Shown: positions 1 through 45,113 of the stretch, piece by piece
Numbering within the stretch: position 1 is the first letter of the stretch
Layout of the letters: the number at the start of each line of letters is the position of its first letter
IMG/VR virus record: IMGVR_UViG_3300027969_000162
Coordinates: 1 to 45,113 of that record
Length of the DNA: 45,113 bases
Direction: 5' to 3' (one strand)
DNA from: a virus
Notes under the pieces: model-generated
Told to the model about the DNA's origin: nothing
Database searches by the model: none
What the model saw: only the letters and a program-made list of their open reading frames with translations
Program-made: the position numbers and the translations under genes

Positions 1-81
1 CTAATGTCAGGCTCTTATGTATGGGGCTTTATCACAGGCCTTGTAATCATAGTGGCGGTCACACTGAGTCAAATTGGTTGA
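1..81 (+). CDS. Partial or tiny membrane peptide
   Basis: The frame is open from the left edge to TGA at 79..81. An ATG at 4 gives 25 residues dominated by one hydrophobic stretch (VWGFITGLVIIVAVTL), so the product is probably a single-span membrane peptide or the end of a longer one. Its stop codon overlaps the -35 box of the next promoter, as in a compact phage early region. Whether the ATG is the true start cannot be decided because upstream sequence is missing. No function is recognised. Confidence 0.4.
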   Translation, partial: LMSGSYVWGFITGLVIIVAVTLSQIG

Positions 82-106
82 CACGCAAGCCAAAAGACAG
101 TATAAT
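78..106 (+). promoter_or_regulatory. Early sigma70-type promoter P1
   Basis: TTGACA at 78..83 and TATAAT at 101..106 are both perfect consensus and are separated by 17 bases. The downstream sequence AAACACATACACA recurs after the promoters at 443 and 822. It drives the gene at 132, and its position rules out start codons further upstream for that gene. Confidence 0.9.
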
Positions 107-131
107 AAACACATACACACAAAGGACACAC

Positions 132-437
132 ATGAAGCTCTTGATCACTACACAGGTTTATGAGAACTACGGCGCCCATGATTGGGAAGGTGAAGGCCAG
201 TGCCCACAGCGTTGGAAAGCCAAGGGCGGTTCAGACTATGTCGTAAAGCGGTTCAAGGGCGATGCAACCACAGCGGTCATGTGCCTGCGTGATCAGATTG
301 AGTGCGACAATGAGCACATTCGTGAATCAATCATAGACTTCCGTATCGTAGCAGATGATTACCTTACAGACTTCGAACAGAGCCAGCTGGCGTACGAGGG
401 CAAGATCACTTATGCGGCTAAAGAATTAGCCTGGTAA
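132..437 (+). CDS. Conserved phage early protein of unknown function
   Basis: The product is 101 residues, beginning MKLLITTQVYENYG and containing a CPQRWKAKGG segment. I recall similar small proteins in marine T4-like phages but know no function. The start at 132 is chosen because it lies downstream of the promoter at 78..106 and has an AAAGGA-like ribosome site; an upstream in-frame ATG at 21 precedes the promoter. The protein is soluble and rich in acidic and aromatic residues, with no membrane segment. It is the first gene of the early operon. Confidence 0.75.
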   Translation: MKLLITTQVYENYGAHDWEGEGQCPQRWKAKGGSDYVVKRFKGDATTAVMCLRDQIECDNEHIRESIIDFRIVADDYLTDFEQSQLAYEGKITYAAKELAW

Positions 438-442
438 TTTGG

Positions 443-471
443 TTGACACTCGGGCATTTTGGCAGTATAAT
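443..471 (+). promoter_or_regulatory. Early sigma70-type promoter P2
   Basis: TTGACA at 443..448 and TATAAT at 466..471 are separated by 17 bases. They are followed by the same AAACACATACACACAAA initial transcribed sequence as P1. It serves the gene at 501. Confidence 0.9.
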
Positions 472-500
472 AAACACATACACACAAACAGGAGCACTCA

Positions 501-818
501 ATGAAAGAACTAGATACCAAAGATGCAGGCGGATACGCATACGCAGCCGCACGTGATGCACAGCGCCGCAACAGCAACAACAAGAGCACCTATTCACAGG
601 ATCAGATCCGTAAGGCTCTCTCAGTAAGAGATCTACTTGATTCAGCCTACACCTACAAGAATCTCTATATCAACTATCGTCAAAAGTTCATAGCAGTCAA
701 AGCAGAAGGCGCAAGAGCCCGTGACTCAATGGCTCAAGAAGTGATCAAACTGTTTGAAAGCAATGGCTATCTTGTGGCATCAACGCCACAGGGCGTGATC
801 GTACGCATAGTGAAATAA
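501..818 (+). CDS. Unknown early protein, basic
   Basis: The product is 105 residues and has an AGGAG ribosome site just upstream. The N-terminal third is rich in Ala, Arg, Asn and Lys, followed by predicted helical sequence. No family is recognised. It has its own consensus early promoter at 443, and its stop is followed within a few bases by the next promoter, so each of the first three genes forms a separate early unit. It could be a nucleic-acid or protein-binding host-takeover factor, but that is only a guess from size, charge and position. Confidence 0.7.
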   Translation: MKELDTKDAGGYAYAAARDAQRRNSNNKSTYSQDQIRKALSVRDLLDSAYTYKNLYINYRQKFIAVKAEGARARDSMAQEVIKLFESNGYLVASTPQGVIVRIVK

Positions 819-821
819 TGG

Positions 822-850
822 TTGACCTTTTGGCTAAAAGACCATATAAT
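822..850 (+). promoter_or_regulatory. Early sigma70-type promoter P3
   Basis: TTGACC at 822..827 and TATAAT at 845..850 have a 17-base spacer. The downstream AAACACATACACAAACA again matches P1 and P2. It drives 887..1631, a string of overlapping small genes. Confidence 0.88.
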
Positions 851-886
851 AAACACATACACAAACACTTACACAAAGGAAACACT

Positions 887-1078
887 ATGACAACCAATCA
901 AGCAATGTTCGTATTCATATCAGGACTCATACTGGTCCTGGGTGCAGTAGGCGGTGTAGAAGCCAGCGTGGATGCAGAGCAGTTGACAGGCAGTCTCATG
1001 TTAGCTGTGTTAGGCTTGTTAGCCATGTATGCAGGCACATTGGGCTTTCGTAATGCAGACTACTTTGATAAAGGCTAA
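887..1078 (+). CDS. Small two-span membrane protein
   Basis: The product is 63 residues with two hydrophobic segments, roughly residues 6..27 (AMFVFISGLILVLGAVGG) and 37..54 (SLMLAVLGLLAMYAGTLGF), joined by an acidic loop. The start at 887 has an AAAGGA site and follows promoter P3; the longer reading frame from 818 begins upstream of the promoter. No family is recognised. It lies among other tiny membrane genes in the early region, which suggests a role at the host inner membrane. Confidence 0.65.
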   Translation: MTTNQAMFVFISGLILVLGAVGGVEASVDAEQLTGSLMLAVLGLLAMYAGTLGFRNADYFDKG

Positions 1079-1079
1079 C

Positions 1080-1217
1080 ATGTACTTTGATCCTTCACTA
1101 TTCATACTCAACAATCAAGATCTGTTTATGACTGTGGGTGTTGTGGTTGCTATAGGCACACTCACACTAGCCCTAACAGCCATTGTCGTCATGTTGGCAT
1201 TAAGGTCAGAATCATGA
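1080..1217 (+). CDS. Tiny single-span membrane protein
   Basis: The product is 45 residues. A polar N-terminus (MYFDPSLFILNNQD) is followed by a strong transmembrane helix at about residues 16..40 and a short charged tail. The start lies one base after the previous stop, indicating translational coupling, and its TGA overlaps the next ATG (ATGA). No function is recognised. Confidence 0.6.
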   Translation: MYFDPSLFILNNQDLFMTVGVVVAIGTLTLALTAIVVMLALRSES

Positions 1218-1447
1218 TCACCATAACAGGACTCAGCCACAAGCAGAAGGTGTTCATGGATGTGATGTGGAGCATGGATTCAATGCCCGCCGTTCAAGCA
1301 TTCATTAAGACATTACCCACACGTGATAGGCAGGACTGTCTAAGCCTTGTAGAGATCGCTGTACAGGAAAGTCTAGAAGAAGAAGGAAGGATACAGGACT
1401 ATGAAGAGCTTGCTGTCATTACTATTAGTCGCGCTCGTAGCCGCTAG
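1214..1447 (+). CDS. Unknown small phage protein
   Basis: The product is 77 residues beginning MITITGLSHKQKVFMDVMW, with a central TLPTRDRQDCLSL segment and an acidic then basic C-terminus. It looks like a conserved small protein of marine T4-like phages of unknown role. The ATGA overlap with the preceding gene and the 47-base overlap with the following lipoprotein gene show a densely packed operon. No membrane segment is seen. Confidence 0.65.
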   Translation: MITITGLSHKQKVFMDVMWSMDSMPAVQAFIKTLPTRDRQDCLSLVEIAVQESLEEEGRIQDYEELAVITISRARSR

Positions 1448-1631
1448 CGTAGGCTGTAGTACACAGGATCGTAGGGTGCTGTTTAGAGCGCAGGGCACAG
1501 CGCCACATGATCCTCCACAGGGCCGAGCGCTATTCGAACAGATGCCCAATTGGGATGATGCCGCAGTCAGGCGGTGCGGTGGCCACCTGAGGCAGGAAGA
1601 CTTGAAGCCAGGCATGACCAGAGGCTGTTGA
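1401..1631 (+). CDS. Small phage lipoprotein (possible outer spanin)
   Basis: The product is 76 residues with a classical lipoprotein signal: MKSLLSLLLVALVAASVGC with Cys19 as the probable lipidated residue. The mature part is about 57 residues and ends in RRCGGHL and a Met-Thr-Arg-Gly-Cys terminus, giving three further-downstream cysteines or pairs that may be oxidised in the periplasm. The gene lies largely inside the end of the preceding gene, an arrangement common for Rz/Rz1 spanins. However, the upstream gene here has no Rz-like membrane anchor, so the spanin role is uncertain. An outer-membrane exclusion lipoprotein is an alternative. Confidence 0.6.
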   Translation: MKSLLSLLLVALVAASVGCSTQDRRVLFRAQGTAPHDPPQGRALFEQMPNWDDAAVRRCGGHLRQEDLKPGMTRGC

Positions 1632-1672
1632 GGTCAGTAGGGGTCATGGTGGGGGGTCGGGGTATACACGTA

Positions 1673-1696
1673 TAGTGTTGCGTAAATACAACACTA
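1673..1696 (+). repeat. Perfect 8-bp inverted repeat with late-box-like loop
   Basis: TAGTGTTG (1673..1680) and CAACACTA (1689..1696) are perfect complements around the loop CGTAAATA. The loop resembles the late promoter octamers used elsewhere in the window (AGTAAATA at 38063). It lies in the 172-base gap after the lipoprotein gene. It is not followed by a T-run, so a simple terminator is unlikely. Confidence 0.5.
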
Positions 1697-1746
1697 GGGG
1701 TAGCAAATCACCACCCAGAAACGATAAGTACTCCACCCTAATTTTT

Positions 1747-1790
1747 TACGCGGCCAATTTTTTCCCAGTTTATAACCTTTTTCTACACTA
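1747..1790 (+). repeat. Intergenic element, copy A
   Basis: The stretch starting TACGC, then ATTTTTTC, AACCTTTT and ACACT resembles the stretch at 2327..2370 in order and spacing. Both lie just upstream of a short early gene (1804 and 2387). It is probably a duplicated promoter or leader variant. No clear -35 box is seen. Confidence 0.35.
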
Positions 1791-1803
1791 ACCATTATAT
1801 ACC

Positions 1804-2073
1804 ATGAACTATACCCTACAGCACAGAGACATTGCAGGCGCTGAACTATCACCCGGAGATCACTGCATAGTCACAGAACACAATAGAATCATTCTGGCTC
1901 GAGTGATCAAATGCTATGACTCCAGTAATCAAGTACAGCTACAGCCACTTAACTCATCAGCTGGTAATCGTAGATCAAAACCCAGTCAAAAGCAGATCCG
2001 TCGAGAGTGCTACAATGTCTATCGTATAGCGGACACTGAGATCACTATGAGCATACTCCGCGGTGCTGTATAA
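1804..2073 (+). CDS. Unknown early protein
   Basis: The product is 89 residues. An N-terminal half with a beta-rich ELSPGDHCIVTEHNRIILARVI segment suggests a small beta-barrel (SH3-like). It is followed by a basic stretch (NRRSKPSQKQIRRECYNVYRI), so nucleic-acid binding is conceivable. The start has no good ribosome site (TATATACC precedes ATG), which suggests a short or absent leader. No family is recognised. Confidence 0.6.
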   Translation: MNYTLQHRDIAGAELSPGDHCIVTEHNRIILARVIKCYDSSNQVQLQPLNSSAGNRRSKPSQKQIRRECYNVYRIADTEITMSILRGAV

Positions 2074-2101
2074 CATTCGGCATTTGGATATATACTGTAT
2101 C

Positions 2102-2305
2102 ATGAACATATTCATTCCCGTGCTATTCATCTGTGCCAATGCACAGTGTGAATTCCTGCAGGGCACCAGTCATTTCTATTCAGCACAAGAGTGTGTCATA
2201 GCTGTGGAAACTCAGCGCAACTTGATCATTAACGCAGCCAGAGTCAATGGACTAGACGTTGCTGTGCAGGCCACCTGTGTTGCAGCCTCAATAACCTCTG
2301 TATAA
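2102..2305 (+). CDS. Small exported Cys-containing protein
   Basis: The product is 67 residues beginning MNIFIPVLFICANAQCEF, a short hydrophobic signal-like segment with possible cleavage after ANA. The mature part has cysteines at the N-terminus, in the middle (AQECVIAVE) and near the end (ATCVAAS), which fits a periplasmic disulfide-bonded peptide. The start at 2102 is preferred over 2063 because the signal sequence begins there; a -10-like TATACT sits at 2091..2096. No function is recognised. Confidence 0.55.
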   Translation: MNIFIPVLFICANAQCEFLQGTSHFYSAQECVIAVETQRNLIINAARVNGLDVAVQATCVAASITSV

Positions 2306-2326
2306 CAAATCCCCATTCTTAAAAAA

Positions 2327-2370
2327 TACGCACACTATTTTTTCACCTTACCACAACCTTTTCCATACTG
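2327..2370 (+). repeat. Intergenic element, copy B
   Basis: This stretch matches copy A (1747..1790): TACGC, ATTTTTTC, a CC-TT block, AACCTTTT, then ATACT. It precedes the 40-residue gene at 2387, whose AAAGGA ribosome site starts just after it. Confidence 0.35.
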
Positions 2371-2386
2371 CTCAAAGGACCTATCA

Positions 2387-2509
2387 ATGACTGATCAAGA
2401 ACGTTGGCAACAAGATCTAGCTGAAATGGAACTGGTTCTAGTACTAGTCTGTTTGGAAACGTGGATAGCTTTTTGGTGGTTGGTACACGTACACGCAATC
2501 AACTTATAA
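2387..2509 (+). CDS. Tiny membrane protein, 40 residues
   Basis: An acidic amphipathic N-terminus (MTDQERWQQDLAEME) is followed by a hydrophobic Trp-rich helix (about residues 16..36, including WIAFWWLV) and a short His-containing tail. An AAAGGA ribosome site stands eight bases before the ATG. The gene is real-looking despite its size because the ribosome site, spacing and neighbours match the other small early genes. Function is unknown. Confidence 0.55.
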   Translation: MTDQERWQQDLAEMELVLVLVCLETWIAFWWLVHVHAINL

Positions 2510-2542
2510 CCACTCACACATCGTGGCCTGCTATATAAACAC

Positions 2543-2701
2543 ATGAACGATGACACTATACAAGCACGGGGCAAAACCTATCACTATGATCCGGATCGTG
2601 ACTGCTACTATGCTGTCACTGAAGAATCCACTGTGAGTCGCTGGTCATGGCTCATTGTTGGCATTGTATTGGCCGCGGTGTGCTGGCATCTTGACACTTG
2701 A
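2543..2701 (+). CDS. Tiny C-tail-anchored membrane protein, 52 residues
   Basis: The N-terminal 33 residues are polar and Tyr/Asp-rich (HYDPDRDCYYAVTEE). They are followed by a single membrane span (WSWLIVGIVLAAVCW) and a four-residue tail, the layout of a tail-anchored protein. The preceding bases TATATAAACACATG resemble the TATAATAAACACAT of the early promoters but lack a visible -35 box. No ribosome site is evident. Function is unknown. Confidence 0.5.
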   Translation: MNDDTIQARGKTYHYDPDRDCYYAVTEESTVSRWSWLIVGIVLAAVCWHLDT

Positions 2702-2703
2702 TG

Positions 2704-2776
2704 GCAGTTATTAACTGCTCACTTAACTAGCTAAAAAAATGCTAAAATTTTTTGCGCTTCGCGCTGCTTTGCAGCG
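2704..2776 (+). other. Cluster of three hairpins
   Basis: GCAGTTA-T-TAACTGC lies at 2704..2718. GCGC-TTC-GCGC (2754..2764) and CGCTGC-TTT-GCAGCG (2762..2776) share bases, so only one of these two can form at a time. They separate the small early genes from the late-type promoter at 2798. No T-run follows, so termination would be weak or factor-dependent. Confidence 0.45.
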
Positions 2777-2797
2777 TCTAATCTCGCCCTGTCTGCT

Positions 2798-2805
2798 GAT
2801 AAATA
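2798..2805 (+). promoter_or_regulatory. Late promoter octamer GATAAATA
   Basis: This T4-type late box lies 76 bases before the ATG at 2882, giving a long leader that contains the GCGG/CCGC hairpin at 2834..2848 and a GGAG ribosome site. A TTGACC/TATAAC pair at 2824/2850 is also present, but its spacer of 20 is too long. Confidence 0.6.
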
Positions 2806-2881
2806 CACATGTTCAACACACAGTTGACCTTATGCGGTTACCCACCGCGTATAACATAAAATGTTAATAGGAGAAAAACAA

Positions 2882-3526
2882 ATGGGAAGACCGTTAAACA
2901 AAAAATATTTTGAACAAATATATGTAACTGGTGTGACTAGAGTAAGCAGCGGTACTGCCTACGATATAGGCAACACTATCACATTCAGTGGCGCAGGATG
3001 GATCACACCTTTGATACTTACTGTCACAGGCAACGTTGAACCTGGCAACAATGCCATCACCAGTCAAACCATCACACAGGTTGGTGTTAGAAACGCAGCC
3101 TCTCCAAGCAATCCCGTTAGTGGTGTTACTGGCCTGGGCTCTGGTGCAGATACCAATGGTGTCAACGCCACATTCAATCTCACATGGGCCGGAGCAATCA
3201 CAATGACAGCATTCTTGACAGGTGGCTCAGCAGGCACAGTCAACATACTCAACCAGGTGTCTAGTCGTCGTTACAAGGTCACTGATGGCACACGCACTGG
3301 TGTTGTTAATCTTGTTAGCACTTTGGCAGATGCAGCAGGAGAAGGCAGTATTGCGGTTGTGGACAGTGCTGGCGGCGAGTATTTTGCCACCAAAATCACA
3401 GCACGTCGAGTAAAACTGACTCGCGCAGGTGGTTCGGGTCATTTGTACGCCACAGGCAGTTCGGCACCTTGGAAACTGATCTCTCCAGTTGGCGCATATG
3501 TGCAAATTGCCAACGGCAACAACTGA
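2882..3526 (+). CDS. Probable virion structural protein
   Basis: The product is 214 residues beginning MGRPLNKKYF, an N-terminus I recognise from small virion proteins of marine T4-like phages. The middle is Gly/Thr/Asn-rich and beta-prone. The C-terminal third has the family-like pattern SSRRYKVTDGTRTGVVNLV ... KITARRVKLTR ... APWKL. The start at 2882 follows TAGGAGAAAAAC; an upstream in-frame ATG at 2861 lacks a ribosome site. A late promoter upstream agrees with a virion role. The precise position in the particle is unknown. Confidence 0.6.
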   Translation: MGRPLNKKYFEQIYVTGVTRVSSGTAYDIGNTITFSGAGWITPLILTVTGNVEPGNNAITSQTITQVGVRNAASPSNPVSGVTGLGSGADTNGVNATFNLTWAGAITMTAFLTGGSAGTVNILNQVSSRRYKVTDGTRTGVVNLVSTLADAAGEGSIAVVDSAGGEYFATKITARRVKLTRAGGSGHLYATGSSAPWKLISPVGAYVQIANGNN

Positions 3527-3556
3527 TTTTAGCAATATCCCACAAGGAGCAATAAC

Positions 3557-3766
3557 ATGCAAGCATACAAAATAATGGCACGGGACACACGCACAGGCGT
3601 TCGCGTTCAACAACAGGCCCTATCGGGGCAGGTGTTTACAGATCTAGCTGTGGCCAATCTTTTGGCACAGGAATTGGCACAGAAACAATCAGCAAGGTCT
3701 AGATCCAGTTGGGTAGCTGAAGTTTCAGAATACACAGTGGGTGCTAACTCTCGTTCCAATACTTGA
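3557..3766 (+). CDS. Small conserved phage protein
   Basis: The product is 69 residues beginning MQAYKIMARDTRTG, with an AAGGAG ribosome site 7 to 12 bases upstream. The pattern (Tyr-Lys-Ile start, LAQELAQK helix, WVAEVSEYTV ending) fits small proteins I recall next to the preceding gene family in marine phages. It follows the putative virion protein by 30 bases and is probably co-transcribed. Its last 23 bases overlap the convergent oxygenase gene. Function is unknown. Confidence 0.6.
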   Translation: MQAYKIMARDTRTGVRVQQQALSGQVFTDLAVANLLAQELAQKQSARSRSSWVAEVSEYTVGANSRSNT

Positions 3767-4586
3767 ACATTTCTCGAATTGAGACAAAATCGCTAGTGGC
3801 GAAATTTTCGTGAAAAACTCTGTAGGCCATGGCGTCATTCTTAACATACAGTTTCTTGTAGACACATTGTGCATAAAACACTTCCTTGGAGAGCGCATAA
3901 TCGGCATCACAGGCTCTGATGCTGACTGCCACTCTGGGTGTTAGTGAGTCTTGAGTTTTGTGTATGACATCACCGCGCATCAGCAATAGGTCACCCGCTG
4001 CCATGCTGGGAGTCTGTTTAATGTCTTCAATGTTGATGTCCAGTACTGTATAGTCCCCAACTGAATCATCACGCATAATCGTTTTATTGCCCCTTAAGGG
4101 AAATTTCTTTGATCCATGACCTATAAGACGTTGTTGAACTGATTGAGAAATTTGTGGCATGATCACATCAAAGGGTATGACACAGATGCCCGATTGGTCC
4201 CGTTCAGGTTTCACAATGGGTATCCAAAAATTTAAAAAGTTATAAGAATTTTGCCACATGTAGTAGGTGTCATGATCTTGATGCCAATTGTATTTTACAC
4301 ATCTATTATCAAAGTATGTGACACCCGGAAATACACAATTTACAGATAGGTTGGTCTGAGAGTTAACTTGTGTTAAAAAATTAGAAATCTTATCTCGTAC
4401 CCAACGCGGAGTACAGCTCAGTGCAACCATGGCATTTTTGTTCTTGGCAGTATCATGTGCATGGGCAGTCTCGGCCCGGTCATACTCTGTGACCAGCAGC
4501 TGAACTTCGTCAGCAGTTAGGAACTGAGGAATCACTATGAATCCTGCAGTTTCCAGCAGTTTAAGATCTAGGTTGTTTGATTTCAA
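3744..4586 (-). CDS. 2-oxoglutarate/Fe(II)-dependent oxygenase (PhyH-like)
   Basis: The product is 280 residues. The iron triad is visible: His102-Gln-Asp104 in YNWHQDHDTYY, His209 in GDVIHKTQD, and the 2-oxoglutarate-binding Arg218 in LTPRVAVSIR. This pattern and the flanking double-stranded beta-helix fit the phytanoyl-CoA dioxygenase superfamily. Such enzymes hydroxylate small molecules, sugars or protein side chains with O2 and 2-oxoglutarate; the substrate here is unknown. The only plausible start is TTG at 4586, since a stop codon in frame lies shortly upstream. The gene begins 10 bases after the stop of the GNAT-like gene, so translation is probably coupled to it. T4-like phages of aquatic bacteria often carry several such oxygenases. 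Confidence 0.8.
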   Translation of the reverse strand: MKSNNLDLKLLETAGFIVIPQFLTADEVQLLVTEYDRAETAHAHDTAKNKNAMVALSCTPRWVRDKISNFLTQVNSQTNLSVNCVFPGVTYFDNRCVKYNWHQDHDTYYMWQNSYNFLNFWIPIVKPERDQSGICVIPFDVIMPQISQSVQQRLIGHGSKKFPLRGNKTIMRDDSVGDYTVLDINIEDIKQTPSMAAGDLLLMRGDVIHKTQDSLTPRVAVSIRACDADYALSKEVFYAQCVYKKLYVKNDAMAYRVFHENFATSDFVSIREMFKYWNES

Positions 4587-4596
4587 ATCTGCAGTA

Positions 4597-5031
4597 TCAG
4601 TGATACTGATAGTTCACTGAATCTTGGTTTTCTCTAAATGTGGTAGCACCGTTTTTGTGATGAAACCGGCGAGCCATTTCAGTCTTGGGACTCAGAGTCA
4701 CAAAGGTCTTGATCTCGGGTTCAGTGATTTTTATGTCTTGCTGTGCCGCTTCTATCAATCTACGACCTGCACCCGCTGCATATGACCAAATGGTATAGAA
4801 CACTGCTGTTGTGGTATTAACTGCTGCATTGGCCAACTCATCTACTGAGCCTGGAATTTCAGCTAGGAACTTGACACAGGTCACAGCCATGGGCTCACCT
4901 GTTTCGCTTTTTAGCACATAGACTCTGGAGTTTTTATTCACTCTAAAGTCTGCAGGGATCTCGGGGCGAACAGGATCGTCCTTGAGTAGTCTTAGTAATT
5001 CGTCTGTGAGTTCTGTAATTTGTACCAACAT
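4597..5031 (-). CDS. GNAT-like N-acetyltransferase domain protein
   Basis: The product is 144 residues. The core strand RVYVLKSETGEPMAVTCVKF, the AAGAGRRLIEAAQQ segment resembling the acetyl-CoA-binding loop and helix, and the ending ARRFHHKNGATTFRENQDS fit a GNAT fold. The canonical Q/RxxGxG/A loop is only partly preserved (AAGAGRRL). The gene is expressed from the consensus early promoter at 5057..5085 and is followed at 10 bases by the oxygenase. The substrate is unknown; enzymatic activity is an inference from the fold. Confidence 0.5.
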   Translation of the reverse strand: MLVQITELTDELLRLLKDDPVRPEIPADFRVNKNSRVYVLKSETGEPMAVTCVKFLAEIPGSVDELANAAVNTTTAVFYTIWSYAAGAGRRLIEAAQQDIKITEPEIKTFVTLSPKTEMARRFHHKNGATTFRENQDSVNYQYH

Positions 5032-5056
5032 GATTGAGCTTTTTAGGTTAACATTT

Positions 5057-5085
5057 ATTATATACTGCTATTTAACCTTTGTCAA
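5057..5085 (-). promoter_or_regulatory. Early sigma70-type promoter, leftward
   Basis: Read on the minus strand, TTGACA (5085..5080) and TATAAT (5062..5057) are both perfect with a 17-base spacer. It drives the GNAT-like and oxygenase genes and is back-to-back with the promoter at 5118. Confidence 0.88.
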
Positions 5086-5117
5086 TAGAAACCATAGTTT
5101 TTTAACCTGCCGCTAGG

Positions 5118-5146
5118 TTGACAGCTAAATATTTTTCGTGTACACT
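5118..5146 (+). promoter_or_regulatory. Early sigma70-type promoter, rightward
   Basis: A perfect TTGACA at 5118..5123 stands 17 bases before TACACT at 5141..5146. An AGGAGA ribosome site follows before the ATG at 5169. Confidence 0.75.
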
Positions 5147-5168
5147 ATATAACTAATAGGAGAATATT

Positions 5169-5864
5169 ATGTTTGGAACCAACTACCTTGATCACTCTGT
5201 GAGCTATCGCTCGGCAGAAGAAGTAAATTCGGCGATGGGCCGTGTTTATGCTCATATGAGTCTTGCTGTTCTTGTATCAATGATTGTGAGTTATTTTGTG
5301 GGTTCGAGCCCAGAATTACTACAATTCTTTTTTACGGGAATCACCAAATGGATTGTGATTTTTGCACCTTTGGTGGCCATATTGGCATTTGCATTTGCTT
5401 CTGAAAATTTTACGCGAACACAGCTACAGCTATTTTTACATGGGTTCGCGGCTCTAATGGGCTTGAGCTTTGCCACAATCTTTGCTGTATTCACCATGGG
5501 CTCAATTGTGTCAGCATTTATGTCAGCGGCTGTGTTGTTTGCAGTGATGTCAGCATACGGCTACTTTACCAAACAGAGTCTAGACAGCATGGGCAAGTTC
5601 ATGATAGTGGGACTAATTGCCATTGTTATTGCTTCAATCATTAACATCTTTATTGGATCAACTGTGATGCAAATGGTGATCTCAGCCCTGGCTGTTATTA
5701 TCTTTTTGGGTCTAACTGCCTATGACACACAGAAGATTCGTGAAGCAGTTTCCATGGATGGCGATACAGGCCGTGAAGAAGTTATTGGTGCATTGACTCT
5801 GTACATGGATTTTATCAACCTGTTTATCAACCTGCTACAGTTATTTGGTATTAAGAAAGATTAA
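5169..5864 (+). CDS. Bax inhibitor-1 / YccA-YbhL family membrane protein
   Basis: The product is 231 residues, a usual length for the family, with about seven hydrophobic helices. The C-terminal signature is clear: GLTAYDTQKIRE followed by ALTLYMDFINLFINLLQLFG, including the acidic residues associated with proton or calcium sensing in BI-1 proteins. In E. coli the family member YccA binds and inhibits the FtsH protease; others act as pH-gated channels. A phage copy could protect the host membrane or phage proteins from FtsH during infection (inference). It has its own early promoter and an AGGAG site, and its stop overlaps the next small gene (TAATG). Confidence 0.88.
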   Translation: MFGTNYLDHSVSYRSAEEVNSAMGRVYAHMSLAVLVSMIVSYFVGSSPELLQFFFTGITKWIVIFAPLVAILAFAFASENFTRTQLQLFLHGFAALMGLSFATIFAVFTMGSIVSAFMSAAVLFAVMSAYGYFTKQSLDSMGKFMIVGLIAIVIASIINIFIGSTVMQMVISALAVIIFLGLTAYDTQKIREAVSMDGDTGREEVIGALTLYMDFINLFINLLQLFGIKKD

Positions 5865-5998
5865 TGTGGCGCATAAAGTATTACTTGACCTCAGGACAGT
5901 TGAGATCTAAAACATTCCCAACTCTAGAAGCGGCCACTAAATTTATAGTGTATTCTATATGCGCTTGGGATGTCTACGACTGTTATAAGATTGATTAA
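5864..5998 (+). CDS. Tiny protein coupled to the BI-1 gene
   Basis: The product is 44 residues beginning MWRIKYYLTSGQLRSK, with a Tyr/Cys-rich C-terminal half (YSICAWDVYDCYKID). Its ATG overlaps the stop of the BI-1-like gene by one base (TAATG), so it is very likely translated by coupling. Its end overlaps the convergent nucleotidyltransferase gene by four bases. No family is recognised. The precise junction spacing argues for a real gene. Confidence 0.5.
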   Translation: MWRIKYYLTSGQLRSKTFPTLEAATKFIVYSICAWDVYDCYKID

Positions 5999-6705
5999 CC
6001 TAAAGACTGGGCCTGTTCTAGGCTCAGCTCTTGATCTTCTAGTTCGCGAATTTTATCTGTAATTTCATCAATAAGGCCTAGGTTTCTCAGTATTTTGAAA
6101 ACTAGGTTTTCTACTGACCACTCGCCCGCACGTTCTAGTCCTGCCTTGCGCATGTTGGTGATTTTTTCTTTGGCCAGTCTCAACCGGTTGAGATCTTTGC
6201 CTAACAGAGCAGATTCAATGTCGTGGATGACTGAATCTTTTTTAGCTTCTACAGCACTATCATCTACTTTGGGTTTTATCTTTTTAGGTTCAACCAGCCA
6301 TTGATTGCGAGCTATGCTATACACTCCGGTGCTGTGGTGTTTTTCTTCTCGGCCTTGAACATAACATTCAACAGGCAGGCCTTTGATAGTGATATTGTGT
6401 TGCTCGGCCCAGAGTGCCTTTTTGGCATTGAATAGTTCGCGGGCCGCTTCTCCTACCTCACCTTGAACGATAATGTGCAGATCTAGGTCGCTGTGTTCAG
6501 TCCAGGTATAGTTGGCATTTGACCCTGTAATTGTGTAATCTACTACATCGAGATCAATGCCTATAAACTCTTGAAATGCGTCGGCAATTTCTTTTAATTT
6601 ATCTGCGACTGCTGGGTCGATTTGATCACCGTCCCATATCTTGGGATTCAGTCGGCGATTGACTGTGATTAGATCTGATCGTTCTTGTAATTCTCTTAGG
6701 CGCAT
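5995..6705 (-). CDS. Nucleotidyltransferase-fold protein
   Basis: The product is 236 residues. Gly61-Ser62 followed by Asp73-x-Asp75 (GSNANYTWTEHSDLDLHII) is the catalytic signature of the polymerase-beta-like nucleotidyltransferase superfamily (MNT/CCA-adding type). The C-terminal 80 residues are a charged helical region (ERAGEWSVENLVFKILRN). It lies at the downstream end of the gp41 operon, three bases after the small gene at 6709. Possible roles are AMPylation or tRNA or small-molecule modification; the substrate is unknown. I recall similar proteins as unnamed conserved genes in aquatic T4-like phages. Confidence 0.65.
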   Translation of the reverse strand: MRLRELQERSDLITVNRRLNPKIWDGDQIDPAVADKLKEIADAFQEFIGIDLDVVDYTITGSNANYTWTEHSDLDLHIIVQGEVGEAARELFNAKKALWAEQHNITIKGLPVECYVQGREEKHHSTGVYSIARNQWLVEPKKIKPKVDDSAVEAKKDSVIHDIESALLGKDLNRLRLAKEKITNMRKAGLERAGEWSVENLVFKILRNLGLIDEITDKIRELEDQELSLEQAQSLG

Positions 6706-6708
6706 CCA

Positions 6709-6945
6709 TTATTTAGCCCACATTAAGTGGTATTGTGTTAATGTACGATCATCGTAAAATTCTGCTACTAAACGACAGTGTATGTTGTTTCTTTCTAATA
6801 CTATTTGACATTGATCTTCAGATTGTGTTAACAACCAATTGGTATGATCTAATCCTATTGTTTTATGCACTTTGGGCCAATCAATTTCAATGTTTTCGTC
6901 CTCGGGATCCGACCACTTGTACAACTCTACTTTTTTAGTCTTCAT
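6709..6945 (-). CDS. Small conserved protein downstream of gp41
   Basis: The product is 78 residues beginning MKTKKVELYKWSD, with a QCQIVLERNNIHCRLVAEF strand pair. The ATG at 6945 overlaps the end of the helicase gene by 11 bases; upstream in-frame TTG codons are less likely starts. It is probably translated by coupling with gp41. The function is not recognised. Confidence 0.6.
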   Translation of the reverse strand: MKTKKVELYKWSDPEDENIEIDWPKVHKTIGLDHTNWLLTQSEDQCQIVLERNNIHCRLVAEFYDDRTLTQYHLMWAK

Positions 6946-8371
6946 CACCAAACTGCTTGTTTAAAATCTCACGCATCTTACTTGACTCAACTGTGGCTCT
7001 AATTTTGCCTACAGGTGCTCCCTGTGTAGGATCAGTTATAACCCCATCATCGTCAATGCGGCCTTGAATAGTACTACGGGCTTTGATGCTTTCAATAATA
7101 CTTGAACTGCCTCTGCTGGTGGCTCCGTTGTTCTCTTGTTCGTCCTCGGGTAGGTCACTAATACGCAAACTCTCAAGATTAAACTCTAGATCAATCTTCA
7201 TACCCACACCACTGCTGGAGCGAGTCTTCATCAACTGTAATTGATATCTACCACGCTCACGCATAGCACGGCTGGTAAAAATGCCAAACACGTTGTCAGC
7301 AGTTTGAATCTTACTTAATCCACCACTAATGTGACTGTGATCATATTCCACTTCCTCTACCGCCCCACGATTTAACTGTGCGGCTGTGACAAACACACAG
7401 TTTTTTTCCACTGCTAGATTGCGCAATTCTTCTGAGACATACTTGTCTTTGATAAACAAGTCTGCTGGTGAAATCTTCTTGCTGAGTGGCATCAACAAAT
7501 CTAAATAGTCAACCAACAATACGTCAACTTTCTTGCCTACTTTGATTTCATATTCTTTTAGGTATGCTCGAATATCGTTGGCAGTCTTACCACTTGGCAT
7601 GTACTTTATCTGTAGCAGGCCGGATTTCTTACCAATAATTTTAACTTTCATTTCAACATCATCGATGTCTTTGAAAATGTCTTTGGTTGATGTTCCTGTT
7701 AACATTGCGTCAATACGCATAGACACCAGTGCTTCTGAAAGTTCAAGAGTTAGGTATACAACATTTAGGCCCATCAAAGCCCAGTTAACGCCCAGATTGG
7801 CCAAGAACAAACTTTTACCTGCACCCGAGCCGCCAGCAAAGATGTTCAGTTCACCTCGATTGAATCCGCCAAACAGTTTACGATCCATACAGGGCCATCC
7901 TGTACTAACCTGCCCATTCTTGTCCTTGATGCTCATCAATCGGCCACGAGGATCTAGAAAGTAGTCTGTGCCCATGTCACGAGCAAGACCAATCTGTACC
8001 GCTTCTTTGATCAATACTTCCACTGCACCGTAGTCATGTTTTTCTAGTAGATCAGCTGATTGTATAATTGCACGTTCAAGAGCCTTGTGTTGAGTAAATT
8101 TTTCAAACTCATCCATGAACCAATCCATGTGACCGTCTTTAAGATCTTCTGGACGTTTAAGGTCAACCCTGCAGGTGGCATTGACCATTTCATAGTCCGG
8201 CAATACATTATAGCCCTTGGCATATTCATGCACAAATTCTGCTGCATCCTGTAGTTTGCGATCAAATAATGTGTGATCAAAAATACCTTGACAACGAACA
8301 AATACTTCTGCATCTGCCAGCATGAGTTCAAGATATAGTTTTTGTACTTCGTAATCGTATGTCTTTATCAT
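6935..8371 (-). CDS. 41: Replicative DNA helicase (T4 gp41 / DnaB family)
   Basis: The product is 478 residues, close to T4 gp41 (475). It unwinds DNA 5'-3' at the replication fork as a hexamer and works with primase gp61. The N-terminal helical domain is followed by the RecA-like domain with Walker A GGSGAGKS (about residues 180..187), the YLTLELS strand typical of DnaB proteins, and Walker B LLVDYLDLL (Asp about 288). The ATG at 8371 is preferred; an in-frame GTG lies slightly upstream. TATAAT at 8378..8383 sits six bases before the ATG, so its mRNA may have almost no leader. Confidence 0.92.
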   Translation of the reverse strand: MIKTYDYEVQKLYLELMLADAEVFVRCQGIFDHTLFDRKLQDAAEFVHEYAKGYNVLPDYEMVNATCRVDLKRPEDLKDGHMDWFMDEFEKFTQHKALERAIIQSADLLEKHDYGAVEVLIKEAVQIGLARDMGTDYFLDPRGRLMSIKDKNGQVSTGWPCMDRKLFGGFNRGELNIFAGGSGAGKSLFLANLGVNWALMGLNVVYLTLELSEALVSMRIDAMLTGTSTKDIFKDIDDVEMKVKIIGKKSGLLQIKYMPSGKTANDIRAYLKEYEIKVGKKVDVLLVDYLDLLMPLSKKISPADLFIKDKYVSEELRNLAVEKNCVFVTAAQLNRGAVEEVEYDHSHISGGLSKIQTADNVFGIFTSRAMRERGRYQLQLMKTRSSSGVGMKIDLEFNLESLRISDLPEDEQENNGATSRGSSSIIESIKARSTIQGRIDDDGVITDPTQGAPVGKIRATVESSKMREILNKQFGDED

Positions 8372-8377
8372 ATTACT

Positions 8378-8407
8378 ATTATACACTAATTGCTAGGTGC
8401 TTTGCAA
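8378..8407 (-). promoter_or_regulatory. Possible sigma70-type promoter before gp41
   Basis: On the minus strand TTGCAA (8407..8402), an 18-base spacer and a perfect TATAAT (8383..8378) are seen inside the end of the carbamoyltransferase gene. The -35 match is modest. Confidence 0.45.
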
Positions 8408-9320
8408 CACCAAAGTTGTATTTCCACTCTCTTTGTTTAGTGTGATACAATACTGCACCGATGCTACTCGATGGGTCTCCAGGACTAGGCAAAGTCCAAC
8501 GATACTGCCACATGGGCTCTACAATTTTTTTATTAGTTGCTGAATTCATAGCGCATCCGCCCATGTATACTAGGCAATCGGTGTTGACTAATTTCTTAGC
8601 TTCTAGCATGACCATGCGGATTTGATCCTCAAACACCATTTGAACAGCAGCGGCAAGATCTTGTTCGTCTTGTAAGGTCTCTATATAAAATGTTTGATCG
8701 TTGACACCTTTGTGAAAATTATAATTTAATTCTAAAAGACCTGTAAAATATTTCTTTATTCTATGATAAAAAACCTTAGGATTACCTTTTTCGGCCATGG
8801 CCTGTAATTTCCATTCGTCCTGAATTGGAGTCATTCCTAGAGCGTGAGTAAATGCACTATAGAACAATCCTAGACTATTTGGATAATTTCTGCTCCAAAC
8901 TTTGCGCATTTCGCCATGCTTGCCTTCCCAGATGGTGGCACATTCGAACTCACCTATGGCGTCGAGTACCACAACAGCACAATGATTAAAAGGACTGGTA
9001 TAGTAGCCTGCGGCTGCGTGACTAGCATGATGCGGTGTATAAGTGATTGGAGCATAATGTTGCGCTTTCATATATCTACGTGGAAGTACTGTCATGTCTA
9101 AGACACGATTCCATTGACCTGCACGTAGTTGTCTTGCCTTCTTTATCCAGGGACGTTCATACCAAAAAATACGATCCGGTGCTCCAACATGTAGGGCATC
9201 AGTAATTATTTTGCTGTCTAACTCATCCGAAACGCCCGTTTGGTTAGACCATAGACTGCCATCCTTGAATACAGCTAGACTAGATCCGTGATTAAGGGCA
9301 TTTACCCCCCACATAATCAT
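8379..9320 (-). CDS. Carbamoyltransferase, N-terminal (NodU/CmcH/TobZ-type) domain only
   Basis: The product is 313 residues. The HHASHAAAGYY motif (His97, His98, His101), the following VVVLDAIGEFE strand (Asp120), GGCAMNSATN and the PGDPSSSIGA motif are diagnostic of the Kae1-like domain of NodU/CmcH O-carbamoyltransferases. These proteins transfer carbamoyl groups to sugars or antibiotics. Full-length family members are about 550 to 600 residues; here the separate C-terminal carbamoyl-phosphate-handling domain is missing. I recall similar short versions from marine T4-like phages, so this is probably a conserved phage form and not a broken gene. The gene sits between gp61 and gp41 in an overlapping operon (ATGA with the 38-residue gene). 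The target might be a nucleotide, DNA base or glycan. Confidence 0.8.
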   Translation of the reverse strand: MIMWGVNALNHGSSLAVFKDGSLWSNQTGVSDELDSKIITDALHVGAPDRIFWYERPWIKKARQLRAGQWNRVLDMTVLPRRYMKAQHYAPITYTPHHASHAAAGYYTSPFNHCAVVVLDAIGEFECATIWEGKHGEMRKVWSRNYPNSLGLFYSAFTHALGMTPIQDEWKLQAMAEKGNPKVFYHRIKKYFTGLLELNYNFHKGVNDQTFYIETLQDEQDLAAAVQMVFEDQIRMVMLEAKKLVNTDCLVYMGGCAMNSATNKKIVEPMWQYRWTLPSPGDPSSSIGAVLYHTKQREWKYNFGVAKHLAISV

Positions 9321-9433
9321 TTGTAGATAAATGGATCACGTTTACGCAATTCTTCTAAACGTTTCTTCCATGCCTTACGTTCTTGATACTTGTGCCAGGG
9401 ATATAAAATAAAGTCCAATATTTTTTTAATCAT
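9317..9433 (-). CDS. Tiny basic protein between gp61 and the carbamoyltransferase
   Basis: The product is 38 residues, beginning MIKKILDFILYPWHKYQ and ending DPFIYK, strongly basic in the middle. It overlaps the end of the primase gene (9426..9433) and the start of the carbamoyltransferase gene (ATGA), as expected of a coupled gene. The Tyr-Pro-Trp-His and Asp-Pro-Phe-Ile-Tyr motifs are the kind of conserved small phage protein I associate with this locus. Function is unknown; it could be a replisome accessory peptide. Confidence 0.6.
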   Translation of the reverse strand: MIKKILDFILYPWHKYQERKAWKKRLEELRKRDPFIYK

Positions 9434-10448
9434 TTTGATTCTCCATCACTGCTATATTGTTTAGCATCTTTCTTTTTTCAATTTCGATCTTTGCAGGATT
9501 TGATGTTGCTGTTTTTATAGCATCAACAACTACAAATAGTTTTCCATATTTTAATACAGCATCTGCGCAATCTTTTATAGAATCTTCCCATGTAGGAAAT
9601 GCTATTGACCAGCCTAGTTCTTTGGCTTGATCTATTAGAAACGTACCTGCTTTATCTTGATCGGGAATAACAATTACTTCTTTGCCTATACTGTTAATTA
9701 TCCTTGCCTGTTGATCTGATATTTCATTAGTGAGCAATGCAACACCGCCTACGCTAAGGGCATCAAACGGGCCTTCTACCACAAACAGATATCGATGTTC
9801 ATCTGGTTGTTCATCAACATTAAACACAAAAAAAGGATGTTGATCTGATAGGTATTTAGGCTTTCCGTCTTTAACTTTACGAGCAGTACTACCAACGATC
9901 TTGCCATCGTAGACAAACGGAATAATTACTCTATCTGCGTATCCAGGCAGGGGCGACCAATAAAAATGTCTGCTTGCAGGATCATATCCACGATTAACCA
10001 CATATTCAGCAACTGTGATTAGTTGTTGTTCTTCGCTGTTGTTTAGCTTTGCATCTAACCATTCAATTAAGGGTAATGCGCCTTCAGGCAAAGGCTTCTC
10101 TGTGAATGTGGGTTTTTCAACAAATGCCTCCGGTTGATACTCTGCCGACTCAGTCTTCATTGCCTCAAACACCAATTGTTTGATGTCGTCGTCATTGGCT
10201 CCTAGCCATTGACAGAGGCTTTTGAATTTAGGAGTAATCGGTGAGCCGGGTTTCCAACCTGTGGAATATTTACAATTGAAACAATTATAGACTATGCTAT
10301 CTGTAATCATAATGCCACCACGCTTTCTAGTGTCGTGAGCGTGACCTCTATGTTGGCAGCAGGGGGCGTTGAAACTGGTCCAGCCGCTGGGACTGGATTT
10401 TAATTTCGAAGGAAGAAGAGTTCTAAACTTATCAAGAACAAGGGTCAT
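9426..10448 (-). CDS. 61: DNA primase (T4 gp61-like)
   Basis: The product is 340 residues, matching T4 gp61 (342). It makes the short RNA primers for lagging-strand synthesis together with gp41. The N-terminal zinc site is visible (Cys30/Cys31, His33, Cys56, Cys59 in CFNC). The catalytic TOPRIM domain carries the glutamate motif LFVVEGPFDAL (Glu225) and the acidic motif IVIPDQDKAG (Asp263, Asp265). A consensus early promoter at 10455..10483 lies just upstream, inside the end of the preceding structural gene, so replication genes can be expressed early despite a late neighbour. Confidence 0.88.
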   Translation of the reverse strand: MTLVLDKFRTLLPSKLKSSPSGWTSFNAPCCQHRGHAHDTRKRGGIMITDSIVYNCFNCKYSTGWKPGSPITPKFKSLCQWLGANDDDIKQLVFEAMKTESAEYQPEAFVEKPTFTEKPLPEGALPLIEWLDAKLNNSEEQQLITVAEYVVNRGYDPASRHFYWSPLPGYADRVIIPFVYDGKIVGSTARKVKDGKPKYLSDQHPFFVFNVDEQPDEHRYLFVVEGPFDALSVGGVALLTNEISDQQARIINSIGKEVIVIPDQDKAGTFLIDQAKELGWSIAFPTWEDSIKDCADAVLKYGKLFVVVDAIKTATSNPAKIEIEKRKMLNNIAVMENQND

Positions 10449-10454
10449 GCATAC

Positions 10455-10483
10455 AGTATACTATCTATATAGTACGCTGTCAA
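10455..10483 (-). promoter_or_regulatory. Early sigma70-type promoter before gp61
   Basis: On the minus strand TTGACA (10483..10478), a 17-base spacer and TATACT (10460..10455) are seen. It overlaps the last codons of the structural gene at 10461 and reads the operon gp61, 38-residue gene, carbamoyltransferase, gp41. Confidence 0.85.
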
Positions 10484-11273
10484 CGGTTCCTGTATTCAAT
10501 AGTGCCGGAACGTGCTTGACTCTAAACCAATTAAACTTACCAGTGATATTTTGATAAAGAATAGGGTCTTGTGATGCCGGTATGGTTTGTAAATCTACCC
10601 AACGCTCTGGGTTGCCGCCAGCACTTTGACTGCCTTGTATAATGATGCTGCCACTGTAATTGGTTGTTTTAATTTGAAATGTATGTAGGCTTTGCGGAGT
10701 TCCGTATTGCGGTTGAGCATTGATAATGCCACTGATAAAGTATAGCTGGGTATTAGGATCGTAAGGTTGATAATTTTTAAATTCTTTTATTACTAGACTA
10801 TCAACCGGTTCTCCGAACACATCCCCAGTGATTTCTAAAGGACTAAATGCACCATACTGACTATCTATATACAGGGGTGTCTTTGCACTAACAGTATGTG
10901 TGGCGCCGTTCAACACACGAGTTTCTGAAACAACAGAGTATTGATAAAAGCCAGGTTCTATCCCTGCTAGCTCGGTATTGGATAAAATAACATATGCCTT
11001 TCCCCCCGACGCACTCTGAATTACACAATCCTTTTGAAGTATGAGTTCTTTAGATTCTCTATTCACTAGATTGAAAACTAGATATGAGCCTGTTATGGCC
11101 TGGGCCTTCTGGTCAGAATTTCGTACCTGCAGATCTATTCTGTTATCGACGCCTCGATGGATTTTTAAGTTGCGATTGTACACTCTACGATACCTCTCTG
11201 GTTGCCAGGTGGCCAACGTATTTGTAAATACATCTATCTTATTTGGATATAAATAAACTGAAATGAGTTGCAT
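10461..11273 (-). CDS. Probable virion structural protein
   Basis: The product is 270 residues and beta-rich throughout. It begins MQLISVYLYPNKIDVFTN and contains the basic segment ERYRRVYNRNLKIHRGVDN, then alternating Ser/Thr/Gly strands up to a FNWFRVKHVPALLNTG ending. I recall similar proteins as proteomically detected virion components in cyanophages. A late octamer GATAAATA at 11294..11301 predicts +1 at about 11288 and a short leader, supporting late expression. The location in the particle is unknown. Confidence 0.6.
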   Translation of the reverse strand: MQLISVYLYPNKIDVFTNTLATWQPERYRRVYNRNLKIHRGVDNRIDLQVRNSDQKAQAITGSYLVFNLVNRESKELILQKDCVIQSASGGKAYVILSNTELAGIEPGFYQYSVVSETRVLNGATHTVSAKTPLYIDSQYGAFSPLEITGDVFGEPVDSLVIKEFKNYQPYDPNTQLYFISGIINAQPQYGTPQSLHTFQIKTTNYSGSIIIQGSQSAGGNPERWVDLQTIPASQDPILYQNITGKFNWFRVKHVPALLNTGTVDSVLYR

Positions 11274-11293
11274 ACACTAGCGGACCTTTACAA

Positions 11294-11301
11294 TATTTAT
11301 C
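11294..11301 (-). promoter_or_regulatory. Late promoter octamer GATAAATA
   Basis: Read leftward, the box ends at 11294, predicting transcription from about 11288, 15 bases before the ATG at 11273. An AAGG sequence in the leader is a modest ribosome site. Confidence 0.65.
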
Positions 11302-11302
11302 T

Positions 11303-11674
11303 ATGAGAATCACTGAAAACCTACAAGAAAATTTCCCTTTTATAAGTGTCGTAAACCACGTTGATCAAGAATATGTGGGAATAATTATCAATCAGGATGC
11401 TGCTATCACAAGCATGTACGATTATTCACATATTAAAACAGAACAAGAAAAAGCTCGGTTTATTGAACTAGGGGAAGTTTGGTGGTGGGAATCAAATCGT
11501 CAAATTCCTATCAATATTTTCTTACTTAGAGAAATTTATTTGTTTAGATACGCAATTAGAAATTTTTCAACAAAAGATACAAAAGTGATATTTGGGCCTT
11601 GCACCAGTTTAAACGATATTATTGTTAAAAGAATTAAACGTAAATCTATTACGTTAGTTAGAAGAGCTACTTAA
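11303..11674 (+). CDS. Conserved phage protein of unknown function
   Basis: The product is 123 residues beginning MRITENLQENFPFISVV. Distinctive conserved-looking blocks are YVGIIINQD, the MYDYSHIKTE segment, LGEVWWWESNRQIPINIFL and VIFGPCTSL. I recognise this pattern from aquatic T4-like phages but know no function. It is the only rightward gene in this leftward block. It overlaps the convergent gene at 11667 by eight bases and has no visible Shine-Dalgarno sequence. Confidence 0.65.
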   Translation: MRITENLQENFPFISVVNHVDQEYVGIIINQDAAITSMYDYSHIKTEQEKARFIELGEVWWWESNRQIPINIFLLREIYLFRYAIRNFSTKDTKVIFGPCTSLNDIIVKRIKRKSITLVRRAT

Positions 11675-12227
11675 CACCAATAATCATAACACGATTAAAG
11701 GCTTTGTCTTCGAATTCAAAACGTTTTATCCCGTCATAAAGATATTCGCTCATAGGATATCTATTCATTAGATCTTTAATAGATGACATAGAATTAACGT
11801 GATCGTCGTCTATCATGTCGCTGGCCTGTAAGCATACTATAGTACTGGTAGGTATATTGTTAAACCATTCATCGGATTGCATGTGCTCAACACTTGAATT
11901 GATTACAACATCGGGTCTAGGTTTGTATTCTAATATATTAATATCAGTGGTATGCGCTTTAAACTCCCAAGCTCGGTAGACCCAAAGATTATTAACGGCA
12001 TCTGCAACTATTTCACAATCGGGATCTTGATCAAAGCTACGAACTTCTAGAACTGGGATTTTGTTTCGAGTGCGTATTAAAAAGTTAGCAAGCGCATACC
12101 AACCGGCTAAAATCCATATGCGATATCCATCTTCAATTGGTCTATGTTCTTCTAATGTACGCTCAAGTCTTTCAACTAACCACAGCTTGCTCTGTACTTG
12201 TGCAGCACTAAATGCATCAAAGTTCAT
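11667..12227 (-). CDS. Rossmann-like protein, methyltransferase-related
   Basis: The product is 186 residues. IWILAGWYALANFLI resembles the first strand and loop of a SAM-binding Rossmann fold, VLEVRSFDQDPDCEIVAD resembles the acidic second strand that binds the ribose, and DVVINSSVEHM resembles motif IV. The canonical GxGxG is altered to AGWYA, so methyltransferase activity is not certain. The start overlaps the stop of the preceding gene (TAATG). I recall it as conserved in marine T4-like phages next to the DnaE-like gene below. Confidence 0.5.
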   Translation of the reverse strand: MNFDAFSAAQVQSKLWLVERLERTLEEHRPIEDGYRIWILAGWYALANFLIRTRNKIPVLEVRSFDQDPDCEIVADAVNNLWVYRAWEFKAHTTDINILEYKPRPDVVINSSVEHMQSDEWFNNIPTSTIVCLQASDMIDDDHVNSMSSIKDLMNRYPMSEYLYDGIKRFEFEDKAFNRVMIIGVK

Positions 12228-12805
12228 TATGAAAATCCATAACTAATTTGTTCACAGATTAAATTCATCTGTACAATAATAGCAACAGCATAGGCTGTGG
12301 CATGACTCTTTTTAAAATAGTAATCACCAGTCTCTGGTTTCGTCCACACTTCCGTCATGATCGTAGTCCAATCTTTCCCAATCAGATAACGTTTCGCAGG
12401 GCGGATCATCGCGAGAACGGCAGATAATTGTTCCACGGAAGCTGGCAGGGTCTTCCGTATTATAGCTCCATGCCCGTTCAAATGAAATAACAGATTTACA
12501 AAGTCGTCCTGTAGTAGTAGATCCCATAGTGGCTCCTGATTCATTAATTGAACTAGATGTTCTTCATTACGAACACCTTTATAAATTCCAACATTAAGAA
12601 AATCTATTTTAAAATATTTTTCATCTTCTGCCTGTTCATAGGGGATTTGACATAGACCGCTTACTGCATCCACAGGAACTTCATGCATATAAACACCGGT
12701 ATTATGCTTGATTAATTTACCGTTGTCTAATCTGCTAGCAGGGATGTGTTCAAACAATTTTAATGCTTGATCTCTATCTATAAAATCTATGTCAATATCT
12801 GGCAT
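12227..12805 (-). CDS. Mini DNA polymerase III alpha (DnaE)-like protein
   Basis: The product is 192 residues, against about 1160 for DnaE. The order of bacterial Pol III alpha palm and finger motifs is kept in condensed form. PDIDIDF lies at residues 2..8 (Asp5, Asp7), like the DnaE motif PDFDVDF. KIDFL lies at 66..70 (Asp68), like KFDFL, which carries the third catalytic Asp. A block at about 94..137 (PLWDLLL, LFHLNGHG, LPASVEQLSAVLAMIRP) matches the DnaE stretch before its RPGP motif, and FKKSHATAYAVA (about 164..175) resembles FNKSHSAAYAL. The PHP, clamp-binding and OB parts are absent. Whether it polymerises, binds primer-template or interferes with the host replisome is unknown. It is coupled to both neighbours by TAATG overlaps. 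Confidence 0.75.
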   Translation of the reverse strand: MPDIDIDFIDRDQALKLFEHIPASRLDNGKLIKHNTGVYMHEVPVDAVSGLCQIPYEQAEDEKYFKIDFLNVGIYKGVRNEEHLVQLMNQEPLWDLLLQDDFVNLLFHLNGHGAIIRKTLPASVEQLSAVLAMIRPAKRYLIGKDWTTIMTEVWTKPETGDYYFKKSHATAYAVAIIVQMNLICEQISYGFS

Positions 12806-13050
12806 TAGTTTAACCTAGTACTCTCAAAAAGCAACAACGGTAGAGTTTCTGCTAAAAATTGAGCATACTCTTCAGCATCTTCTTGATCTTCAAAACCTGA
12901 AAACTTCACGTAAACATCGTCCGAGTCATCTGCTACTACCACTTCAATTTCAACATCATCTCTAGAAATATGTTCTTCGTTTGCAGCTAATTCTATTTCT
13001 TCGTCAATGAGTTCGGGCTCAGCCTCTTCTCGTCGCTTTTTATAAATCAT
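12805..13050 (-). CDS. Highly acidic small protein
   Basis: The product is 81 residues beginning MIYKKRREEAEPEL, then almost continuous Glu/Asp with Val/Ile strands (DDVEIEVVVADDSDDVYVKF) and a C-terminal helix. It overlaps the zinc-finger gene upstream (ATGA) and the DnaE-like gene downstream (TAATG). The charge pattern resembles proteins that mimic DNA or bind basic partners, but this is only composition. No family is recognised. Confidence 0.6.
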   Translation of the reverse strand: MIYKKRREEAEPELIDEEIELAANEEHISRDDVEIEVVVADDSDDVYVKFSGFEDQEDAEEYAQFLAETLPLLLFESTRLN

Positions 13051-13766
13051 AAAATGTTCGCCTCCTTGATGACATCTTTAACTAACTCTACATCTGCAGG
13101 TAAAGATTTAAAACGACGGGACCAATAATTAGGATCAATAACTGGACCAACTATTTCTAATTGTTCGTCATTCATGCGCTTCAACATCTCTTTCCCTGAC
13201 TTACTATTTAACACCATCCAAGGACTTACTAGACCTTCTTTAATATCATGTGTAGCACGGTTTAAATTAACGTATTGGAAGTAATGCTCCCAAGGAGCAC
13301 TATTGGTATCTCCCCAATCCATCATGGCTTTGATAGTTCTCTGGATTGCTCCATCAGCTGGTTCTATCTTAATTAGTTCACTTATGTACGTGTCATACAG
13401 TTCGTCTCTACACCAATGATCTAATTTAATTCCACTTTTGATCACAAACTCAATAAATCTTTCCGGGTATATTGGATTTGTGTTTGCAAGAAAACTGCCA
13501 AACTTAACGAATGCGGTATAATAGGGACTGGATGCAAATTCGTCAAAGGTCTTTTGCTTGGCTGATTTCTGTGTGAGTTCGTAAAATCTATTGTATGTCA
13601 ACATACCAGATTGCACATGTTTTTCTCCCTTTGACATGTGTCTACGTTTTTGTTCACAGACATGCACTACCAAAGTTTTTTCTTTAGCAAATAATTTATT
13701 ACAGTATTCGCACTTATAATTTAATGTCTGCAATTTGCTTTTTATCCCAACCAAGGTCCTTAGCAT
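13047..13766 (-). CDS. Zinc-finger protein conserved in T4-like phages
   Basis: The product is 239 residues. The N-terminal finger YKCEYCNKLFAKEKTLVVH is C2H2-like: Cys19, Cys22, His35, then Cys37 or His43. Next come blocks FYELTQKSAKQKTFDEFASS, PYYTAFVKFGSFL and RFIEFVIKSGIKLDHWCRD. I recall proteins with this layout as conserved but unnamed in marine T4-like phages. The ATG at 13766 overlaps the previous gene by 53 bases, which is long; no better in-frame start is evident before the finger. A nucleic-acid-binding regulatory or replication role is likely but unproven. Confidence 0.65.
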   Translation of the reverse strand: MLRTLVGIKSKLQTLNYKCEYCNKLFAKEKTLVVHVCEQKRRHMSKGEKHVQSGMLTYNRFYELTQKSAKQKTFDEFASSPYYTAFVKFGSFLANTNPIYPERFIEFVIKSGIKLDHWCRDELYDTYISELIKIEPADGAIQRTIKAMMDWGDTNSAPWEHYFQYVNLNRATHDIKEGLVSPWMVLNSKSGKEMLKRMNDEQLEIVGPVIDPNYWSRRFKSLPADVELVKDVIKEANIL

Positions 13767-14190
13767 ATTCTTTGATCTCTTTGTCTGTAGTTATTGCTGC
13801 TAGAGTCTCCACATCCGCCATTTTCATAGTTGGAAATAATTCTGCTAGAAAATCTATTTTTTTATTTTTTTGTTTCTTTAAAGGGATCCACTCGTGAAAG
13901 TATGTTTTACCATTTCTCATACTACACGCACATAGCGTCTGCCAAACTAACTTGGGATGTTTTTGAATATCGTTCCAATTTTTGTTGTAGTATTCGTTGA
14001 CGGTTAACACAAAATGTTCTTGCACTTCTCTACTAGTAGATTTAACATTACTGATATATCTATTCAATGTCCAGAAATCACCTTTAATCTCTTTTCGACC
14101 TTCTTCGGTGGCAGCATCCCATAGATCTTTCATGCCAAGATCTACTGCTGGAATTATTTCTTTAAAAAGGTCTATGTGTTTATTTGCCAT
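13714..14190 (-). CDS. Conserved phage protein of unknown function
   Basis: The product is 158 residues beginning MANKHIDLFKEIIPAVD. It is mostly alpha-helical, with FWTLNRYISNVKS, VNEYYNKNW and a C-terminal AITTDKEIKEYAKDLGWDK helix. I considered the clamp-loader small subunit gp62 because of length and helical pattern, but the cyanophage gp62 proteins I remember look different. It sits in the operon between the zinc-finger gene and the small gene at 14180 with short overlaps. Confidence 0.6.
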   Translation of the reverse strand: MANKHIDLFKEIIPAVDLGMKDLWDAATEEGRKEIKGDFWTLNRYISNVKSTSREVQEHFVLTVNEYYNKNWNDIQKHPKLVWQTLCACSMRNGKTYFHEWIPLKKQKNKKIDFLAELFPTMKMADVETLAAITTDKEIKEYAKDLGWDKKQIADIKL

Positions 14191-14467
14191 TGTCTTTACT
14201 TAGATGATATATTATTTTAACACGTTCTATGGCATCTTGTAAAGTGATATTTGTCTTGGCGGCTCGCCGAATATCACCCCATAACTTACTTTCCATTACA
14301 TGATCGTGCAAGGGCCTGCCATCGTCAGTTCGTGGATCATAATCCGGATCGTCTTTATCATAATCCCAACCGATAACAACTGTATCAGTTGTGTCGGCAT
14401 CAGTGGCATATACAACACCGTCTCGATGTTCGTATATATAGGTAGTGCCTGGATTAAGATTTCCCAT
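14180..14467 (-). CDS. Small conserved phage protein
   Basis: The product is 95 residues from the ATG at 14467, beginning MGNLNPGTTYIYEHRDGV. Other blocks are DPDYDPRTDDGRPLHDHV, LWGDIRRAAKTNITLQDA and VKIIYHLSK. I recognise this as a conserved small protein of marine T4-like phages without known function. The start overlaps the end of the cupin gene by 14 bases; an upstream in-frame start would extend it into the cupin gene without support. Confidence 0.65.
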   Translation of the reverse strand: MGNLNPGTTYIYEHRDGVVYATDADTTDTVVIGWDYDKDDPDYDPRTDDGRPLHDHVMESKLWGDIRRAAKTNITLQDAIERVKIIYHLSKDNGK

Positions 14468-14810
14468 TTTTTGCGTATCCAACAGTTTCACGCTCGATGT
14501 CATCGTGATCAAACTCTGCCCAATATAGTTCAAAAGCAACACAATCAGATACAGCTTCGAATTGATGAAATTCTCCAGGTGCTACCTTTGTGTACTCGCC
14601 AGCTCGCAATAGTGTTTCATCTACTAGGTCATAGTTGTTTTTCCAAACACGGATAATCATCTCGCCTTTTTCGACAAAAAATCCATTCCACTTAAAACTA
14701 TGTTTGTGCTTAGAACATGTTCCGCCTTTTTTGGCTTCAATGCGATGAAACTCTAATACACCGTTTGCTTCGAGGAGTTCTGTTTGACCCCATACTTTTC
14801 CTGCTTTCAT
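14454..14810 (-). CDS. Cupin-domain protein
   Basis: The product is 118 residues. The first cupin motif is SKHKHSFKWNGFFVEKGE (His35, His37 as metal ligands) and the second is PGEFHQFEA (His about 82), with beta strands between. The closest functional relatives by pattern are sugar isomerase/epimerase-like and mannose-6-phosphate isomerase-like cupins. The N-terminus (MKAGKVWGQTELL) resembles a version found in cyanophages. The role is unknown; a link with the sugar cassette at 18..29 kb is possible. It is separated by one base from the upstream gene. Confidence 0.75.
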   Translation of the reverse strand: MKAGKVWGQTELLEANGVLEFHRIEAKKGGTCSKHKHSFKWNGFFVEKGEMIIRVWKNNYDLVDETLLRAGEYTKVAPGEFHQFEAVSDCVAFELYWAEFDHDDIERETVGYAKNGKS

Positions 14811-14811
14811 T

Positions 14812-15318
14812 TTAAATTACCTTATCTAATTGTAATACTTCGCTCTGTCTAGATACTTCTTTAACAAAATATGCGCACGGCGGGCTCGGCCCATCGTGCA
14901 ACGGTACTGTTAATAACTGTCCGTTTTTCATCTTTGGAAAATACCATCTTACATCTTGATAGATATTTACTATCTCGATCGCCATATACTCACATTTAAA
15001 ACCGTTAATGGGATTGAAAATAAATGCGTCAAACCCTCGTTCATTTAAACTAGTTAAGGGCAGGACTTCTGGGTCTAATCCACAGTCTCTATCACCAACT
15101 ATCATACACCAGTCTAAGGGCATTTGCACTTCATATCCGCCAATGTTTAATAAAATTGCTGGACTGTTAAATGACTCTAGAAATATCAAAGGCATAAAAA
15201 AGAAATCAGGTTCGTTAGGATTAGAATTATCTAATACTGAAAATCTAGTATCTTCATCAACCTCATCCGGCAATTCGTTTAGATCAAACGATCTATTATT
15301 CAATGTTAAAATTTTCAT
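14812..15318 (-). CDS. Conserved phage protein downstream of uvsW
   Basis: The product is 168 residues. Blocks FFFMPLIFLESFNSPAILL, VQMPLDWCMIVGDRDCGLD and VRWYFPKMKNGQLLTVPL, followed by PPCAYFVKEVSRQ, are distinctive and match a conserved unnamed protein I recall beside uvsW in marine T4-like phages. The ATG at 15318 overlaps the uvsW stop by four bases (ATGA), so the two are translationally coupled. No catalytic motif is evident. Confidence 0.65.
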   Translation of the reverse strand: MKILTLNNRSFDLNELPDEVDEDTRFSVLDNSNPNEPDFFFMPLIFLESFNSPAILLNIGGYEVQMPLDWCMIVGDRDCGLDPEVLPLTSLNERGFDAFIFNPINGFKCEYMAIEIVNIYQDVRWYFPKMKNGQLLTVPLHDGPSPPCAYFVKEVSRQSEVLQLDKVI

Positions 15319-16769
15319 ATACTTACCTTGGTTATTGAAAAAGGATATTTTGCATCCTTGTAAAACTTTTTACGTTCTGTTAAATGTCGCTTGCTGTATT
15401 TGCATTGACTTGTAATGTCCCAAATTTCTACATGGTCCTTGTCTTCTGCTTTTCTAATACCTCGCCCAATACTCTGTATAACTCTGACAAAGCTCTTTCC
15501 GGGCTCAACAAGAACCAAATTAAAAATACGGGGGATATTAATACCCACAGCGGCCACACCATAAGTCGCCACAATAATCTTGCCATCACTAGTTTTAATT
15601 TCATCATACTCTTCTTTCCTATCGTCTAGTTTCATTCCACCACTAACGAATACAGCTTCCGGCATGCGCTCAATTAATTTATTTCCTGTGTCAATTCTAT
15701 TGATTAACACTAGAGTATTTCCTGTTAAAGCTAGTGATTGTATTTTATTTGCCATCCAAGTAATTCTAGAATCGTCAGTGACTAAAAATGCATATTCGTC
15801 TGCAAAACTTCTAAATGCTTGAACTTCATTTGTCTGCAAAATATTAATTTGCAGTTGTGCCAACACACCTTTTTCTTGTAGGTCATGTGCCGATACTTGA
15901 TTAATAACTGGACCTATGCTGGCAAGTATACCTTGGAATTCCCATGCTTCTTTAGGAATAGTCCCAGTTAGTCCCCAACGTATTGCACAGTTGCTAAAGT
16001 TCTGTGTCAATAATTTTGTTAGTACTTCTGCCTTGGCCTGATGTACTTCGTCGATAATAATCGCAGATACCCCAGCAGTGAATTCTGCCAATGATAACAC
16101 TTCGTCATCATAACTTTTCTTATCAAGTACGTTAAGACTTTGCCAAGTACATATTGTATGTGTCTTGCCTAATTCTTTTCGGTCGCCAAAATATACACCA
16201 ACATCAAGTCCCAAGTTCTTATAATCTTCTTCAGTTTGTACCACTAGTGATTTGTTAGGTACAATGACCATTGTACGACCATACGGCTCACAAAGATGAC
16301 TGAGTGTAGCAGTAGTAATTGTTTTACCGGCACCTGTCGCTACCTCCTGTAGACTTTGTGTATTGTCTAAAAACTTGTTAACAACGTCATATTGATAGTC
16401 ACGGAGTATGATAGGTTGTCCTGCTTGAGGATGTCCTTTAGGCCATGTCTTGCCTTTGTCTGCCCAATAATTTTCAGTAATAGGAGCAAATTCTATCTTG
16501 CTGTGCTGTCGAAGATCTTCGATATCTATTTCATAGCCAGCTTCTTCTATGATGGGTAATATGACATCCAAGTGTGCAAGATAACCAGTACCACCAATGC
16601 TAAAATAAGTTTTAGTCCCATCCCATCTTCCTAATTTATATGCTGGCATATGACGGGCATATGGCAGATCAAATTTTAATTTGTTAACAATCTTGCGCCG
16701 TGTTTCCACACTAAGTCCTTCTAACTTAATATTGACTTCATCGCGGATAACTAGTTTACAAGCTGACAA
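15315..16769 (-). CDS. uvsW: UvsW helicase (recombination/repair)
   Basis: The product is 484 residues (T4 UvsW about 500). It is a superfamily 2 helicase that branch-migrates recombination intermediates, unwinds R-loops and shuts down origin-type initiation late in infection. An N-terminal DNA-binding domain (residues 1..95) precedes the core: ATGAGKT (144..150), VIVPNKSLVVQ motif Ia, IIIDEVHQ (DEVH 240..243), GLTGTIPK motif III, and QSIGRGIRK motif VI near residue 430. It overlaps the upstream gene by 14 bases. Confidence 0.92.
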   Translation of the reverse strand: MSACKLVIRDEVNIKLEGLSVETRRKIVNKLKFDLPYARHMPAYKLGRWDGTKTYFSIGGTGYLAHLDVILPIIEEAGYEIDIEDLRQHSKIEFAPITENYWADKGKTWPKGHPQAGQPIILRDYQYDVVNKFLDNTQSLQEVATGAGKTITTATLSHLCEPYGRTMVIVPNKSLVVQTEEDYKNLGLDVGVYFGDRKELGKTHTICTWQSLNVLDKKSYDDEVLSLAEFTAGVSAIIIDEVHQAKAEVLTKLLTQNFSNCAIRWGLTGTIPKEAWEFQGILASIGPVINQVSAHDLQEKGVLAQLQINILQTNEVQAFRSFADEYAFLVTDDSRITWMANKIQSLALTGNTLVLINRIDTGNKLIERMPEAVFVSGGMKLDDRKEEYDEIKTSDGKIIVATYGVAAVGINIPRIFNLVLVEPGKSFVRVIQSIGRGIRKAEDKDHVEIWDITSQCKYSKRHLTERKKFYKDAKYPFSITKVSI

Positions 16770-17952
16770 TTTTCTGTTTCCTTACAGGTGTTGGCTTTAT
16801 TTCTCCCAAATAGCAAACACACGGATGAGCCGACAACCATGCAGATGTTGTGGGCTCGTTGATAGGTGTGTAGCTATTTGTAATAACTATTTTAACATCA
16901 ATCGTATCTTTAAACAACCACTTAGGCGGTTTATGAAGAAATACTAAAATCTTTCCTTCGTCTACTTTTCCGCCTAAATTATTGTCTTTTATCCATGCAT
17001 TTAGTTTGGATTTTTTTTCAACTGGATCTCTAAAACAGACTTTTATTTCCGATCTAGGAATGCCTGCAATGTCAGAAGATCCGATAAATCTTTCGAGCCA
17101 TGTCACAATGTCTTGAGTATTGCGATCAATTAACACGCAGGCGATTCCGTCTATTTCTTTATAGAGATTGAAAAAATCACGATTTAGTTTCAGCCAAAAA
17201 TTACGAGATTTTGACTGACAAATTTTTTCTAAAGGAGTTGCTGCGGGTTGATTAAATCTTACAGGATAGCCCATAGACTTTGATAAAAACAAATCCTTAT
17301 TCAACTGATTGGATTTATGTGTTTGAAAAAATTCCAACGAGGCTTCGGTTGTATTGAATAATTTAATGTTGTTGTCGACAATTTCAGCGTATGGGATTAT
17401 ATTATCTTGTTGATTCCACATTTCAGAAACAACGTCTACTAATTCTAAAAAAGATTCATCAAGTTCAAACTCGTGTTTTTTTAAAAACTCGTCTAGGTGT
17501 ATTATATTAAATTTATAAACATCCAGCACTCTAAGTTTTCTATCACCATCCCACTGACTGGCATTATTCCCTTGGCTTTCTGTGTTAAATTCTTTGTCAA
17601 ATATGTCTTTTAATGAATACGGAAATTTTAAACAGATGCTAATTACGCCATCCTCATCTTGTTCTACAAAGGCTCGTTTAGAAAGATCTAATTTTCTAAA
17701 AGACATTTTCCATACTGGATTTTCAAGAAGTGTGCCGTAGTCAATGCCCAGGCGCTTGGCATGTGATTTGTATTTTGTTAATATTTTTAATAGAAAATTA
17801 CCTTGGTTTGCTGTCAGTTGGTTTCCTAAATCTATTTGATTAAAGAAACTATGCATGACAGAGGTATCCTGATCTTGCAAAATTTCTATATCCATAATTG
17901 TTTGATTATAGAATTCAACAAATAAATCTTCAACGTAAGAGAGTTTTGACAT
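16756..17952 (-). CDS. Large conserved protein upstream of uvsW
   Basis: The product is 398 residues beginning MSKLSYVEDLFVEFYNQTI. Blocks LTANQGNFLLKILTKYK, ICLKFPYSLKDIFD and HLDEFLKKHEFELDESFLELV are of a type conserved beside uvsW in aquatic T4-like phages. The C-terminal 120 residues (ACVLIDRNTQDIVTWLERF, ILVFLHKPPKWLF, VKIVITNSYTP) have the strand-helix rhythm of a degenerate helicase second domain, but no Walker motifs are present. A UvsW partner is plausible from the 14-base overlap. It is driven by the promoter at 17959. Confidence 0.6.
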   Translation of the reverse strand: MSKLSYVEDLFVEFYNQTIMDIEILQDQDTSVMHSFFNQIDLGNQLTANQGNFLLKILTKYKSHAKRLGIDYGTLLENPVWKMSFRKLDLSKRAFVEQDEDGVISICLKFPYSLKDIFDKEFNTESQGNNASQWDGDRKLRVLDVYKFNIIHLDEFLKKHEFELDESFLELVDVVSEMWNQQDNIIPYAEIVDNNIKLFNTTEASLEFFQTHKSNQLNKDLFLSKSMGYPVRFNQPAATPLEKICQSKSRNFWLKLNRDFFNLYKEIDGIACVLIDRNTQDIVTWLERFIGSSDIAGIPRSEIKVCFRDPVEKKSKLNAWIKDNNLGGKVDEGKILVFLHKPPKWLFKDTIDVKIVITNSYTPINEPTTSAWLSAHPCVCYLGEIKPTPVRKQKIVSL

Positions 17953-17958
17953 ACTAAT

Positions 17959-17987
17959 ACTATACTGTATTTTTAGGTGAAAGTCAA
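17959..17987 (-). promoter_or_regulatory. Early sigma70-type promoter before the uvsW operon
   Basis: On the minus strand TTGACT (17987..17982), a 17-base spacer and TATAGT (17964..17959) are seen, seven bases before the ATG at 17952. It marks the border between the core operon and the glycan cassette. Confidence 0.8.
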
Positions 17988-17994
17988 CGATTTT

Positions 17995-18834
17995 TTAATA
18001 ATTTTCTAAAGTGGTTGCAAGACGCTGTATTGGCAGGCCGCTTGATATCTCATTCACAGTCCACTCAGTGTGGCACAATTTTAAAAACCACTCTGCTCTA
18101 TCTGGTAGTGTTGGATTGTCAATGTTTTCAATATGTTCACTGATCGGAAATGCCAGGCTTGAACTGTCACAAATTACAGGAACTCCATTGATTGCCGCTT
18201 GAACGGCAGGTCCACTATTATGATTAACCACACAATGATAATTATAGTCTATGTCAAATGAATCATAACTGTTTGGAATTTTTTTTGGCTGTTCAACTTG
18301 AACTCCTGCTGTGTTTAGTATAACTGGGGATCTAGGATGTGGTCTAATTATTATGTCTTTTTCAGTAAATTTCCTAATTTCTTCAATCTTTCTTTTTGCC
18401 CACTCGGCCATACTAGGTTGCCCTTCCCATTGAAGACTGCGCTCATGTTGACAGGCAATTAGAATTTTGTTATTTCTTTTTAGATTTAACGGCTTTAGAT
18501 TTAGTCCCAATATAGTTGGTCTAGATTTATCAAGATTTTTACTATTTCCAAAAATTCCCAGGCCATGTATGTGGTCTAGACTGATGCGCCAGGTACTTCC
18601 TCTTACAAGGTTTCCAACTTCAATTATCATGACTGGTTTTCCCTTGGCTCGGCATTGATTATAGATCAGTTGGTTCCGTTGCATACGGCCATGCCATAAC
18701 ACTGACCAAATGACATCAACGTCTTGACCCGAATCTACCACCGAAAAACCGGTATTTTTGATACCTTGTTCTAGTGCTGCAAATATAGGAGCACTATTGA
18801 GAGCTCCGTTGTCTTTATGAATTTTGAATCGCAT
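17995..18834 (-). CDS. Capsule-type glycosyltransferase (KpsC/KpsS-like), copy 1
   Basis: The product is 279 residues. DIIIRPHPRSP followed by HCVVNHNSGPAVQAAINGVPVICD and an acidic segment is the pattern of the C-terminal domain of KpsC/KpsS-type beta-Kdo transferases and related GT-B enzymes. The VVNHNSGP loop is thought to bind the sugar nucleotide. It shares this motif order with the genes at 21857 and 24233, so the three are paralogues. Substrate and acceptor are unknown; a surface glycan of host or virion is likely. It begins the leftward edge of the cassette and ends 43 bases before the uvsW-operon gene. Confidence 0.7.
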   Translation of the reverse strand: MRFKIHKDNGALNSAPIFAALEQGIKNTGFSVVDSGQDVDVIWSVLWHGRMQRNQLIYNQCRAKGKPVMIIEVGNLVRGSTWRISLDHIHGLGIFGNSKNLDKSRPTILGLNLKPLNLKRNNKILIACQHERSLQWEGQPSMAEWAKRKIEEIRKFTEKDIIIRPHPRSPVILNTAGVQVEQPKKIPNSYDSFDIDYNYHCVVNHNSGPAVQAAINGVPVICDSSSLAFPISEHIENIDNPTLPDRAEWFLKLCHTEWTVNEISSGLPIQRLATTLENY

Positions 18835-18840
18835 CAGTCA

Positions 18841-18848
18841 AATAAATA
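18841..18848 (+). promoter_or_regulatory. Possible late promoter octamer AATAAATA
   Basis: The box predicts +1 at about 18854 and a 17-base leader before the ATG at 18871. The leader is A/T-rich without a Shine-Dalgarno sequence. Confidence 0.45.
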
Positions 18849-18870
18849 TATGTGTATTTAATGAATAACA

Positions 18871-19269
18871 ATGACAAAATTTTCAAAACGAATAAAAAAA
18901 ATCAATCGACGAGCTAGAAATTTGCTGGTAATAGGCACGGCTTTTGGTAATTTGGAAGAATTGCTGGATTCATTTGATACCGTGTTTGTAGTTGGCGGTG
19001 ATCCACCTATAATTAAAAAACGTAATTTAATTTACAGAGAAAATTACAATGACATCCATACACTAACCGATATTGACATTATCATAGTTGACTTTGATCA
19101 CGGTAATTTTATTCCAGAATTGACGCAGGTGTGGCGAAGAACTAATCCTGCAATAGTTGTACAAGGGCCTGACTTAATTTCGAAAGATGTTCAAAAAATA
19201 CTGAAATCAGATCATTATAATATTGTCGAAGTGGTATATGGATACTATCTCTGGAAAAATAAAAAGTGA
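18871..19269 (+). CDS. Unknown small Rossmann-like protein of the glycan cassette
   Basis: The product is 132 residues. A basic N-terminus (TKFSKRIKKINRRARN) precedes LLVIGTAFGNLEELLDSFD, a strand-loop-helix like the first unit of a nucleotide-binding fold. Then come DTVFVVGGDPP, DIDIIIVDFDHGNF and AIVVQGPDLI. It may be a SAM- or nucleotide-binding protein, or part of a sugar-transfer enzyme; no catalytic signature is decisive. It is the first of a rightward trio with gmd and a glycosyltransferase inside otherwise leftward genes. Confidence 0.5.
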   Translation: MTKFSKRIKKINRRARNLLVIGTAFGNLEELLDSFDTVFVVGGDPPIIKKRNLIYRENYNDIHTLTDIDIIIVDFDHGNFIPELTQVWRRTNPAIVVQGPDLISKDVQKILKSDHYNIVEVVYGYYLWKNKK

Positions 19270-19281
19270 TTGGAAAACCAC

Positions 19282-19289
19282 TATAAATA
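19282..19289 (+). promoter_or_regulatory. Late promoter octamer TATAAATA (T4 consensus)
   Basis: A perfect T4 late box predicts +1 at about 19295 and a 22-base leader with TTAGGA before the gmd ATG at 19317. Confidence 0.75.
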
Positions 19290-19316
19290 ACACACGCTAT
19301 TATTGTTAGGAATCCT

Positions 19317-20342
19317 ATGAAAAAAATTGCCTTTGTTACTGGAATGACTGGACAAGACGGTCCGTACCTTGCTAAATTACTTTTAGAAAAAAATTATAAA
19401 GTCTATGGACTAGTTAAACGATATTCAAATCCAAATTTAGATAATATTAAATTCTTAGGAATTGAAAACGATATTGAGTTAATTACCGGTGATATTACAG
19501 ACGACGGTTGCATGAATCATTTGGTAAAAAGTCTAAGGCCGCACGAATTTTATAATCTTGCTGCTCAAAGTTTTGTTGGAGCAAGCTGGGATTTAAATAA
19601 AATGACCACTGAAGTTAATGCAGTTGGAGTTTTAAATATTCTTAACTCTATCAAACAACACAGCTCGGATACCAAATATTATCAAGCCAGCACCTCAGAA
19701 ATGTTTGGCAACAGTATTGAAATTTCAGGCGGAAAACAAGATGAAAAGACTCCTTTCTGGCCACGTAGCCCGTACGGTGTTGCTAAGTTGTATGCCTATT
19801 GGATGACTGTAAACTTCCGTGAAAGTTATAGCTTACATGCATCAAACGGTATTTTGTTTAATCACGAATCACCTATTAGAGGTAAAGAATTTGTCACTCG
19901 CAAAATTACAGATGGCGTTGCCCGTATCAAACTTGGCCTACAAGACAAAATTGTTCTTGGAAATCTAGACGCAAAACGTGACTGGGGATTTGCAGGAGAC
20001 TTTGTTGAAGCCATGTGGTTAATGCTACAGCAACCAGAGCCAGGCGATTATGTTATTGCTACAGGAGCACAATATACCATTGGTGATTTATTAGAGCTTT
20101 CATTTAAACATGCCGGTATTGATAACTGGCAAAGCTATATTGAGACTAATCCAGCATTTGTACGTCCTGCAGAACTGCATAGTCTATGCGGTGATCCCAC
20201 CAAAGCAGAAACTGTATTAGGATGGAAACGTAAAACAGATTTTGATGGACTTGTTAAAATGATGGTTGAGGCTGACATTAGAAGATATAACGGAACCAAA
20301 GAATTAAATTTAGATCCAAACTGGATGACACAAACAAAATGA
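19317..20342 (+). CDS. gmd: GDP-mannose 4,6-dehydratase
   Basis: The product is 341 residues, a usual length. It converts GDP-D-mannose to GDP-4-keto-6-deoxymannose, the branch point to fucose, rhamnose, perosamine and colitose. The NAD(P) loop TGMTGQDG (8..15) is the typical Gmd form. The catalytic set is Thr126-Ser-Glu128 in ASTSEMFG and Tyr153-x3-Lys157 in SPYGVAK. The ending FVRPAELHSLCGDPTKAETVLGW is a Gmd hallmark. It overlaps the next glycosyltransferase by ATGA. No fucose synthase (WcaG) is recognised beside it, so the next step may be done by the host or by the epimerase at 28542. Confidence 0.9.
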   Translation: MKKIAFVTGMTGQDGPYLAKLLLEKNYKVYGLVKRYSNPNLDNIKFLGIENDIELITGDITDDGCMNHLVKSLRPHEFYNLAAQSFVGASWDLNKMTTEVNAVGVLNILNSIKQHSSDTKYYQASTSEMFGNSIEISGGKQDEKTPFWPRSPYGVAKLYAYWMTVNFRESYSLHASNGILFNHESPIRGKEFVTRKITDGVARIKLGLQDKIVLGNLDAKRDWGFAGDFVEAMWLMLQQPEPGDYVIATGAQYTIGDLLELSFKHAGIDNWQSYIETNPAFVRPAELHSLCGDPTKAETVLGWKRKTDFDGLVKMMVEADIRRYNGTKELNLDPNWMTQTK

Positions 20343-21163
20343 AAAAAGCAGTAGTCACTACGTTTCACAAAGCAGGCTATGAAAAATATGGCCGCAAGAT
20401 GATTGAAACATTTTTAAAAACTTGGCCTGCGGATATCACTTTGTATGTCTATTCAGAAGATTGTGAAATTGTCGAATCTGCTCCTAACCTAGTTGTTAGA
20501 GATTTACATGCTACTGTGCCTGCACTGGTAGCATTTAAAGAAAAATGGAAAGATGACCCTAAGGCAAGGGGCGAAGTGGCTACCGGTCCAGTTGATCGAA
20601 AAGGCAAAGCACCCGGAGTGGGCTTTCGCTGGGATGCTATTCGGTTCAGTCATAAAATCTACTCAGTGTGCCATGCCGCTGCCAACTGTGATGCAGATGT
20701 GTTGTTTTGGATGGATGCCGATATGATATGTCATACTCCTGTGCCGCATCACTTTATAGACAAAATGGCTGCACAAAACATTGGTTTAGGATTTTTAGGC
20801 AGAGAGAAAAAGTTTACAGAGTGCGGCTTGTATTCTATGAATTTACAAGATACAAACACTCAAGAATTTTTAGTTGAATTTCAAAAGGCCTACGATACCG
20901 GCAGATTGTTTACCATGAGTGAATGGAATGATTGTTGGGTTTTTGATATTGTGAGAAAAGAAGTTAAGCAACGTCATCCAGAATGGCAATGGTATGATTG
21001 GAGTGCTGGCCTGTTTAAAGGAGAAGGTCATCCCTTGATCAATAGTGCATGGGGTGCTTATCTAGACCACCTCAAAGGCAAACGTAAAGACTACGGTAAG
21101 AGTGCAAAAAGCGATTTAATCGTAAATCGACACGAAAAATACTGGATCAGTTCTCCAGGCTAA
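20339..21163 (+). CDS. GT-A type glycosyltransferase
   Basis: The product is 274 residues. The metal-binding Asp126-Ala-Asp128 lies in LFWMDADMI. It begins MKKAVVTTFHKAGYEKYGRKMIETFLKTWP, the same opening logic (strand, Tyr, then TFLKTWP) as the gene at 21147 (CVETWLKYWP) and the domains at 22789, 26396 and 27818. It would transfer a sugar from a nucleotide donor to an unknown acceptor in the cytoplasm. It is coupled to gmd by an ATGA overlap, so GDP-linked donor sugars are plausible. It overlaps the convergent gene at 21147 by 17 bases. Confidence 0.75.
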   Translation: MKKAVVTTFHKAGYEKYGRKMIETFLKTWPADITLYVYSEDCEIVESAPNLVVRDLHATVPALVAFKEKWKDDPKARGEVATGPVDRKGKAPGVGFRWDAIRFSHKIYSVCHAAANCDADVLFWMDADMICHTPVPHHFIDKMAAQNIGLGFLGREKKFTECGLYSMNLQDTNTQEFLVEFQKAYDTGRLFTMSEWNDCWVFDIVRKEVKQRHPEWQWYDWSAGLFKGEGHPLINSAWGAYLDHLKGKRKDYGKSAKSDLIVNRHEKYWISSPG

Positions 21164-21860
21164 ATTCGTGTTTAGAGTGTTTGGCCTTGTAGTGTTCGAT
21201 ATAAGGTCCAAGTACAGTGTGACGTAGTGGCGTCTTATAGCCCTTGGTAAAATCTTTACATAGATCATTTCCGTAGGCGTTTAATTTCTCAAAAACATAA
21301 CCATAGACATCATTGTCGTAGAATCTTCTCAACATGCTGTTGTCTCGTTCTACATAATGTCTTTTATATTCACCGGCAAATTCTTTAAACTGCGGGTGAC
21401 GAGTATTAACTGCAAAGAACCCAGTCTCCGGAACAAACCATCTACCTGGACTTCCGTCTTTAGCGGTAAAGTATGTTACTCCCATGTGTGTACTAAGAGC
21501 CTCATCAGGCAATACTTCTAATAGTAAATTCATAGGTAATTCTTTTACTGATAACACATCAGCGTCTACCCAAACGATTCTGTCTGCGGTTGAATTTTCC
21601 ATAGCGTGAATAAAGCTAAATGCTTTTTTTGCAAACTTTTTAACCTGTTTATCAGCAGTAGACTGAAATTCATGATACTCGGGTTTGAAGTCATCAAACG
21701 ATATCTGCTTAAGCCTAGGATGTTCTGGTAAACTGAATTCTTCAACATAACAGGTCAATGTTAATTCTTCCGGCCAATATTTCAGCCACGTTTCTACACA
21801 ATCCTTTCCTATAAGATCGTAATAGTATTGATTAAAACTTGTTATAATTTCTATTTTCAT
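21147..21860 (-). CDS. GT-A type glycosyltransferase
   Basis: The product is 237 residues from the ATG at 21860, which overlaps the upstream gene by four bases (ATGA); longer in-frame starts enter that gene. DxD is Asp99-Ala-Asp101 in IVWVDADVL. The later ETGFFAVNTRHPQFKEF segment matches IDTGIVAFNSRHSDFQTF in the gene at 22789, marking common descent. The C-terminal YIEHYKAKHSKHEF resembles the YLDHLKGKRKDYG ending of the gene at 20339. Donor and acceptor are unknown. Confidence 0.75.
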   Translation of the reverse strand: MKIEIITSFNQYYYDLIGKDCVETWLKYWPEELTLTCYVEEFSLPEHPRLKQISFDDFKPEYHEFQSTADKQVKKFAKKAFSFIHAMENSTADRIVWVDADVLSVKELPMNLLLEVLPDEALSTHMGVTYFTAKDGSPGRWFVPETGFFAVNTRHPQFKEFAGEYKRHYVERDNSMLRRFYDNDVYGYVFEKLNAYGNDLCKDFTKGYKTPLRHTVLGPYIEHYKAKHSKHEFSLEN

Positions 21861-22792
21861 ACATACTTTCTCATATGAGCCCAACACTCTCCATTTTCAA
21901 TTTCATCAAAGTTCCAATGGAACATGGCCAGGCGTTCTACCCATTTTTGTCTATCTAGTAAATTTGGAGTTTCTATCTGTGAAAGATCTAGATTTGCAAT
22001 TTCTGCACATTGACTATGTATAGGATCAGTAACAAAAATTGGATATCCTTCTATGGCTGCTCCTACCGTGGGGCTCGAATTATGATTAACTACAGCCCAA
22101 CAATTTTTTAAATCTTGCTCTAACGTGCTGCCATCTTTTGACAATCGTACACCCTTTAACATTCCTATTTTCTTAATTAGGTTGTTTGGGCTAAGATATC
22201 CCTTAGCACCTTTATCTCCTGGATGGGCACGAATAATGATATCTCTGGTTGAATGTTTTCTTATTTCTTTAATTGTCTTTGCAGTCCAATCAATTACATC
22301 GTAGCCGCCCATTGACCATCCACCGTTACGCTGTAGACATAATAAAATATGATTGCCGTTAGATCGATAATCTCTTAATGCAATATCTAAGTTTGCAGAT
22401 AACTTAGTCCACCGACTAGGATCAATTACGTTATCGCAATAATTTCCTGTATTTGGAAATATTCCATTATAGCTATATCTAAGATAGTGTTTGGGATTTG
22501 CAGTATTTTTATAAAGAAATAAATTACTGTCAGCTAGTATTGTATGTTTGCCTCTACGATTTTGAAAATCAACAATTTGTTTTCTAAAATCTAAATGCGG
22601 ACTAGTTTTAGAATTTTCATGGACCCATCCGATCATCATGGCAACGTCTGCTTCTATAAGAGTTCTGTCAGAATGTAATACTACCTCGTCTCCGGTATAC
22701 GCTACGCCCATAGCAAAACGCTCAAGAATTTCTCCTTTTTCTACGTTTTTATTATTAGGTGGTAGGCAACCAAGGTAGGATACAAATTTCAT
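21857..22792 (-). CDS. Capsule-type glycosyltransferase (KpsC/KpsS-like), copy 2
   Basis: The product is 311 residues. DIIIRAHPGDKG, then CWAVVNHNSSPTVGAAIEGYPIFVTD and a C-terminal DLSQIETPNLLDRQKWVERLA match the motif order of copies 1 (17995) and 3 (24233). The whole protein keeps an N-terminal half (YLGCLPPNNKNVEKGEIL) specific to this copy. It overlaps its neighbours by ATGA on both sides. It probably adds a sugar, perhaps Kdo-like, to a lipid or glycan acceptor at the inner membrane; this is an inference from the family. Confidence 0.7.
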   Translation of the reverse strand: MKFVSYLGCLPPNNKNVEKGEILERFAMGVAYTGDEVVLHSDRTLIEADVAMMIGWVHENSKTSPHLDFRKQIVDFQNRRGKHTILADSNLFLYKNTANPKHYLRYSYNGIFPNTGNYCDNVIDPSRWTKLSANLDIALRDYRSNGNHILLCLQRNGGWSMGGYDVIDWTAKTIKEIRKHSTRDIIIRAHPGDKGAKGYLSPNNLIKKIGMLKGVRLSKDGSTLEQDLKNCWAVVNHNSSPTVGAAIEGYPIFVTDPIHSQCAEIANLDLSQIETPNLLDRQKWVERLAMFHWNFDEIENGECWAHMRKYV

Positions 22793-24243
22793 TTTCTCTT
22801 TTTCTCTTTAACGAGATTACCGTTTTCGCTATTCAGTGCATTTTTTCTGTCAATGCCTAGGTAATGAGTGAATATATCTTTAAGATAACTTTTCTCCATC
22901 GCAACACGATTTATAGCATCACCTGGAATATCGTTCCATGTACTATAATGAGGAACATATGTTTTTAGGCTCCAGGTCTTGCTTAACTCTGTCACTGCAT
23001 AATGATCATAGGGCTGCGGAACTTTATAAATTCTTCCATCGTACCACATTTTAGAATAGTCTCTAATGAATGTTTGGAAATCTGAATGTCTAGAATTAAA
23101 TGCTACAATGCCGGTGTCGATGTAGTCTTTAGAAGGATGATCACTTCCGCAATTTAATGTTCCCCATACTTCTGTTCTTGGATGCAACAGTTCGATAGCT
23201 CTTGATTTTGTTAATGGCTGTGTTACCATAACATCGGCGTCCAACCATATAACTAGGCCCTTAAAGGTCCTTGCGGCCCAGACCTGTGTACGACTTTTTT
23301 TCCAAAACCTATCGGCTTTTGTTCCACCCATACCTTCGGATAACCATGGATCGTCTGGTGACGCCACTTCTTTATAGAAGCTGACATTTCTACCTAAACC
23401 TAAATCAACAGGCTTGTCATCCCAAACAAATACAATGTCGCCTGGCAAATTTTCCCAGCTTGGTAATGTTATATTGGCAACATAATTATAGTATTCTCTA
23501 GATAGTGAAGTCACCCAAGTGATTGCAGTATGAGTTTGAGTATTACTGAGACTTAATTCTTGAGCGTAGTCGATAAGATACTTGTACCATACATCTTTAT
23601 ATTCACAATCTTTGTATTTGTCAAACCACGGTCCGCCTTCAGTCCAATGATAGGCACAAGGTTTTCCTACTTCTTCTTCTTTGTTCCACCCAACTAAAAA
23701 ATTATATCTAGCAGGCAGTTCTCCAATTTCTTCATCTTGAAGCCATTGGAACCTATGTAAGTATGCACCGTCTCTGGTGTTGACATCATCAGGTGTTAAT
23801 CGTAAATTGCCAGGATGTTCACAGTTCCATAAGATAACACTAGACCAATTTTTTCTAGGATATTGCGTTTGTGTTTTGCCATCCATTTTCACAGTATTAG
23901 TTGGTTTGTGATCGTGCTTAACTACCATAACCGCATACCTAGGATCGGCATTTTTAAATAATTCTTCAATATTGATATCCCATACTATATCGCAGTCACA
24001 GAATAGTGCCCAGCCTTGATAGTTAGCCAATGCCGGAACTAGGAATCTAGTAAATGTAAAATCAGTGCTGCCCAAATTATCAACTTCACGAGTATAGAGA
24101 CCTTCTCTTCTTAATTGTGATTGCTTTAATGGCTTTACATCGGCAGTGGGTGAATTTTTATATATTGAATATTCACATACTTTGTAAGCAATATCTTCTC
24201 TAGCATCGTATCCAATATAAACTGGCAGTGTATCAAGATCCAT
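22789..24243 (-). CDS. Two-domain glycosyltransferase (tandem GT-A)
   Basis: The product is 484 residues. Domain 1 (1..225) opens VYIGYDAREDIAYKVCEYS and has Asp83-Cys-Asp85 in LFCDCDIVW, like GT8-type enzymes. Domain 2 (238..484) opens AITWVTSLSREYYNYV and has Asp335-Ala-Asp337 in VIWLDADVMV, preceded by RFWKKSRTQVWAA, a block shared with the proteins at 26396 and 27818. Two active sites in one chain suggest consecutive transfers on one glycan. The start overlaps the end of copy 3 by 11 bases. The Lys-rich tail is low complexity. Confidence 0.78.
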   Translation of the reverse strand: MDLDTLPVYIGYDAREDIAYKVCEYSIYKNSPTADVKPLKQSQLRREGLYTREVDNLGSTDFTFTRFLVPALANYQGWALFCDCDIVWDINIEELFKNADPRYAVMVVKHDHKPTNTVKMDGKTQTQYPRKNWSSVILWNCEHPGNLRLTPDDVNTRDGAYLHRFQWLQDEEIGELPARYNFLVGWNKEEEVGKPCAYHWTEGGPWFDKYKDCEYKDVWYKYLIDYAQELSLSNTQTHTAITWVTSLSREYYNYVANITLPSWENLPGDIVFVWDDKPVDLGLGRNVSFYKEVASPDDPWLSEGMGGTKADRFWKKSRTQVWAARTFKGLVIWLDADVMVTQPLTKSRAIELLHPRTEVWGTLNCGSDHPSKDYIDTGIVAFNSRHSDFQTFIRDYSKMWYDGRIYKVPQPYDHYAVTELSKTWSLKTYVPHYSTWNDIPGDAINRVAMEKSYLKDIFTHYLGIDRKNALNSENGNLVKEKKRK

Positions 24244-25036
24244 TTAAAATTCTCCAAGCTGTTCCGTCTTTTAGTTCGTTAATGTGAAATTGACCATAGG
24301 CAAGATGGTGCGCCCATGCTTCAACTTTTTCCATTTCTGGATAATAGGGTGTTTCTATCTTTGATAGGTCTTGTTCAGTTACTGGCTTTGCCGCATGAGT
24401 AGGGGAGAGTGTAAATGCGGGGTATCCGTACATAACTGCTTCTGTGGCGGCGTTGCTATTAAATGTAATTAGTGCATGAACATCGTCGTCCAACGCTTCT
24501 TTAAGAGAATTAGTAACCATTCTATCAGTTCTACTCTTTACACGATCTCTAACTTCAATAGGACGGTCTGTATATTGTTTAATAGTGTCAATGGTTTCTT
24601 GTACCCACTGATCTAAATCCAAGTCGTAAAATTTCATGGGCTTTTCGTCGGGCTTGGCAATTAAAATCTTTCTTCCGCCCTTCTTCCATTTGTGTAATGG
24701 TATTGCTAATCGTTTAAATCTATCAGCTGGTCTATTAACAATTTCGTCGTGTTGCAAATCGTTTTTTACTATTCTATGATAATACTTCCACCCCATAGGG
24801 TTCAACGGACCTTGTTGATTGCCCATGTATCCGGTATCCATAAAATAAAAATCACGGCCTTCAAACCAGCAGCGTTTCATTATTTTATGTTTAAGTATTC
24901 CTCTTAACACTAACGGATCTTCACTATCGTCATATTTAAAATCATCTGAGCTGATTACTCGGCCACCGGATCCTATAGCAAACATATTAATATATTCGTC
25001 TTTTCCTTCTTTACTTAGAAATATCCAGTTGTTCAT
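24233..25036 (-). CDS. Capsule-type glycosyltransferase (KpsC/KpsS-like), copy 3
   Basis: The product is 267 residues. ALITFNSNAATEAVMYGYPAF replaces the VVNHNS loop of copies 1 and 2, and DLSKIETPYYPEMEKVEAW and FHINELKDGTAW match copy 2's ending (FHWNFDEIENGECW). The RPH motif of the other copies is changed to PIEVRDRVKSR, so this is the most diverged copy and may be inactive or have another donor. It overlaps both neighbours by a few bases in the leftward operon. Confidence 0.68.
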   Translation of the reverse strand: MNNWIFLSKEGKDEYINMFAIGSGGRVISSDDFKYDDSEDPLVLRGILKHKIMKRCWFEGRDFYFMDTGYMGNQQGPLNPMGWKYYHRIVKNDLQHDEIVNRPADRFKRLAIPLHKWKKGGRKILIAKPDEKPMKFYDLDLDQWVQETIDTIKQYTDRPIEVRDRVKSRTDRMVTNSLKEALDDDVHALITFNSNAATEAVMYGYPAFTLSPTHAAKPVTEQDLSKIETPYYPEMEKVEAWAHHLAYGQFHINELKDGTAWRILNGS

Positions 25037-25800
25037 TTTCTTTCTATATCCTCTTCAATACAGCTTTGACCGAATTGTATTTCAACAATTTTACAAGGTA
25101 TATCAAACGGGTTAGTTAATTGATGCCAGTCGGCAACCGGTATTTTAAATTCTTGATGCTGCTTTAATTGTGCCGGAGGTAAACGATAACCATTAGGCAT
25201 CATACTGTTAACTACGCACTCACCTTCACTGACCATCCAGTATTCTGCACGTAGTTGATGGCGCTGCATACTTAGACTCTTGCCAGGCTCCACGGTAAGT
25301 TCTTTGACTTTCATGCCGGGCACTTCATGTAGCACACGATAGTAGCCCCACTGACGTTCGGTTTTTGGCGCTTTCCATTCTTGCAATATCCAAGAACTAG
25401 AATTCATCTTGTGTTCGCCACCTACACCAAATACAAAATCTAAATGCAACATTTCTTCTAGTACATCCATTTCTGGAATATTAGTTTTAGTACGATCACC
25501 ACCGTTGGCGAATACAATTTTATCGTTGGGATATATTGCTCTTACTTTTCTAATAGCGTCTTTTGCACTACCGTCTGCGTCGTCAAAGTTAATAACACGA
25601 TCTACATCTTTGATCGCACTTAGAATACTGGCACGTTCTTCCCAGGGCATAAACTCTTGCCCCTTCTTACGGCGTAGCCATGCATCAGAGTTTGCACCGA
25701 CGATTAAAATATCGCCTAATTTTTTAGCCTCTTTGATGTAGTTAATATGTCCTGAATGAATTGGGTCAAAACCACCCGTTGCAATTACTATTGTTTTCAT
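25033..25800 (-). CDS. Fusion: HldE-like nucleotidyltransferase + ManC-like cupin
   Basis: The product is 255 residues from the ATG at 25800 (ATGA overlap with the previous stop). Residues 1..135 form a cytidylyltransferase-fold domain: GGFDPIHSGHINYIKEAKKLGD with the HxGH motif His15..His18, then GANSDAWLRRKKG and NGGDRTKTNIPE. This fits the adenylyltransferase half of HldE/RfaE or a glycerol-phosphate-type nucleotidyltransferase. Residues 150..255 (WGYYRVLHEVPGMKVKELTV, EPGKSLSMQRHQLRAEYW) match the C-terminal mannose-6-phosphate isomerase cupin of ManC. One chain may thus isomerise and activate a sugar phosphate. This pairing is unusual to me. Confidence 0.78.
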   Translation of the reverse strand: MKTIVIATGGFDPIHSGHINYIKEAKKLGDILIVGANSDAWLRRKKGQEFMPWEERASILSAIKDVDRVINFDDADGSAKDAIRKVRAIYPNDKIVFANGGDRTKTNIPEMDVLEEMLHLDFVFGVGGEHKMNSSSWILQEWKAPKTERQWGYYRVLHEVPGMKVKELTVEPGKSLSMQRHQLRAEYWMVSEGECVVNSMMPNGYRLPPAQLKQHQEFKIPVADWHQLTNPFDIPCKIVEIQFGQSCIEEDIERK

Positions 25801-26387
25801 CTTTTTGAATGTATCCATTCGCTAAAAGATACTTTTTCAAAATCAATATCCTTGTTAATATACCAAGTTTCAAACATTTTTTCTGGGGATCTATGATAGA
25901 CATCATACACTGCTATCTTATATCCTCGATCGAGTAAAAATTCATTAGCCGCTAATTCATATTTTTCATCTGCTTGATATCTATCGTGTTCAAAAGTAAT
26001 TACATTAAAAGTAAAGCCTTGGTTAATGATTCTAGTTAATGCGTTTAATGTATTTTCTGGAGGTTCGATATCGCAAGAAAGATAGTCTATTTGGTTAGAT
26101 AAATTATTTTCAAGAGCTGCTACATTATAATCAAAGGTTAAAGCATTGTCCCAATAAACTTTATTTTTTCTTTCATTCTGATTATCCCAGTGAGTTTTGT
26201 AATCAGTATCTAATTCGATACTGAATCCTTTATAATTTCCAAATACTTCTAGATTGTAAGTGTTGCTTCTTTTTTTTGGCAAGTGTGCCCCAATTTCAAT
26301 ATAGGTGCCATTTTGTCCAATTATGTCTGCAACAAATTTATCTTGAAATGCCTGAGAGCACTTTTTGTCTAAAATAATATTATTCAT
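25797..26387 (-). CDS. FkbM-type methyltransferase, leftward
   Basis: The product is 196 residues. CSQAFQDKFVADIIGQNGTYIEIGAHLP is the typical FkbM start with the SAM-binding GxYIEIGA loop. FSIELDTDY follows as the acidic second strand, and IDYLSCDIEPPE as the motif IV region. FkbM enzymes O-methylate sugars or polyketides; here the acceptor is probably a sugar of the encoded glycan. The ATG lies exactly five bases after a late octamer and has no Shine-Dalgarno sequence. Confidence 0.75.
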   Translation of the reverse strand: MNNIILDKKCSQAFQDKFVADIIGQNGTYIEIGAHLPKKRSNTYNLEVFGNYKGFSIELDTDYKTHWDNQNERKNKVYWDNALTFDYNVAALENNLSNQIDYLSCDIEPPENTLNALTRIINQGFTFNVITFEHDRYQADEKYELAANEFLLDRGYKIAVYDVYHRSPEKMFETWYINKDIDFEKVSFSEWIHSKR

Positions 26388-26392
26388 GTTGA

Positions 26393-26400
26393 TATTTATC
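26393..26400 (-). promoter_or_regulatory. Late octamer GATAAATA, 5 bases before ATG
   Basis: The box (26400..26393 leftward) contains the TAA stop of the gene at 26396 and is followed by TCAAC and the ATG at 26387. Predicted +1 is the A of ATG. Confidence 0.7.
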
Positions 26401-27106
26401 TGCTACTATTATTGGCAATTTTTTCGTGGATAAAATGTTTACTATCTGTTAAATTTTTTCTAATGGGTTTTGATTCTTTACTGCCCCAATGATAAAATCC
26501 AAAACTATAACTATGTTGACCTTGCCCATGGTCCCAATTTGGAATTTTATAAAACGGATATTTTTTAATCATTTCTGCTACAACATCTCCATCATAGGGC
26601 TTTGGCAATTTTAAAATCTCTCCGCTTTCCCACATATTTTCGTATTCGTAAACTAAATCATTTAACAACGGATGTACAGGATTAATAAAAATCATTCCGG
26701 AATCTATATCATTAATTTGACTATTTCCCAATCCCCATACGCAGTTTGATTTTAAAAAATTATCTATATGTTTGTTAAAAATATCTTGATTAAAATCATA
26801 AACTTCAATATCAGTATCTAACAAAACAATACACTCATAAGATTTTAAATTTTTAATAGCCCAGACCTGAGATCTCATCTTCTTCCAAAAATTATTTTGC
26901 TTTCGAGATCTAGTATGAGTTTTTAAAAAATTTGAATTAGGATTATCTATAGTGTTGGAATTAATCACGGTAAAACCGTTATAGGATTCAAAATCGCATA
27001 TTAGATATTTGTCCCCAGGCAACGTATTCCAAGAAGGTACACAGCAAGAGGCAATAATATCCCAATAAATTAAATCTGTTAGTCCGGACCAGGCTATTTT
27101 TTGCAT
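26396..27106 (-). CDS. GT-A type glycosyltransferase
   Basis: The product is 236 residues from the ATG at 27106, which aligns with the starts of its paralogues. NNFWKKMRSQVWAIKNL then Asp97-Thr-Asp99 in IVLLDTDIEV, and the later IDSGMIFINPVHPL, match the proteins at 27818 and 22789 (domain 2). The second residue of DxD-Val is less typical but the two acidic positions are intact. A late box lies four bases before the ATG. The sugar and acceptor are unknown. Confidence 0.72.
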   Translation of the reverse strand: MQKIAWSGLTDLIYWDIIASCCVPSWNTLPGDKYLICDFESYNGFTVINSNTIDNPNSNFLKTHTRSRKQNNFWKKMRSQVWAIKNLKSYECIVLLDTDIEVYDFNQDIFNKHIDNFLKSNCVWGLGNSQINDIDSGMIFINPVHPLLNDLVYEYENMWESGEILKLPKPYDGDVVAEMIKKYPFYKIPNWDHGQGQHSYSFGFYHWGSKESKPIRKNLTDSKHFIHEKIANNSSR

Positions 27107-27110
27107 CTTG

Positions 27111-27118
27111 TATTTATA
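27111..27118 (-). promoter_or_regulatory. Late promoter octamer TATAAATA, leftward
   Basis: A perfect T4 late box stands four bases before the ATG at 27106. It forms a divergent pair with the box at 27134. Confidence 0.7.
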
Positions 27119-27133
27119 TGCGTATATTATGAT

Positions 27134-27141
27134 GATAAATA
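27134..27141 (+). promoter_or_regulatory. Late promoter octamer GATAAATA, rightward
   Basis: Predicted +1 is about 27147, giving a 14-base leader with GGAG before the ATG at 27161, a normal Shine-Dalgarno layout. Confidence 0.7.
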
Positions 27142-27160
27142 TATTACAACGGAGATAAGA

Positions 27161-27751
27161 ATGAAACATCCTAGAATGACTCAAATATTTTTAAACGCTA
27201 TCTGGAATGGTAGGCCGAACGGATTTTACGTAGAGATTGGCGCTTGGGACGGACGAAAGAAAAATAGTACTATCATTTTAGAAAATCTAGGGTGGGACGG
27301 AGTATGTATTGAACCAACTCCTGAAAGTTTTGAAGCATTGACAAAAACTAGAAAATGTCGATGTTTAAATGTTGCAGTTTTTAATAAAAACGGCACGGCC
27401 GAATTTGCATCTTTTAAAAACGATCCTGCTACAAACGGTCTTATAGAAACGCATCCGGATTCACATAAGGTCAAATATAATCAACCGCAAACTCAGTTTA
27501 TTAAAGTTGAGACAAGAGACTGGAGCAGTTTAGAATTACCATCTCATATAGACTATCTTCAACTCGATACCGAAGGGTCGGAGCTGGCTATATTAGATTG
27601 TATAAATTGGTCAAAACAGAACATCTCTTATATCTGTTTAGAAGACAATGCTGCTGAATATGGTGACAAAACTTACTATAATTATATGCTAAACTTAGGA
27701 TATCACTGTATCTTACATCAAGGAGTTGATTTCCTTTGGTACAAGGAATGA
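27161..27751 (+). CDS. FkbM-type methyltransferase, rightward
   Basis: The product is 196 residues from the ATG at 27161 (GGAG eight to eleven bases upstream). NGFYVEIGAWDGRKKNST is the SAM-binding loop, VCIEPTPESFEAL the acidic second strand, and IDYLQLDTEGSELAILD the diagnostic FkbM motif with the LDTEGSE signature. It is closer to classical FkbM proteins than the gene at 25797, so the two are not recent duplicates. It probably methylates a hydroxyl of a sugar in the same glycan. Confidence 0.85.
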   Translation: MKHPRMTQIFLNAIWNGRPNGFYVEIGAWDGRKKNSTIILENLGWDGVCIEPTPESFEALTKTRKCRCLNVAVFNKNGTAEFASFKNDPATNGLIETHPDSHKVKYNQPQTQFIKVETRDWSSLELPSHIDYLQLDTEGSELAILDCINWSKQNISYICLEDNAAEYGDKTYYNYMLNLGYHCILHQGVDFLWYKE

Positions 27752-27804
27752 GTGTGCCTAATTGGATAGACAAGTATAATAGTTTTTTAGTAGTCTTTAA
27801 AGTT

Positions 27805-27812
27805 AATAAATA
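27805..27812 (+). promoter_or_regulatory. Late octamer AATAAATA, 5 bases before ATG
   Basis: The box is followed by ATCTT and then the ATG at 27818, placing the predicted +1 on the A of ATG. No Shine-Dalgarno sequence is present. Confidence 0.6.
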
Positions 27813-27817
27813 ATCTT

Positions 27818-28504
27818 ATGAATGTACATAAAATAATATGGGTTACTGCCTTTAGTCAACAATATCACGATACGGTATTTTCTAAAGTTATAGATAGTTG
27901 GGATTTATTACCTGGAACTGTTGAGTTTTTAATCGATGATCCGTTAGTAAAAATAAATTCCAAATATAATATGGATATTGTAAATCTCGGCGAGTTATCT
28001 TCGAAAAATTTTAGTGCTGCTGAAATAAAATTTTGGAAAAAAAGTAGATCGATCGTACATGCCATAGAAAAATATAAAGAAAATTACGATATATGCATTT
28101 GGTTAGATGCAGATGTTCAAGTTTTAGAAAAACCTGATTTAACACTATTGCTGCCAAATGAAGACGAACTATTGAGTGCGAATAGAAAGATTCCAAAAAA
28201 TAATACAGCTATAGATACCGGTTATGTTGCGTTTAATTTAAAACATCAAAAAATTAACCAGTTTCTTGACCTTTACAAAAATTTCTGGAATACTAACGAA
28301 ATAAACAATTTACCGTATCGATATGATACTTGTGTTTTAGAACAATTGTTATTCACTGCCCCGTTTAACTGGAAAAATTTATGGAATGGCGATATTACCA
28401 AAGGTAAACATTATTGCGGTTTTGAAGATTCTAAGTTAGAAAAATATTTTTATCATTACTGGGGTAAGAAAAGAAAAGAAACAAAGATAACTGAAAAAAA
28501 TTGA
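27818..28504 (+). CDS. GT-A type glycosyltransferase
   Basis: The product is 228 residues beginning MNVHKIIWVTAFSQQYHDTVF. KFWKKSRSIVHAIEKYK and Asp97-Ala-Asp99 in CIWLDADVQV stand at the same residue numbers as in the protein at 26396, and AIDTGYVAFNLKHQKINQF matches the other paralogues. The ending YFYHYWGKKRKE resembles GFYHWGSKES of the 26396 protein. It is a sugar transferase of unknown donor. It follows the FkbM gene by 66 bases with its own late box. Confidence 0.75.
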   Translation: MNVHKIIWVTAFSQQYHDTVFSKVIDSWDLLPGTVEFLIDDPLVKINSKYNMDIVNLGELSSKNFSAAEIKFWKKSRSIVHAIEKYKENYDICIWLDADVQVLEKPDLTLLLPNEDELLSANRKIPKNNTAIDTGYVAFNLKHQKINQFLDLYKNFWNTNEINNLPYRYDTCVLEQLLFTAPFNWKNLWNGDITKGKHYCGFEDSKLEKYFYHYWGKKRKETKITEKN

Positions 28505-28541
28505 TAAGTGTTCTATCATATTTCTTCATTAAATCATTCAT

Positions 28542-29507
28542 TTATAAATTCTGAGACCAATATTTAGAATTTTTAATCCAGCAGTAATAAATTTCAAACC
28601 CTTCGTCGATATCAATCTTGGGACTGAATCCAAAGTCTCGACGTGCTGCGGTAATATCTAATGCACCACGACTAGGAAAATCTGCATCCTTTTCCTTAAC
28701 TTCAACCGTGCCTTTGCCTGCTAGGCTAACTGCTAATTCGGCAGCGGATAACAATGTCTTACTATGGCTTTTAGTTATGTTGTAAGTTTTATTTGCTGTA
28801 TTTTCTGCAAGAGTAGCTGCTACAATTCCGTCGGCTGCATCATCTACGTAGGTAAAATCTAAAGTTTCATTAACGCCATTTACTTTAAGAACACCGCCTC
28901 GCATAGCAGTTAATAAGAATTTGCTAATTACACGGTCTTCAACATCGAGTGGTCCGTAAACTGCACTTGGACGAAAGATTATGTGTTCTATTCCATACTT
29001 GCGTGTATAGTCTTTGATTAACCACTCACCCGCCAGTTTCATAATGCCGTATTGTCCTTGCGGATTACACGTTGCATCTTCTTTAATAAAATCTTTAAAA
29101 TCACCGTAGACCATACTAGAGCTTGTGTAAACAAATCTTTTTACGTTATACTTTACACTTAGTTCTAATAGATTAAGAAGCCCTTCACTCATAGTACGTG
29201 AGCCAAGTGCAGGATTAGCATTAACAACTTTTTGTCTAGGAAAACTTGCAAGATGAATTACGGTATCAAAATTATATTTTGAAAATAACCGATTCATGCC
29301 AACTGGATCGCATATATCTATAAGATAAACTTCACTTGATTTTATTTTTTTAGAACGCTCGGATAATAGATAAGCAAGTTCTGGCTGTGGAATAATTCCA
29401 TAATTAGTTTGTGTATCAGTAATTACAACACTATGTCCTTGTGCTTCTAATTTACTTACTACATTGTGGCCAATAAGACCTAATCCGCCTGTTACTAAGA
29501 TGTTCAT
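28542..29507 (-). CDS. NAD-dependent sugar epimerase/dehydratase
   Basis: The product is 321 residues of the extended SDR family. The NAD loop is VTGGLGLIGHNV (6..17). YTSSSMVYGDF carries the catalytic Ser, and YGIMKLAGEW the Tyr-x3-Lys pair (YGIMK). HIIFRPSAVYGP and the C-terminal RDFGFSPKIDIDEG complete the UDP-glucose-4-epimerase-like pattern. It interconverts or dehydrates a nucleotide sugar; which one cannot be read. It overlaps uvsY by four bases (ATGA), so this cassette gene is expressed with the uvsX-uvsY operon. Confidence 0.82.
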   Translation of the reverse strand: MNILVTGGLGLIGHNVVSKLEAQGHSVVITDTQTNYGIIPQPELAYLLSERSKKIKSSEVYLIDICDPVGMNRLFSKYNFDTVIHLASFPRQKVVNANPALGSRTMSEGLLNLLELSVKYNVKRFVYTSSSMVYGDFKDFIKEDATCNPQGQYGIMKLAGEWLIKDYTRKYGIEHIIFRPSAVYGPLDVEDRVISKFLLTAMRGGVLKVNGVNETLDFTYVDDAADGIVAATLAENTANKTYNITKSHSKTLLSAAELAVSLAGKGTVEVKEKDADFPSRGALDITAARRDFGFSPKIDIDEGFEIYYCWIKNSKYWSQNL

Positions 29508-29959
29508 AATGATGCGTCTTCTAATCCTGATACTCGTAGTTTAACAATATTGCTGAGATGCCATTGTTTCTGATCAAGTGCTTTGATGATACCTAACCAC
29601 TTATTTCTAAGTAGGGCAAAGTCGTTGATAATTTTTTCAAAATCTACCACGTCAGCTTCACCTTCCACAAACTTTTCACAGTCTCTAGAACTTAATTGAC
29701 GTTGGTAGTTTTCGAGATATTTGCGAAAGTGTTGACTACGAAGTCTACGAAGTTCAATGTTTAAGTACTCAAGGATACCTTCAATTTCTTGAAGTTGATT
29801 AAAGCGTTCTTCCACAATGCCTGGCATCTGCGAACTTGCCTTCTCAATGTTTCCCGCTATGCGGACATCTTGTTTTGCTTCGATTAACTCAGCTTCATAA
29901 TAGGCCACTGCATTGGGAATGTGAGAAATATCTTTGCTAACCTTGTCATACCAATTCAT
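29504..29959 (-). CDS. uvsY: Recombination mediator UvsY
   Basis: The product is 151 residues (T4 UvsY 137). It loads UvsX onto gp32-covered ssDNA. The N-terminal basic helical domain (AKQDVRIAGNIEKASSQM) and the ending DFEKIINDFALLRNKWLGIIKALDQKQWHLSNIVKLR match the length, helix pattern and C-terminal oligomerisation region of UvsY, with ALDQKQWHLSNIVKLR resembling the T4 segment AIKSRGFAIKHIQDMR. The position just after uvsX strongly supports the call. The single difference is a longer N-terminus. Confidence 0.75.
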   Translation of the reverse strand: MNWYDKVSKDISHIPNAVAYYEAELIEAKQDVRIAGNIEKASSQMPGIVEERFNQLQEIEGILEYLNIELRRLRSQHFRKYLENYQRQLSSRDCEKFVEGEADVVDFEKIINDFALLRNKWLGIIKALDQKQWHLSNIVKLRVSGLEDASL

Positions 29960-30199
29960 TTATTCCTCGTCTTCGTCGTAGTATTCTTCTTCCTCGTCTA
30001 CAATTTCTTCACCGTCAACAGCATATTCAATTGCGGTATCAAGATAAGCATCAACACCCAAAAGGCTCTGAAGAGTTGATTCTTTAATACCGTAATCTAA
30101 TAGTGTGTTAACAAAATCGGCAGCTAAGTCTTTTCTATGCTTCTCTGGAATGTGTTCAATTACCAACGTCCAGATATCTGCAATTAAGTCGTCTTTCAT
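29960..30199 (-). CDS. Small acidic-tailed protein between uvsX and uvsY
   Basis: The product is 79 residues beginning MKDDLIADIWTLVIEHIPEK, with helices (FVNTLLDYGIKESTLQSLL) and a C-terminal run of Glu/Asp (EEIVDEEEEYYDEDEE). I recall it as conserved between these two recombination genes in cyanophages. The acidic tail could mimic ssDNA or bind gp32 or UvsX. Its ATG overlaps the uvsX stop (ATGA). Confidence 0.65.
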   Translation of the reverse strand: MKDDLIADIWTLVIEHIPEKHRKDLAADFVNTLLDYGIKESTLQSLLGVDAYLDTAIEYAVDGEEIVDEEEEYYDEDEE

Positions 30200-31275
30200 T
30201 CTGTGATCTCCAAGTCTGATTCAACTGTAGTAGTTATCTCAGAAGTGGAAATTTCACCGTGTTTTGAAATGTCGCTCATTGCAATATCTAGGCCGTCTTT
30301 CTCATTGCGTTCCCATGCCTTACGGAACTGCTTGATAATCTCACCGTCTTTGGTAGTGTATACAAGGCTGTTTCCTTCTTTCTTGAGCAACCCTTTTGCT
30401 TCGAACAGGTCGACTAAACCGCTATATGGACTCATACCTGTTTCATAAGGAATCTCAACCTGTACACTTTCAAACGGCTTCGCATACCGAGTTTTCATAA
30501 TCTTACAAGCTGCACGAATACCTTGTACAGTTGTAGTCTTATTGCCGTCGGCATCTAGTTTCAATTTTAATTTACGCATAGCAACAACAATTGAACTTGC
30601 ATAGATGAAACCTTGACCGCCACTGATCTTGTCGTCTGGATCAAACATGTCTTGACTTGCATATGTATGATTGGTACAAACCATGCCAATGTTATAAGCG
30701 CCAAACATATTAACACAATTACGAACAAGTGCTGTCAGTGCTTTAGGCTTACGACCCATATCACCTTTCATATCACCTGCTTGGAATTGATTAACATCTG
30801 TAGGTGTCAACAACATGCCCAATGAATCAATAATAAACAGGATCTTAGGACGATCTGCTTCATCCATTGTTTTGTATTCTGCAATGAACTCTGTAATAGT
30901 CTTTGCCACATCATCGATCATGGCCATGTTAAGTTTTAACAACTTATCCGGACTTGTATCAACGCCTAGAGCATGTAGCCATTTTTCATCAAGCGCATTT
31001 TCTGTATCGATCAAGATAGGATAGATACCTTGCGCCTGTGCGTTCTTGACTAGATTGCCTGAACAGATAAATGATTTACCTGCACCACTTTCGCCAGCAA
31101 ACACAGTGACCTTGCCTAGTGGAATACCTCGATCAAAATATCCGCTAATAAGATAGTTTAATGCGTAGTTGTTTGTACTAACCCAATCGGTTGGGTCGTT
31201 AAAGCCAATACTTAAACCATCAATTGATTTAGTGATTGACTTTCTAAATTTAGAAATATCAAATGCTTTTGCCAT
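30196..31275 (-). CDS. uvsX: Recombinase UvsX (RecA family)
   Basis: The product is 359 residues from the ATG at 31275 (T4 UvsX 391). It catalyses strand exchange and recombination-dependent replication. Walker A is GESGAGKS at 61..68, Walker B is ILFIIDSLGML around 145, and the CTNHTY and SGGQGFIYASSIVV segments correspond to the L1/L2-side core. The C-terminus is acidic (TTTVESDLEITE) as in UvsX proteins. An in-frame upstream start would overlap the preceding gene and is less likely. Confidence 0.93.
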   Translation of the reverse strand: MAKAFDISKFRKSITKSIDGLSIGFNDPTDWVSTNNYALNYLISGYFDRGIPLGKVTVFAGESGAGKSFICSGNLVKNAQAQGIYPILIDTENALDEKWLHALGVDTSPDKLLKLNMAMIDDVAKTITEFIAEYKTMDEADRPKILFIIDSLGMLLTPTDVNQFQAGDMKGDMGRKPKALTALVRNCVNMFGAYNIGMVCTNHTYASQDMFDPDDKISGGQGFIYASSIVVAMRKLKLKLDADGNKTTTVQGIRAACKIMKTRYAKPFESVQVEIPYETGMSPYSGLVDLFEAKGLLKKEGNSLVYTTKDGEIIKQFRKAWERNEKDGLDIAMSDISKHGEISTSEITTTVESDLEITE

Positions 31276-31276
31276 A

Positions 31277-31468
31277 TTAATTGTCCAGGTCCATTGCATT
31301 GTACTCTTTGATCAACGCAATTAATTCTTCTTCTGTGTTGCAGACTGTTTTAGAATTCTTCCATTCTTCTTTTTTATCACGTCCACCAATTTCAACCATC
31401 CAAGCGTTGTCATAACGATTGATAGTGATTGATTCGTTTACTTTTGCTAGTTTAGTTAGTTTTGCCAT
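31277..31468 (-). CDS. Small conserved protein between gp32 and uvsX
   Basis: The product is 63 residues beginning MAKLTKLAKVNESITINRYDNAW, with an ending CNTEEELIALIKEYNAM. It looks like a compact beta-beta-alpha domain. I recall this conserved protein beside uvsX in marine T4-like phages. It lies one base before the uvsX ATG. Function is unknown; association with the recombination machinery is likely from position. Confidence 0.65.
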   Translation of the reverse strand: MAKLTKLAKVNESITINRYDNAWMVEIGGRDKKEEWKNSKTVCNTEEELIALIKEYNAMDLDN

Positions 31469-31491
31469 TATTATTTTCCTAGAAATGAAAG

Positions 31492-31516
31492 AGAGTGCGA
31501 GATTACCCCGCACTCT
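31492..31516 (-). terminator. Hairpin terminator after gp32
   Basis: AGAGTGCG (31492..31499) and CGCACTCT (31509..31516) form an eight-pair stem with a nine-base loop, followed leftward by CTTTCATTTC. It lies 14 bases after the gp32 stop. The T-run is imperfect, so partial read-through into uvsX is expected. Confidence 0.65.
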
Positions 31517-31529
31517 ATGTTTAGCTTAA

Positions 31530-32510
31530 TTACTTCTGACGATTGCGAATCATGGCAAGGATGTCTTGCGCACGACTAGCACCATCAGCTGATGCTGGAG
31601 TTGCCGCTGGTGCAGCCTTAGCTGCCGGAGCAGACTCATCATCAAAATCTTCACTGACTTTAGCAGCCGGTGTTGATGTATTAGCTGTTGCACGATGTGG
31701 ATCTCCTGTTGCGGAACCCATACCTGCTGGTTTGAAGTATTGACCCCAACGATCCATGTCGTAGGCTTCCCCATCGACAGATGCTTCAAACATTTCTTTC
31801 ATTACCTTGAGTTCTACATCAGTAGGTTTCTTAGGTAGGAAGTCGCTTAAATTAAACAAGCCGTGGGCTTCAATGGCTGCTGCTTCAACTTCTGTCACAG
31901 AACGTTCACGACGACTCCACTTTGAAGTAGAATAGTCAGCAAAGCCACCTTTCGATGTCTTAGCAATACGGAAGTCGACACCCTTGAGATAGTCAGTTGG
32001 CAATTCTTCCAACTCTGGATCCATCAGTGCTGAACGGATAATTTGATAGATTTGAGGACCAATAATAAATCTGCGAATTGGATTCTCGGGCTGTTTATCT
32101 TCCTTGATAGGATCTTCAACAACAAAGCCTTGGAAAATATATGAACGCTTTTTCCAATACTTACGACCCATCTCTTCCAATGATTTATCTTTAAACCAAC
32201 CACGCACTTCGCTGAGGATTGGACAAACTGTACCGTCGTTGTACATTTCAACACAAGGAACTTGAACTTGAACTGGACGACTGTCTGTTTCACCTTTGAT
32301 GCCTGCGAACGGCAATTTGATCATTGCACGTTCTACCCAGAAAAATGTATTGGCAGAGTTGCCATCGGGTAGCAAACGGATAACCGCTTCCTTGCCTTCT
32401 TGCATGTTCCAATGTGGGTAAATTGCGTTGTCTCCACCGCCTGTGGATTGTCCGGTGGACTTTGATTGTGCTTCTTGAAGTTTTGCACGAATTTCTGCTA
32501 ATGATGCCAT
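31530..32510 (-). CDS. 32: Single-stranded DNA-binding protein gp32
   Basis: The product is 326 residues (T4 gp32 301). It coats ssDNA and organises replication and recombination. The N-terminal domain (MASLAEIRAKLQEAQSK) is followed by the OB-fold core with NAIYPHWNMQEGKEAVIRLLPDG and FWVERAMIKLPFAGIKG. A Cys pair lies in VPCVEMYNDGTVCPIL, and the linker is followed by an acidic, Ala-rich tail (KVSEDFDDESAPAAKAAPAA). It has a strong AGGAGG site 9 to 14 bases before the ATG. Its leader and two promoters are listed separately. Confidence 0.9.
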   Translation of the reverse strand: MASLAEIRAKLQEAQSKSTGQSTGGGDNAIYPHWNMQEGKEAVIRLLPDGNSANTFFWVERAMIKLPFAGIKGETDSRPVQVQVPCVEMYNDGTVCPILSEVRGWFKDKSLEEMGRKYWKKRSYIFQGFVVEDPIKEDKQPENPIRRFIIGPQIYQIIRSALMDPELEELPTDYLKGVDFRIAKTSKGGFADYSTSKWSRRERSVTEVEAAAIEAHGLFNLSDFLPKKPTDVELKVMKEMFEASVDGEAYDMDRWGQYFKPAGMGSATGDPHRATANTSTPAAKVSEDFDDESAPAAKAAPAATPASADGASRAQDILAMIRNRQK

Positions 32511-32555
32511 TTTAAATGCCTCCTATGTTATGCCTAAAATGTTTATATGCCTTAT

Positions 32556-32575
32556 GCACATATGTTATTATGCGC
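32556..32575 (-). other. Hairpin at the 5' end of the predicted late gp32 transcript
   Basis: Leftward, GCGCATA-ATAACA-TATGTGC forms seven pairs (one G-U). The late box just upstream predicts +1 at about 32574, so the hairpin would start at the first bases of the late mRNA. T4 gp32 mRNA also has a structured 5' end used in autoregulation, so a similar role is possible. Confidence 0.5.
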
Positions 32576-32595
32576 TTTTTATTTAGCAAGGTCAA
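32567..32595 (-). promoter_or_regulatory. Overlapping early and late promoters for gp32
   Basis: Leftward, TTGACC (32595..32590), 17 bases and CATAAT (32572..32567) form a sigma70-type promoter. Inside its spacer lies the late octamer GCTAAATA (32587..32580). The two predicted start sites are about 14 bases apart. Confidence 0.7.
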
Positions 32596-32665
32596 TGATT
32601 ATCTGCTAGTTTTTTGATTTTATTTTGCCAATAAAAAAGCCCGCACATCCGTTGACAAGTTTTGA

Positions 32666-32673
32666 GCTAAATA
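32666..32673 (+). promoter_or_regulatory. Late promoter octamer GCTAAATA, rightward
   Basis: This is the same octamer as the gp32 late box, on the other strand. It predicts +1 at about 32679 and a 55-base leader with AAGGA before the fibre ATG at 32734. A TTGACA at 32652 has no well-spaced -10 box. Confidence 0.6.
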
Positions 32674-32733
32674 ACAGTACAAAACATACTCTGCTTCTTG
32701 CACACTCATTGTATGTCCATTAAGGATCTTACA

Positions 32734-33402
32734 ATGACAACTCGCAAACTCACTACCAAAGCCATTGCCAAATCAGCCACAACCTATGTGGGCCGAACAG
32801 GTGAAATATTCTACGATACTGTAACAGCAACTCTTAAAATATCAAACGGTACTACGCCCGGTGGAGCAACTCTTAGCACTGATGGAAGTGGTGGTGGTTC
32901 AGTAACACTAACAAACGGTGCAGTGATAAAAGATACAGCGGCAAATGCAGTGGCATTTGGTAACGCGGCCGGTCAAACTTCACAAGGTGGTGGTGCAGTG
33001 GCCGTTGGTATCGAGGCTGGAAAAACTACACAAGGTGATAGTGCAGTGGCCATTGGTAATATTGCTGGAACAACCACACAAGGCACGGCGGCAGTGGCCG
33101 TTGGCACAGCCGCCGGTCAAACCACACAAGGTGCTGGTGCAGTGGCCGTTGGTTTTGGTGCTGGCCAAACCACTCAAGGCGCAGGGGCAGTTGCCATTGG
33201 TCAAGGCGCAGGCGCAACTGCTCAAGGCGCCAGATCAATCATCATCAATGCCAGTGGCGCTGCCTTGAATCAAACAACAACCGATACATTCACAGTGAAA
33301 CCTGTGCGTGATGGTGGCGCCGCAAGTGGTATGGCCGCTGCCGGATTTAAACCCTGTTACTATAATCCAACAACTGGTGAATTTGTCTACGCAAGCTCAT
33401 AA
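32734..33402 (+). CDS. Fibre-like protein with YadA-type head repeats
   Basis: The product is 222 residues from the ATG at 32734 (AAGGA upstream). The N-terminal part TYVGRTGEIFYDTVTATLKI resembles the attachment domain of phage fibre proteins. Residues 70..165 are six 16-residue repeats of the form xxAVAxGxxAGxTxQG, the left-handed beta-roll repeat of trimeric autotransporter heads. A conserved ending FTVKPVRDGGAASG ... YYNPTTGEFVY resembles fibre tails that precede a trimerisation or chaperone region. It is probably a short trimeric tail fibre or decoration that touches the host surface. A bidirectional terminator follows. Confidence 0.72.
   Translation: MTTRKLTTKAIAKSATTYVGRTGEIFYDTVTATLKISNGTTPGGATLSTDGSGGGSVTLTNGAVIKDTAANAVAFGNAAGQTSQGGGAVAVGIEAGKTTQGDSAVAIGNIAGTTTQGTAAVAVGTAAGQTTQGAGAVAVGFGAGQTTQGAGAVAIGQGAGATAQGARSIIINASGAALNQTTTDTFTVKPVRDGGAASGMAAAGFKPCYYNPTTGEFVYASS
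32941..33228 (+). repeat. Six tandem 48-bp repeats in the fibre gene
   Basis: Six 48-base units each encode 16 residues with conserved GCAGTGGC and ACACAAGG blocks. They create long out-of-frame reading frames on both strands that are not genes. Such repeats can change number by recombination. Confidence 0.85.
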
Positions 33403-33421
33403 TTATTCACACCCATAAAAA

Positions 33422-33441
33422 AGCCCACTCAAGCGTGGGCT
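33422..33441. terminator. Bidirectional terminator
   Basis: AGCCCAC (33422..33428) and GTGGGCT (33435..33441) are flanked by A6 on the left and T6 on the right. It ends the fibre transcript rightward. Leftward it includes the last codons and stop of the ORF at 33429. Confidence 0.88.
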
Positions 33442-33608
33442 TTTTTGTATGCAGCCATAGCTCTTTGTCTAGCTAACCATAATCTAAACTTTACATAGTC
33501 TGATAGTTCATCATCCTGAACTACCTTACCAAACTCTTGACTACGTCGATTACGGCCAAAAGTGACCTCATCGTCTATTATGAGGTCACTGTCTTCTAAG
33601 TCAAACTT
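33429..33608 (-). CDS. Conserved-looking ORF without a normal start codon
   Basis: From the end of the AK-rich gene to the stop at 33429, the frame encodes about 59 residues including DDEVTFGRNRRSQEFGKVV and DYVKFRLWLARQRAMAAY, which look like genuine phage protein. No ATG, GTG or TTG lies in frame before the Met near the end. Options are an AUA start (33581 or 33578), a +1 shift at AAG-TAA-G where the AK-rich gene ends (33607..33611), or decay of the start. Upstream in this frame is only the out-of-frame shadow of the AK-rich gene. The coordinates start at the shift site. Confidence 0.45.
   Translation of the reverse strand, partial: KFDLEDSDLIIDDEVTFGRNRRSQEFGKVVQDDELSDYVKFRLWLARQRAMAAYKKAHA
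33561..33590 (-). terminator. Perfect 11-bp inverted repeat, terminator-like
   Basis: AGTGACCTCAT and ATGAGGTCACT pair perfectly around an eight-base loop and are followed leftward by TTTTGG. It lies 17 bases beyond the stop of the AK-rich gene and inside the ORF at 33429, so it could terminate that gene's transcript or control the ORF. Confidence 0.6.
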
Positions 33609-33810
33609 ACTTTGCTGGAGTAGCGGCTGGCTTTGCGTCTGCTTTAGGTGCGTCCTTCTTTGCACCGTCACTTTTTGCAGGCTTTTTCTCGTCTTTCTTA
33701 ACTTCAGCTTTAGCTGGTGCAGCTGAAGGAGTTGCTGGTGCTTTAGCTGGCTCAGCGGCGAATACAGTTGCGGCAAACAAAGTTGCGATTAGAGTTGCGA
33801 TAGTTTTCAT
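33607..33810 (-). CDS. Secreted Ala/Lys/Pro-rich protein, host-like
   Basis: The product is 67 residues from the ATG at 33810 (AAAGGA upstream). MKTIATLIATLFAATVFA is a typical cleavable signal ending in AFA-like VFA. The mature part is low-complexity Ala, Lys, Pro and Asp (AKAPATPSAAPAKAEVKKD and so on). Such small secreted proteins are common in aquatic betaproteobacteria, so this may be a recent host gene. It would be a basic, disordered periplasmic polymer that could bind DNA, lipopolysaccharide or acids. The function is unknown. Confidence 0.7.
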   Translation of the reverse strand: MKTIATLIATLFAATVFAAEPAKAPATPSAAPAKAEVKKDEKKPAKSDGAKKDAPKADAKPAATPAK

Positions 33811-33827
33811 TTTAAGTTCCTTTATGG

Positions 33828-34007
33828 TTAATGAAATATGCTCAAAGTTATAACATCTGTTCGCTGACAAGGACCACTTCGTCTTTCATCACAGTTTGAA
33901 TATCTCCAATCATATGATGTAGGCAACATTGGCGATGACTGTGGCTCGAGCTCGTCTTTAGACGATTTCAAATCACTGTAGCAGTTAAGGTGTTTTTCTT
34001 CTTGCAT
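33828..34007 (-). CDS. Possible small protein upstream of the AK-rich gene
   Basis: The product would be 59 residues beginning MQEEKHLNCYSDLKSSKDEL, hydrophilic, with three cysteines (NCYSD, SNCDERRSGPC). It ends 17 bases before the AK-rich ATG, a sensible operon spacing. No Shine-Dalgarno sequence is present and the ATG follows a run of TA repeats. No family is recognised; it may be a chance frame. Confidence 0.3.
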   Translation of the reverse strand: MQEEKHLNCYSDLKSSKDELEPQSSPMLPTSYDWRYSNCDERRSGPCQRTDVITLSIFH

Positions 34008-34063
34008 ATATATATAACGCGGCAGGTCGGTGATTAGTTGACAATCAATATAGCCAAAAGAAA

Positions 34064-34079
34064 GGGCACCTAAGTGCCC
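34064..34079 (-). terminator. Hairpin terminator of the head module
   Basis: GGGCAC-TTAG-GTGCCC followed leftward by TTTCTTTTGG lies 44 bases after the stop of the gene at 34123. Confidence 0.8.
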
Positions 34080-34122
34080 AATCTAATAGAGTTAACTAGA
34101 CTCTAACTGCTACGAACAATTC

Positions 34123-36459
34123 TTAAAAACGTAAAAGTTCTTTTAATCTAGAAATTTCATCTGATTGTACAGCCTCTTTGGTTAATTCTGATGTATCAAC
34201 AAGTTCGTCACTACCGCTATCCACGGTGACATAGGACTGCTCACCTTTACCAAATGGGCGTATATATGTTACAGGTTTACCTTGATACATAACTGTATCG
34301 CCTCGTTGAAAAGGAGTTGCTGCTGCTTTTGGTGCTGTTAATTGGCTGGCTGGAACTGCCATTGATCCCGACTGACCGTCTATTTGAACAAAATACGTAT
34401 CACCGTCTTGACCTACGATTGTTGCTGGATTTTTGCCCCCAACTACAACTTTATCTCCTTCTTTGAAGCCAACACCTGCTTCTGTCATTCCTGAAAGTTC
34501 TCTAATACGTGCTAATTCTGCGATTTGCGGATCTTGTTGTTGTGGCGCCATACGCTCAACCATTTTGCGAGCAACCATTTCTGCCTGTTCGCCAAACTTT
34601 TTGCCTACCATAATAACAACGCCTTCTGGACCTTTAGGGAATGTACCTGCATCACGATCATAAAATGTGTGAATAAATTCAGCTAGTTCTTGTACATTCA
34701 TTTTGGACTGCATGCCTTTTTGTGCTAACGATCTAGCACTATCTTGACCTGTGCGGTTTGGATTGTTGGGCTTTTTAAATTGCGACTTTTCTTTACCGTC
34801 TGTATCCCAAGGAGGAGATTCGTCGTCATCCTTTTCACCTGGCTCGTTATCAGCTTCGCCCATGCCTAGTTCTTGTTTTCTACGTGCTAGACCTGCTGAG
34901 CTTGTTGGGGATTTAGTTTTTTCATCTTCTAAATCTTTCAACGTCATTGGATCTTCGCCTTTTTGTTTGCGTAGATATGCAGGTACATCACTTTTATTGG
35001 GACCGTCTGCTGCTTCTTGTGGAACTTCTTCGGGAGCTGGTTCTTCTGCTCCAGCTTGAGGTTCTGCTTGATAGTCGCCAAAGTCCAGCTCTTCAAGTGC
35101 ATCTGGAGCATTTGATTCTAGCCAATCTTTTACTAGTCCTCTTGCATCTGTTTCTGGATCTTGGGTTGCTGCTTCTTTGATCTGTTTGAATAGTGAAGGA
35201 TCCTCAATGATGCCTTTTAGGCTTTCGATAGCATTTGAACCGTCAACGCCTACAGAAAATGCTTGGCCTACTAGTTCTTGTAATTCTTGTTTTGCTGTCT
35301 GTTGTTCTTGTGGATCTTGACTAGCAATAGCCGAGTCTTCGCCTAACCCCATAACCCAAGATTCAAATTGATCAAACTCGCTGTGTTCGTCAAGATTGAT
35401 GTCTTCAATTGCTTCTTGATCTGTGGTTGTCATTGCGACTATGTCGTCATAGCCTATGTCGTTTTCTTTCATTAGCCTGTACAAGACTGGGAACACATTT
35501 TTAATATCTTCTTTAAAGTTTTTAACTGTGAATTTTTCTGTAAACTCTTCTACAAATTCCTGTGGAACTTCTTCTTGTGTTTGTGCCTGGAATGATTCAC
35601 GATATTGTTCGTAATGGCTTTGCTTGCTCATTGCCTTGATTTGTTCACGCAATCTGTTTAGTTGTTCTGCTGATCTTTCAACAACATTGTTTGTATCTGA
35701 GTTCATTAAGTCGTTACGCACAACATAGTTGCCAAAACTCTTTAATTGAGCAATTTCTTCACTCATGTTCACAATGCTTTTGCCAATGTCGTCATAAGGA
35801 ACACCGCCGTTGGCCACGTGACGTTGCATGGCACGAGCTCCTGCTAGGTGAATGAACGGATACTTAAAACGCTCACCGTCTTGATTTTCAACAAACAGGC
35901 CGGAAATGTTTCTGCTTCTTGCACCGGGTGCGGCATCATCCATAACTGCTTGGCTGTGTTTGATGATAAGACGTGTGTCCATCAACTTTTGATAACTAAC
36001 GGTTTTTGAGCCGTATAGTGCGCTTTCACTCATAATGCTTTCTCCAACAGGTTTAACTACTGTGTTTGATTGATCTTTGGGTTGATTGTGCTGACTTAGA
36101 AATTCATAATCTCTTTGATCTAGATTATCTTTAGCGATGTCCCTAGTGTCAAACGCCATAAGTCTACGTTTTGCAAAGGTGCGTAATTCTTTTAGAAATC
36201 CGTACCAATTGGTTTTTTGTCCGCTATCCATTGATTCTGTAATTCCTGTTGAGAAATATACTTTCAATGAACTCTGTTCTGCTAGGCTAATACTAACATG
36301 TCCGATGGCTGTTTCGCCTTCCATATAATCAAAATCAAAGAAGCGGGCATCTTCGGGATTGATAGTAATAGATCCGCCAGAGTCGCCTAATTTTAGGCCT
36401 TTGAAACGGCTTCTAATTTTATAGAATAAATCAGTGGCTATATTGTTTGTTGCGTCCAT
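34123..36459 (-). CDS. Large conserved phage protein, head/packaging-associated
   Basis: The product is 778 residues from the ATG at 36459, beginning MDATNNIATDLFYKIRSRFKGL. The first 300 residues are folded-looking (DARFFDFDYMEGETAIGHVSI, TNWYGFLKELRTFAKRRL). The middle is acidic and Gln/Glu-rich, then Pro/Asp low complexity (about 460..590). Near the end come two KOW/SH3-like beta repeats (FKEGDKVVVGGKNPATIVGQ and FQRGDTVMYQGKPVTYI). I recall it as a conserved unnamed protein downstream of terminase in marine T4-like phages. A late octamer overlapping the terminase stop lies five bases before its ATG. Confidence 0.6.
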   Translation of the reverse strand: MDATNNIATDLFYKIRSRFKGLKLGDSGGSITINPEDARFFDFDYMEGETAIGHVSISLAEQSSLKVYFSTGITESMDSGQKTNWYGFLKELRTFAKRRLMAFDTRDIAKDNLDQRDYEFLSQHNQPKDQSNTVVKPVGESIMSESALYGSKTVSYQKLMDTRLIIKHSQAVMDDAAPGARSRNISGLFVENQDGERFKYPFIHLAGARAMQRHVANGGVPYDDIGKSIVNMSEEIAQLKSFGNYVVRNDLMNSDTNNVVERSAEQLNRLREQIKAMSKQSHYEQYRESFQAQTQEEVPQEFVEEFTEKFTVKNFKEDIKNVFPVLYRLMKENDIGYDDIVAMTTTDQEAIEDINLDEHSEFDQFESWVMGLGEDSAIASQDPQEQQTAKQELQELVGQAFSVGVDGSNAIESLKGIIEDPSLFKQIKEAATQDPETDARGLVKDWLESNAPDALEELDFGDYQAEPQAGAEEPAPEEVPQEAADGPNKSDVPAYLRKQKGEDPMTLKDLEDEKTKSPTSSAGLARRKQELGMGEADNEPGEKDDDESPPWDTDGKEKSQFKKPNNPNRTGQDSARSLAQKGMQSKMNVQELAEFIHTFYDRDAGTFPKGPEGVVIMVGKKFGEQAEMVARKMVERMAPQQQDPQIAELARIRELSGMTEAGVGFKEGDKVVVGGKNPATIVGQDGDTYFVQIDGQSGSMAVPASQLTAPKAAATPFQRGDTVMYQGKPVTYIRPFGKGEQSYVTVDSGSDELVDTSELTKEAVQSDEISRLKELLRF

Positions 36460-36464
36460 AGTTA

Positions 36465-36472
36465 TATTTATC
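36465..36472 (-). promoter_or_regulatory. Late octamer GATAAATA, 5 bases before ATG
   Basis: The box overlaps the terminase TGA stop; TAACT separates it from the ATG at 36459. No ribosome site is present. Confidence 0.72.
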
Positions 36473-38057
36473 AAAAACCGCTAGAGACAAATATCGGCAT
36501 GGGCATTTGATCTTCGCTTAATTTTTCTGTCATTTTTTCGTAGATCTTAGGATCCCAATCTGATAGTACTCCGGCCATGCGTATTATCAATAGCATTGCA
36601 CTTACTAGGTCGTCGTGCTCGCCTGTTTTAGCGCCAAATCCCACTCCATGTGCCACAAACGTTTTAAGCTCAGATATTAGAGGTTTAGAGTAAATCTTCA
36701 TTTTTTGCGTTTCTAACATGTGTTTAACCTGGCTACAAGCAGTGATTTTTGTCTTGTGTGTAGTATTAAATCCTTTTCTGAATTTACGTACATGACCCTT
36801 ACGCATAGGCTCAGAAAGGAACAATCCGGGGAAGTTTTCTTCTCCTAGATTACTGATAACAATAAGGGCTGCTTCACCTAGTGTATTGTTTTCAACTGAA
36901 TAATAGACCTGTGGAATTCCACCTTTTTCTTGTCCTCGGTCTTGAATGTACTTGCAAATTTCTCTTAAGTGCTTGACCTGTGCTTGAATAGGCGTTAGGT
37001 TATGTCGCCATTCTGCTACCTGTTCCATACTGGGCATTTCAAATACTTGAATAGCACCGTAGTCGCCGCCTGTACCTAATGAAGGATCTAGGGAAACTAG
37101 GTAAGTGGCTCTTGGGTCAATGTCTTTGTAAAAACGTGTTTGCCCCATGGTCATAATAGGGTCAACTCCTTTCATTTCTGCAAGACGTACTGCGTTGATT
37201 AGCGTTTCGTCAAAGATTAGAAATTCACAATCAAACTCACGACGGAAACGTTCTTCACCGATCTTTGCACGTTCAGTCTGAGCCCATTTTTCATCACGAT
37301 CTGGATGTTCTGCCCAGTGTGCAAAGAAACTATGGAATCCATTCATACCTAATTGCTGTTCATTTCCGTGCTCATCAAATCGTTTATTGGCCTCAGTCCA
37401 AATTAACGCAAACTGATCTTCGTCACTGTTAGGTGTTGATGTAATAATACACTTACCGCCTGTTGATAGTGTTGGCGATAATGCAGTCCAGAACTCTTTG
37501 GCTTTTTCTGGAGGTTGCACAAACGCAAACTCATCGCAATAGATCAATGAAAGAGATTTGCCGCGACCTGTATTTTCTGTAGTTGTTACTGCCTGTATAC
37601 GAGCACCGTTATCGTATTCAATTGTGTTTCTATTGTAGCTGTACACGCCTGCACGAATAAAGTCTGGTAAGTTTTCGTAGCCGAATCGATAACGATTCAT
37701 AATGTCCTGCGCACCTTCATATTTGTGAGCAGCAATAAGAACTTGTGCTTCTGGCACAAACATTGTATACCATAGCAAGTATGCACAGGCACAGGTTGTC
37801 TTACCCATCTGACGAGGCAACATGGCAATACATTGTTTGTTATTGTGATAGGCGTCAATTAATCTTTCTTGATATTCGTAGGGTACAAAAGGAATTGATC
37901 CACGAACAGGATGTTGAATCTTTAAAAAGTTTTTGGCAAAGTATAAAGGTCCTGTAATAGGATCCATGCAGGCTTCAAGATGCTTGACTTCTTCAAGAGT
38001 ATATCGTTGAGGCGCATGTGCCTTCTTAATTAAATTACCGTCTAGTGATTTTGCCAT
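36471..38057 (-). CDS. 17: Terminase large subunit gp17
   Basis: The product is 528 residues. It is the ATPase and nuclease that packages DNA into the prohead. Walker A is PRQMGKTT (81..88), Walker B LIYCDE (171..176, catalytic Glu following), the coupling motif ITSTPN (205..210), and the RNase H-like nuclease has Asp324 in SLDPSLGTGGDYG and a late HDDLVSAMLL acidic motif. It is slightly shorter than T4 gp17 (610). It has its own terminator-late-promoter unit upstream and no Shine-Dalgarno sequence. Confidence 0.94.
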   Translation of the reverse strand: MAKSLDGNLIKKAHAPQRYTLEEVKHLEACMDPITGPLYFAKNFLKIQHPVRGSIPFVPYEYQERLIDAYHNNKQCIAMLPRQMGKTTCACAYLLWYTMFVPEAQVLIAAHKYEGAQDIMNRYRFGYENLPDFIRAGVYSYNRNTIEYDNGARIQAVTTTENTGRGKSLSLIYCDEFAFVQPPEKAKEFWTALSPTLSTGGKCIITSTPNSDEDQFALIWTEANKRFDEHGNEQQLGMNGFHSFFAHWAEHPDRDEKWAQTERAKIGEERFRREFDCEFLIFDETLINAVRLAEMKGVDPIMTMGQTRFYKDIDPRATYLVSLDPSLGTGGDYGAIQVFEMPSMEQVAEWRHNLTPIQAQVKHLREICKYIQDRGQEKGGIPQVYYSVENNTLGEAALIVISNLGEENFPGLFLSEPMRKGHVRKFRKGFNTTHKTKITACSQVKHMLETQKMKIYSKPLISELKTFVAHGVGFGAKTGEHDDLVSAMLLIIRMAGVLSDWDPKIYEKMTEKLSEDQMPMPIFVSSGF

Positions 38058-38062
38058 ATTGT

Positions 38063-38070
38063 TATTTACT
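38063..38070 (-). promoter_or_regulatory. Late octamer AGTAAATA, 5 bases before ATG
   Basis: ACAAT separates the box from the terminase ATG at 38057. The terminator at 38076 lies immediately upstream. Confidence 0.68.
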
Positions 38071-38075
38071 GAAAA

Positions 38076-38099
38076 AAATAGGCTCCGGAGAGCCTATTT
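38076..38099 (-). terminator. Terminator before the terminase gene
   Basis: A ten-pair stem AAATAGGCTC/GAGCCTATTT with a four-base loop is followed leftward by T-rich sequence. It ends the transcript of the gene at 38114 and is directly followed by the terminase late box. Confidence 0.88.
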
Positions 38100-38113
38100 G
38101 GATTTGACTTGTA

Positions 38114-39046
38114 TCACTTAGTCTTTAAGCGACCGTCTTTTTCGGCGGATCTTAATATTGCTGCACGATCGCCATATTTTTCACGATTAACATCGGGTGC
38201 TGCATTCTTCTCACCCTGTGTTGGATTCTTAACATGTTTTAGCGGATCAAACTTTTCACCTTTTGCTTCTGATAAACGTCTGCGTAGTTCTTCTTTGATA
38301 CTTGCACGTAGTTGTTCTTTGCTTTCATACGCACCAGCTGCCATTGGATTATCTCCGCGATATGGCTTACCGCTGAAACTCTTCTTTGGCTTGTTTAGAT
38401 CGTCACCGTCTGGTATGGCAGCGTCAATACCTTGATATTCTTGTCCAGGTGCACCTGTAGGAGAATTTCCAAACGCTTCTTTTTCTTCTTTGTCGTCATC
38501 TTTCTTTTCAATTTCATGATCGCGCATATCATGATCGCCATCACCGTCATTGTCGCCCATAGACTTCTGAATAGAGTCAATACCTTTATCGTCTCTGTCT
38601 AGGTCACCCATTGGCGGCATATTGTCACTATCATTATCGCTAGGACCGCCCATGTTATCTGCATCGGGCTCATCATGTGGCTCATCTTTGTCTAAATCAG
38701 GCAACATTTTTAGTGGACCTGCATCTAGATTACCTAGATCACCTATTCCAGACATTGGAGGCGTAATACTCATGATGCTTGGCTCAGCACTGATAGGAGG
38801 CATACTCATAGGTGCTGGCTGATTAATCATATCTGGATTAACTTTAGTCATTAGCTTCATTAATTCAGCAATGTCATCTAGCCCTTGTGCATTAAGATTT
38901 ACACTTATGCTTGGTGGAGGTGTATCTGGCTTGCTAGGAATACTTGGGGGAGGCATGCCTCCCATCATATCACCACATTCTTCTACTGGCATTGTTGTGG
39001 GTTGATCTAACTCACGCATTCTTTGCATTAATTCATTAAAATTCAT
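38114..39046 (-). CDS. Asp/Gly/Met/Pro-rich conserved phage protein
   Basis: The product is 310 residues beginning MNFNELMQRMRELDQP. After PPPSISVNLNAQGLDDIAELMKLMTKV comes a long low-complexity acidic region (DDKGIDSIQKSMGDNDGDGD) and a C-terminal basic helical part (LRASIKEELRRRLSEAKGEKFD). I recall it as a conserved unnamed protein of the head module in marine T4-like phages. The helix-rich ends with a disordered acidic middle suggest a scaffold or internal head protein. AGGGAG precedes the ATG. Confidence 0.6.
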   Translation of the reverse strand: MNFNELMQRMRELDQPTTMPVEECGDMMGGMPPPSIPSKPDTPPPSISVNLNAQGLDDIAELMKLMTKVNPDMINQPAPMSMPPISAEPSIMSITPPMSGIGDLGNLDAGPLKMLPDLDKDEPHDEPDADNMGGPSDNDSDNMPPMGDLDRDDKGIDSIQKSMGDNDGDGDHDMRDHEIEKKDDDKEEKEAFGNSPTGAPGQEYQGIDAAIPDGDDLNKPKKSFSGKPYRGDNPMAAGAYESKEQLRASIKEELRRRLSEAKGEKFDPLKHVKNPTQGEKNAAPDVNREKYGDRAAILRSAEKDGRLKTK

Positions 39047-39047
39047 A

Positions 39048-39608
39048 TTAACTCCCTAGGGCGCTTTTTACGCCTGTCTTATCAGTTTTGACCTTAGGCA
39101 GTTTATATTCTGACTGGCCGTTGTCTTTCTTTTGTTGTTTAGCAACCTTGCTTAAATCTTTCAAAAAACTCTTGTTAAAATCATCGCCAAAGAAATCTTT
39201 GTGTTTGACATTAGTGCCTTCTTTATACTGACTGTCTGTTAATAGTCCGTCAGTATTTAAAATTTCTGTTTCGCCTTGTTCATTTTCAGAGGGTTCGTTG
39301 CTGCCTCTTACTCTAAAACAGGTTTCGTCTAGTCCCATGCTCTTGATATCGCTGCAGATTTCAGGCGAAGTAATAGGATATTCACAAGCAACTTCAAAAA
39401 CGTGAACTTCACAATTTTTCATAGTTGGAAAATCCATAGGTAGTGCTTGGATTGGCGTTGTGCTGAGTTTTTCCATTTTCATAACTTTGCATCTTTCTAG
39501 AGATGTTTTCAAGTTTGACTGGAAATCTTCGGGCAAATCGCCGGCAACTTTAATTTTAAAGCTGTATGACTTTTTGCCTTCGGCAAGATATTCTTTGAAA
39601 GTTTTCAT
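39048..39608 (-). CDS. Probable internal head protein with capsid-targeting N-terminus
   Basis: The product is 186 residues. It opens MKTFKEYLAEGKK, close to the MKTYQEFI capsid-targeting sequence of T4 internal proteins, which directs them into the prohead and is cut by the gp21 protease. The body has SYSFKIKVAGDLPEDF and two to three cysteines, and a disordered Lys-rich C-terminus. Location between gp16 and the Asp-rich gene supports a head role. The ATG lies five bases after a late box and has no ribosome site. Confidence 0.62.
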   Translation of the reverse strand: MKTFKEYLAEGKKSYSFKIKVAGDLPEDFQSNLKTSLERCKVMKMEKLSTTPIQALPMDFPTMKNCEVHVFEVACEYPITSPEICSDIKSMGLDETCFRVRGSNEPSENEQGETEILNTDGLLTDSQYKEGTNVKHKDFFGDDFNKSFLKDLSKVAKQQKKDNGQSEYKLPKVKTDKTGVKSALGS

Positions 39609-39613
39609 AGTAG

Positions 39614-39621
39614 TATTTATG
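39614..39621 (-). promoter_or_regulatory. Late octamer CATAAATA, 5 bases before ATG
   Basis: The box contains the TAA stop of the gp16 gene; CTACT separates it from the ATG at 39608. Confidence 0.7.
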
Positions 39622-40099
39622 CTTTTCCGCCCAGTTTCTTGATCAGCTCGTTGCGGTCAGTGATTACATATCCTTGCCCGTTAATAACATCATTTGGGTC
39701 TTCGTTGTTATCTTTGTCGATCTTGTATTTTTTCATTTGCATGTCAATAGCCTTGAGTTTTTTCTCAATTTTATTAGACTTAGCGGTAATTGCGTGGCCT
39801 AACATTGAGCTAGCTACTTCAAAAATACGGCTACTATACCTAACTTCTACATTCATGCCTAGATCCATTAGATCGTCGTAGGCTTGTTCAGCTTTTGATG
39901 CCAGATTGTCCAGTTCGTGATCATTAAGTTCATCTAGCTCTTTTACCTGTGGTAAACTGCGAGTAATTTCAGCTACTGCTTTATAGCTGTCGTCTAAACT
40001 GCGGACTTCAGCATGATCAACTTTGGCCTCAACAGGAGCTGTTTCCTTTGCAGGCTTAGATTCTTCTAGATTAAACAGCTCTTCTAATTTTTTAGTCAT
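39617..40099 (-). CDS. 16: Terminase small subunit gp16
   Basis: The product is 160 residues (T4 gp16 164). It recognises DNA and stimulates the gp17 ATPase. The N-terminus MTKKLEELFNLEES precedes a central coiled-coil (YDDLMDLGMNVEVRYSSRIFEVASSMLGHAITAKSNKIEKKLKA) like the gp16 oligomerisation helices, and a C-terminal YVITDRNELIKKLGG motif parallels the T4 ending. The position next to gp4 and before gp17 supports the call. Confidence 0.72.
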   Translation of the reverse strand: MTKKLEELFNLEESKPAKETAPVEAKVDHAEVRSLDDSYKAVAEITRSLPQVKELDELNDHELDNLASKAEQAYDDLMDLGMNVEVRYSSRIFEVASSMLGHAITAKSNKIEKKLKAIDMQMKKYKIDKDNNEDPNDVINGQGYVITDRNELIKKLGGKA

Positions 40100-40106
40100 A
40101 CATTAC

Positions 40107-40547
40107 TTATCTACGTTTTGAACCTTGATGGAAAATGTCGCCTTCGTTGACTATGCGGAACTTGACGCCTTGTTGTTTGCACCAAGCTGCGGCAGCTTCC
40201 CATTTGGCCATATTTTTAACATACTGCTGTTGATTATACTGACTCTTGCCCACCTGTTCTATAAATGTTTGACTAGCTGGTTTTATTTCTACAACTTCTG
40301 CATGTTTCTTACCGTCTTTGTCTACATATGTGATAAAGAAATCAGGAACGTATACTGTGTACTTGCCAGTTAACGGATCTCTGTAAGGAATCTGTATACT
40401 TTCACTTGCCCACTTTTCAACACCAGGGTGCTCATCCAACATTTTCATAAAAATGAATTCCCAGCTACTGCGAGCCAATGGAGTTTTTAGTCCGACATAC
40501 TTGTCGACATTCTTCATTTCAAAACGTCCTTGAGCAAATTTGGGCAT
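40107..40547 (-). CDS. 4: Head completion protein gp4 (gp50/65)
   Basis: The product is 146 residues (T4 gp4 about 150). It acts after packaging to finish the head before tail joining. MPKFAQGRFEMKNVDKYVG and LARSSWEFIFMKMLDEHPGVEKW match the family closely. The TnsA-like nuclease residues are kept: Glu30, Asp69 in VPDFF, Glu87-Ile-Lys89 in VVEIKP. The C-terminus VKFRIVNEGDIFHQG is also diagnostic. It is coupled to the upstream gene (TAATG). Confidence 0.9.
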   Translation of the reverse strand: MPKFAQGRFEMKNVDKYVGLKTPLARSSWEFIFMKMLDEHPGVEKWASESIQIPYRDPLTGKYTVYVPDFFITYVDKDGKKHAEVVEIKPASQTFIEQVGKSQYNQQQYVKNMAKWEAAAAWCKQQGVKFRIVNEGDIFHQGSKRR

Positions 40548-40912
40548 TAGGCAAAAATGTTTCTGGTTTGATTTTGTTTTTCAACTAGATCGGTCCTATA
40601 GCCTAATGTACTGGCTGCATTTCTGTTGTTATTTAGAATTTCTGCAACTAGCGCACTAATTTGAACTCCGTTAAAAGTTTTTAATGTATCTATAATTTTA
40701 AAAACAGGAATGTTATCTAGTTTTGCCTGTTTTAACAAAACTTGTGCAGTCACTAATGCTGCATCATTTTCAAATCCTCGGCTTTGAAAAAACGCAATAG
40801 CTGCGGTGACTTCGTTGGCGCTAAACTCCAACGGAGTCTCGCCATATCTATCGAAAAATAATTTTGTGCCAGCAGCACTGTCTTCTTTAGCTGGAATTGG
40901 TAAACTTGGCAT
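40547..40912 (-). CDS. Conserved phage structural protein
   Basis: The product is 121 residues, beginning MPSLPIPAKEDSA. FFDRYGETPLEFSANEVTAAIAFFQSRGF and ALVTAQVLLKQAKLDNIPVFKIIDTLK match a conserved protein I recall from cyanophages near gp4 and the tail tube genes. It is helical. It is coupled to both neighbours through TAATG overlaps. The exact position in the virion is not known. Confidence 0.65.
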   Translation of the reverse strand: MPSLPIPAKEDSAAGTKLFFDRYGETPLEFSANEVTAAIAFFQSRGFENDAALVTAQVLLKQAKLDNIPVFKIIDTLKTFNGVQISALVAEILNNNRNAASTLGYRTDLVEKQNQTRNIFA

Positions 40913-42000
40913 TATACACCGCCTCCTGGTATAATTGATCTTTGAGTTGCTTCAGTATCTGTGTTTCCGCCACTATTTCTAGGAAATACCGAACCAATTA
41001 CTCCGCCGACAGAATTAATAATGCCACCAATTGCCGCTGGACTGCTTAAAAGATTTATTGCTTCGGATCTAATACCTGCACCGCTCAACCTGCCAATATT
41101 TTTTGCGGTGTTAACTGCTGATATTGCTGTGCCTAAAAACCCACCAACACTACCAAATGCTGATCCACCTGCAACATCTCCAAAGATACTTTCGAGACCA
41201 TCTAGAACTCCACCCTCTCCTAACAGAGTTGCTGTACCGCCACCGGCTACTGTTAATGGACTTGGTACATTGTCATAATACAAGTTTGCAAATCCCTTAG
41301 GCGTATTTCTAGCAACATTTCCTGAACCGTAGACTACAGATTCATATTCTACATTCATTGTTGTTTCGTTAAATTCATTGGTAGAGTATCCAGCATCTCC
41401 ATGCTGCCAACTTGTTATTTTAGGATTAATTAGAGTATAACTTAAAAATCTACGACGACTCATAGTGTATATTGTAATAGATTTAAAGAAGTCTAAACTT
41501 TTCCCCTGTTTGTCTAGACTGTATCTAAATTCTTCGAATGATGTGCCGGTGGCGTTTAAATTGGTTTTGCTAAAAGCTGATTCAGGATTGGACCGATCCT
41601 GAACATAGGTTCCCATATATAGAGCCCACAATGCATTTATTACCCCTGCGGTATCATCATGAAATTTCATTGAGATACCTTCGTAGGTGAAATTTTTATA
41701 AATTATGTGTTTTCTATTGTATTGATTTTTAGTAACAGTTTCAAATTTATATTTTGGTAAGTCTGTGCTTTTAATTAGATATCCAATTTCATCAGCATGA
41801 GTGTTGGTAAATGTAGCCGATGTTAGTACTGACTTGTTAATTTCAAATCTCACATAGAACATGAACTTGCTACGAGGCATGAGCCTATAGCCGTTGTCTA
41901 TAAACAACCTAGTAGCATGGCGCCAATCGGCAAGGCCACCCTTAGGTGTTAGTAGTCCATCTCCTACTCCACCGAGAAATCTTGTGAATACATTTGACAT
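40912..42000 (-). CDS. Probable tail structural protein (gp19/gp54-like)
   Basis: The product is 362 residues. MPRSKFMFYVRFEINKSV, then KFETVTKNQYNRKHIIYKNFTYEGISMKFHDD form the beta-sheet pattern shared by T4 tail-tube fold proteins (gp19, gp48, gp54). The C-terminal third is Gly/Ala-rich and membrane-like (FGSVGGFLGTAISAVN, AAIGGIINSVGGVIGSVFP), which is odd and may line the tube initiator. It has its own late box and no ribosome site. It may be a tube-initiator or terminator protein. Confidence 0.68.
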   Translation of the reverse strand: MSNVFTRFLGGVGDGLLTPKGGLADWRHATRLFIDNGYRLMPRSKFMFYVRFEINKSVLTSATFTNTHADEIGYLIKSTDLPKYKFETVTKNQYNRKHIIYKNFTYEGISMKFHDDTAGVINALWALYMGTYVQDRSNPESAFSKTNLNATGTSFEEFRYSLDKQGKSLDFFKSITIYTMSRRRFLSYTLINPKITSWQHGDAGYSTNEFNETTMNVEYESVVYGSGNVARNTPKGFANLYYDNVPSPLTVAGGGTATLLGEGGVLDGLESIFGDVAGGSAFGSVGGFLGTAISAVNTAKNIGRLSGAGIRSEAINLLSSPAAIGGIINSVGGVIGSVFPRNSGGNTDTEATQRSIIPGGGV

Positions 42001-42005
42001 ACAAT

Positions 42006-42013
42006 TATTTAGT
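42006..42013 (-). promoter_or_regulatory. Late octamer ACTAAATA, 5 bases before ATG
   Basis: ATTGT separates the box from the ATG at 42000. The terminator at 42022 lies directly upstream. Confidence 0.68.
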
Positions 42014-42021
42014 CGTAAAAA

Positions 42022-42043
42022 AACCTGGATCGTAATCCAGGTT
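42022..42043 (-). terminator. Terminator after gp19
   Basis: AACCTGGAT-CGTA-ATCCAGGTT is a perfect nine-pair stem flanked by A and T runs. It lies about 20 bases after the gp19 stop. Confidence 0.9.
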
Positions 42044-42062
42044 TTTGAGTAATAAAAACTTA

Positions 42063-42695
42063 TTAACCGCGACCTGTTACAGCCTCGCCTAAAGTTCTTC
42101 CAACAACTGCACCAATACCACGTTCTGGTCCTGTGCCTGCTGCTCCTGAGAATTGAACAGCGTTATCATACTTGATAGTTAATGCTACAGTCATCGGCGA
42201 ATTCTCACCGTAGTTTGCTTCGCCATAGTTTACTTCAGAAACAAAACAACCATACAGTTCCCATTTTTCAAGGATATTTGGCTCAAGTGTACCATTACCG
42301 CCGTCTAGCATTTCAATGTTCAATTGGAATTTATAATCAATACCAGAACGTGCAGAAGCTTGCTCCATAAAGTCAAATTGTTTCTGGATTTGCTGTCCAA
42401 CAATCTTCTGTACTTGACCGTTAGCATCATCACGTAGGTTCAATGTTACGTCGCCCCATGATGGTTTGCCGGCTAGCTTGACTTTTGAGTTGTATATTTC
42501 GATAGCCATTTCTTCAAAAGTCACTGTTGGTCTAGTGACATCAGAAACTTGTTTAGTTAGTTCTGTACTAGCTTCTACACCGAAACCTAACAATATCACT
42601 CTAAAGCGATATTTTAGTTTTGGCATTAGCAGCGCAGTGCCGCTAGTGCCGTTTGACGTAGGAACCGAAATTCTATTTAAGGAAGTTAGTGCCAT
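42063..42695 (-). CDS. 19: Tail tube protein gp19
   Basis: The product is 210 residues (T4 gp19 163; cyanophage forms about 200). It stacks in hexameric rings to form the inner tail tube. KLKYRFRVILLGFGVEASTEL, ITV-type strands (RPTVTFEEMAIEIYNSKVKLAGKPSWGDV) and the DAN-GQVQKIVGQQIQKQFDFMEQ segment match the tail tube fold. A GGAGAG ribosome site and one-base distance from the gp18 stop show co-translation with the sheath gene. Confidence 0.88.
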   Translation of the reverse strand: MALTSLNRISVPTSNGTSGTALLMPKLKYRFRVILLGFGVEASTELTKQVSDVTRPTVTFEEMAIEIYNSKVKLAGKPSWGDVTLNLRDDANGQVQKIVGQQIQKQFDFMEQASARSGIDYKFQLNIEMLDGGNGTLEPNILEKWELYGCFVSEVNYGEANYGENSPMTVALTIKYDNAVQFSGAAGTGPERGIGAVVGRTLGEAVTGRG

Positions 42696-42696
42696 T

Positions 42697-45113
42697 TTAA
42701 ATCTCTCCTGTGTTCTTAATACGCAATGGAATGTAGATAAATTCTACTGCTTTTACTGGTTCAATTGCAATATCTACCCATAATTCGTTGCGATCGATTC
42801 TTGCGTTTGTGTTGTTTGACTCGTCACAGACAACTGCAAAGTCGTATAGAGCACGTAAACCTACCAACTCTATCAATAGACTCTCAACAGCGCCTTTAAC
42901 TTCATCTCTAGTGATCTTATCATTTGGTTCAAAGATATATGGACGAGCTAATTTAGTCAACTGACTACGTAGATACACAGTTAAACGTGCTACGTTAATA
43001 CGATCTAACGCTGATGCATTTCTTGCACGAGTTTTCTGACCGTATGCAACTAGACCTACTCCAACAAAGAATGGAATTGGATTGACTTTTAGATCATACA
43101 ATGTATCACGTTGTCCTTCGTTCAATGCAACACTTTGGAATTCACCTGTTGCTGCATCGATATAACCAACTGCTGTTGCATTAGTAATGCCACCACGTCT
43201 TGTACCAGCTGGTGCAAACCAAGGATAGCTAACTTGATCGCTTAGAGCGATTGTGCGTAGCATCATGTGTGTTGCAGGAACAACTGCATTGGCACCACCT
43301 AAGTCTGTGGTAAATCCATTTGGATACCATACTGCTGAATATTCGTCGTAGCTAACAATACCTGTATCACCATTGTCTAGAGCACCGTTTGCATTGGTGC
43401 CCCAAGCTGTTAGGCTTGTTGCATCTGCTGGCAAGCGTAAAGGTGAGTCACCTAGTACAAACGCTGTCATACCGCGATCTAAGTTTAGATTGATTAAGTT
43501 GCTGTATGCTTCTGGATATCCAGGGCAAGCAATTAGATTGAAGTTTCTACGCTCTTCGTCTCTAGCTTCAGAGCTTGTATCAATAACACTCTTTAGTTTC
43601 TGTACAACTAAAGCACGTTGGGCTTTACGTCCAAAGCTACCTGAACCGTCTTCTGCATTTGGGGACGCTGTGACCCAACGATCAACAGCATACAAGCTCT
43701 GACCATCGCCCAATACTGGGCTATCGCCAGCATCATTAAATGCTGCTTGATAACGTGCGTTCTTAGAAGCAGTGTCAACATAGCTGTTTGCATAACGCTT
43801 GACATTTCCGCCACTTCTACGTAGATTCCATAACATCATGCCTTTTGGATACAGACTTGGATCTGGACAATCAAAATCAACAAAGTTTGATGCTAGTAAT
43901 TCTTTGATAGTGGCTGCTGTATTACCAGTAGACCCACTTACTCCATAACGTGCATCAGCAAATAAAATGCCTTCTTCTGTGGTTTGATCTGTTTTATCAA
44001 CCAACTGCCATTTTTCAGCAACTGTAGTTCCACCATCTGTATTAAATCTATAGATAGTTGGGAAATTTTCTAAGTTTGCTGTACTGATCCAAAGATCTCC
44101 GTTTCTTAACGGTGTGCTATCGCTTTGAGTTGTTGGCATACTGGCTGCAACAATAGGACCATTTGTATCGGTTCTTTGAGCAGCATCAGCGGCCCAATAT
44201 GGACTTGTAGAAGTTCTATATCCAACCCAAATTTTACCGTTATGGATCATGATATCAACTTGATCAAATGCTGGATTGTACCATAACTGCCCGTCTGCTG
44301 GCTCTGCCAACGGAGTTATCGAAGTGGCATTGAATCTCAATTCGTCAGCTGCTAACGGTGTCCAGTTAGTGGCAATATAATCATGTGGATCTGCCGGAGC
44401 AAGATCGTCTAATGAATAAAAGTTAGTAGTTCCTTCGTTTGTGCTGACATTAAACACTGTGAAAATGTCTGCTAACGGAGTTCCTGTTCCATCTGTAAAG
44501 TGAATGTCGCCACCAACTCTATGTGTAATTTGTAATTCGTTGCTGGCTGTGACTGATGCTACCACATGAGTAAGGCCTGCTGCATTAATTGCAGTAGCAA
44601 TTAAGTTAGCATCGACTACACCTGATCCAACTCCAGCGGTTGCAGTAAAGCTGATAGTTGTGTTGCTACTTAACGATAATTCACCAGCTAGTGATTCTGC
44701 CATTGTAAATGTATATGATGCAGCTGGTAAAGTTAAATCTTCAATAATTGCCGAAGTAATTACAGTTGATCCAGATGATTTTTTCTTCCATACACGGAAT
44801 TTAGCAGTGGCATCTTGGCCTAGTTCTTGGTCTGAATTCGACTGAACAAAAATACTGCCTGCGGCAATGTTCTGTCCTCCACCGCTACGATCTAGATAAT
44901 ATAGAGCTGTTTCTGTAGTAGCATAGATAGGTGCGCTGTATTCAACCCATGTCTTAGTTGCGGAATTCCAACGCTTGACAATCCAACGAGCACCATAATT
45001 AGGCTCAGTTGTTTTAATCCATACAGAACCTGTTGGTCTTGCTGTTGTACCTGTTGATTTCCAAGTTGGAACTACAGTATGTGGAGTTTGTTGTAATGAA
45101 GGAGGATAATAAT
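42697..45113 (-). CDS. 18: Tail sheath protein gp18 (5' end missing)
   Basis: At least 804 residues are encoded, open at the right edge; T4 gp18 has 659. The contractile sheath drives injection. The C-terminal part is gp18-like: ARALYD-like YDFAVVCDESNNTNARIDRN near the end (the domain that interlocks subunits), and LDRINVARLTVYLRSQL before it. The N-terminal 200 residues seen (SVWIKTTEPNYGARWIVKRWN, ETALYYLDRSGGGQ) look like additional beta-rich insertions as in large cyanophage sheaths. An ATG at 44703 lies inside the open frame and is not the start. Confidence 0.85.
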   Translation of the reverse strand, partial: YYPPSLQQTPHTVVPTWKSTGTTARPTGSVWIKTTEPNYGARWIVKRWNSATKTWVEYSAPIYATTETALYYLDRSGGGQNIAAGSIFVQSNSDQELGQDATAKFRVWKKKSSGSTVITSAIIEDLTLPAASYTFTMAESLAGELSLSSNTTISFTATAGVGSGVVDANLIATAINAAGLTHVVASVTASNELQITHRVGGDIHFTDGTGTPLADIFTVFNVSTNEGTTNFYSLDDLAPADPHDYIATNWTPLAADELRFNATSITPLAEPADGQLWYNPAFDQVDIMIHNGKIWVGYRTSTSPYWAADAAQRTDTNGPIVAASMPTTQSDSTPLRNGDLWISTANLENFPTIYRFNTDGGTTVAEKWQLVDKTDQTTEEGILFADARYGVSGSTGNTAATIKELLASNFVDFDCPDPSLYPKGMMLWNLRRSGGNVKRYANSYVDTASKNARYQAAFNDAGDSPVLGDGQSLYAVDRWVTASPNAEDGSGSFGRKAQRALVVQKLKSVIDTSSEARDEERRNFNLIACPGYPEAYSNLINLNLDRGMTAFVLGDSPLRLPADATSLTAWGTNANGALDNGDTGIVSYDEYSAVWYPNGFTTDLGGANAVVPATHMMLRTIALSDQVSYPWFAPAGTRRGGITNATAVGYIDAATGEFQSVALNEGQRDTLYDLKVNPIPFFVGVGLVAYGQKTRARNASALDRINVARLTVYLRSQLTKLARPYIFEPNDKITRDEVKGAVESLLIELVGLRALYDFAVVCDESNNTNARIDRNELWVDIAIEPVKAVEFIYIPLRIKNTGEI

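Follow-up and report, generated by a model that had tools for sequence, protein, structure and literature searches.

A Bax-inhibitor-1 family gene of relatives of jumbo phages and its optional overlapping small gene

Described relatives and the layout of the locus

Two kinds of activity have precedents in the Bax-inhibitor-1 (BI-1)/TMBIM family according to excerpts of the published reports, namely a pH-sensitive cation leak or Ca2+/H+ exchange, for which YetJ, TMBIM5 and viral GAAP (vGAAP) stand, and the restraint of FtsH-type proteases, for which YccA and TMBIM5 stand (PMC9379554, PMC7876416, PMC5451544). In the excerpt of PMC9379554, Escherichia coli YccA is described as both a substrate and an inhibitor of FtsH, and TMBIM5, in which the aspartate dyad is kept, as combining Ca2+/H+ exchange with inhibition of the FtsH homologue AFG3L2. 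Excerpts on viral members state that vGAAP forms cation channels and shares 73% identity with the human protein corresponding to it, that poxvirus TMBIM proteins protect cells from death (PMC5451544), and that Bax1 genes are present in giant viruses (PMC7136201). A search by title or abstract, confined to open-licence papers, found none on Bax-inhibitor genes of phages among the papers listed, and the words Bax, YccA and FtsH were absent from the jumbo- and mega-phage papers searched by term.

The DNA analysed here, called the window, is a 45-kb viral record (45,113 nucleotides), which encodes a T4-type terminase, tail sheath, tail tube, UvsX, a single-strand DNA-binding protein, helicases and a primase. 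The named phages nearest to it by terminase are the jumbo phages Pseudomonas PA5oct and its kin (53%), Sinorhizobium Phosso (52%) and Agrobacterium Atu_ph07 (49%); we take the phages of the window's own group to be of freshwater origin, an impression gained from the IMG/VR sources. The locus is made up of the following features:

5057-5085, minus strand: divergent sigma70-type promoter, TTGACA-17-TATAAT, for the gene at 4597-5031 (minus strand), lying back to back with the BI-1 promoter
5118-5146, plus strand: sigma70-type promoter of the BI-1 gene, TTGACA (from 5118), 17-nt spacer, TACACT (5141-5146), scoring 10/12
5158-5162, plus strand: ribosome-binding site AGGAG of the BI-1 gene
5169-5864, plus strand: BI-1/TMBIM family membrane protein of 231 residues with the dyad D186 and D214, assigned by PF01027, the YetJ match and viral relatives
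5864-5998, plus strand: 44-residue partner protein, predicted beta-beta-alpha-beta, overlapping the BI-1 stop codon by one base, assigned by relatives, dN/dS and model
5995-6705, minus strand: nucleotidyltransferase-like gene (PF01909, phrog_36119), a convergent syntenic neighbour

Family membership, occurrence and origin of the phage protein

The protein encoded at 5169-5864 matches PF01027 (Bax1-I) over residues 21-226 and profile positions 2-207 of 207, that is, over the whole profile, and the score of 174.3 bits stands against a gathering cut-off of 34.1 (E 3.7e-51). This is its sole Pfam match; in PHROGs version 4 no family was found for it at an E value of 0.001. Seven membrane-length helices are present in the predicted model, of which the mean pLDDT is only 66, and the YDTQKI and LYMDFINLF motifs were both located in the sequence. 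The full-length homologue with this signature, as described in the earlier note, was borne out, and by profile the frame is a complete BI-1 protein, with seven helices predicted. Among proteins of solved structure, the sequence search yielded a single relative, YetJ (E about 2e-10). YetJ also accounted for the top eight matches when the model was searched against the PDB, which were weak (E of at least 0.09, TM about 0.5), with fold-aligned identities of about 20-23%.

The earlier note had also proposed a specific link to FtsH by way of YccA, which our comparisons did not uphold. Identity of the window protein to the three E. coli paralogues was highest for YbhL (33%), followed by YccA (20%) and YbhM (16%). 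On the YccA equivalog model of NCBIfam, NF007765, the window protein scored 33.1 bits, below the cut-off of 353, and E. coli YccA scored 455.8. D186 and D214 of the window protein align with D171 and D195 of YetJ, residues numbered as in the titles of entries 6nq8 (D171E) and 6nq9 (D195E), with a three-residue tag offset inferred for 4pgr; the same two positions are D and D in YbhL and E and S in YccA.

Conservation was followed in 109 distinct full-length phage copies, which came from loci picked for their BI-1, small or nucleotidyltransferase gene; copies with the same coding sequence were counted a single time, incomplete sequences were left out and start codons were chosen by rule. D186 is kept in all 109 proteins, and at the D214 position 97 have D and 12 have N. 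Since N also occupies this position in 6 of the 32 bacterial proteins, the full pair is not indispensable. The retained aspartates, together with the failed YccA tests, suggest a pH-sensitive cation leak or Ca2+/H+ exchange as the base activity. The dN/dS values of BI-1 were 0.07-0.135 in the six computable pairs, one further pair being saturated, and the gene is therefore under purifying selection.

A scan of viral contigs with the window protein confirmed 582 relatives, the best 80 of which are 75-88% identical to it, and a second scan with a different phage copy as the query gave at least 596, a set overlapping the first. As a check independent of selection on BI-1, 15 contigs of at least 60 kb were taken from 80 terminase relatives; BI-1 was found in 11 of them, in one case cut by the contig end, and not in the other 4. 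Among distinct loci anchored on the nucleotidyltransferase gene with at least 2.3 kb of flank, BI-1 was present in 24 of 34 and absent from 10. When the terminase was sought in 13 long contigs (12 known to hold BI-1 and one chosen for the small gene that also holds it), eight matched, seven at 55-99% and one at 33%, and five gave no match. Eight records of named phages have weak, unannotated BI-1-like matches of 22-37% identity, which are putative phage copies. Contamination by host DNA was ruled out by the phage genes of the window and by the recurrence of BI-1 in hundreds of viral contigs. A very divergent phage branch (L097, L120, L127) was seen at the same locus with the motif LYINFINIF, and YDMN was seen in L127.

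A tree was built from 60 phage and 33 bacterial BI-1 proteins, the latter being 32 of the best 80 bacterial loci plus YbhL; the phage rows had been thinned at 90% identity, which reduced 142 rows to 93. All phage rows lie beyond a single branch with a support of 100/99. This branch was present in 100% of 200 bootstrap trees; the bootstrap had not fully converged, and some long branches of the tree meet. The tree supersedes a quick one that included YccA and gave long-branch warnings. The best bacterial identity of each phage protein is 42-54%, the top value being with a Pelagibacteraceae protein, and the window protein is 42-47% identical to the four alphaproteobacterial proteins aligned with it, a set that does not include Brucella BrBI. 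Almost all of the best 80 bacterial matches listed are from Alphaproteobacteria; this bacterial side is biased, because the search patterns favour proteins bearing GLTAYDTQ and only the best 80 matches were used. With 582 viral relatives and one phage clade apart from bacteria, the gene is no stray host gene, and the separate clade together with the 42-54% identity points to an old phage-resident branch rather than a recent pick-up from a host. We concluded that the gene, as judged from its sequence, belongs to the TMBIM/BI-1 family, has long resided in phages and stands near the alphaproteobacterial/YbhL/YetJ type.

The promoter, the neighbours and the overlapping small gene

The promoter that the earlier note had read upstream of BI-1 was confirmed as TTGACA-17-TACACT, and an AGGAG or AAGGAG precedes the start codon (ATG at 5169 in the window) in most relatives. 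The nucleotidyltransferase gene was found in the same stretch as BI-1 in 31 of the 109 distinct copies and is convergent with it in all 31. A sigma70-type promoter scoring at least 10/12 is present in 28 of these 31 syntenic copies, at -48 to -63 from the start, versus 3 of the 78 others; about 4% of shuffled upstream regions score as high. The association of promoter and locus gave p = 2e-19 by Fisher's test, in which the relatedness of the copies is ignored. In a tree-aware test there were only 3 independent pairs on supported branches, so that no significance is attainable for the link. Host-type promoters such as TTGACA-17-TATAAT drive early genes in T4-like phages, and BI-1 is probably expressed early.

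In 22 of the 109 distinct copies a MazG-like gene lies directly upstream of BI-1. A same-strand open frame was flagged just upstream in 80 of the 94 copies without the small gene, by a loose test that flags chance frames too. Elsewhere in the window, three near-identical sigma70-type promoters (at 78, 443 and 822, plus strand), TTGACM-17-TATAAT followed by AAACACATACACA, precede consecutive small genes at the left end, which form a putative early-gene cluster with repeated promoters. The gene at 4597-5031 (minus strand), which has its own strong divergent promoter at 5085, encodes 144 residues matching the C-terminal domain of malonyl-CoA decarboxylase (E 7.8e-7). Near the replication genes lie a Nol-like carbamoyltransferase gene (8379-9320, minus strand) and a PhyH-type dioxygenase gene (3744-4586, minus strand).

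The last A of the BI-1 stop codon TAA is the first base of the ATG of the small gene, and this one-base TAATG overlap, noticed earlier in the window, is identical in all 15 distinct BI-1/small-gene pairs. A viral scan with the small-gene alignment gave 31 loci, and dN/dS was 0.13-0.25 in seven pairs, which include the six pairs used for BI-1. From the 31 viral relatives, these values and the identical overlap, we concluded that the small frame is a real gene. Its product had been called rich in tyrosine and cysteine; the first part holds, with five Tyr in 44 residues, whereas the two Cys are not conserved among distant members. The AlphaFold model is a confident beta-beta-alpha-beta (pLDDT 94.9), for which a fold search against the PDB gave no match better than E 0.5. 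A single match in a named phage (E 0.8) was taken as chance.

The pairing of the two genes, which the earlier note had suggested looking for in related phages, was found there only in part. The small gene is conserved in relatives, hence not absent from all of them, and stands directly behind BI-1 in 15 of the 109 distinct copies and in 14 of the best 80 of the 582 viral BI-1 loci, but most BI-1 relatives lack it. It occurs in 7 of the 15 terminase-anchored contigs, directly behind BI-1 in all seven, and it is absent from three contigs of 347-358 kb that have BI-1. Of its own 31 loci, 14 are directly behind BI-1 and 17 have no BI-1 within the 2-kb flank. In eight of these 17 the small gene follows a protein of 55-61 residues, hydrophobic in character, with the same kind of overlap (L224-L229, L237 and L240, where a one-base stop-start overlap was seen at about 1816-2001); in the other nine a MazG-like gene lies some way upstream of it, and a TATAAT stands between the two. 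One of the 17 records (383 kb) has BI-1 about 45 kb away, and no BI-1 was found in the other 16, all of which are fragments.

On the BI-1 tree, the presence of the small gene requires nine changes. An obligatory partnership was ruled out by the 15 of 109 copies, by the occurrence without BI-1 and by the 347-358-kb contigs. The small gene is a mobile or easily lost accessory and no obligatory subunit, and its 44-residue product is optional to BI-1 and under purifying selection. The suggestion that the peptide tunes BI-1 consequently fared poorly, as most relatives are without it and it also stands behind unrelated genes.

Candidate functions and comparison with known systems

We tentatively favour the reading that phage BI-1 is an early inner-membrane protein with a YetJ/TMBIM-type pH-gated cation activity that may keep the infected membrane working, and would put its chance at a little short of even. 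In the lineage of the window, the gene's own host-type promoter would lead to early expression, and the protein would most likely insert into the host inner membrane. There it may act through the D186/D214 pair as a pH-gated cation (Ca2+/H+) leak or exchanger, and this activity would bound membrane energisation and membrane-protein turnover during the cell remodelling brought about by jumbo phages; the 44-residue protein would be an optional, translationally coupled accessory in the cytosol. The early timing, the localisation, the ion activity and the benefit to infection are what we infer from a locus whose family, aspartate pair, promoter, conserved surroundings, purifying selection and phage clade were observed. 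The ion reading is favoured by the PF01027 and YetJ matches, the dyad, dN/dS, the promoter, the clade, the terminase-anchored occurrence and the TMBIM5 and vGAAP precedents, the last two as far as the excerpts of the reports go. Against it stand the copies with N at D214, the weak model, and the 4 of 15 terminase-anchored contigs and 10 of 34 nucleotidyltransferase loci without BI-1, many of these contigs being fragments.

Alternatively, BI-1 might bind host FtsH, with or without HflKC, and slow the breakdown of proteins required by the phage, whether membrane or regulatory ones. In the excerpted reports YccA inhibits FtsH, TMBIM5 inhibits AFG3L2 despite its aspartate dyad (PMC9379554), and deletion of BI-1 in the alphaproteobacterium Brucella raised the protein levels of HflK and HflC (PMC7876416). 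In one 383-kb contig, G003 (L327, L321), a gene of the Band_7 (stomatin/HflK/C) superfamily lies about 3.2 kb from BI-1, the region spanning 331521-335932 of the record. Band_7 genes were, however, found in only 3 of 39 contigs (1 of 7 and 2 of 32), and near BI-1 in none of the 38 contigs searched other than G003; no FtsH peptidase gene was present in 7 long relatives. The low identity to YccA and the equivalog score also speak against FtsH restraint, as do the two aspartates, lost in YccA and kept in the phage. We lowered this reading but, because TMBIM5 carries both activities in one protein, kept it as a candidate, though an unlikely one.

A role as an anti-suicide factor, in which BI-1 would block membrane-depolarising abortive-infection effectors of the host, is a doubtful proposition. 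The early-type promoter would suit it, and so would the parallel with anti-apoptotic viral TMBIM proteins, namely those that guard against cell death in poxviruses (PMC5451544, excerpt) and the Bax1 genes of giant viruses (PMC7136201, excerpt); the low dN/dS and the 75-88% identity among the best 80 of 582 loci would be less typical of an arms-race gene. Similarly improbable in our estimate is the proposal that BI-1 of jumbo phages delays early cell death as in poxviruses and giant viruses, with an early dyad-bearing channel countering membrane-acting abortive-infection effectors or an FtsH-driven collapse of the membrane, and with the mini-protein as an optional regulator swappable between membrane partners.

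Superinfection exclusion or membrane sealing, by which early BI-1 would keep competing phages out, we consider very unlikely. The T4 exclusion genes encode small multi-span membrane proteins, as the BI-1 gene does under its early-type promoter; but exclusion genes usually vary, whereas one conserved version of BI-1, in which the known family residues are kept, occurs across phages whose terminases are 55-99% identical. That the gene is neutral or was captured from a host only recently, with no selected function in the phage, could be argued only from the frequency of homologues in Alphaproteobacteria (among the best 80 bacterial matches). The dN/dS values and the 100/99 clade already contradict this reading, as do the conserved locus and promoter and the bacterial identity of only 42-54%, and it hardly deserves further weight.

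Comparison with known systems places the cation reading of phage BI-1 in context. The solved Bacillus subtilis YetJ, a pH-sensitive Ca2+ leak, shares with it the family and the aspartate pair, its seven spans being matched by the seven helices predicted for the phage-encoded protein, to which it is only about 20-23% identical. YbhL, the closest of the E. coli paralogues and one with both aspartates, is a host gene whose record says only 'Bax1-I family protein'. YccA, the FtsH modulator, belongs to the same superfamily and departs from the phage protein in identity, at the aspartate positions and by the equivalog cut-off. The FtsH inhibitor CIII of phage lambda is unrelated according to the earlier note, and the one Pfam match of the window protein is to Bax1-I. 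TMBIM5 is dyad-bearing like phage BI-1 and is mitochondrial, the likeness being taken from its description in the excerpted source rather than from an alignment.

The nearest bacterial homologues sampled, those of Alphaproteobacteria such as Pelagibacteraceae, are chromosomal and form a separate clade. Poxvirus GAAP and giant-virus Bax1 are virus-carried TMBIM genes like phage BI-1, but of eukaryotic viruses; to these known viral members the present locus adds a clade of bacterial jumbo phages that is large and evolves separately. With its early-type promoter and conserved locus, this clade would allow the ancestral job of the family to be tested in simple cells that lack apoptosis machinery, and would raise the question of whether phages protect the membrane of the host while they take over the cell. 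The 73% identity of vGAAP to its human counterpart, as given in the excerpted report, contrasts with the at most 54% between the phage clade and any sampled bacterium.

Follow-up and report, generated by a model that had tools for sequence, protein, structure and literature searches.

A 192-residue phage protein homologous to the C-terminal half of a split minimal DNA polymerase III alpha

A phage-specific minimal DNA polymerase III (Pol III) alpha has been described for the group 2.2 jumbo phages on the basis of genome comparison (Iyer et al. 2021, PMC7824862). It consists of two proteins, an N-terminal one that binds NTP and a C-terminal one that binds Mg2+ and template, which are encoded by distant genes and occur beside a family B polymerase; cooperation in making one of the strands, or in repair, was suggested. 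CBB_328 (172 aa), one of the N-terminal proteins, has also been described as a truncated form of Pol III alpha (PMC5259590). A search of the open-licence literature for experimental tests of split Pol III alpha activity returned none. In E. coli alpha, the metal ligands are D401, D403 and D555, whereas D405 is an extra Asp that is conserved in DnaE and replaced by Asn in PolC (PMC3919608), and H760 is the proposed steric gate (PMC8485763). The PHP and (HhH)2 domains are nearly universal in C-family polymerases (PMC3919608). The protein analysed here adds a member to the split minimal Pol III alpha already described, and its interest lies in the predicted enzyme itself, not in the novelty of the split arrangement.

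The DNA under study (the window) is a virus fragment of 45,113 bases, corresponding to the whole of IMG/VR record IMGVR_UViG_3300027969_000162. An ORF on its minus strand (12805→12227, ATG at 12805) encodes a protein of 192 aa, hereafter referred to as the C-half, with the following features:

12227..12805, minus strand: whole ORF (phrog_11778, 192 aa), assigned by homology and predicted fold as the C-terminal subunit, binding Mg2+ and DNA, of a split minimal Pol III alpha
12782..12802, minus strand: PDIDIDF, residues 2-8; D3/D5 correspond to the catalytic D401/D403 of E. coli alpha and D7 to D405 (alignment; roles from PMC3919608)
12596..12610, minus strand: KIDFL, residues 66-70; K66 corresponds to K553 and D68 to the catalytic D555 (alignment, 81/81)
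12398..12439, minus strand: SVEQLSAVLAMIRP, residues 123-136, corresponding to alpha ~627-640 (fingers; R639, P640); R135 and P136 in 81/81
12281..12316, minus strand: FKKSHATAYAVA, residues 164-175, corresponding to FNKSHSAAYALV of the fingers O helix, with H168 at the position of H760; F164, K165 and H168 in 81/81 (PMC8485763)

The initial annotation had proposed a reduced relative of DnaE from four motifs whose joint occurrence by chance it considered improbable. All four were found in the translated ORF in the order PDIDIDF, KIDFL, SVEQLSAVLAMIRP, FKKSHATAYAVA. The protein matches the PHROG family phrog_11778 ('DNA polymerase') over residues 3-186 (E 5.1e-64), whereas a Pfam search with the 192-aa sequence alone and a phmmer search against the PDB returned nothing relevant. 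Since such single-sequence searches are weak by themselves, a profile of 81 C-half relatives was compared with one built from ten bacterial, plasmid and phage DnaE proteins. Residues 1-179 of the C-half profile were collinear with E. coli alpha 399-771, with a score of 75.8 (E-value 1.9e-9, given for one comparison); the best of 60 column shuffles reached 24.7 and the reversed profile 19.3. These controls rule out a chance motif match, and the four motifs reflect homology to Pol III alpha. Individually, 75 of the 81 relatives match TIGR00594 'polc' (best 4.8e-6) and 51 match PF17657 (Pol III finger domain) weakly.

The fold predicted by AlphaFold2 (mean pLDDT 91.6) points in the same direction. 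In a Foldseek search, Pol III alpha chains made up the first eight of 152 PDB matches, none of which reached E 0.001, and Pol III alpha structures were the sole whole-length fold matches. On VIA re-alignment, the predicted chain superposed on Taq alpha (3e0d) with Z 8.9 over 188 residues at 4.1 A, and its residues 1-190 on E. coli alpha 400-781 (2hnh) with Z 8.3; PolC-type chains (numbered 970-1304) reached at most Z 7.2, whereas 3.5 was the highest value for an unrelated chain. D5 and D7 lie on the first predicted strand (residues 4-8), with D3 just ahead of it, and D68 lies on the strand formed by residues 67-71. Profile alignment, phrog_11778 match and predicted fold, whose whole chain superposes on Pol III alpha (Z 8.3-8.9), agree with a reduced DnaE relative.

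Across the 81 C-half sequences, D3, D5, D68, D7 and H168 are each invariant, as are K66 (K553), H34 (H511), R135-P136 (R639-P640), F164 and K165. Because D3 and D5 align with D401 and D403 and D7 aligns with D405, the catalytic pair is Asp3/Asp5 and not Asp5/Asp7. The earlier claim that three catalytic acids survive was therefore correct, with all of them unchanged among the homologues surveyed, whereas the set named, residues 5, 7 and 68, has to be replaced by D3, D5 and D68. The Asp at the D405 position, which separates DnaE from PolC, makes the protein DnaE-type in 81/81 sequences (D7 here). Compared with its closest relatives, the gene shows a dN/dS of ~0.11-0.14 (dN 0.055-0.076, dS 0.51-0.72) and is therefore under purifying selection. 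This argues against the decaying remnant of a captured host dnaE that the loss of most of DnaE might suggest; with >550 C-half relatives in IMG/VR, an invariant active site and a constant length and split point, such a remnant is scarcely credible.

As the C-half starts at alpha residue 399, the GxGRGS segment lies outside it. The 192-aa chain lacks the NTP-binding first third of the nucleotidyltransferase domain (GPGRGS/GRGS motif, alpha ~273-393), and also the PHP, thumb, HhH and OB parts, most of the fingers and the clamp- or tau-binding parts. PHP and HhH_6 (PF02811, PF14579) gave no match in the records of 15/15 large relatives, with the E. coli control positive in both searches. The absence of the PHP, clamp-binding and tau-binding parts had been anticipated and is borne out by the alignment and, for PHP, by the empty search. 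The description of the protein as a compressed catalytic core holds in part: the compression is real for alpha 399-781 only, but the core is incomplete, its GPGRGS segment residing in a separate gene of the relatives. The same observation bears on the proposals that the 192-aa protein alone is a minimal nucleotidyltransferase, or a competitor or mimic of the host Pol III alpha. Its confident predicted fold by itself and its conserved catalytic acids would suit such roles, yet the GxGRGS segment missing from it is kept as a separate conserved gene in relatives, which argues against a stand-alone enzyme, and a decoy would have no need of the catalytic residues that are retained; mimicry is thus unsupported, and we regard this whole group of readings as very unlikely.

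In the relatives, the missing NTP-binding part is a separate protein of ~170 aa (phrog_11127 / PF07733; e.g. CBB_328, Atu_ph07 gp316), hereafter the N-half. N-half proteins match PF07733 at positions about 20-96 of 260 only (20-95 for CBB_328 and its relatives), and the family is present in 15/15 large relatives, above the cut-off at its N-terminal third only. In the profile comparison they match alpha 262-393 with a score of 83.4, and in the predicted structure (pLDDT 90.9) residues 61-168 superpose on alpha 273-393 (2hnh, Z 8.4), with a best Pol III row of Z 10.6 and the next unrelated chain at Z 2.4. As the N-half corresponds to alpha 273-393 and the C-half begins at 399, the two proteins adjoin on alpha without overlap, about five residues falling between them. 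In the N-half loop, R137, G138 and S139 are invariant (53/53). The position of E. coli R390, invariant across the DnaE set used, is occupied by Glu in 96% of the same 53 sequences and by Asp in the rest (residue 165 of L114:5001-5504, alignment A4), so that the rebuilt site is not identical to that of DnaE. This change and the fixed split point may be details beyond the account of Iyer et al. 2021, although its figures or supplements perhaps contain them (PMC7824862).

In 98 of 100 N-half frames, the stop codon follows 35-36 residues past GxGRGS. Cyanobacterial DnaE is encoded by two genes and equipped with split inteins; it has full-length domains and a split site before FNKSH. Complementary DnaE pieces from two distant genes could by analogy be joined by protein trans-splicing. 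However, the N-halves end ~35 residues past GxGRGS (EFLR-stop) and the C-halves start within a few residues of DxDID, leaving no room for intein pieces. Neither intein pieces at the split ends nor a frame containing both parts was found in 98 frames of the C-half and 100 of the N-half, and the break at alpha 394-398 is not at the cyanobacterial position. Trans-splicing therefore appears exceedingly improbable.

Because the window is a fragment, the partner gene is seen in relatives only. A tblastn search of the 45-kb window with five N-halves gave nothing credible (best E 0.003), and the close relatives L001-L003 (89-91% identical) are also fragments. The nearest tested contigs with both halves are G016 and G018, whose C-halves are 70% and 67% identical, respectively, together with G021, G022 and G024. 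Both halves were present in 58 of 60 phage records with a C-half, among the matches listed, although many of these records are duplicates or near relatives and thus do not represent 58 independent cases; the two C-half records not among the N-half matches listed were PP728206 (a 109-kb record) and OP752703. Conversely, the C-half was found in 8/8 tested IMG/VR contigs >350 kb that carry the N-half. A viral_contigs scan with the Phosso N-half gave no match, whereas a closer marine N-half retrieved 274 relatives. Among the genes unique to the marine jumbo-phage cluster PGC_A, PF07733 has been reported as the commonest and as the only one carried by half or more of the members (PMC9123017); this gene is plausibly the N-half. 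The halves are separated by 34 kb in CBB and RaK2, 44 kb in Paride, 116 kb in SCTP-2, about 180 kb in G021 and Atu_ph07, and 224 kb in Phosso.

The C-half of the relatives is located between UvsW and primase/helicase genes, and the N-half lies a few genes away from the clamp loader. The window encodes UvsX and SSB as well as the following neighbours:

12805..13050, minus strand: adjacent small acidic ORF, next upstream (81 aa; also in L001, L027 and L044, not recognised in L067)
13047..13766, minus strand: conserved neighbour (phrog_11058) with a C2H2-type zinc finger near its N-terminus, candidate partner
13714..14190, minus strand: conserved neighbour phrog_11758 (158 aa)
9426..10448, minus strand: DNA primase (context)
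6935..8386, minus strand: DnaB-like replicative helicase (context)
15315..16769, minus strand: UvsW-type helicase (context)

The phrog_11058 gene adjoins the polymerase half in Phosso, Paride, RaK2 and CBB too, and C19, C22, H35 and C37 of its zinc finger are invariant in nine sequences; its product is a possible replisome partner. The phrog_11758 protein has 158 aa here versus about 265-281 aa in RaK2/CBB, the difference being due to an internal insert. A search of this neighbour (13714-14190) against PDB sequences gave nothing relevant, and no support was found for its identity as T4 gp62. Other genes of the region include a carbamoyltransferase-like gene (8379-9320, minus strand; phrog_1601) between primase and helicase, whose product comprises 313 aa here and in L001 and about 489 aa in L027 and L044, and, two genes downstream of the DnaB-like helicase, a further nucleotidyltransferase-domain gene (5995-6705, minus strand; PF01909, E 3.4e-5). 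A long island inside the replication region (18871-29507) encodes a GDP-mannose 4,6-dehydratase, an NAD-dependent epimerase, a cytidylyltransferase fused to a mannose-6-phosphate isomerase-type cupin, and glycosyltransferase-like genes. The protein encoded at 32698-33402 (plus strand) contains a repeated 'GQTTQGAGAVAVG'-like unit and has no Pfam match.

The family B polymerase expected by the initial annotation is found in 15/15 large relatives; in the ORF list of the 45-kb window, no polymerase-sized ORF was recognised as such. In six marine relatives, this enzyme keeps DINSLYP, YGDTDS and the FFDIE-type exonuclease motif. It appears to be distributed over two ORFs in Atu_ph07 (L085: gp276/gp277; 418 and 578 residues) and in Paride (OR805295.1, 88906-92683; 825 and 379 residues). 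The occurrence of a second polymerase core beside family B, earlier considered odd, is already part of the published description (PMC7824862). DnaQ-like PF00929 is absent from the 45-kb window and exceeds the cut-off in the records of only 7 of the 15 large relatives, so that a DnaQ-like proofreader is no constant companion.

Taken together, the 192-aa protein is probably one of two polypeptides, the C-terminal one, that make up a minimal C-family catalytic core, whose active site would be rebuilt in trans and which would make short extensions beside family B. The C-half would supply the three metal-binding Asp together with some of the palm and an abbreviated fingers element that includes the steric-gate helix, and the distant second protein of ~170 aa the triphosphate-binding GxGRGS loop; docking of the two chains in trans would then create one Pol-beta-type active site. 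Since the PHP, thumb, HhH/DNA-binding, clamp- and tau-binding regions and most of the fingers are missing, such an enzyme is expected to be distributive. Working without a clamp beside the intact family B replicase, it may make short extensions, be it in primer extension, gap filling or repair. Without the thumb and most of the fingers, it may be doubted whether the predicted enzyme can hold primer-template, which, together with the R390 change, is the main caution.

The loss of these large DNA-holding parts would also fit a catalytically inactive pair with a structural or regulatory replisome function, e.g. as a primer-terminus sensor or a scaffold among primase, helicase and clamp loader, given that its genes adjoin those for primase/helicase and clamp loader and that an intact family B polymerase (DINSLYP, YGDTDS, exonuclease motifs) does the bulk synthesis in relatives. 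In a scaffold, however, some of the metal ligands, steric-gate His and GRGS loop would be expected to disappear, whereas they are invariant in 81 and 53 diverse sequences, and we therefore consider inactivity unlikely. The more specific version of the two-chain catalytic core stands at about even chances in our judgement. In this version, two proteins whose genes lie up to 224 kb from each other jointly form the one active site of a functional DNA polymerase of ~360 residues, the first contributing the triphosphate loop and the second the metal ligands and steric gate; lacking clamp, thumb and PHP, the enzyme would act beside the family B replicase and might serve to extend primers or in repair. 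Should it prove active, it would rank with the smallest C-family polymerases, would provide a rare example of two separately encoded chains sharing one polymerase active site, and would reveal what Pol III alpha can do without. It would also bear on a question raised by Iyer et al., namely whether these pieces arose by reduction or represent an ancestral state (PMC7824862). The split pair is common in jumbo phages, as judged from the >550 C-half loci in IMG/VR.

Compared with E. coli DnaE, the protein keeps the equivalents of D401, D403, D405, D555, K553, H511, R639, F756 and H760, but it has no PHP, GRGS, thumb, HhH, OB, clamp or tau parts and lacks most of the fingers, the core being distributed over two genes. 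Cyanobacterial split DnaE likewise involves two genes but differs in split site, domains and intein pieces. The phrog_11127 / PF07733 N-half is the complementary half of the same enzyme, carrying the triphosphate loop and not the metal ligands. The C-terminal proteins of the group 2.2 split Pol III alpha (RaK2 ORF124, CBB gp287, Phosso gp437) share length, motifs, fold and neighbourhood with the 192-aa protein, and a family B background with its large relatives; the protein is 53% identical to its counterpart in Atu_ph07, 50% to that in Phosso and 38-39% to those in RaK2 and CBB; its sole differences from these are that it is a metagenomic member and that its partner gene lies outside the fragment.
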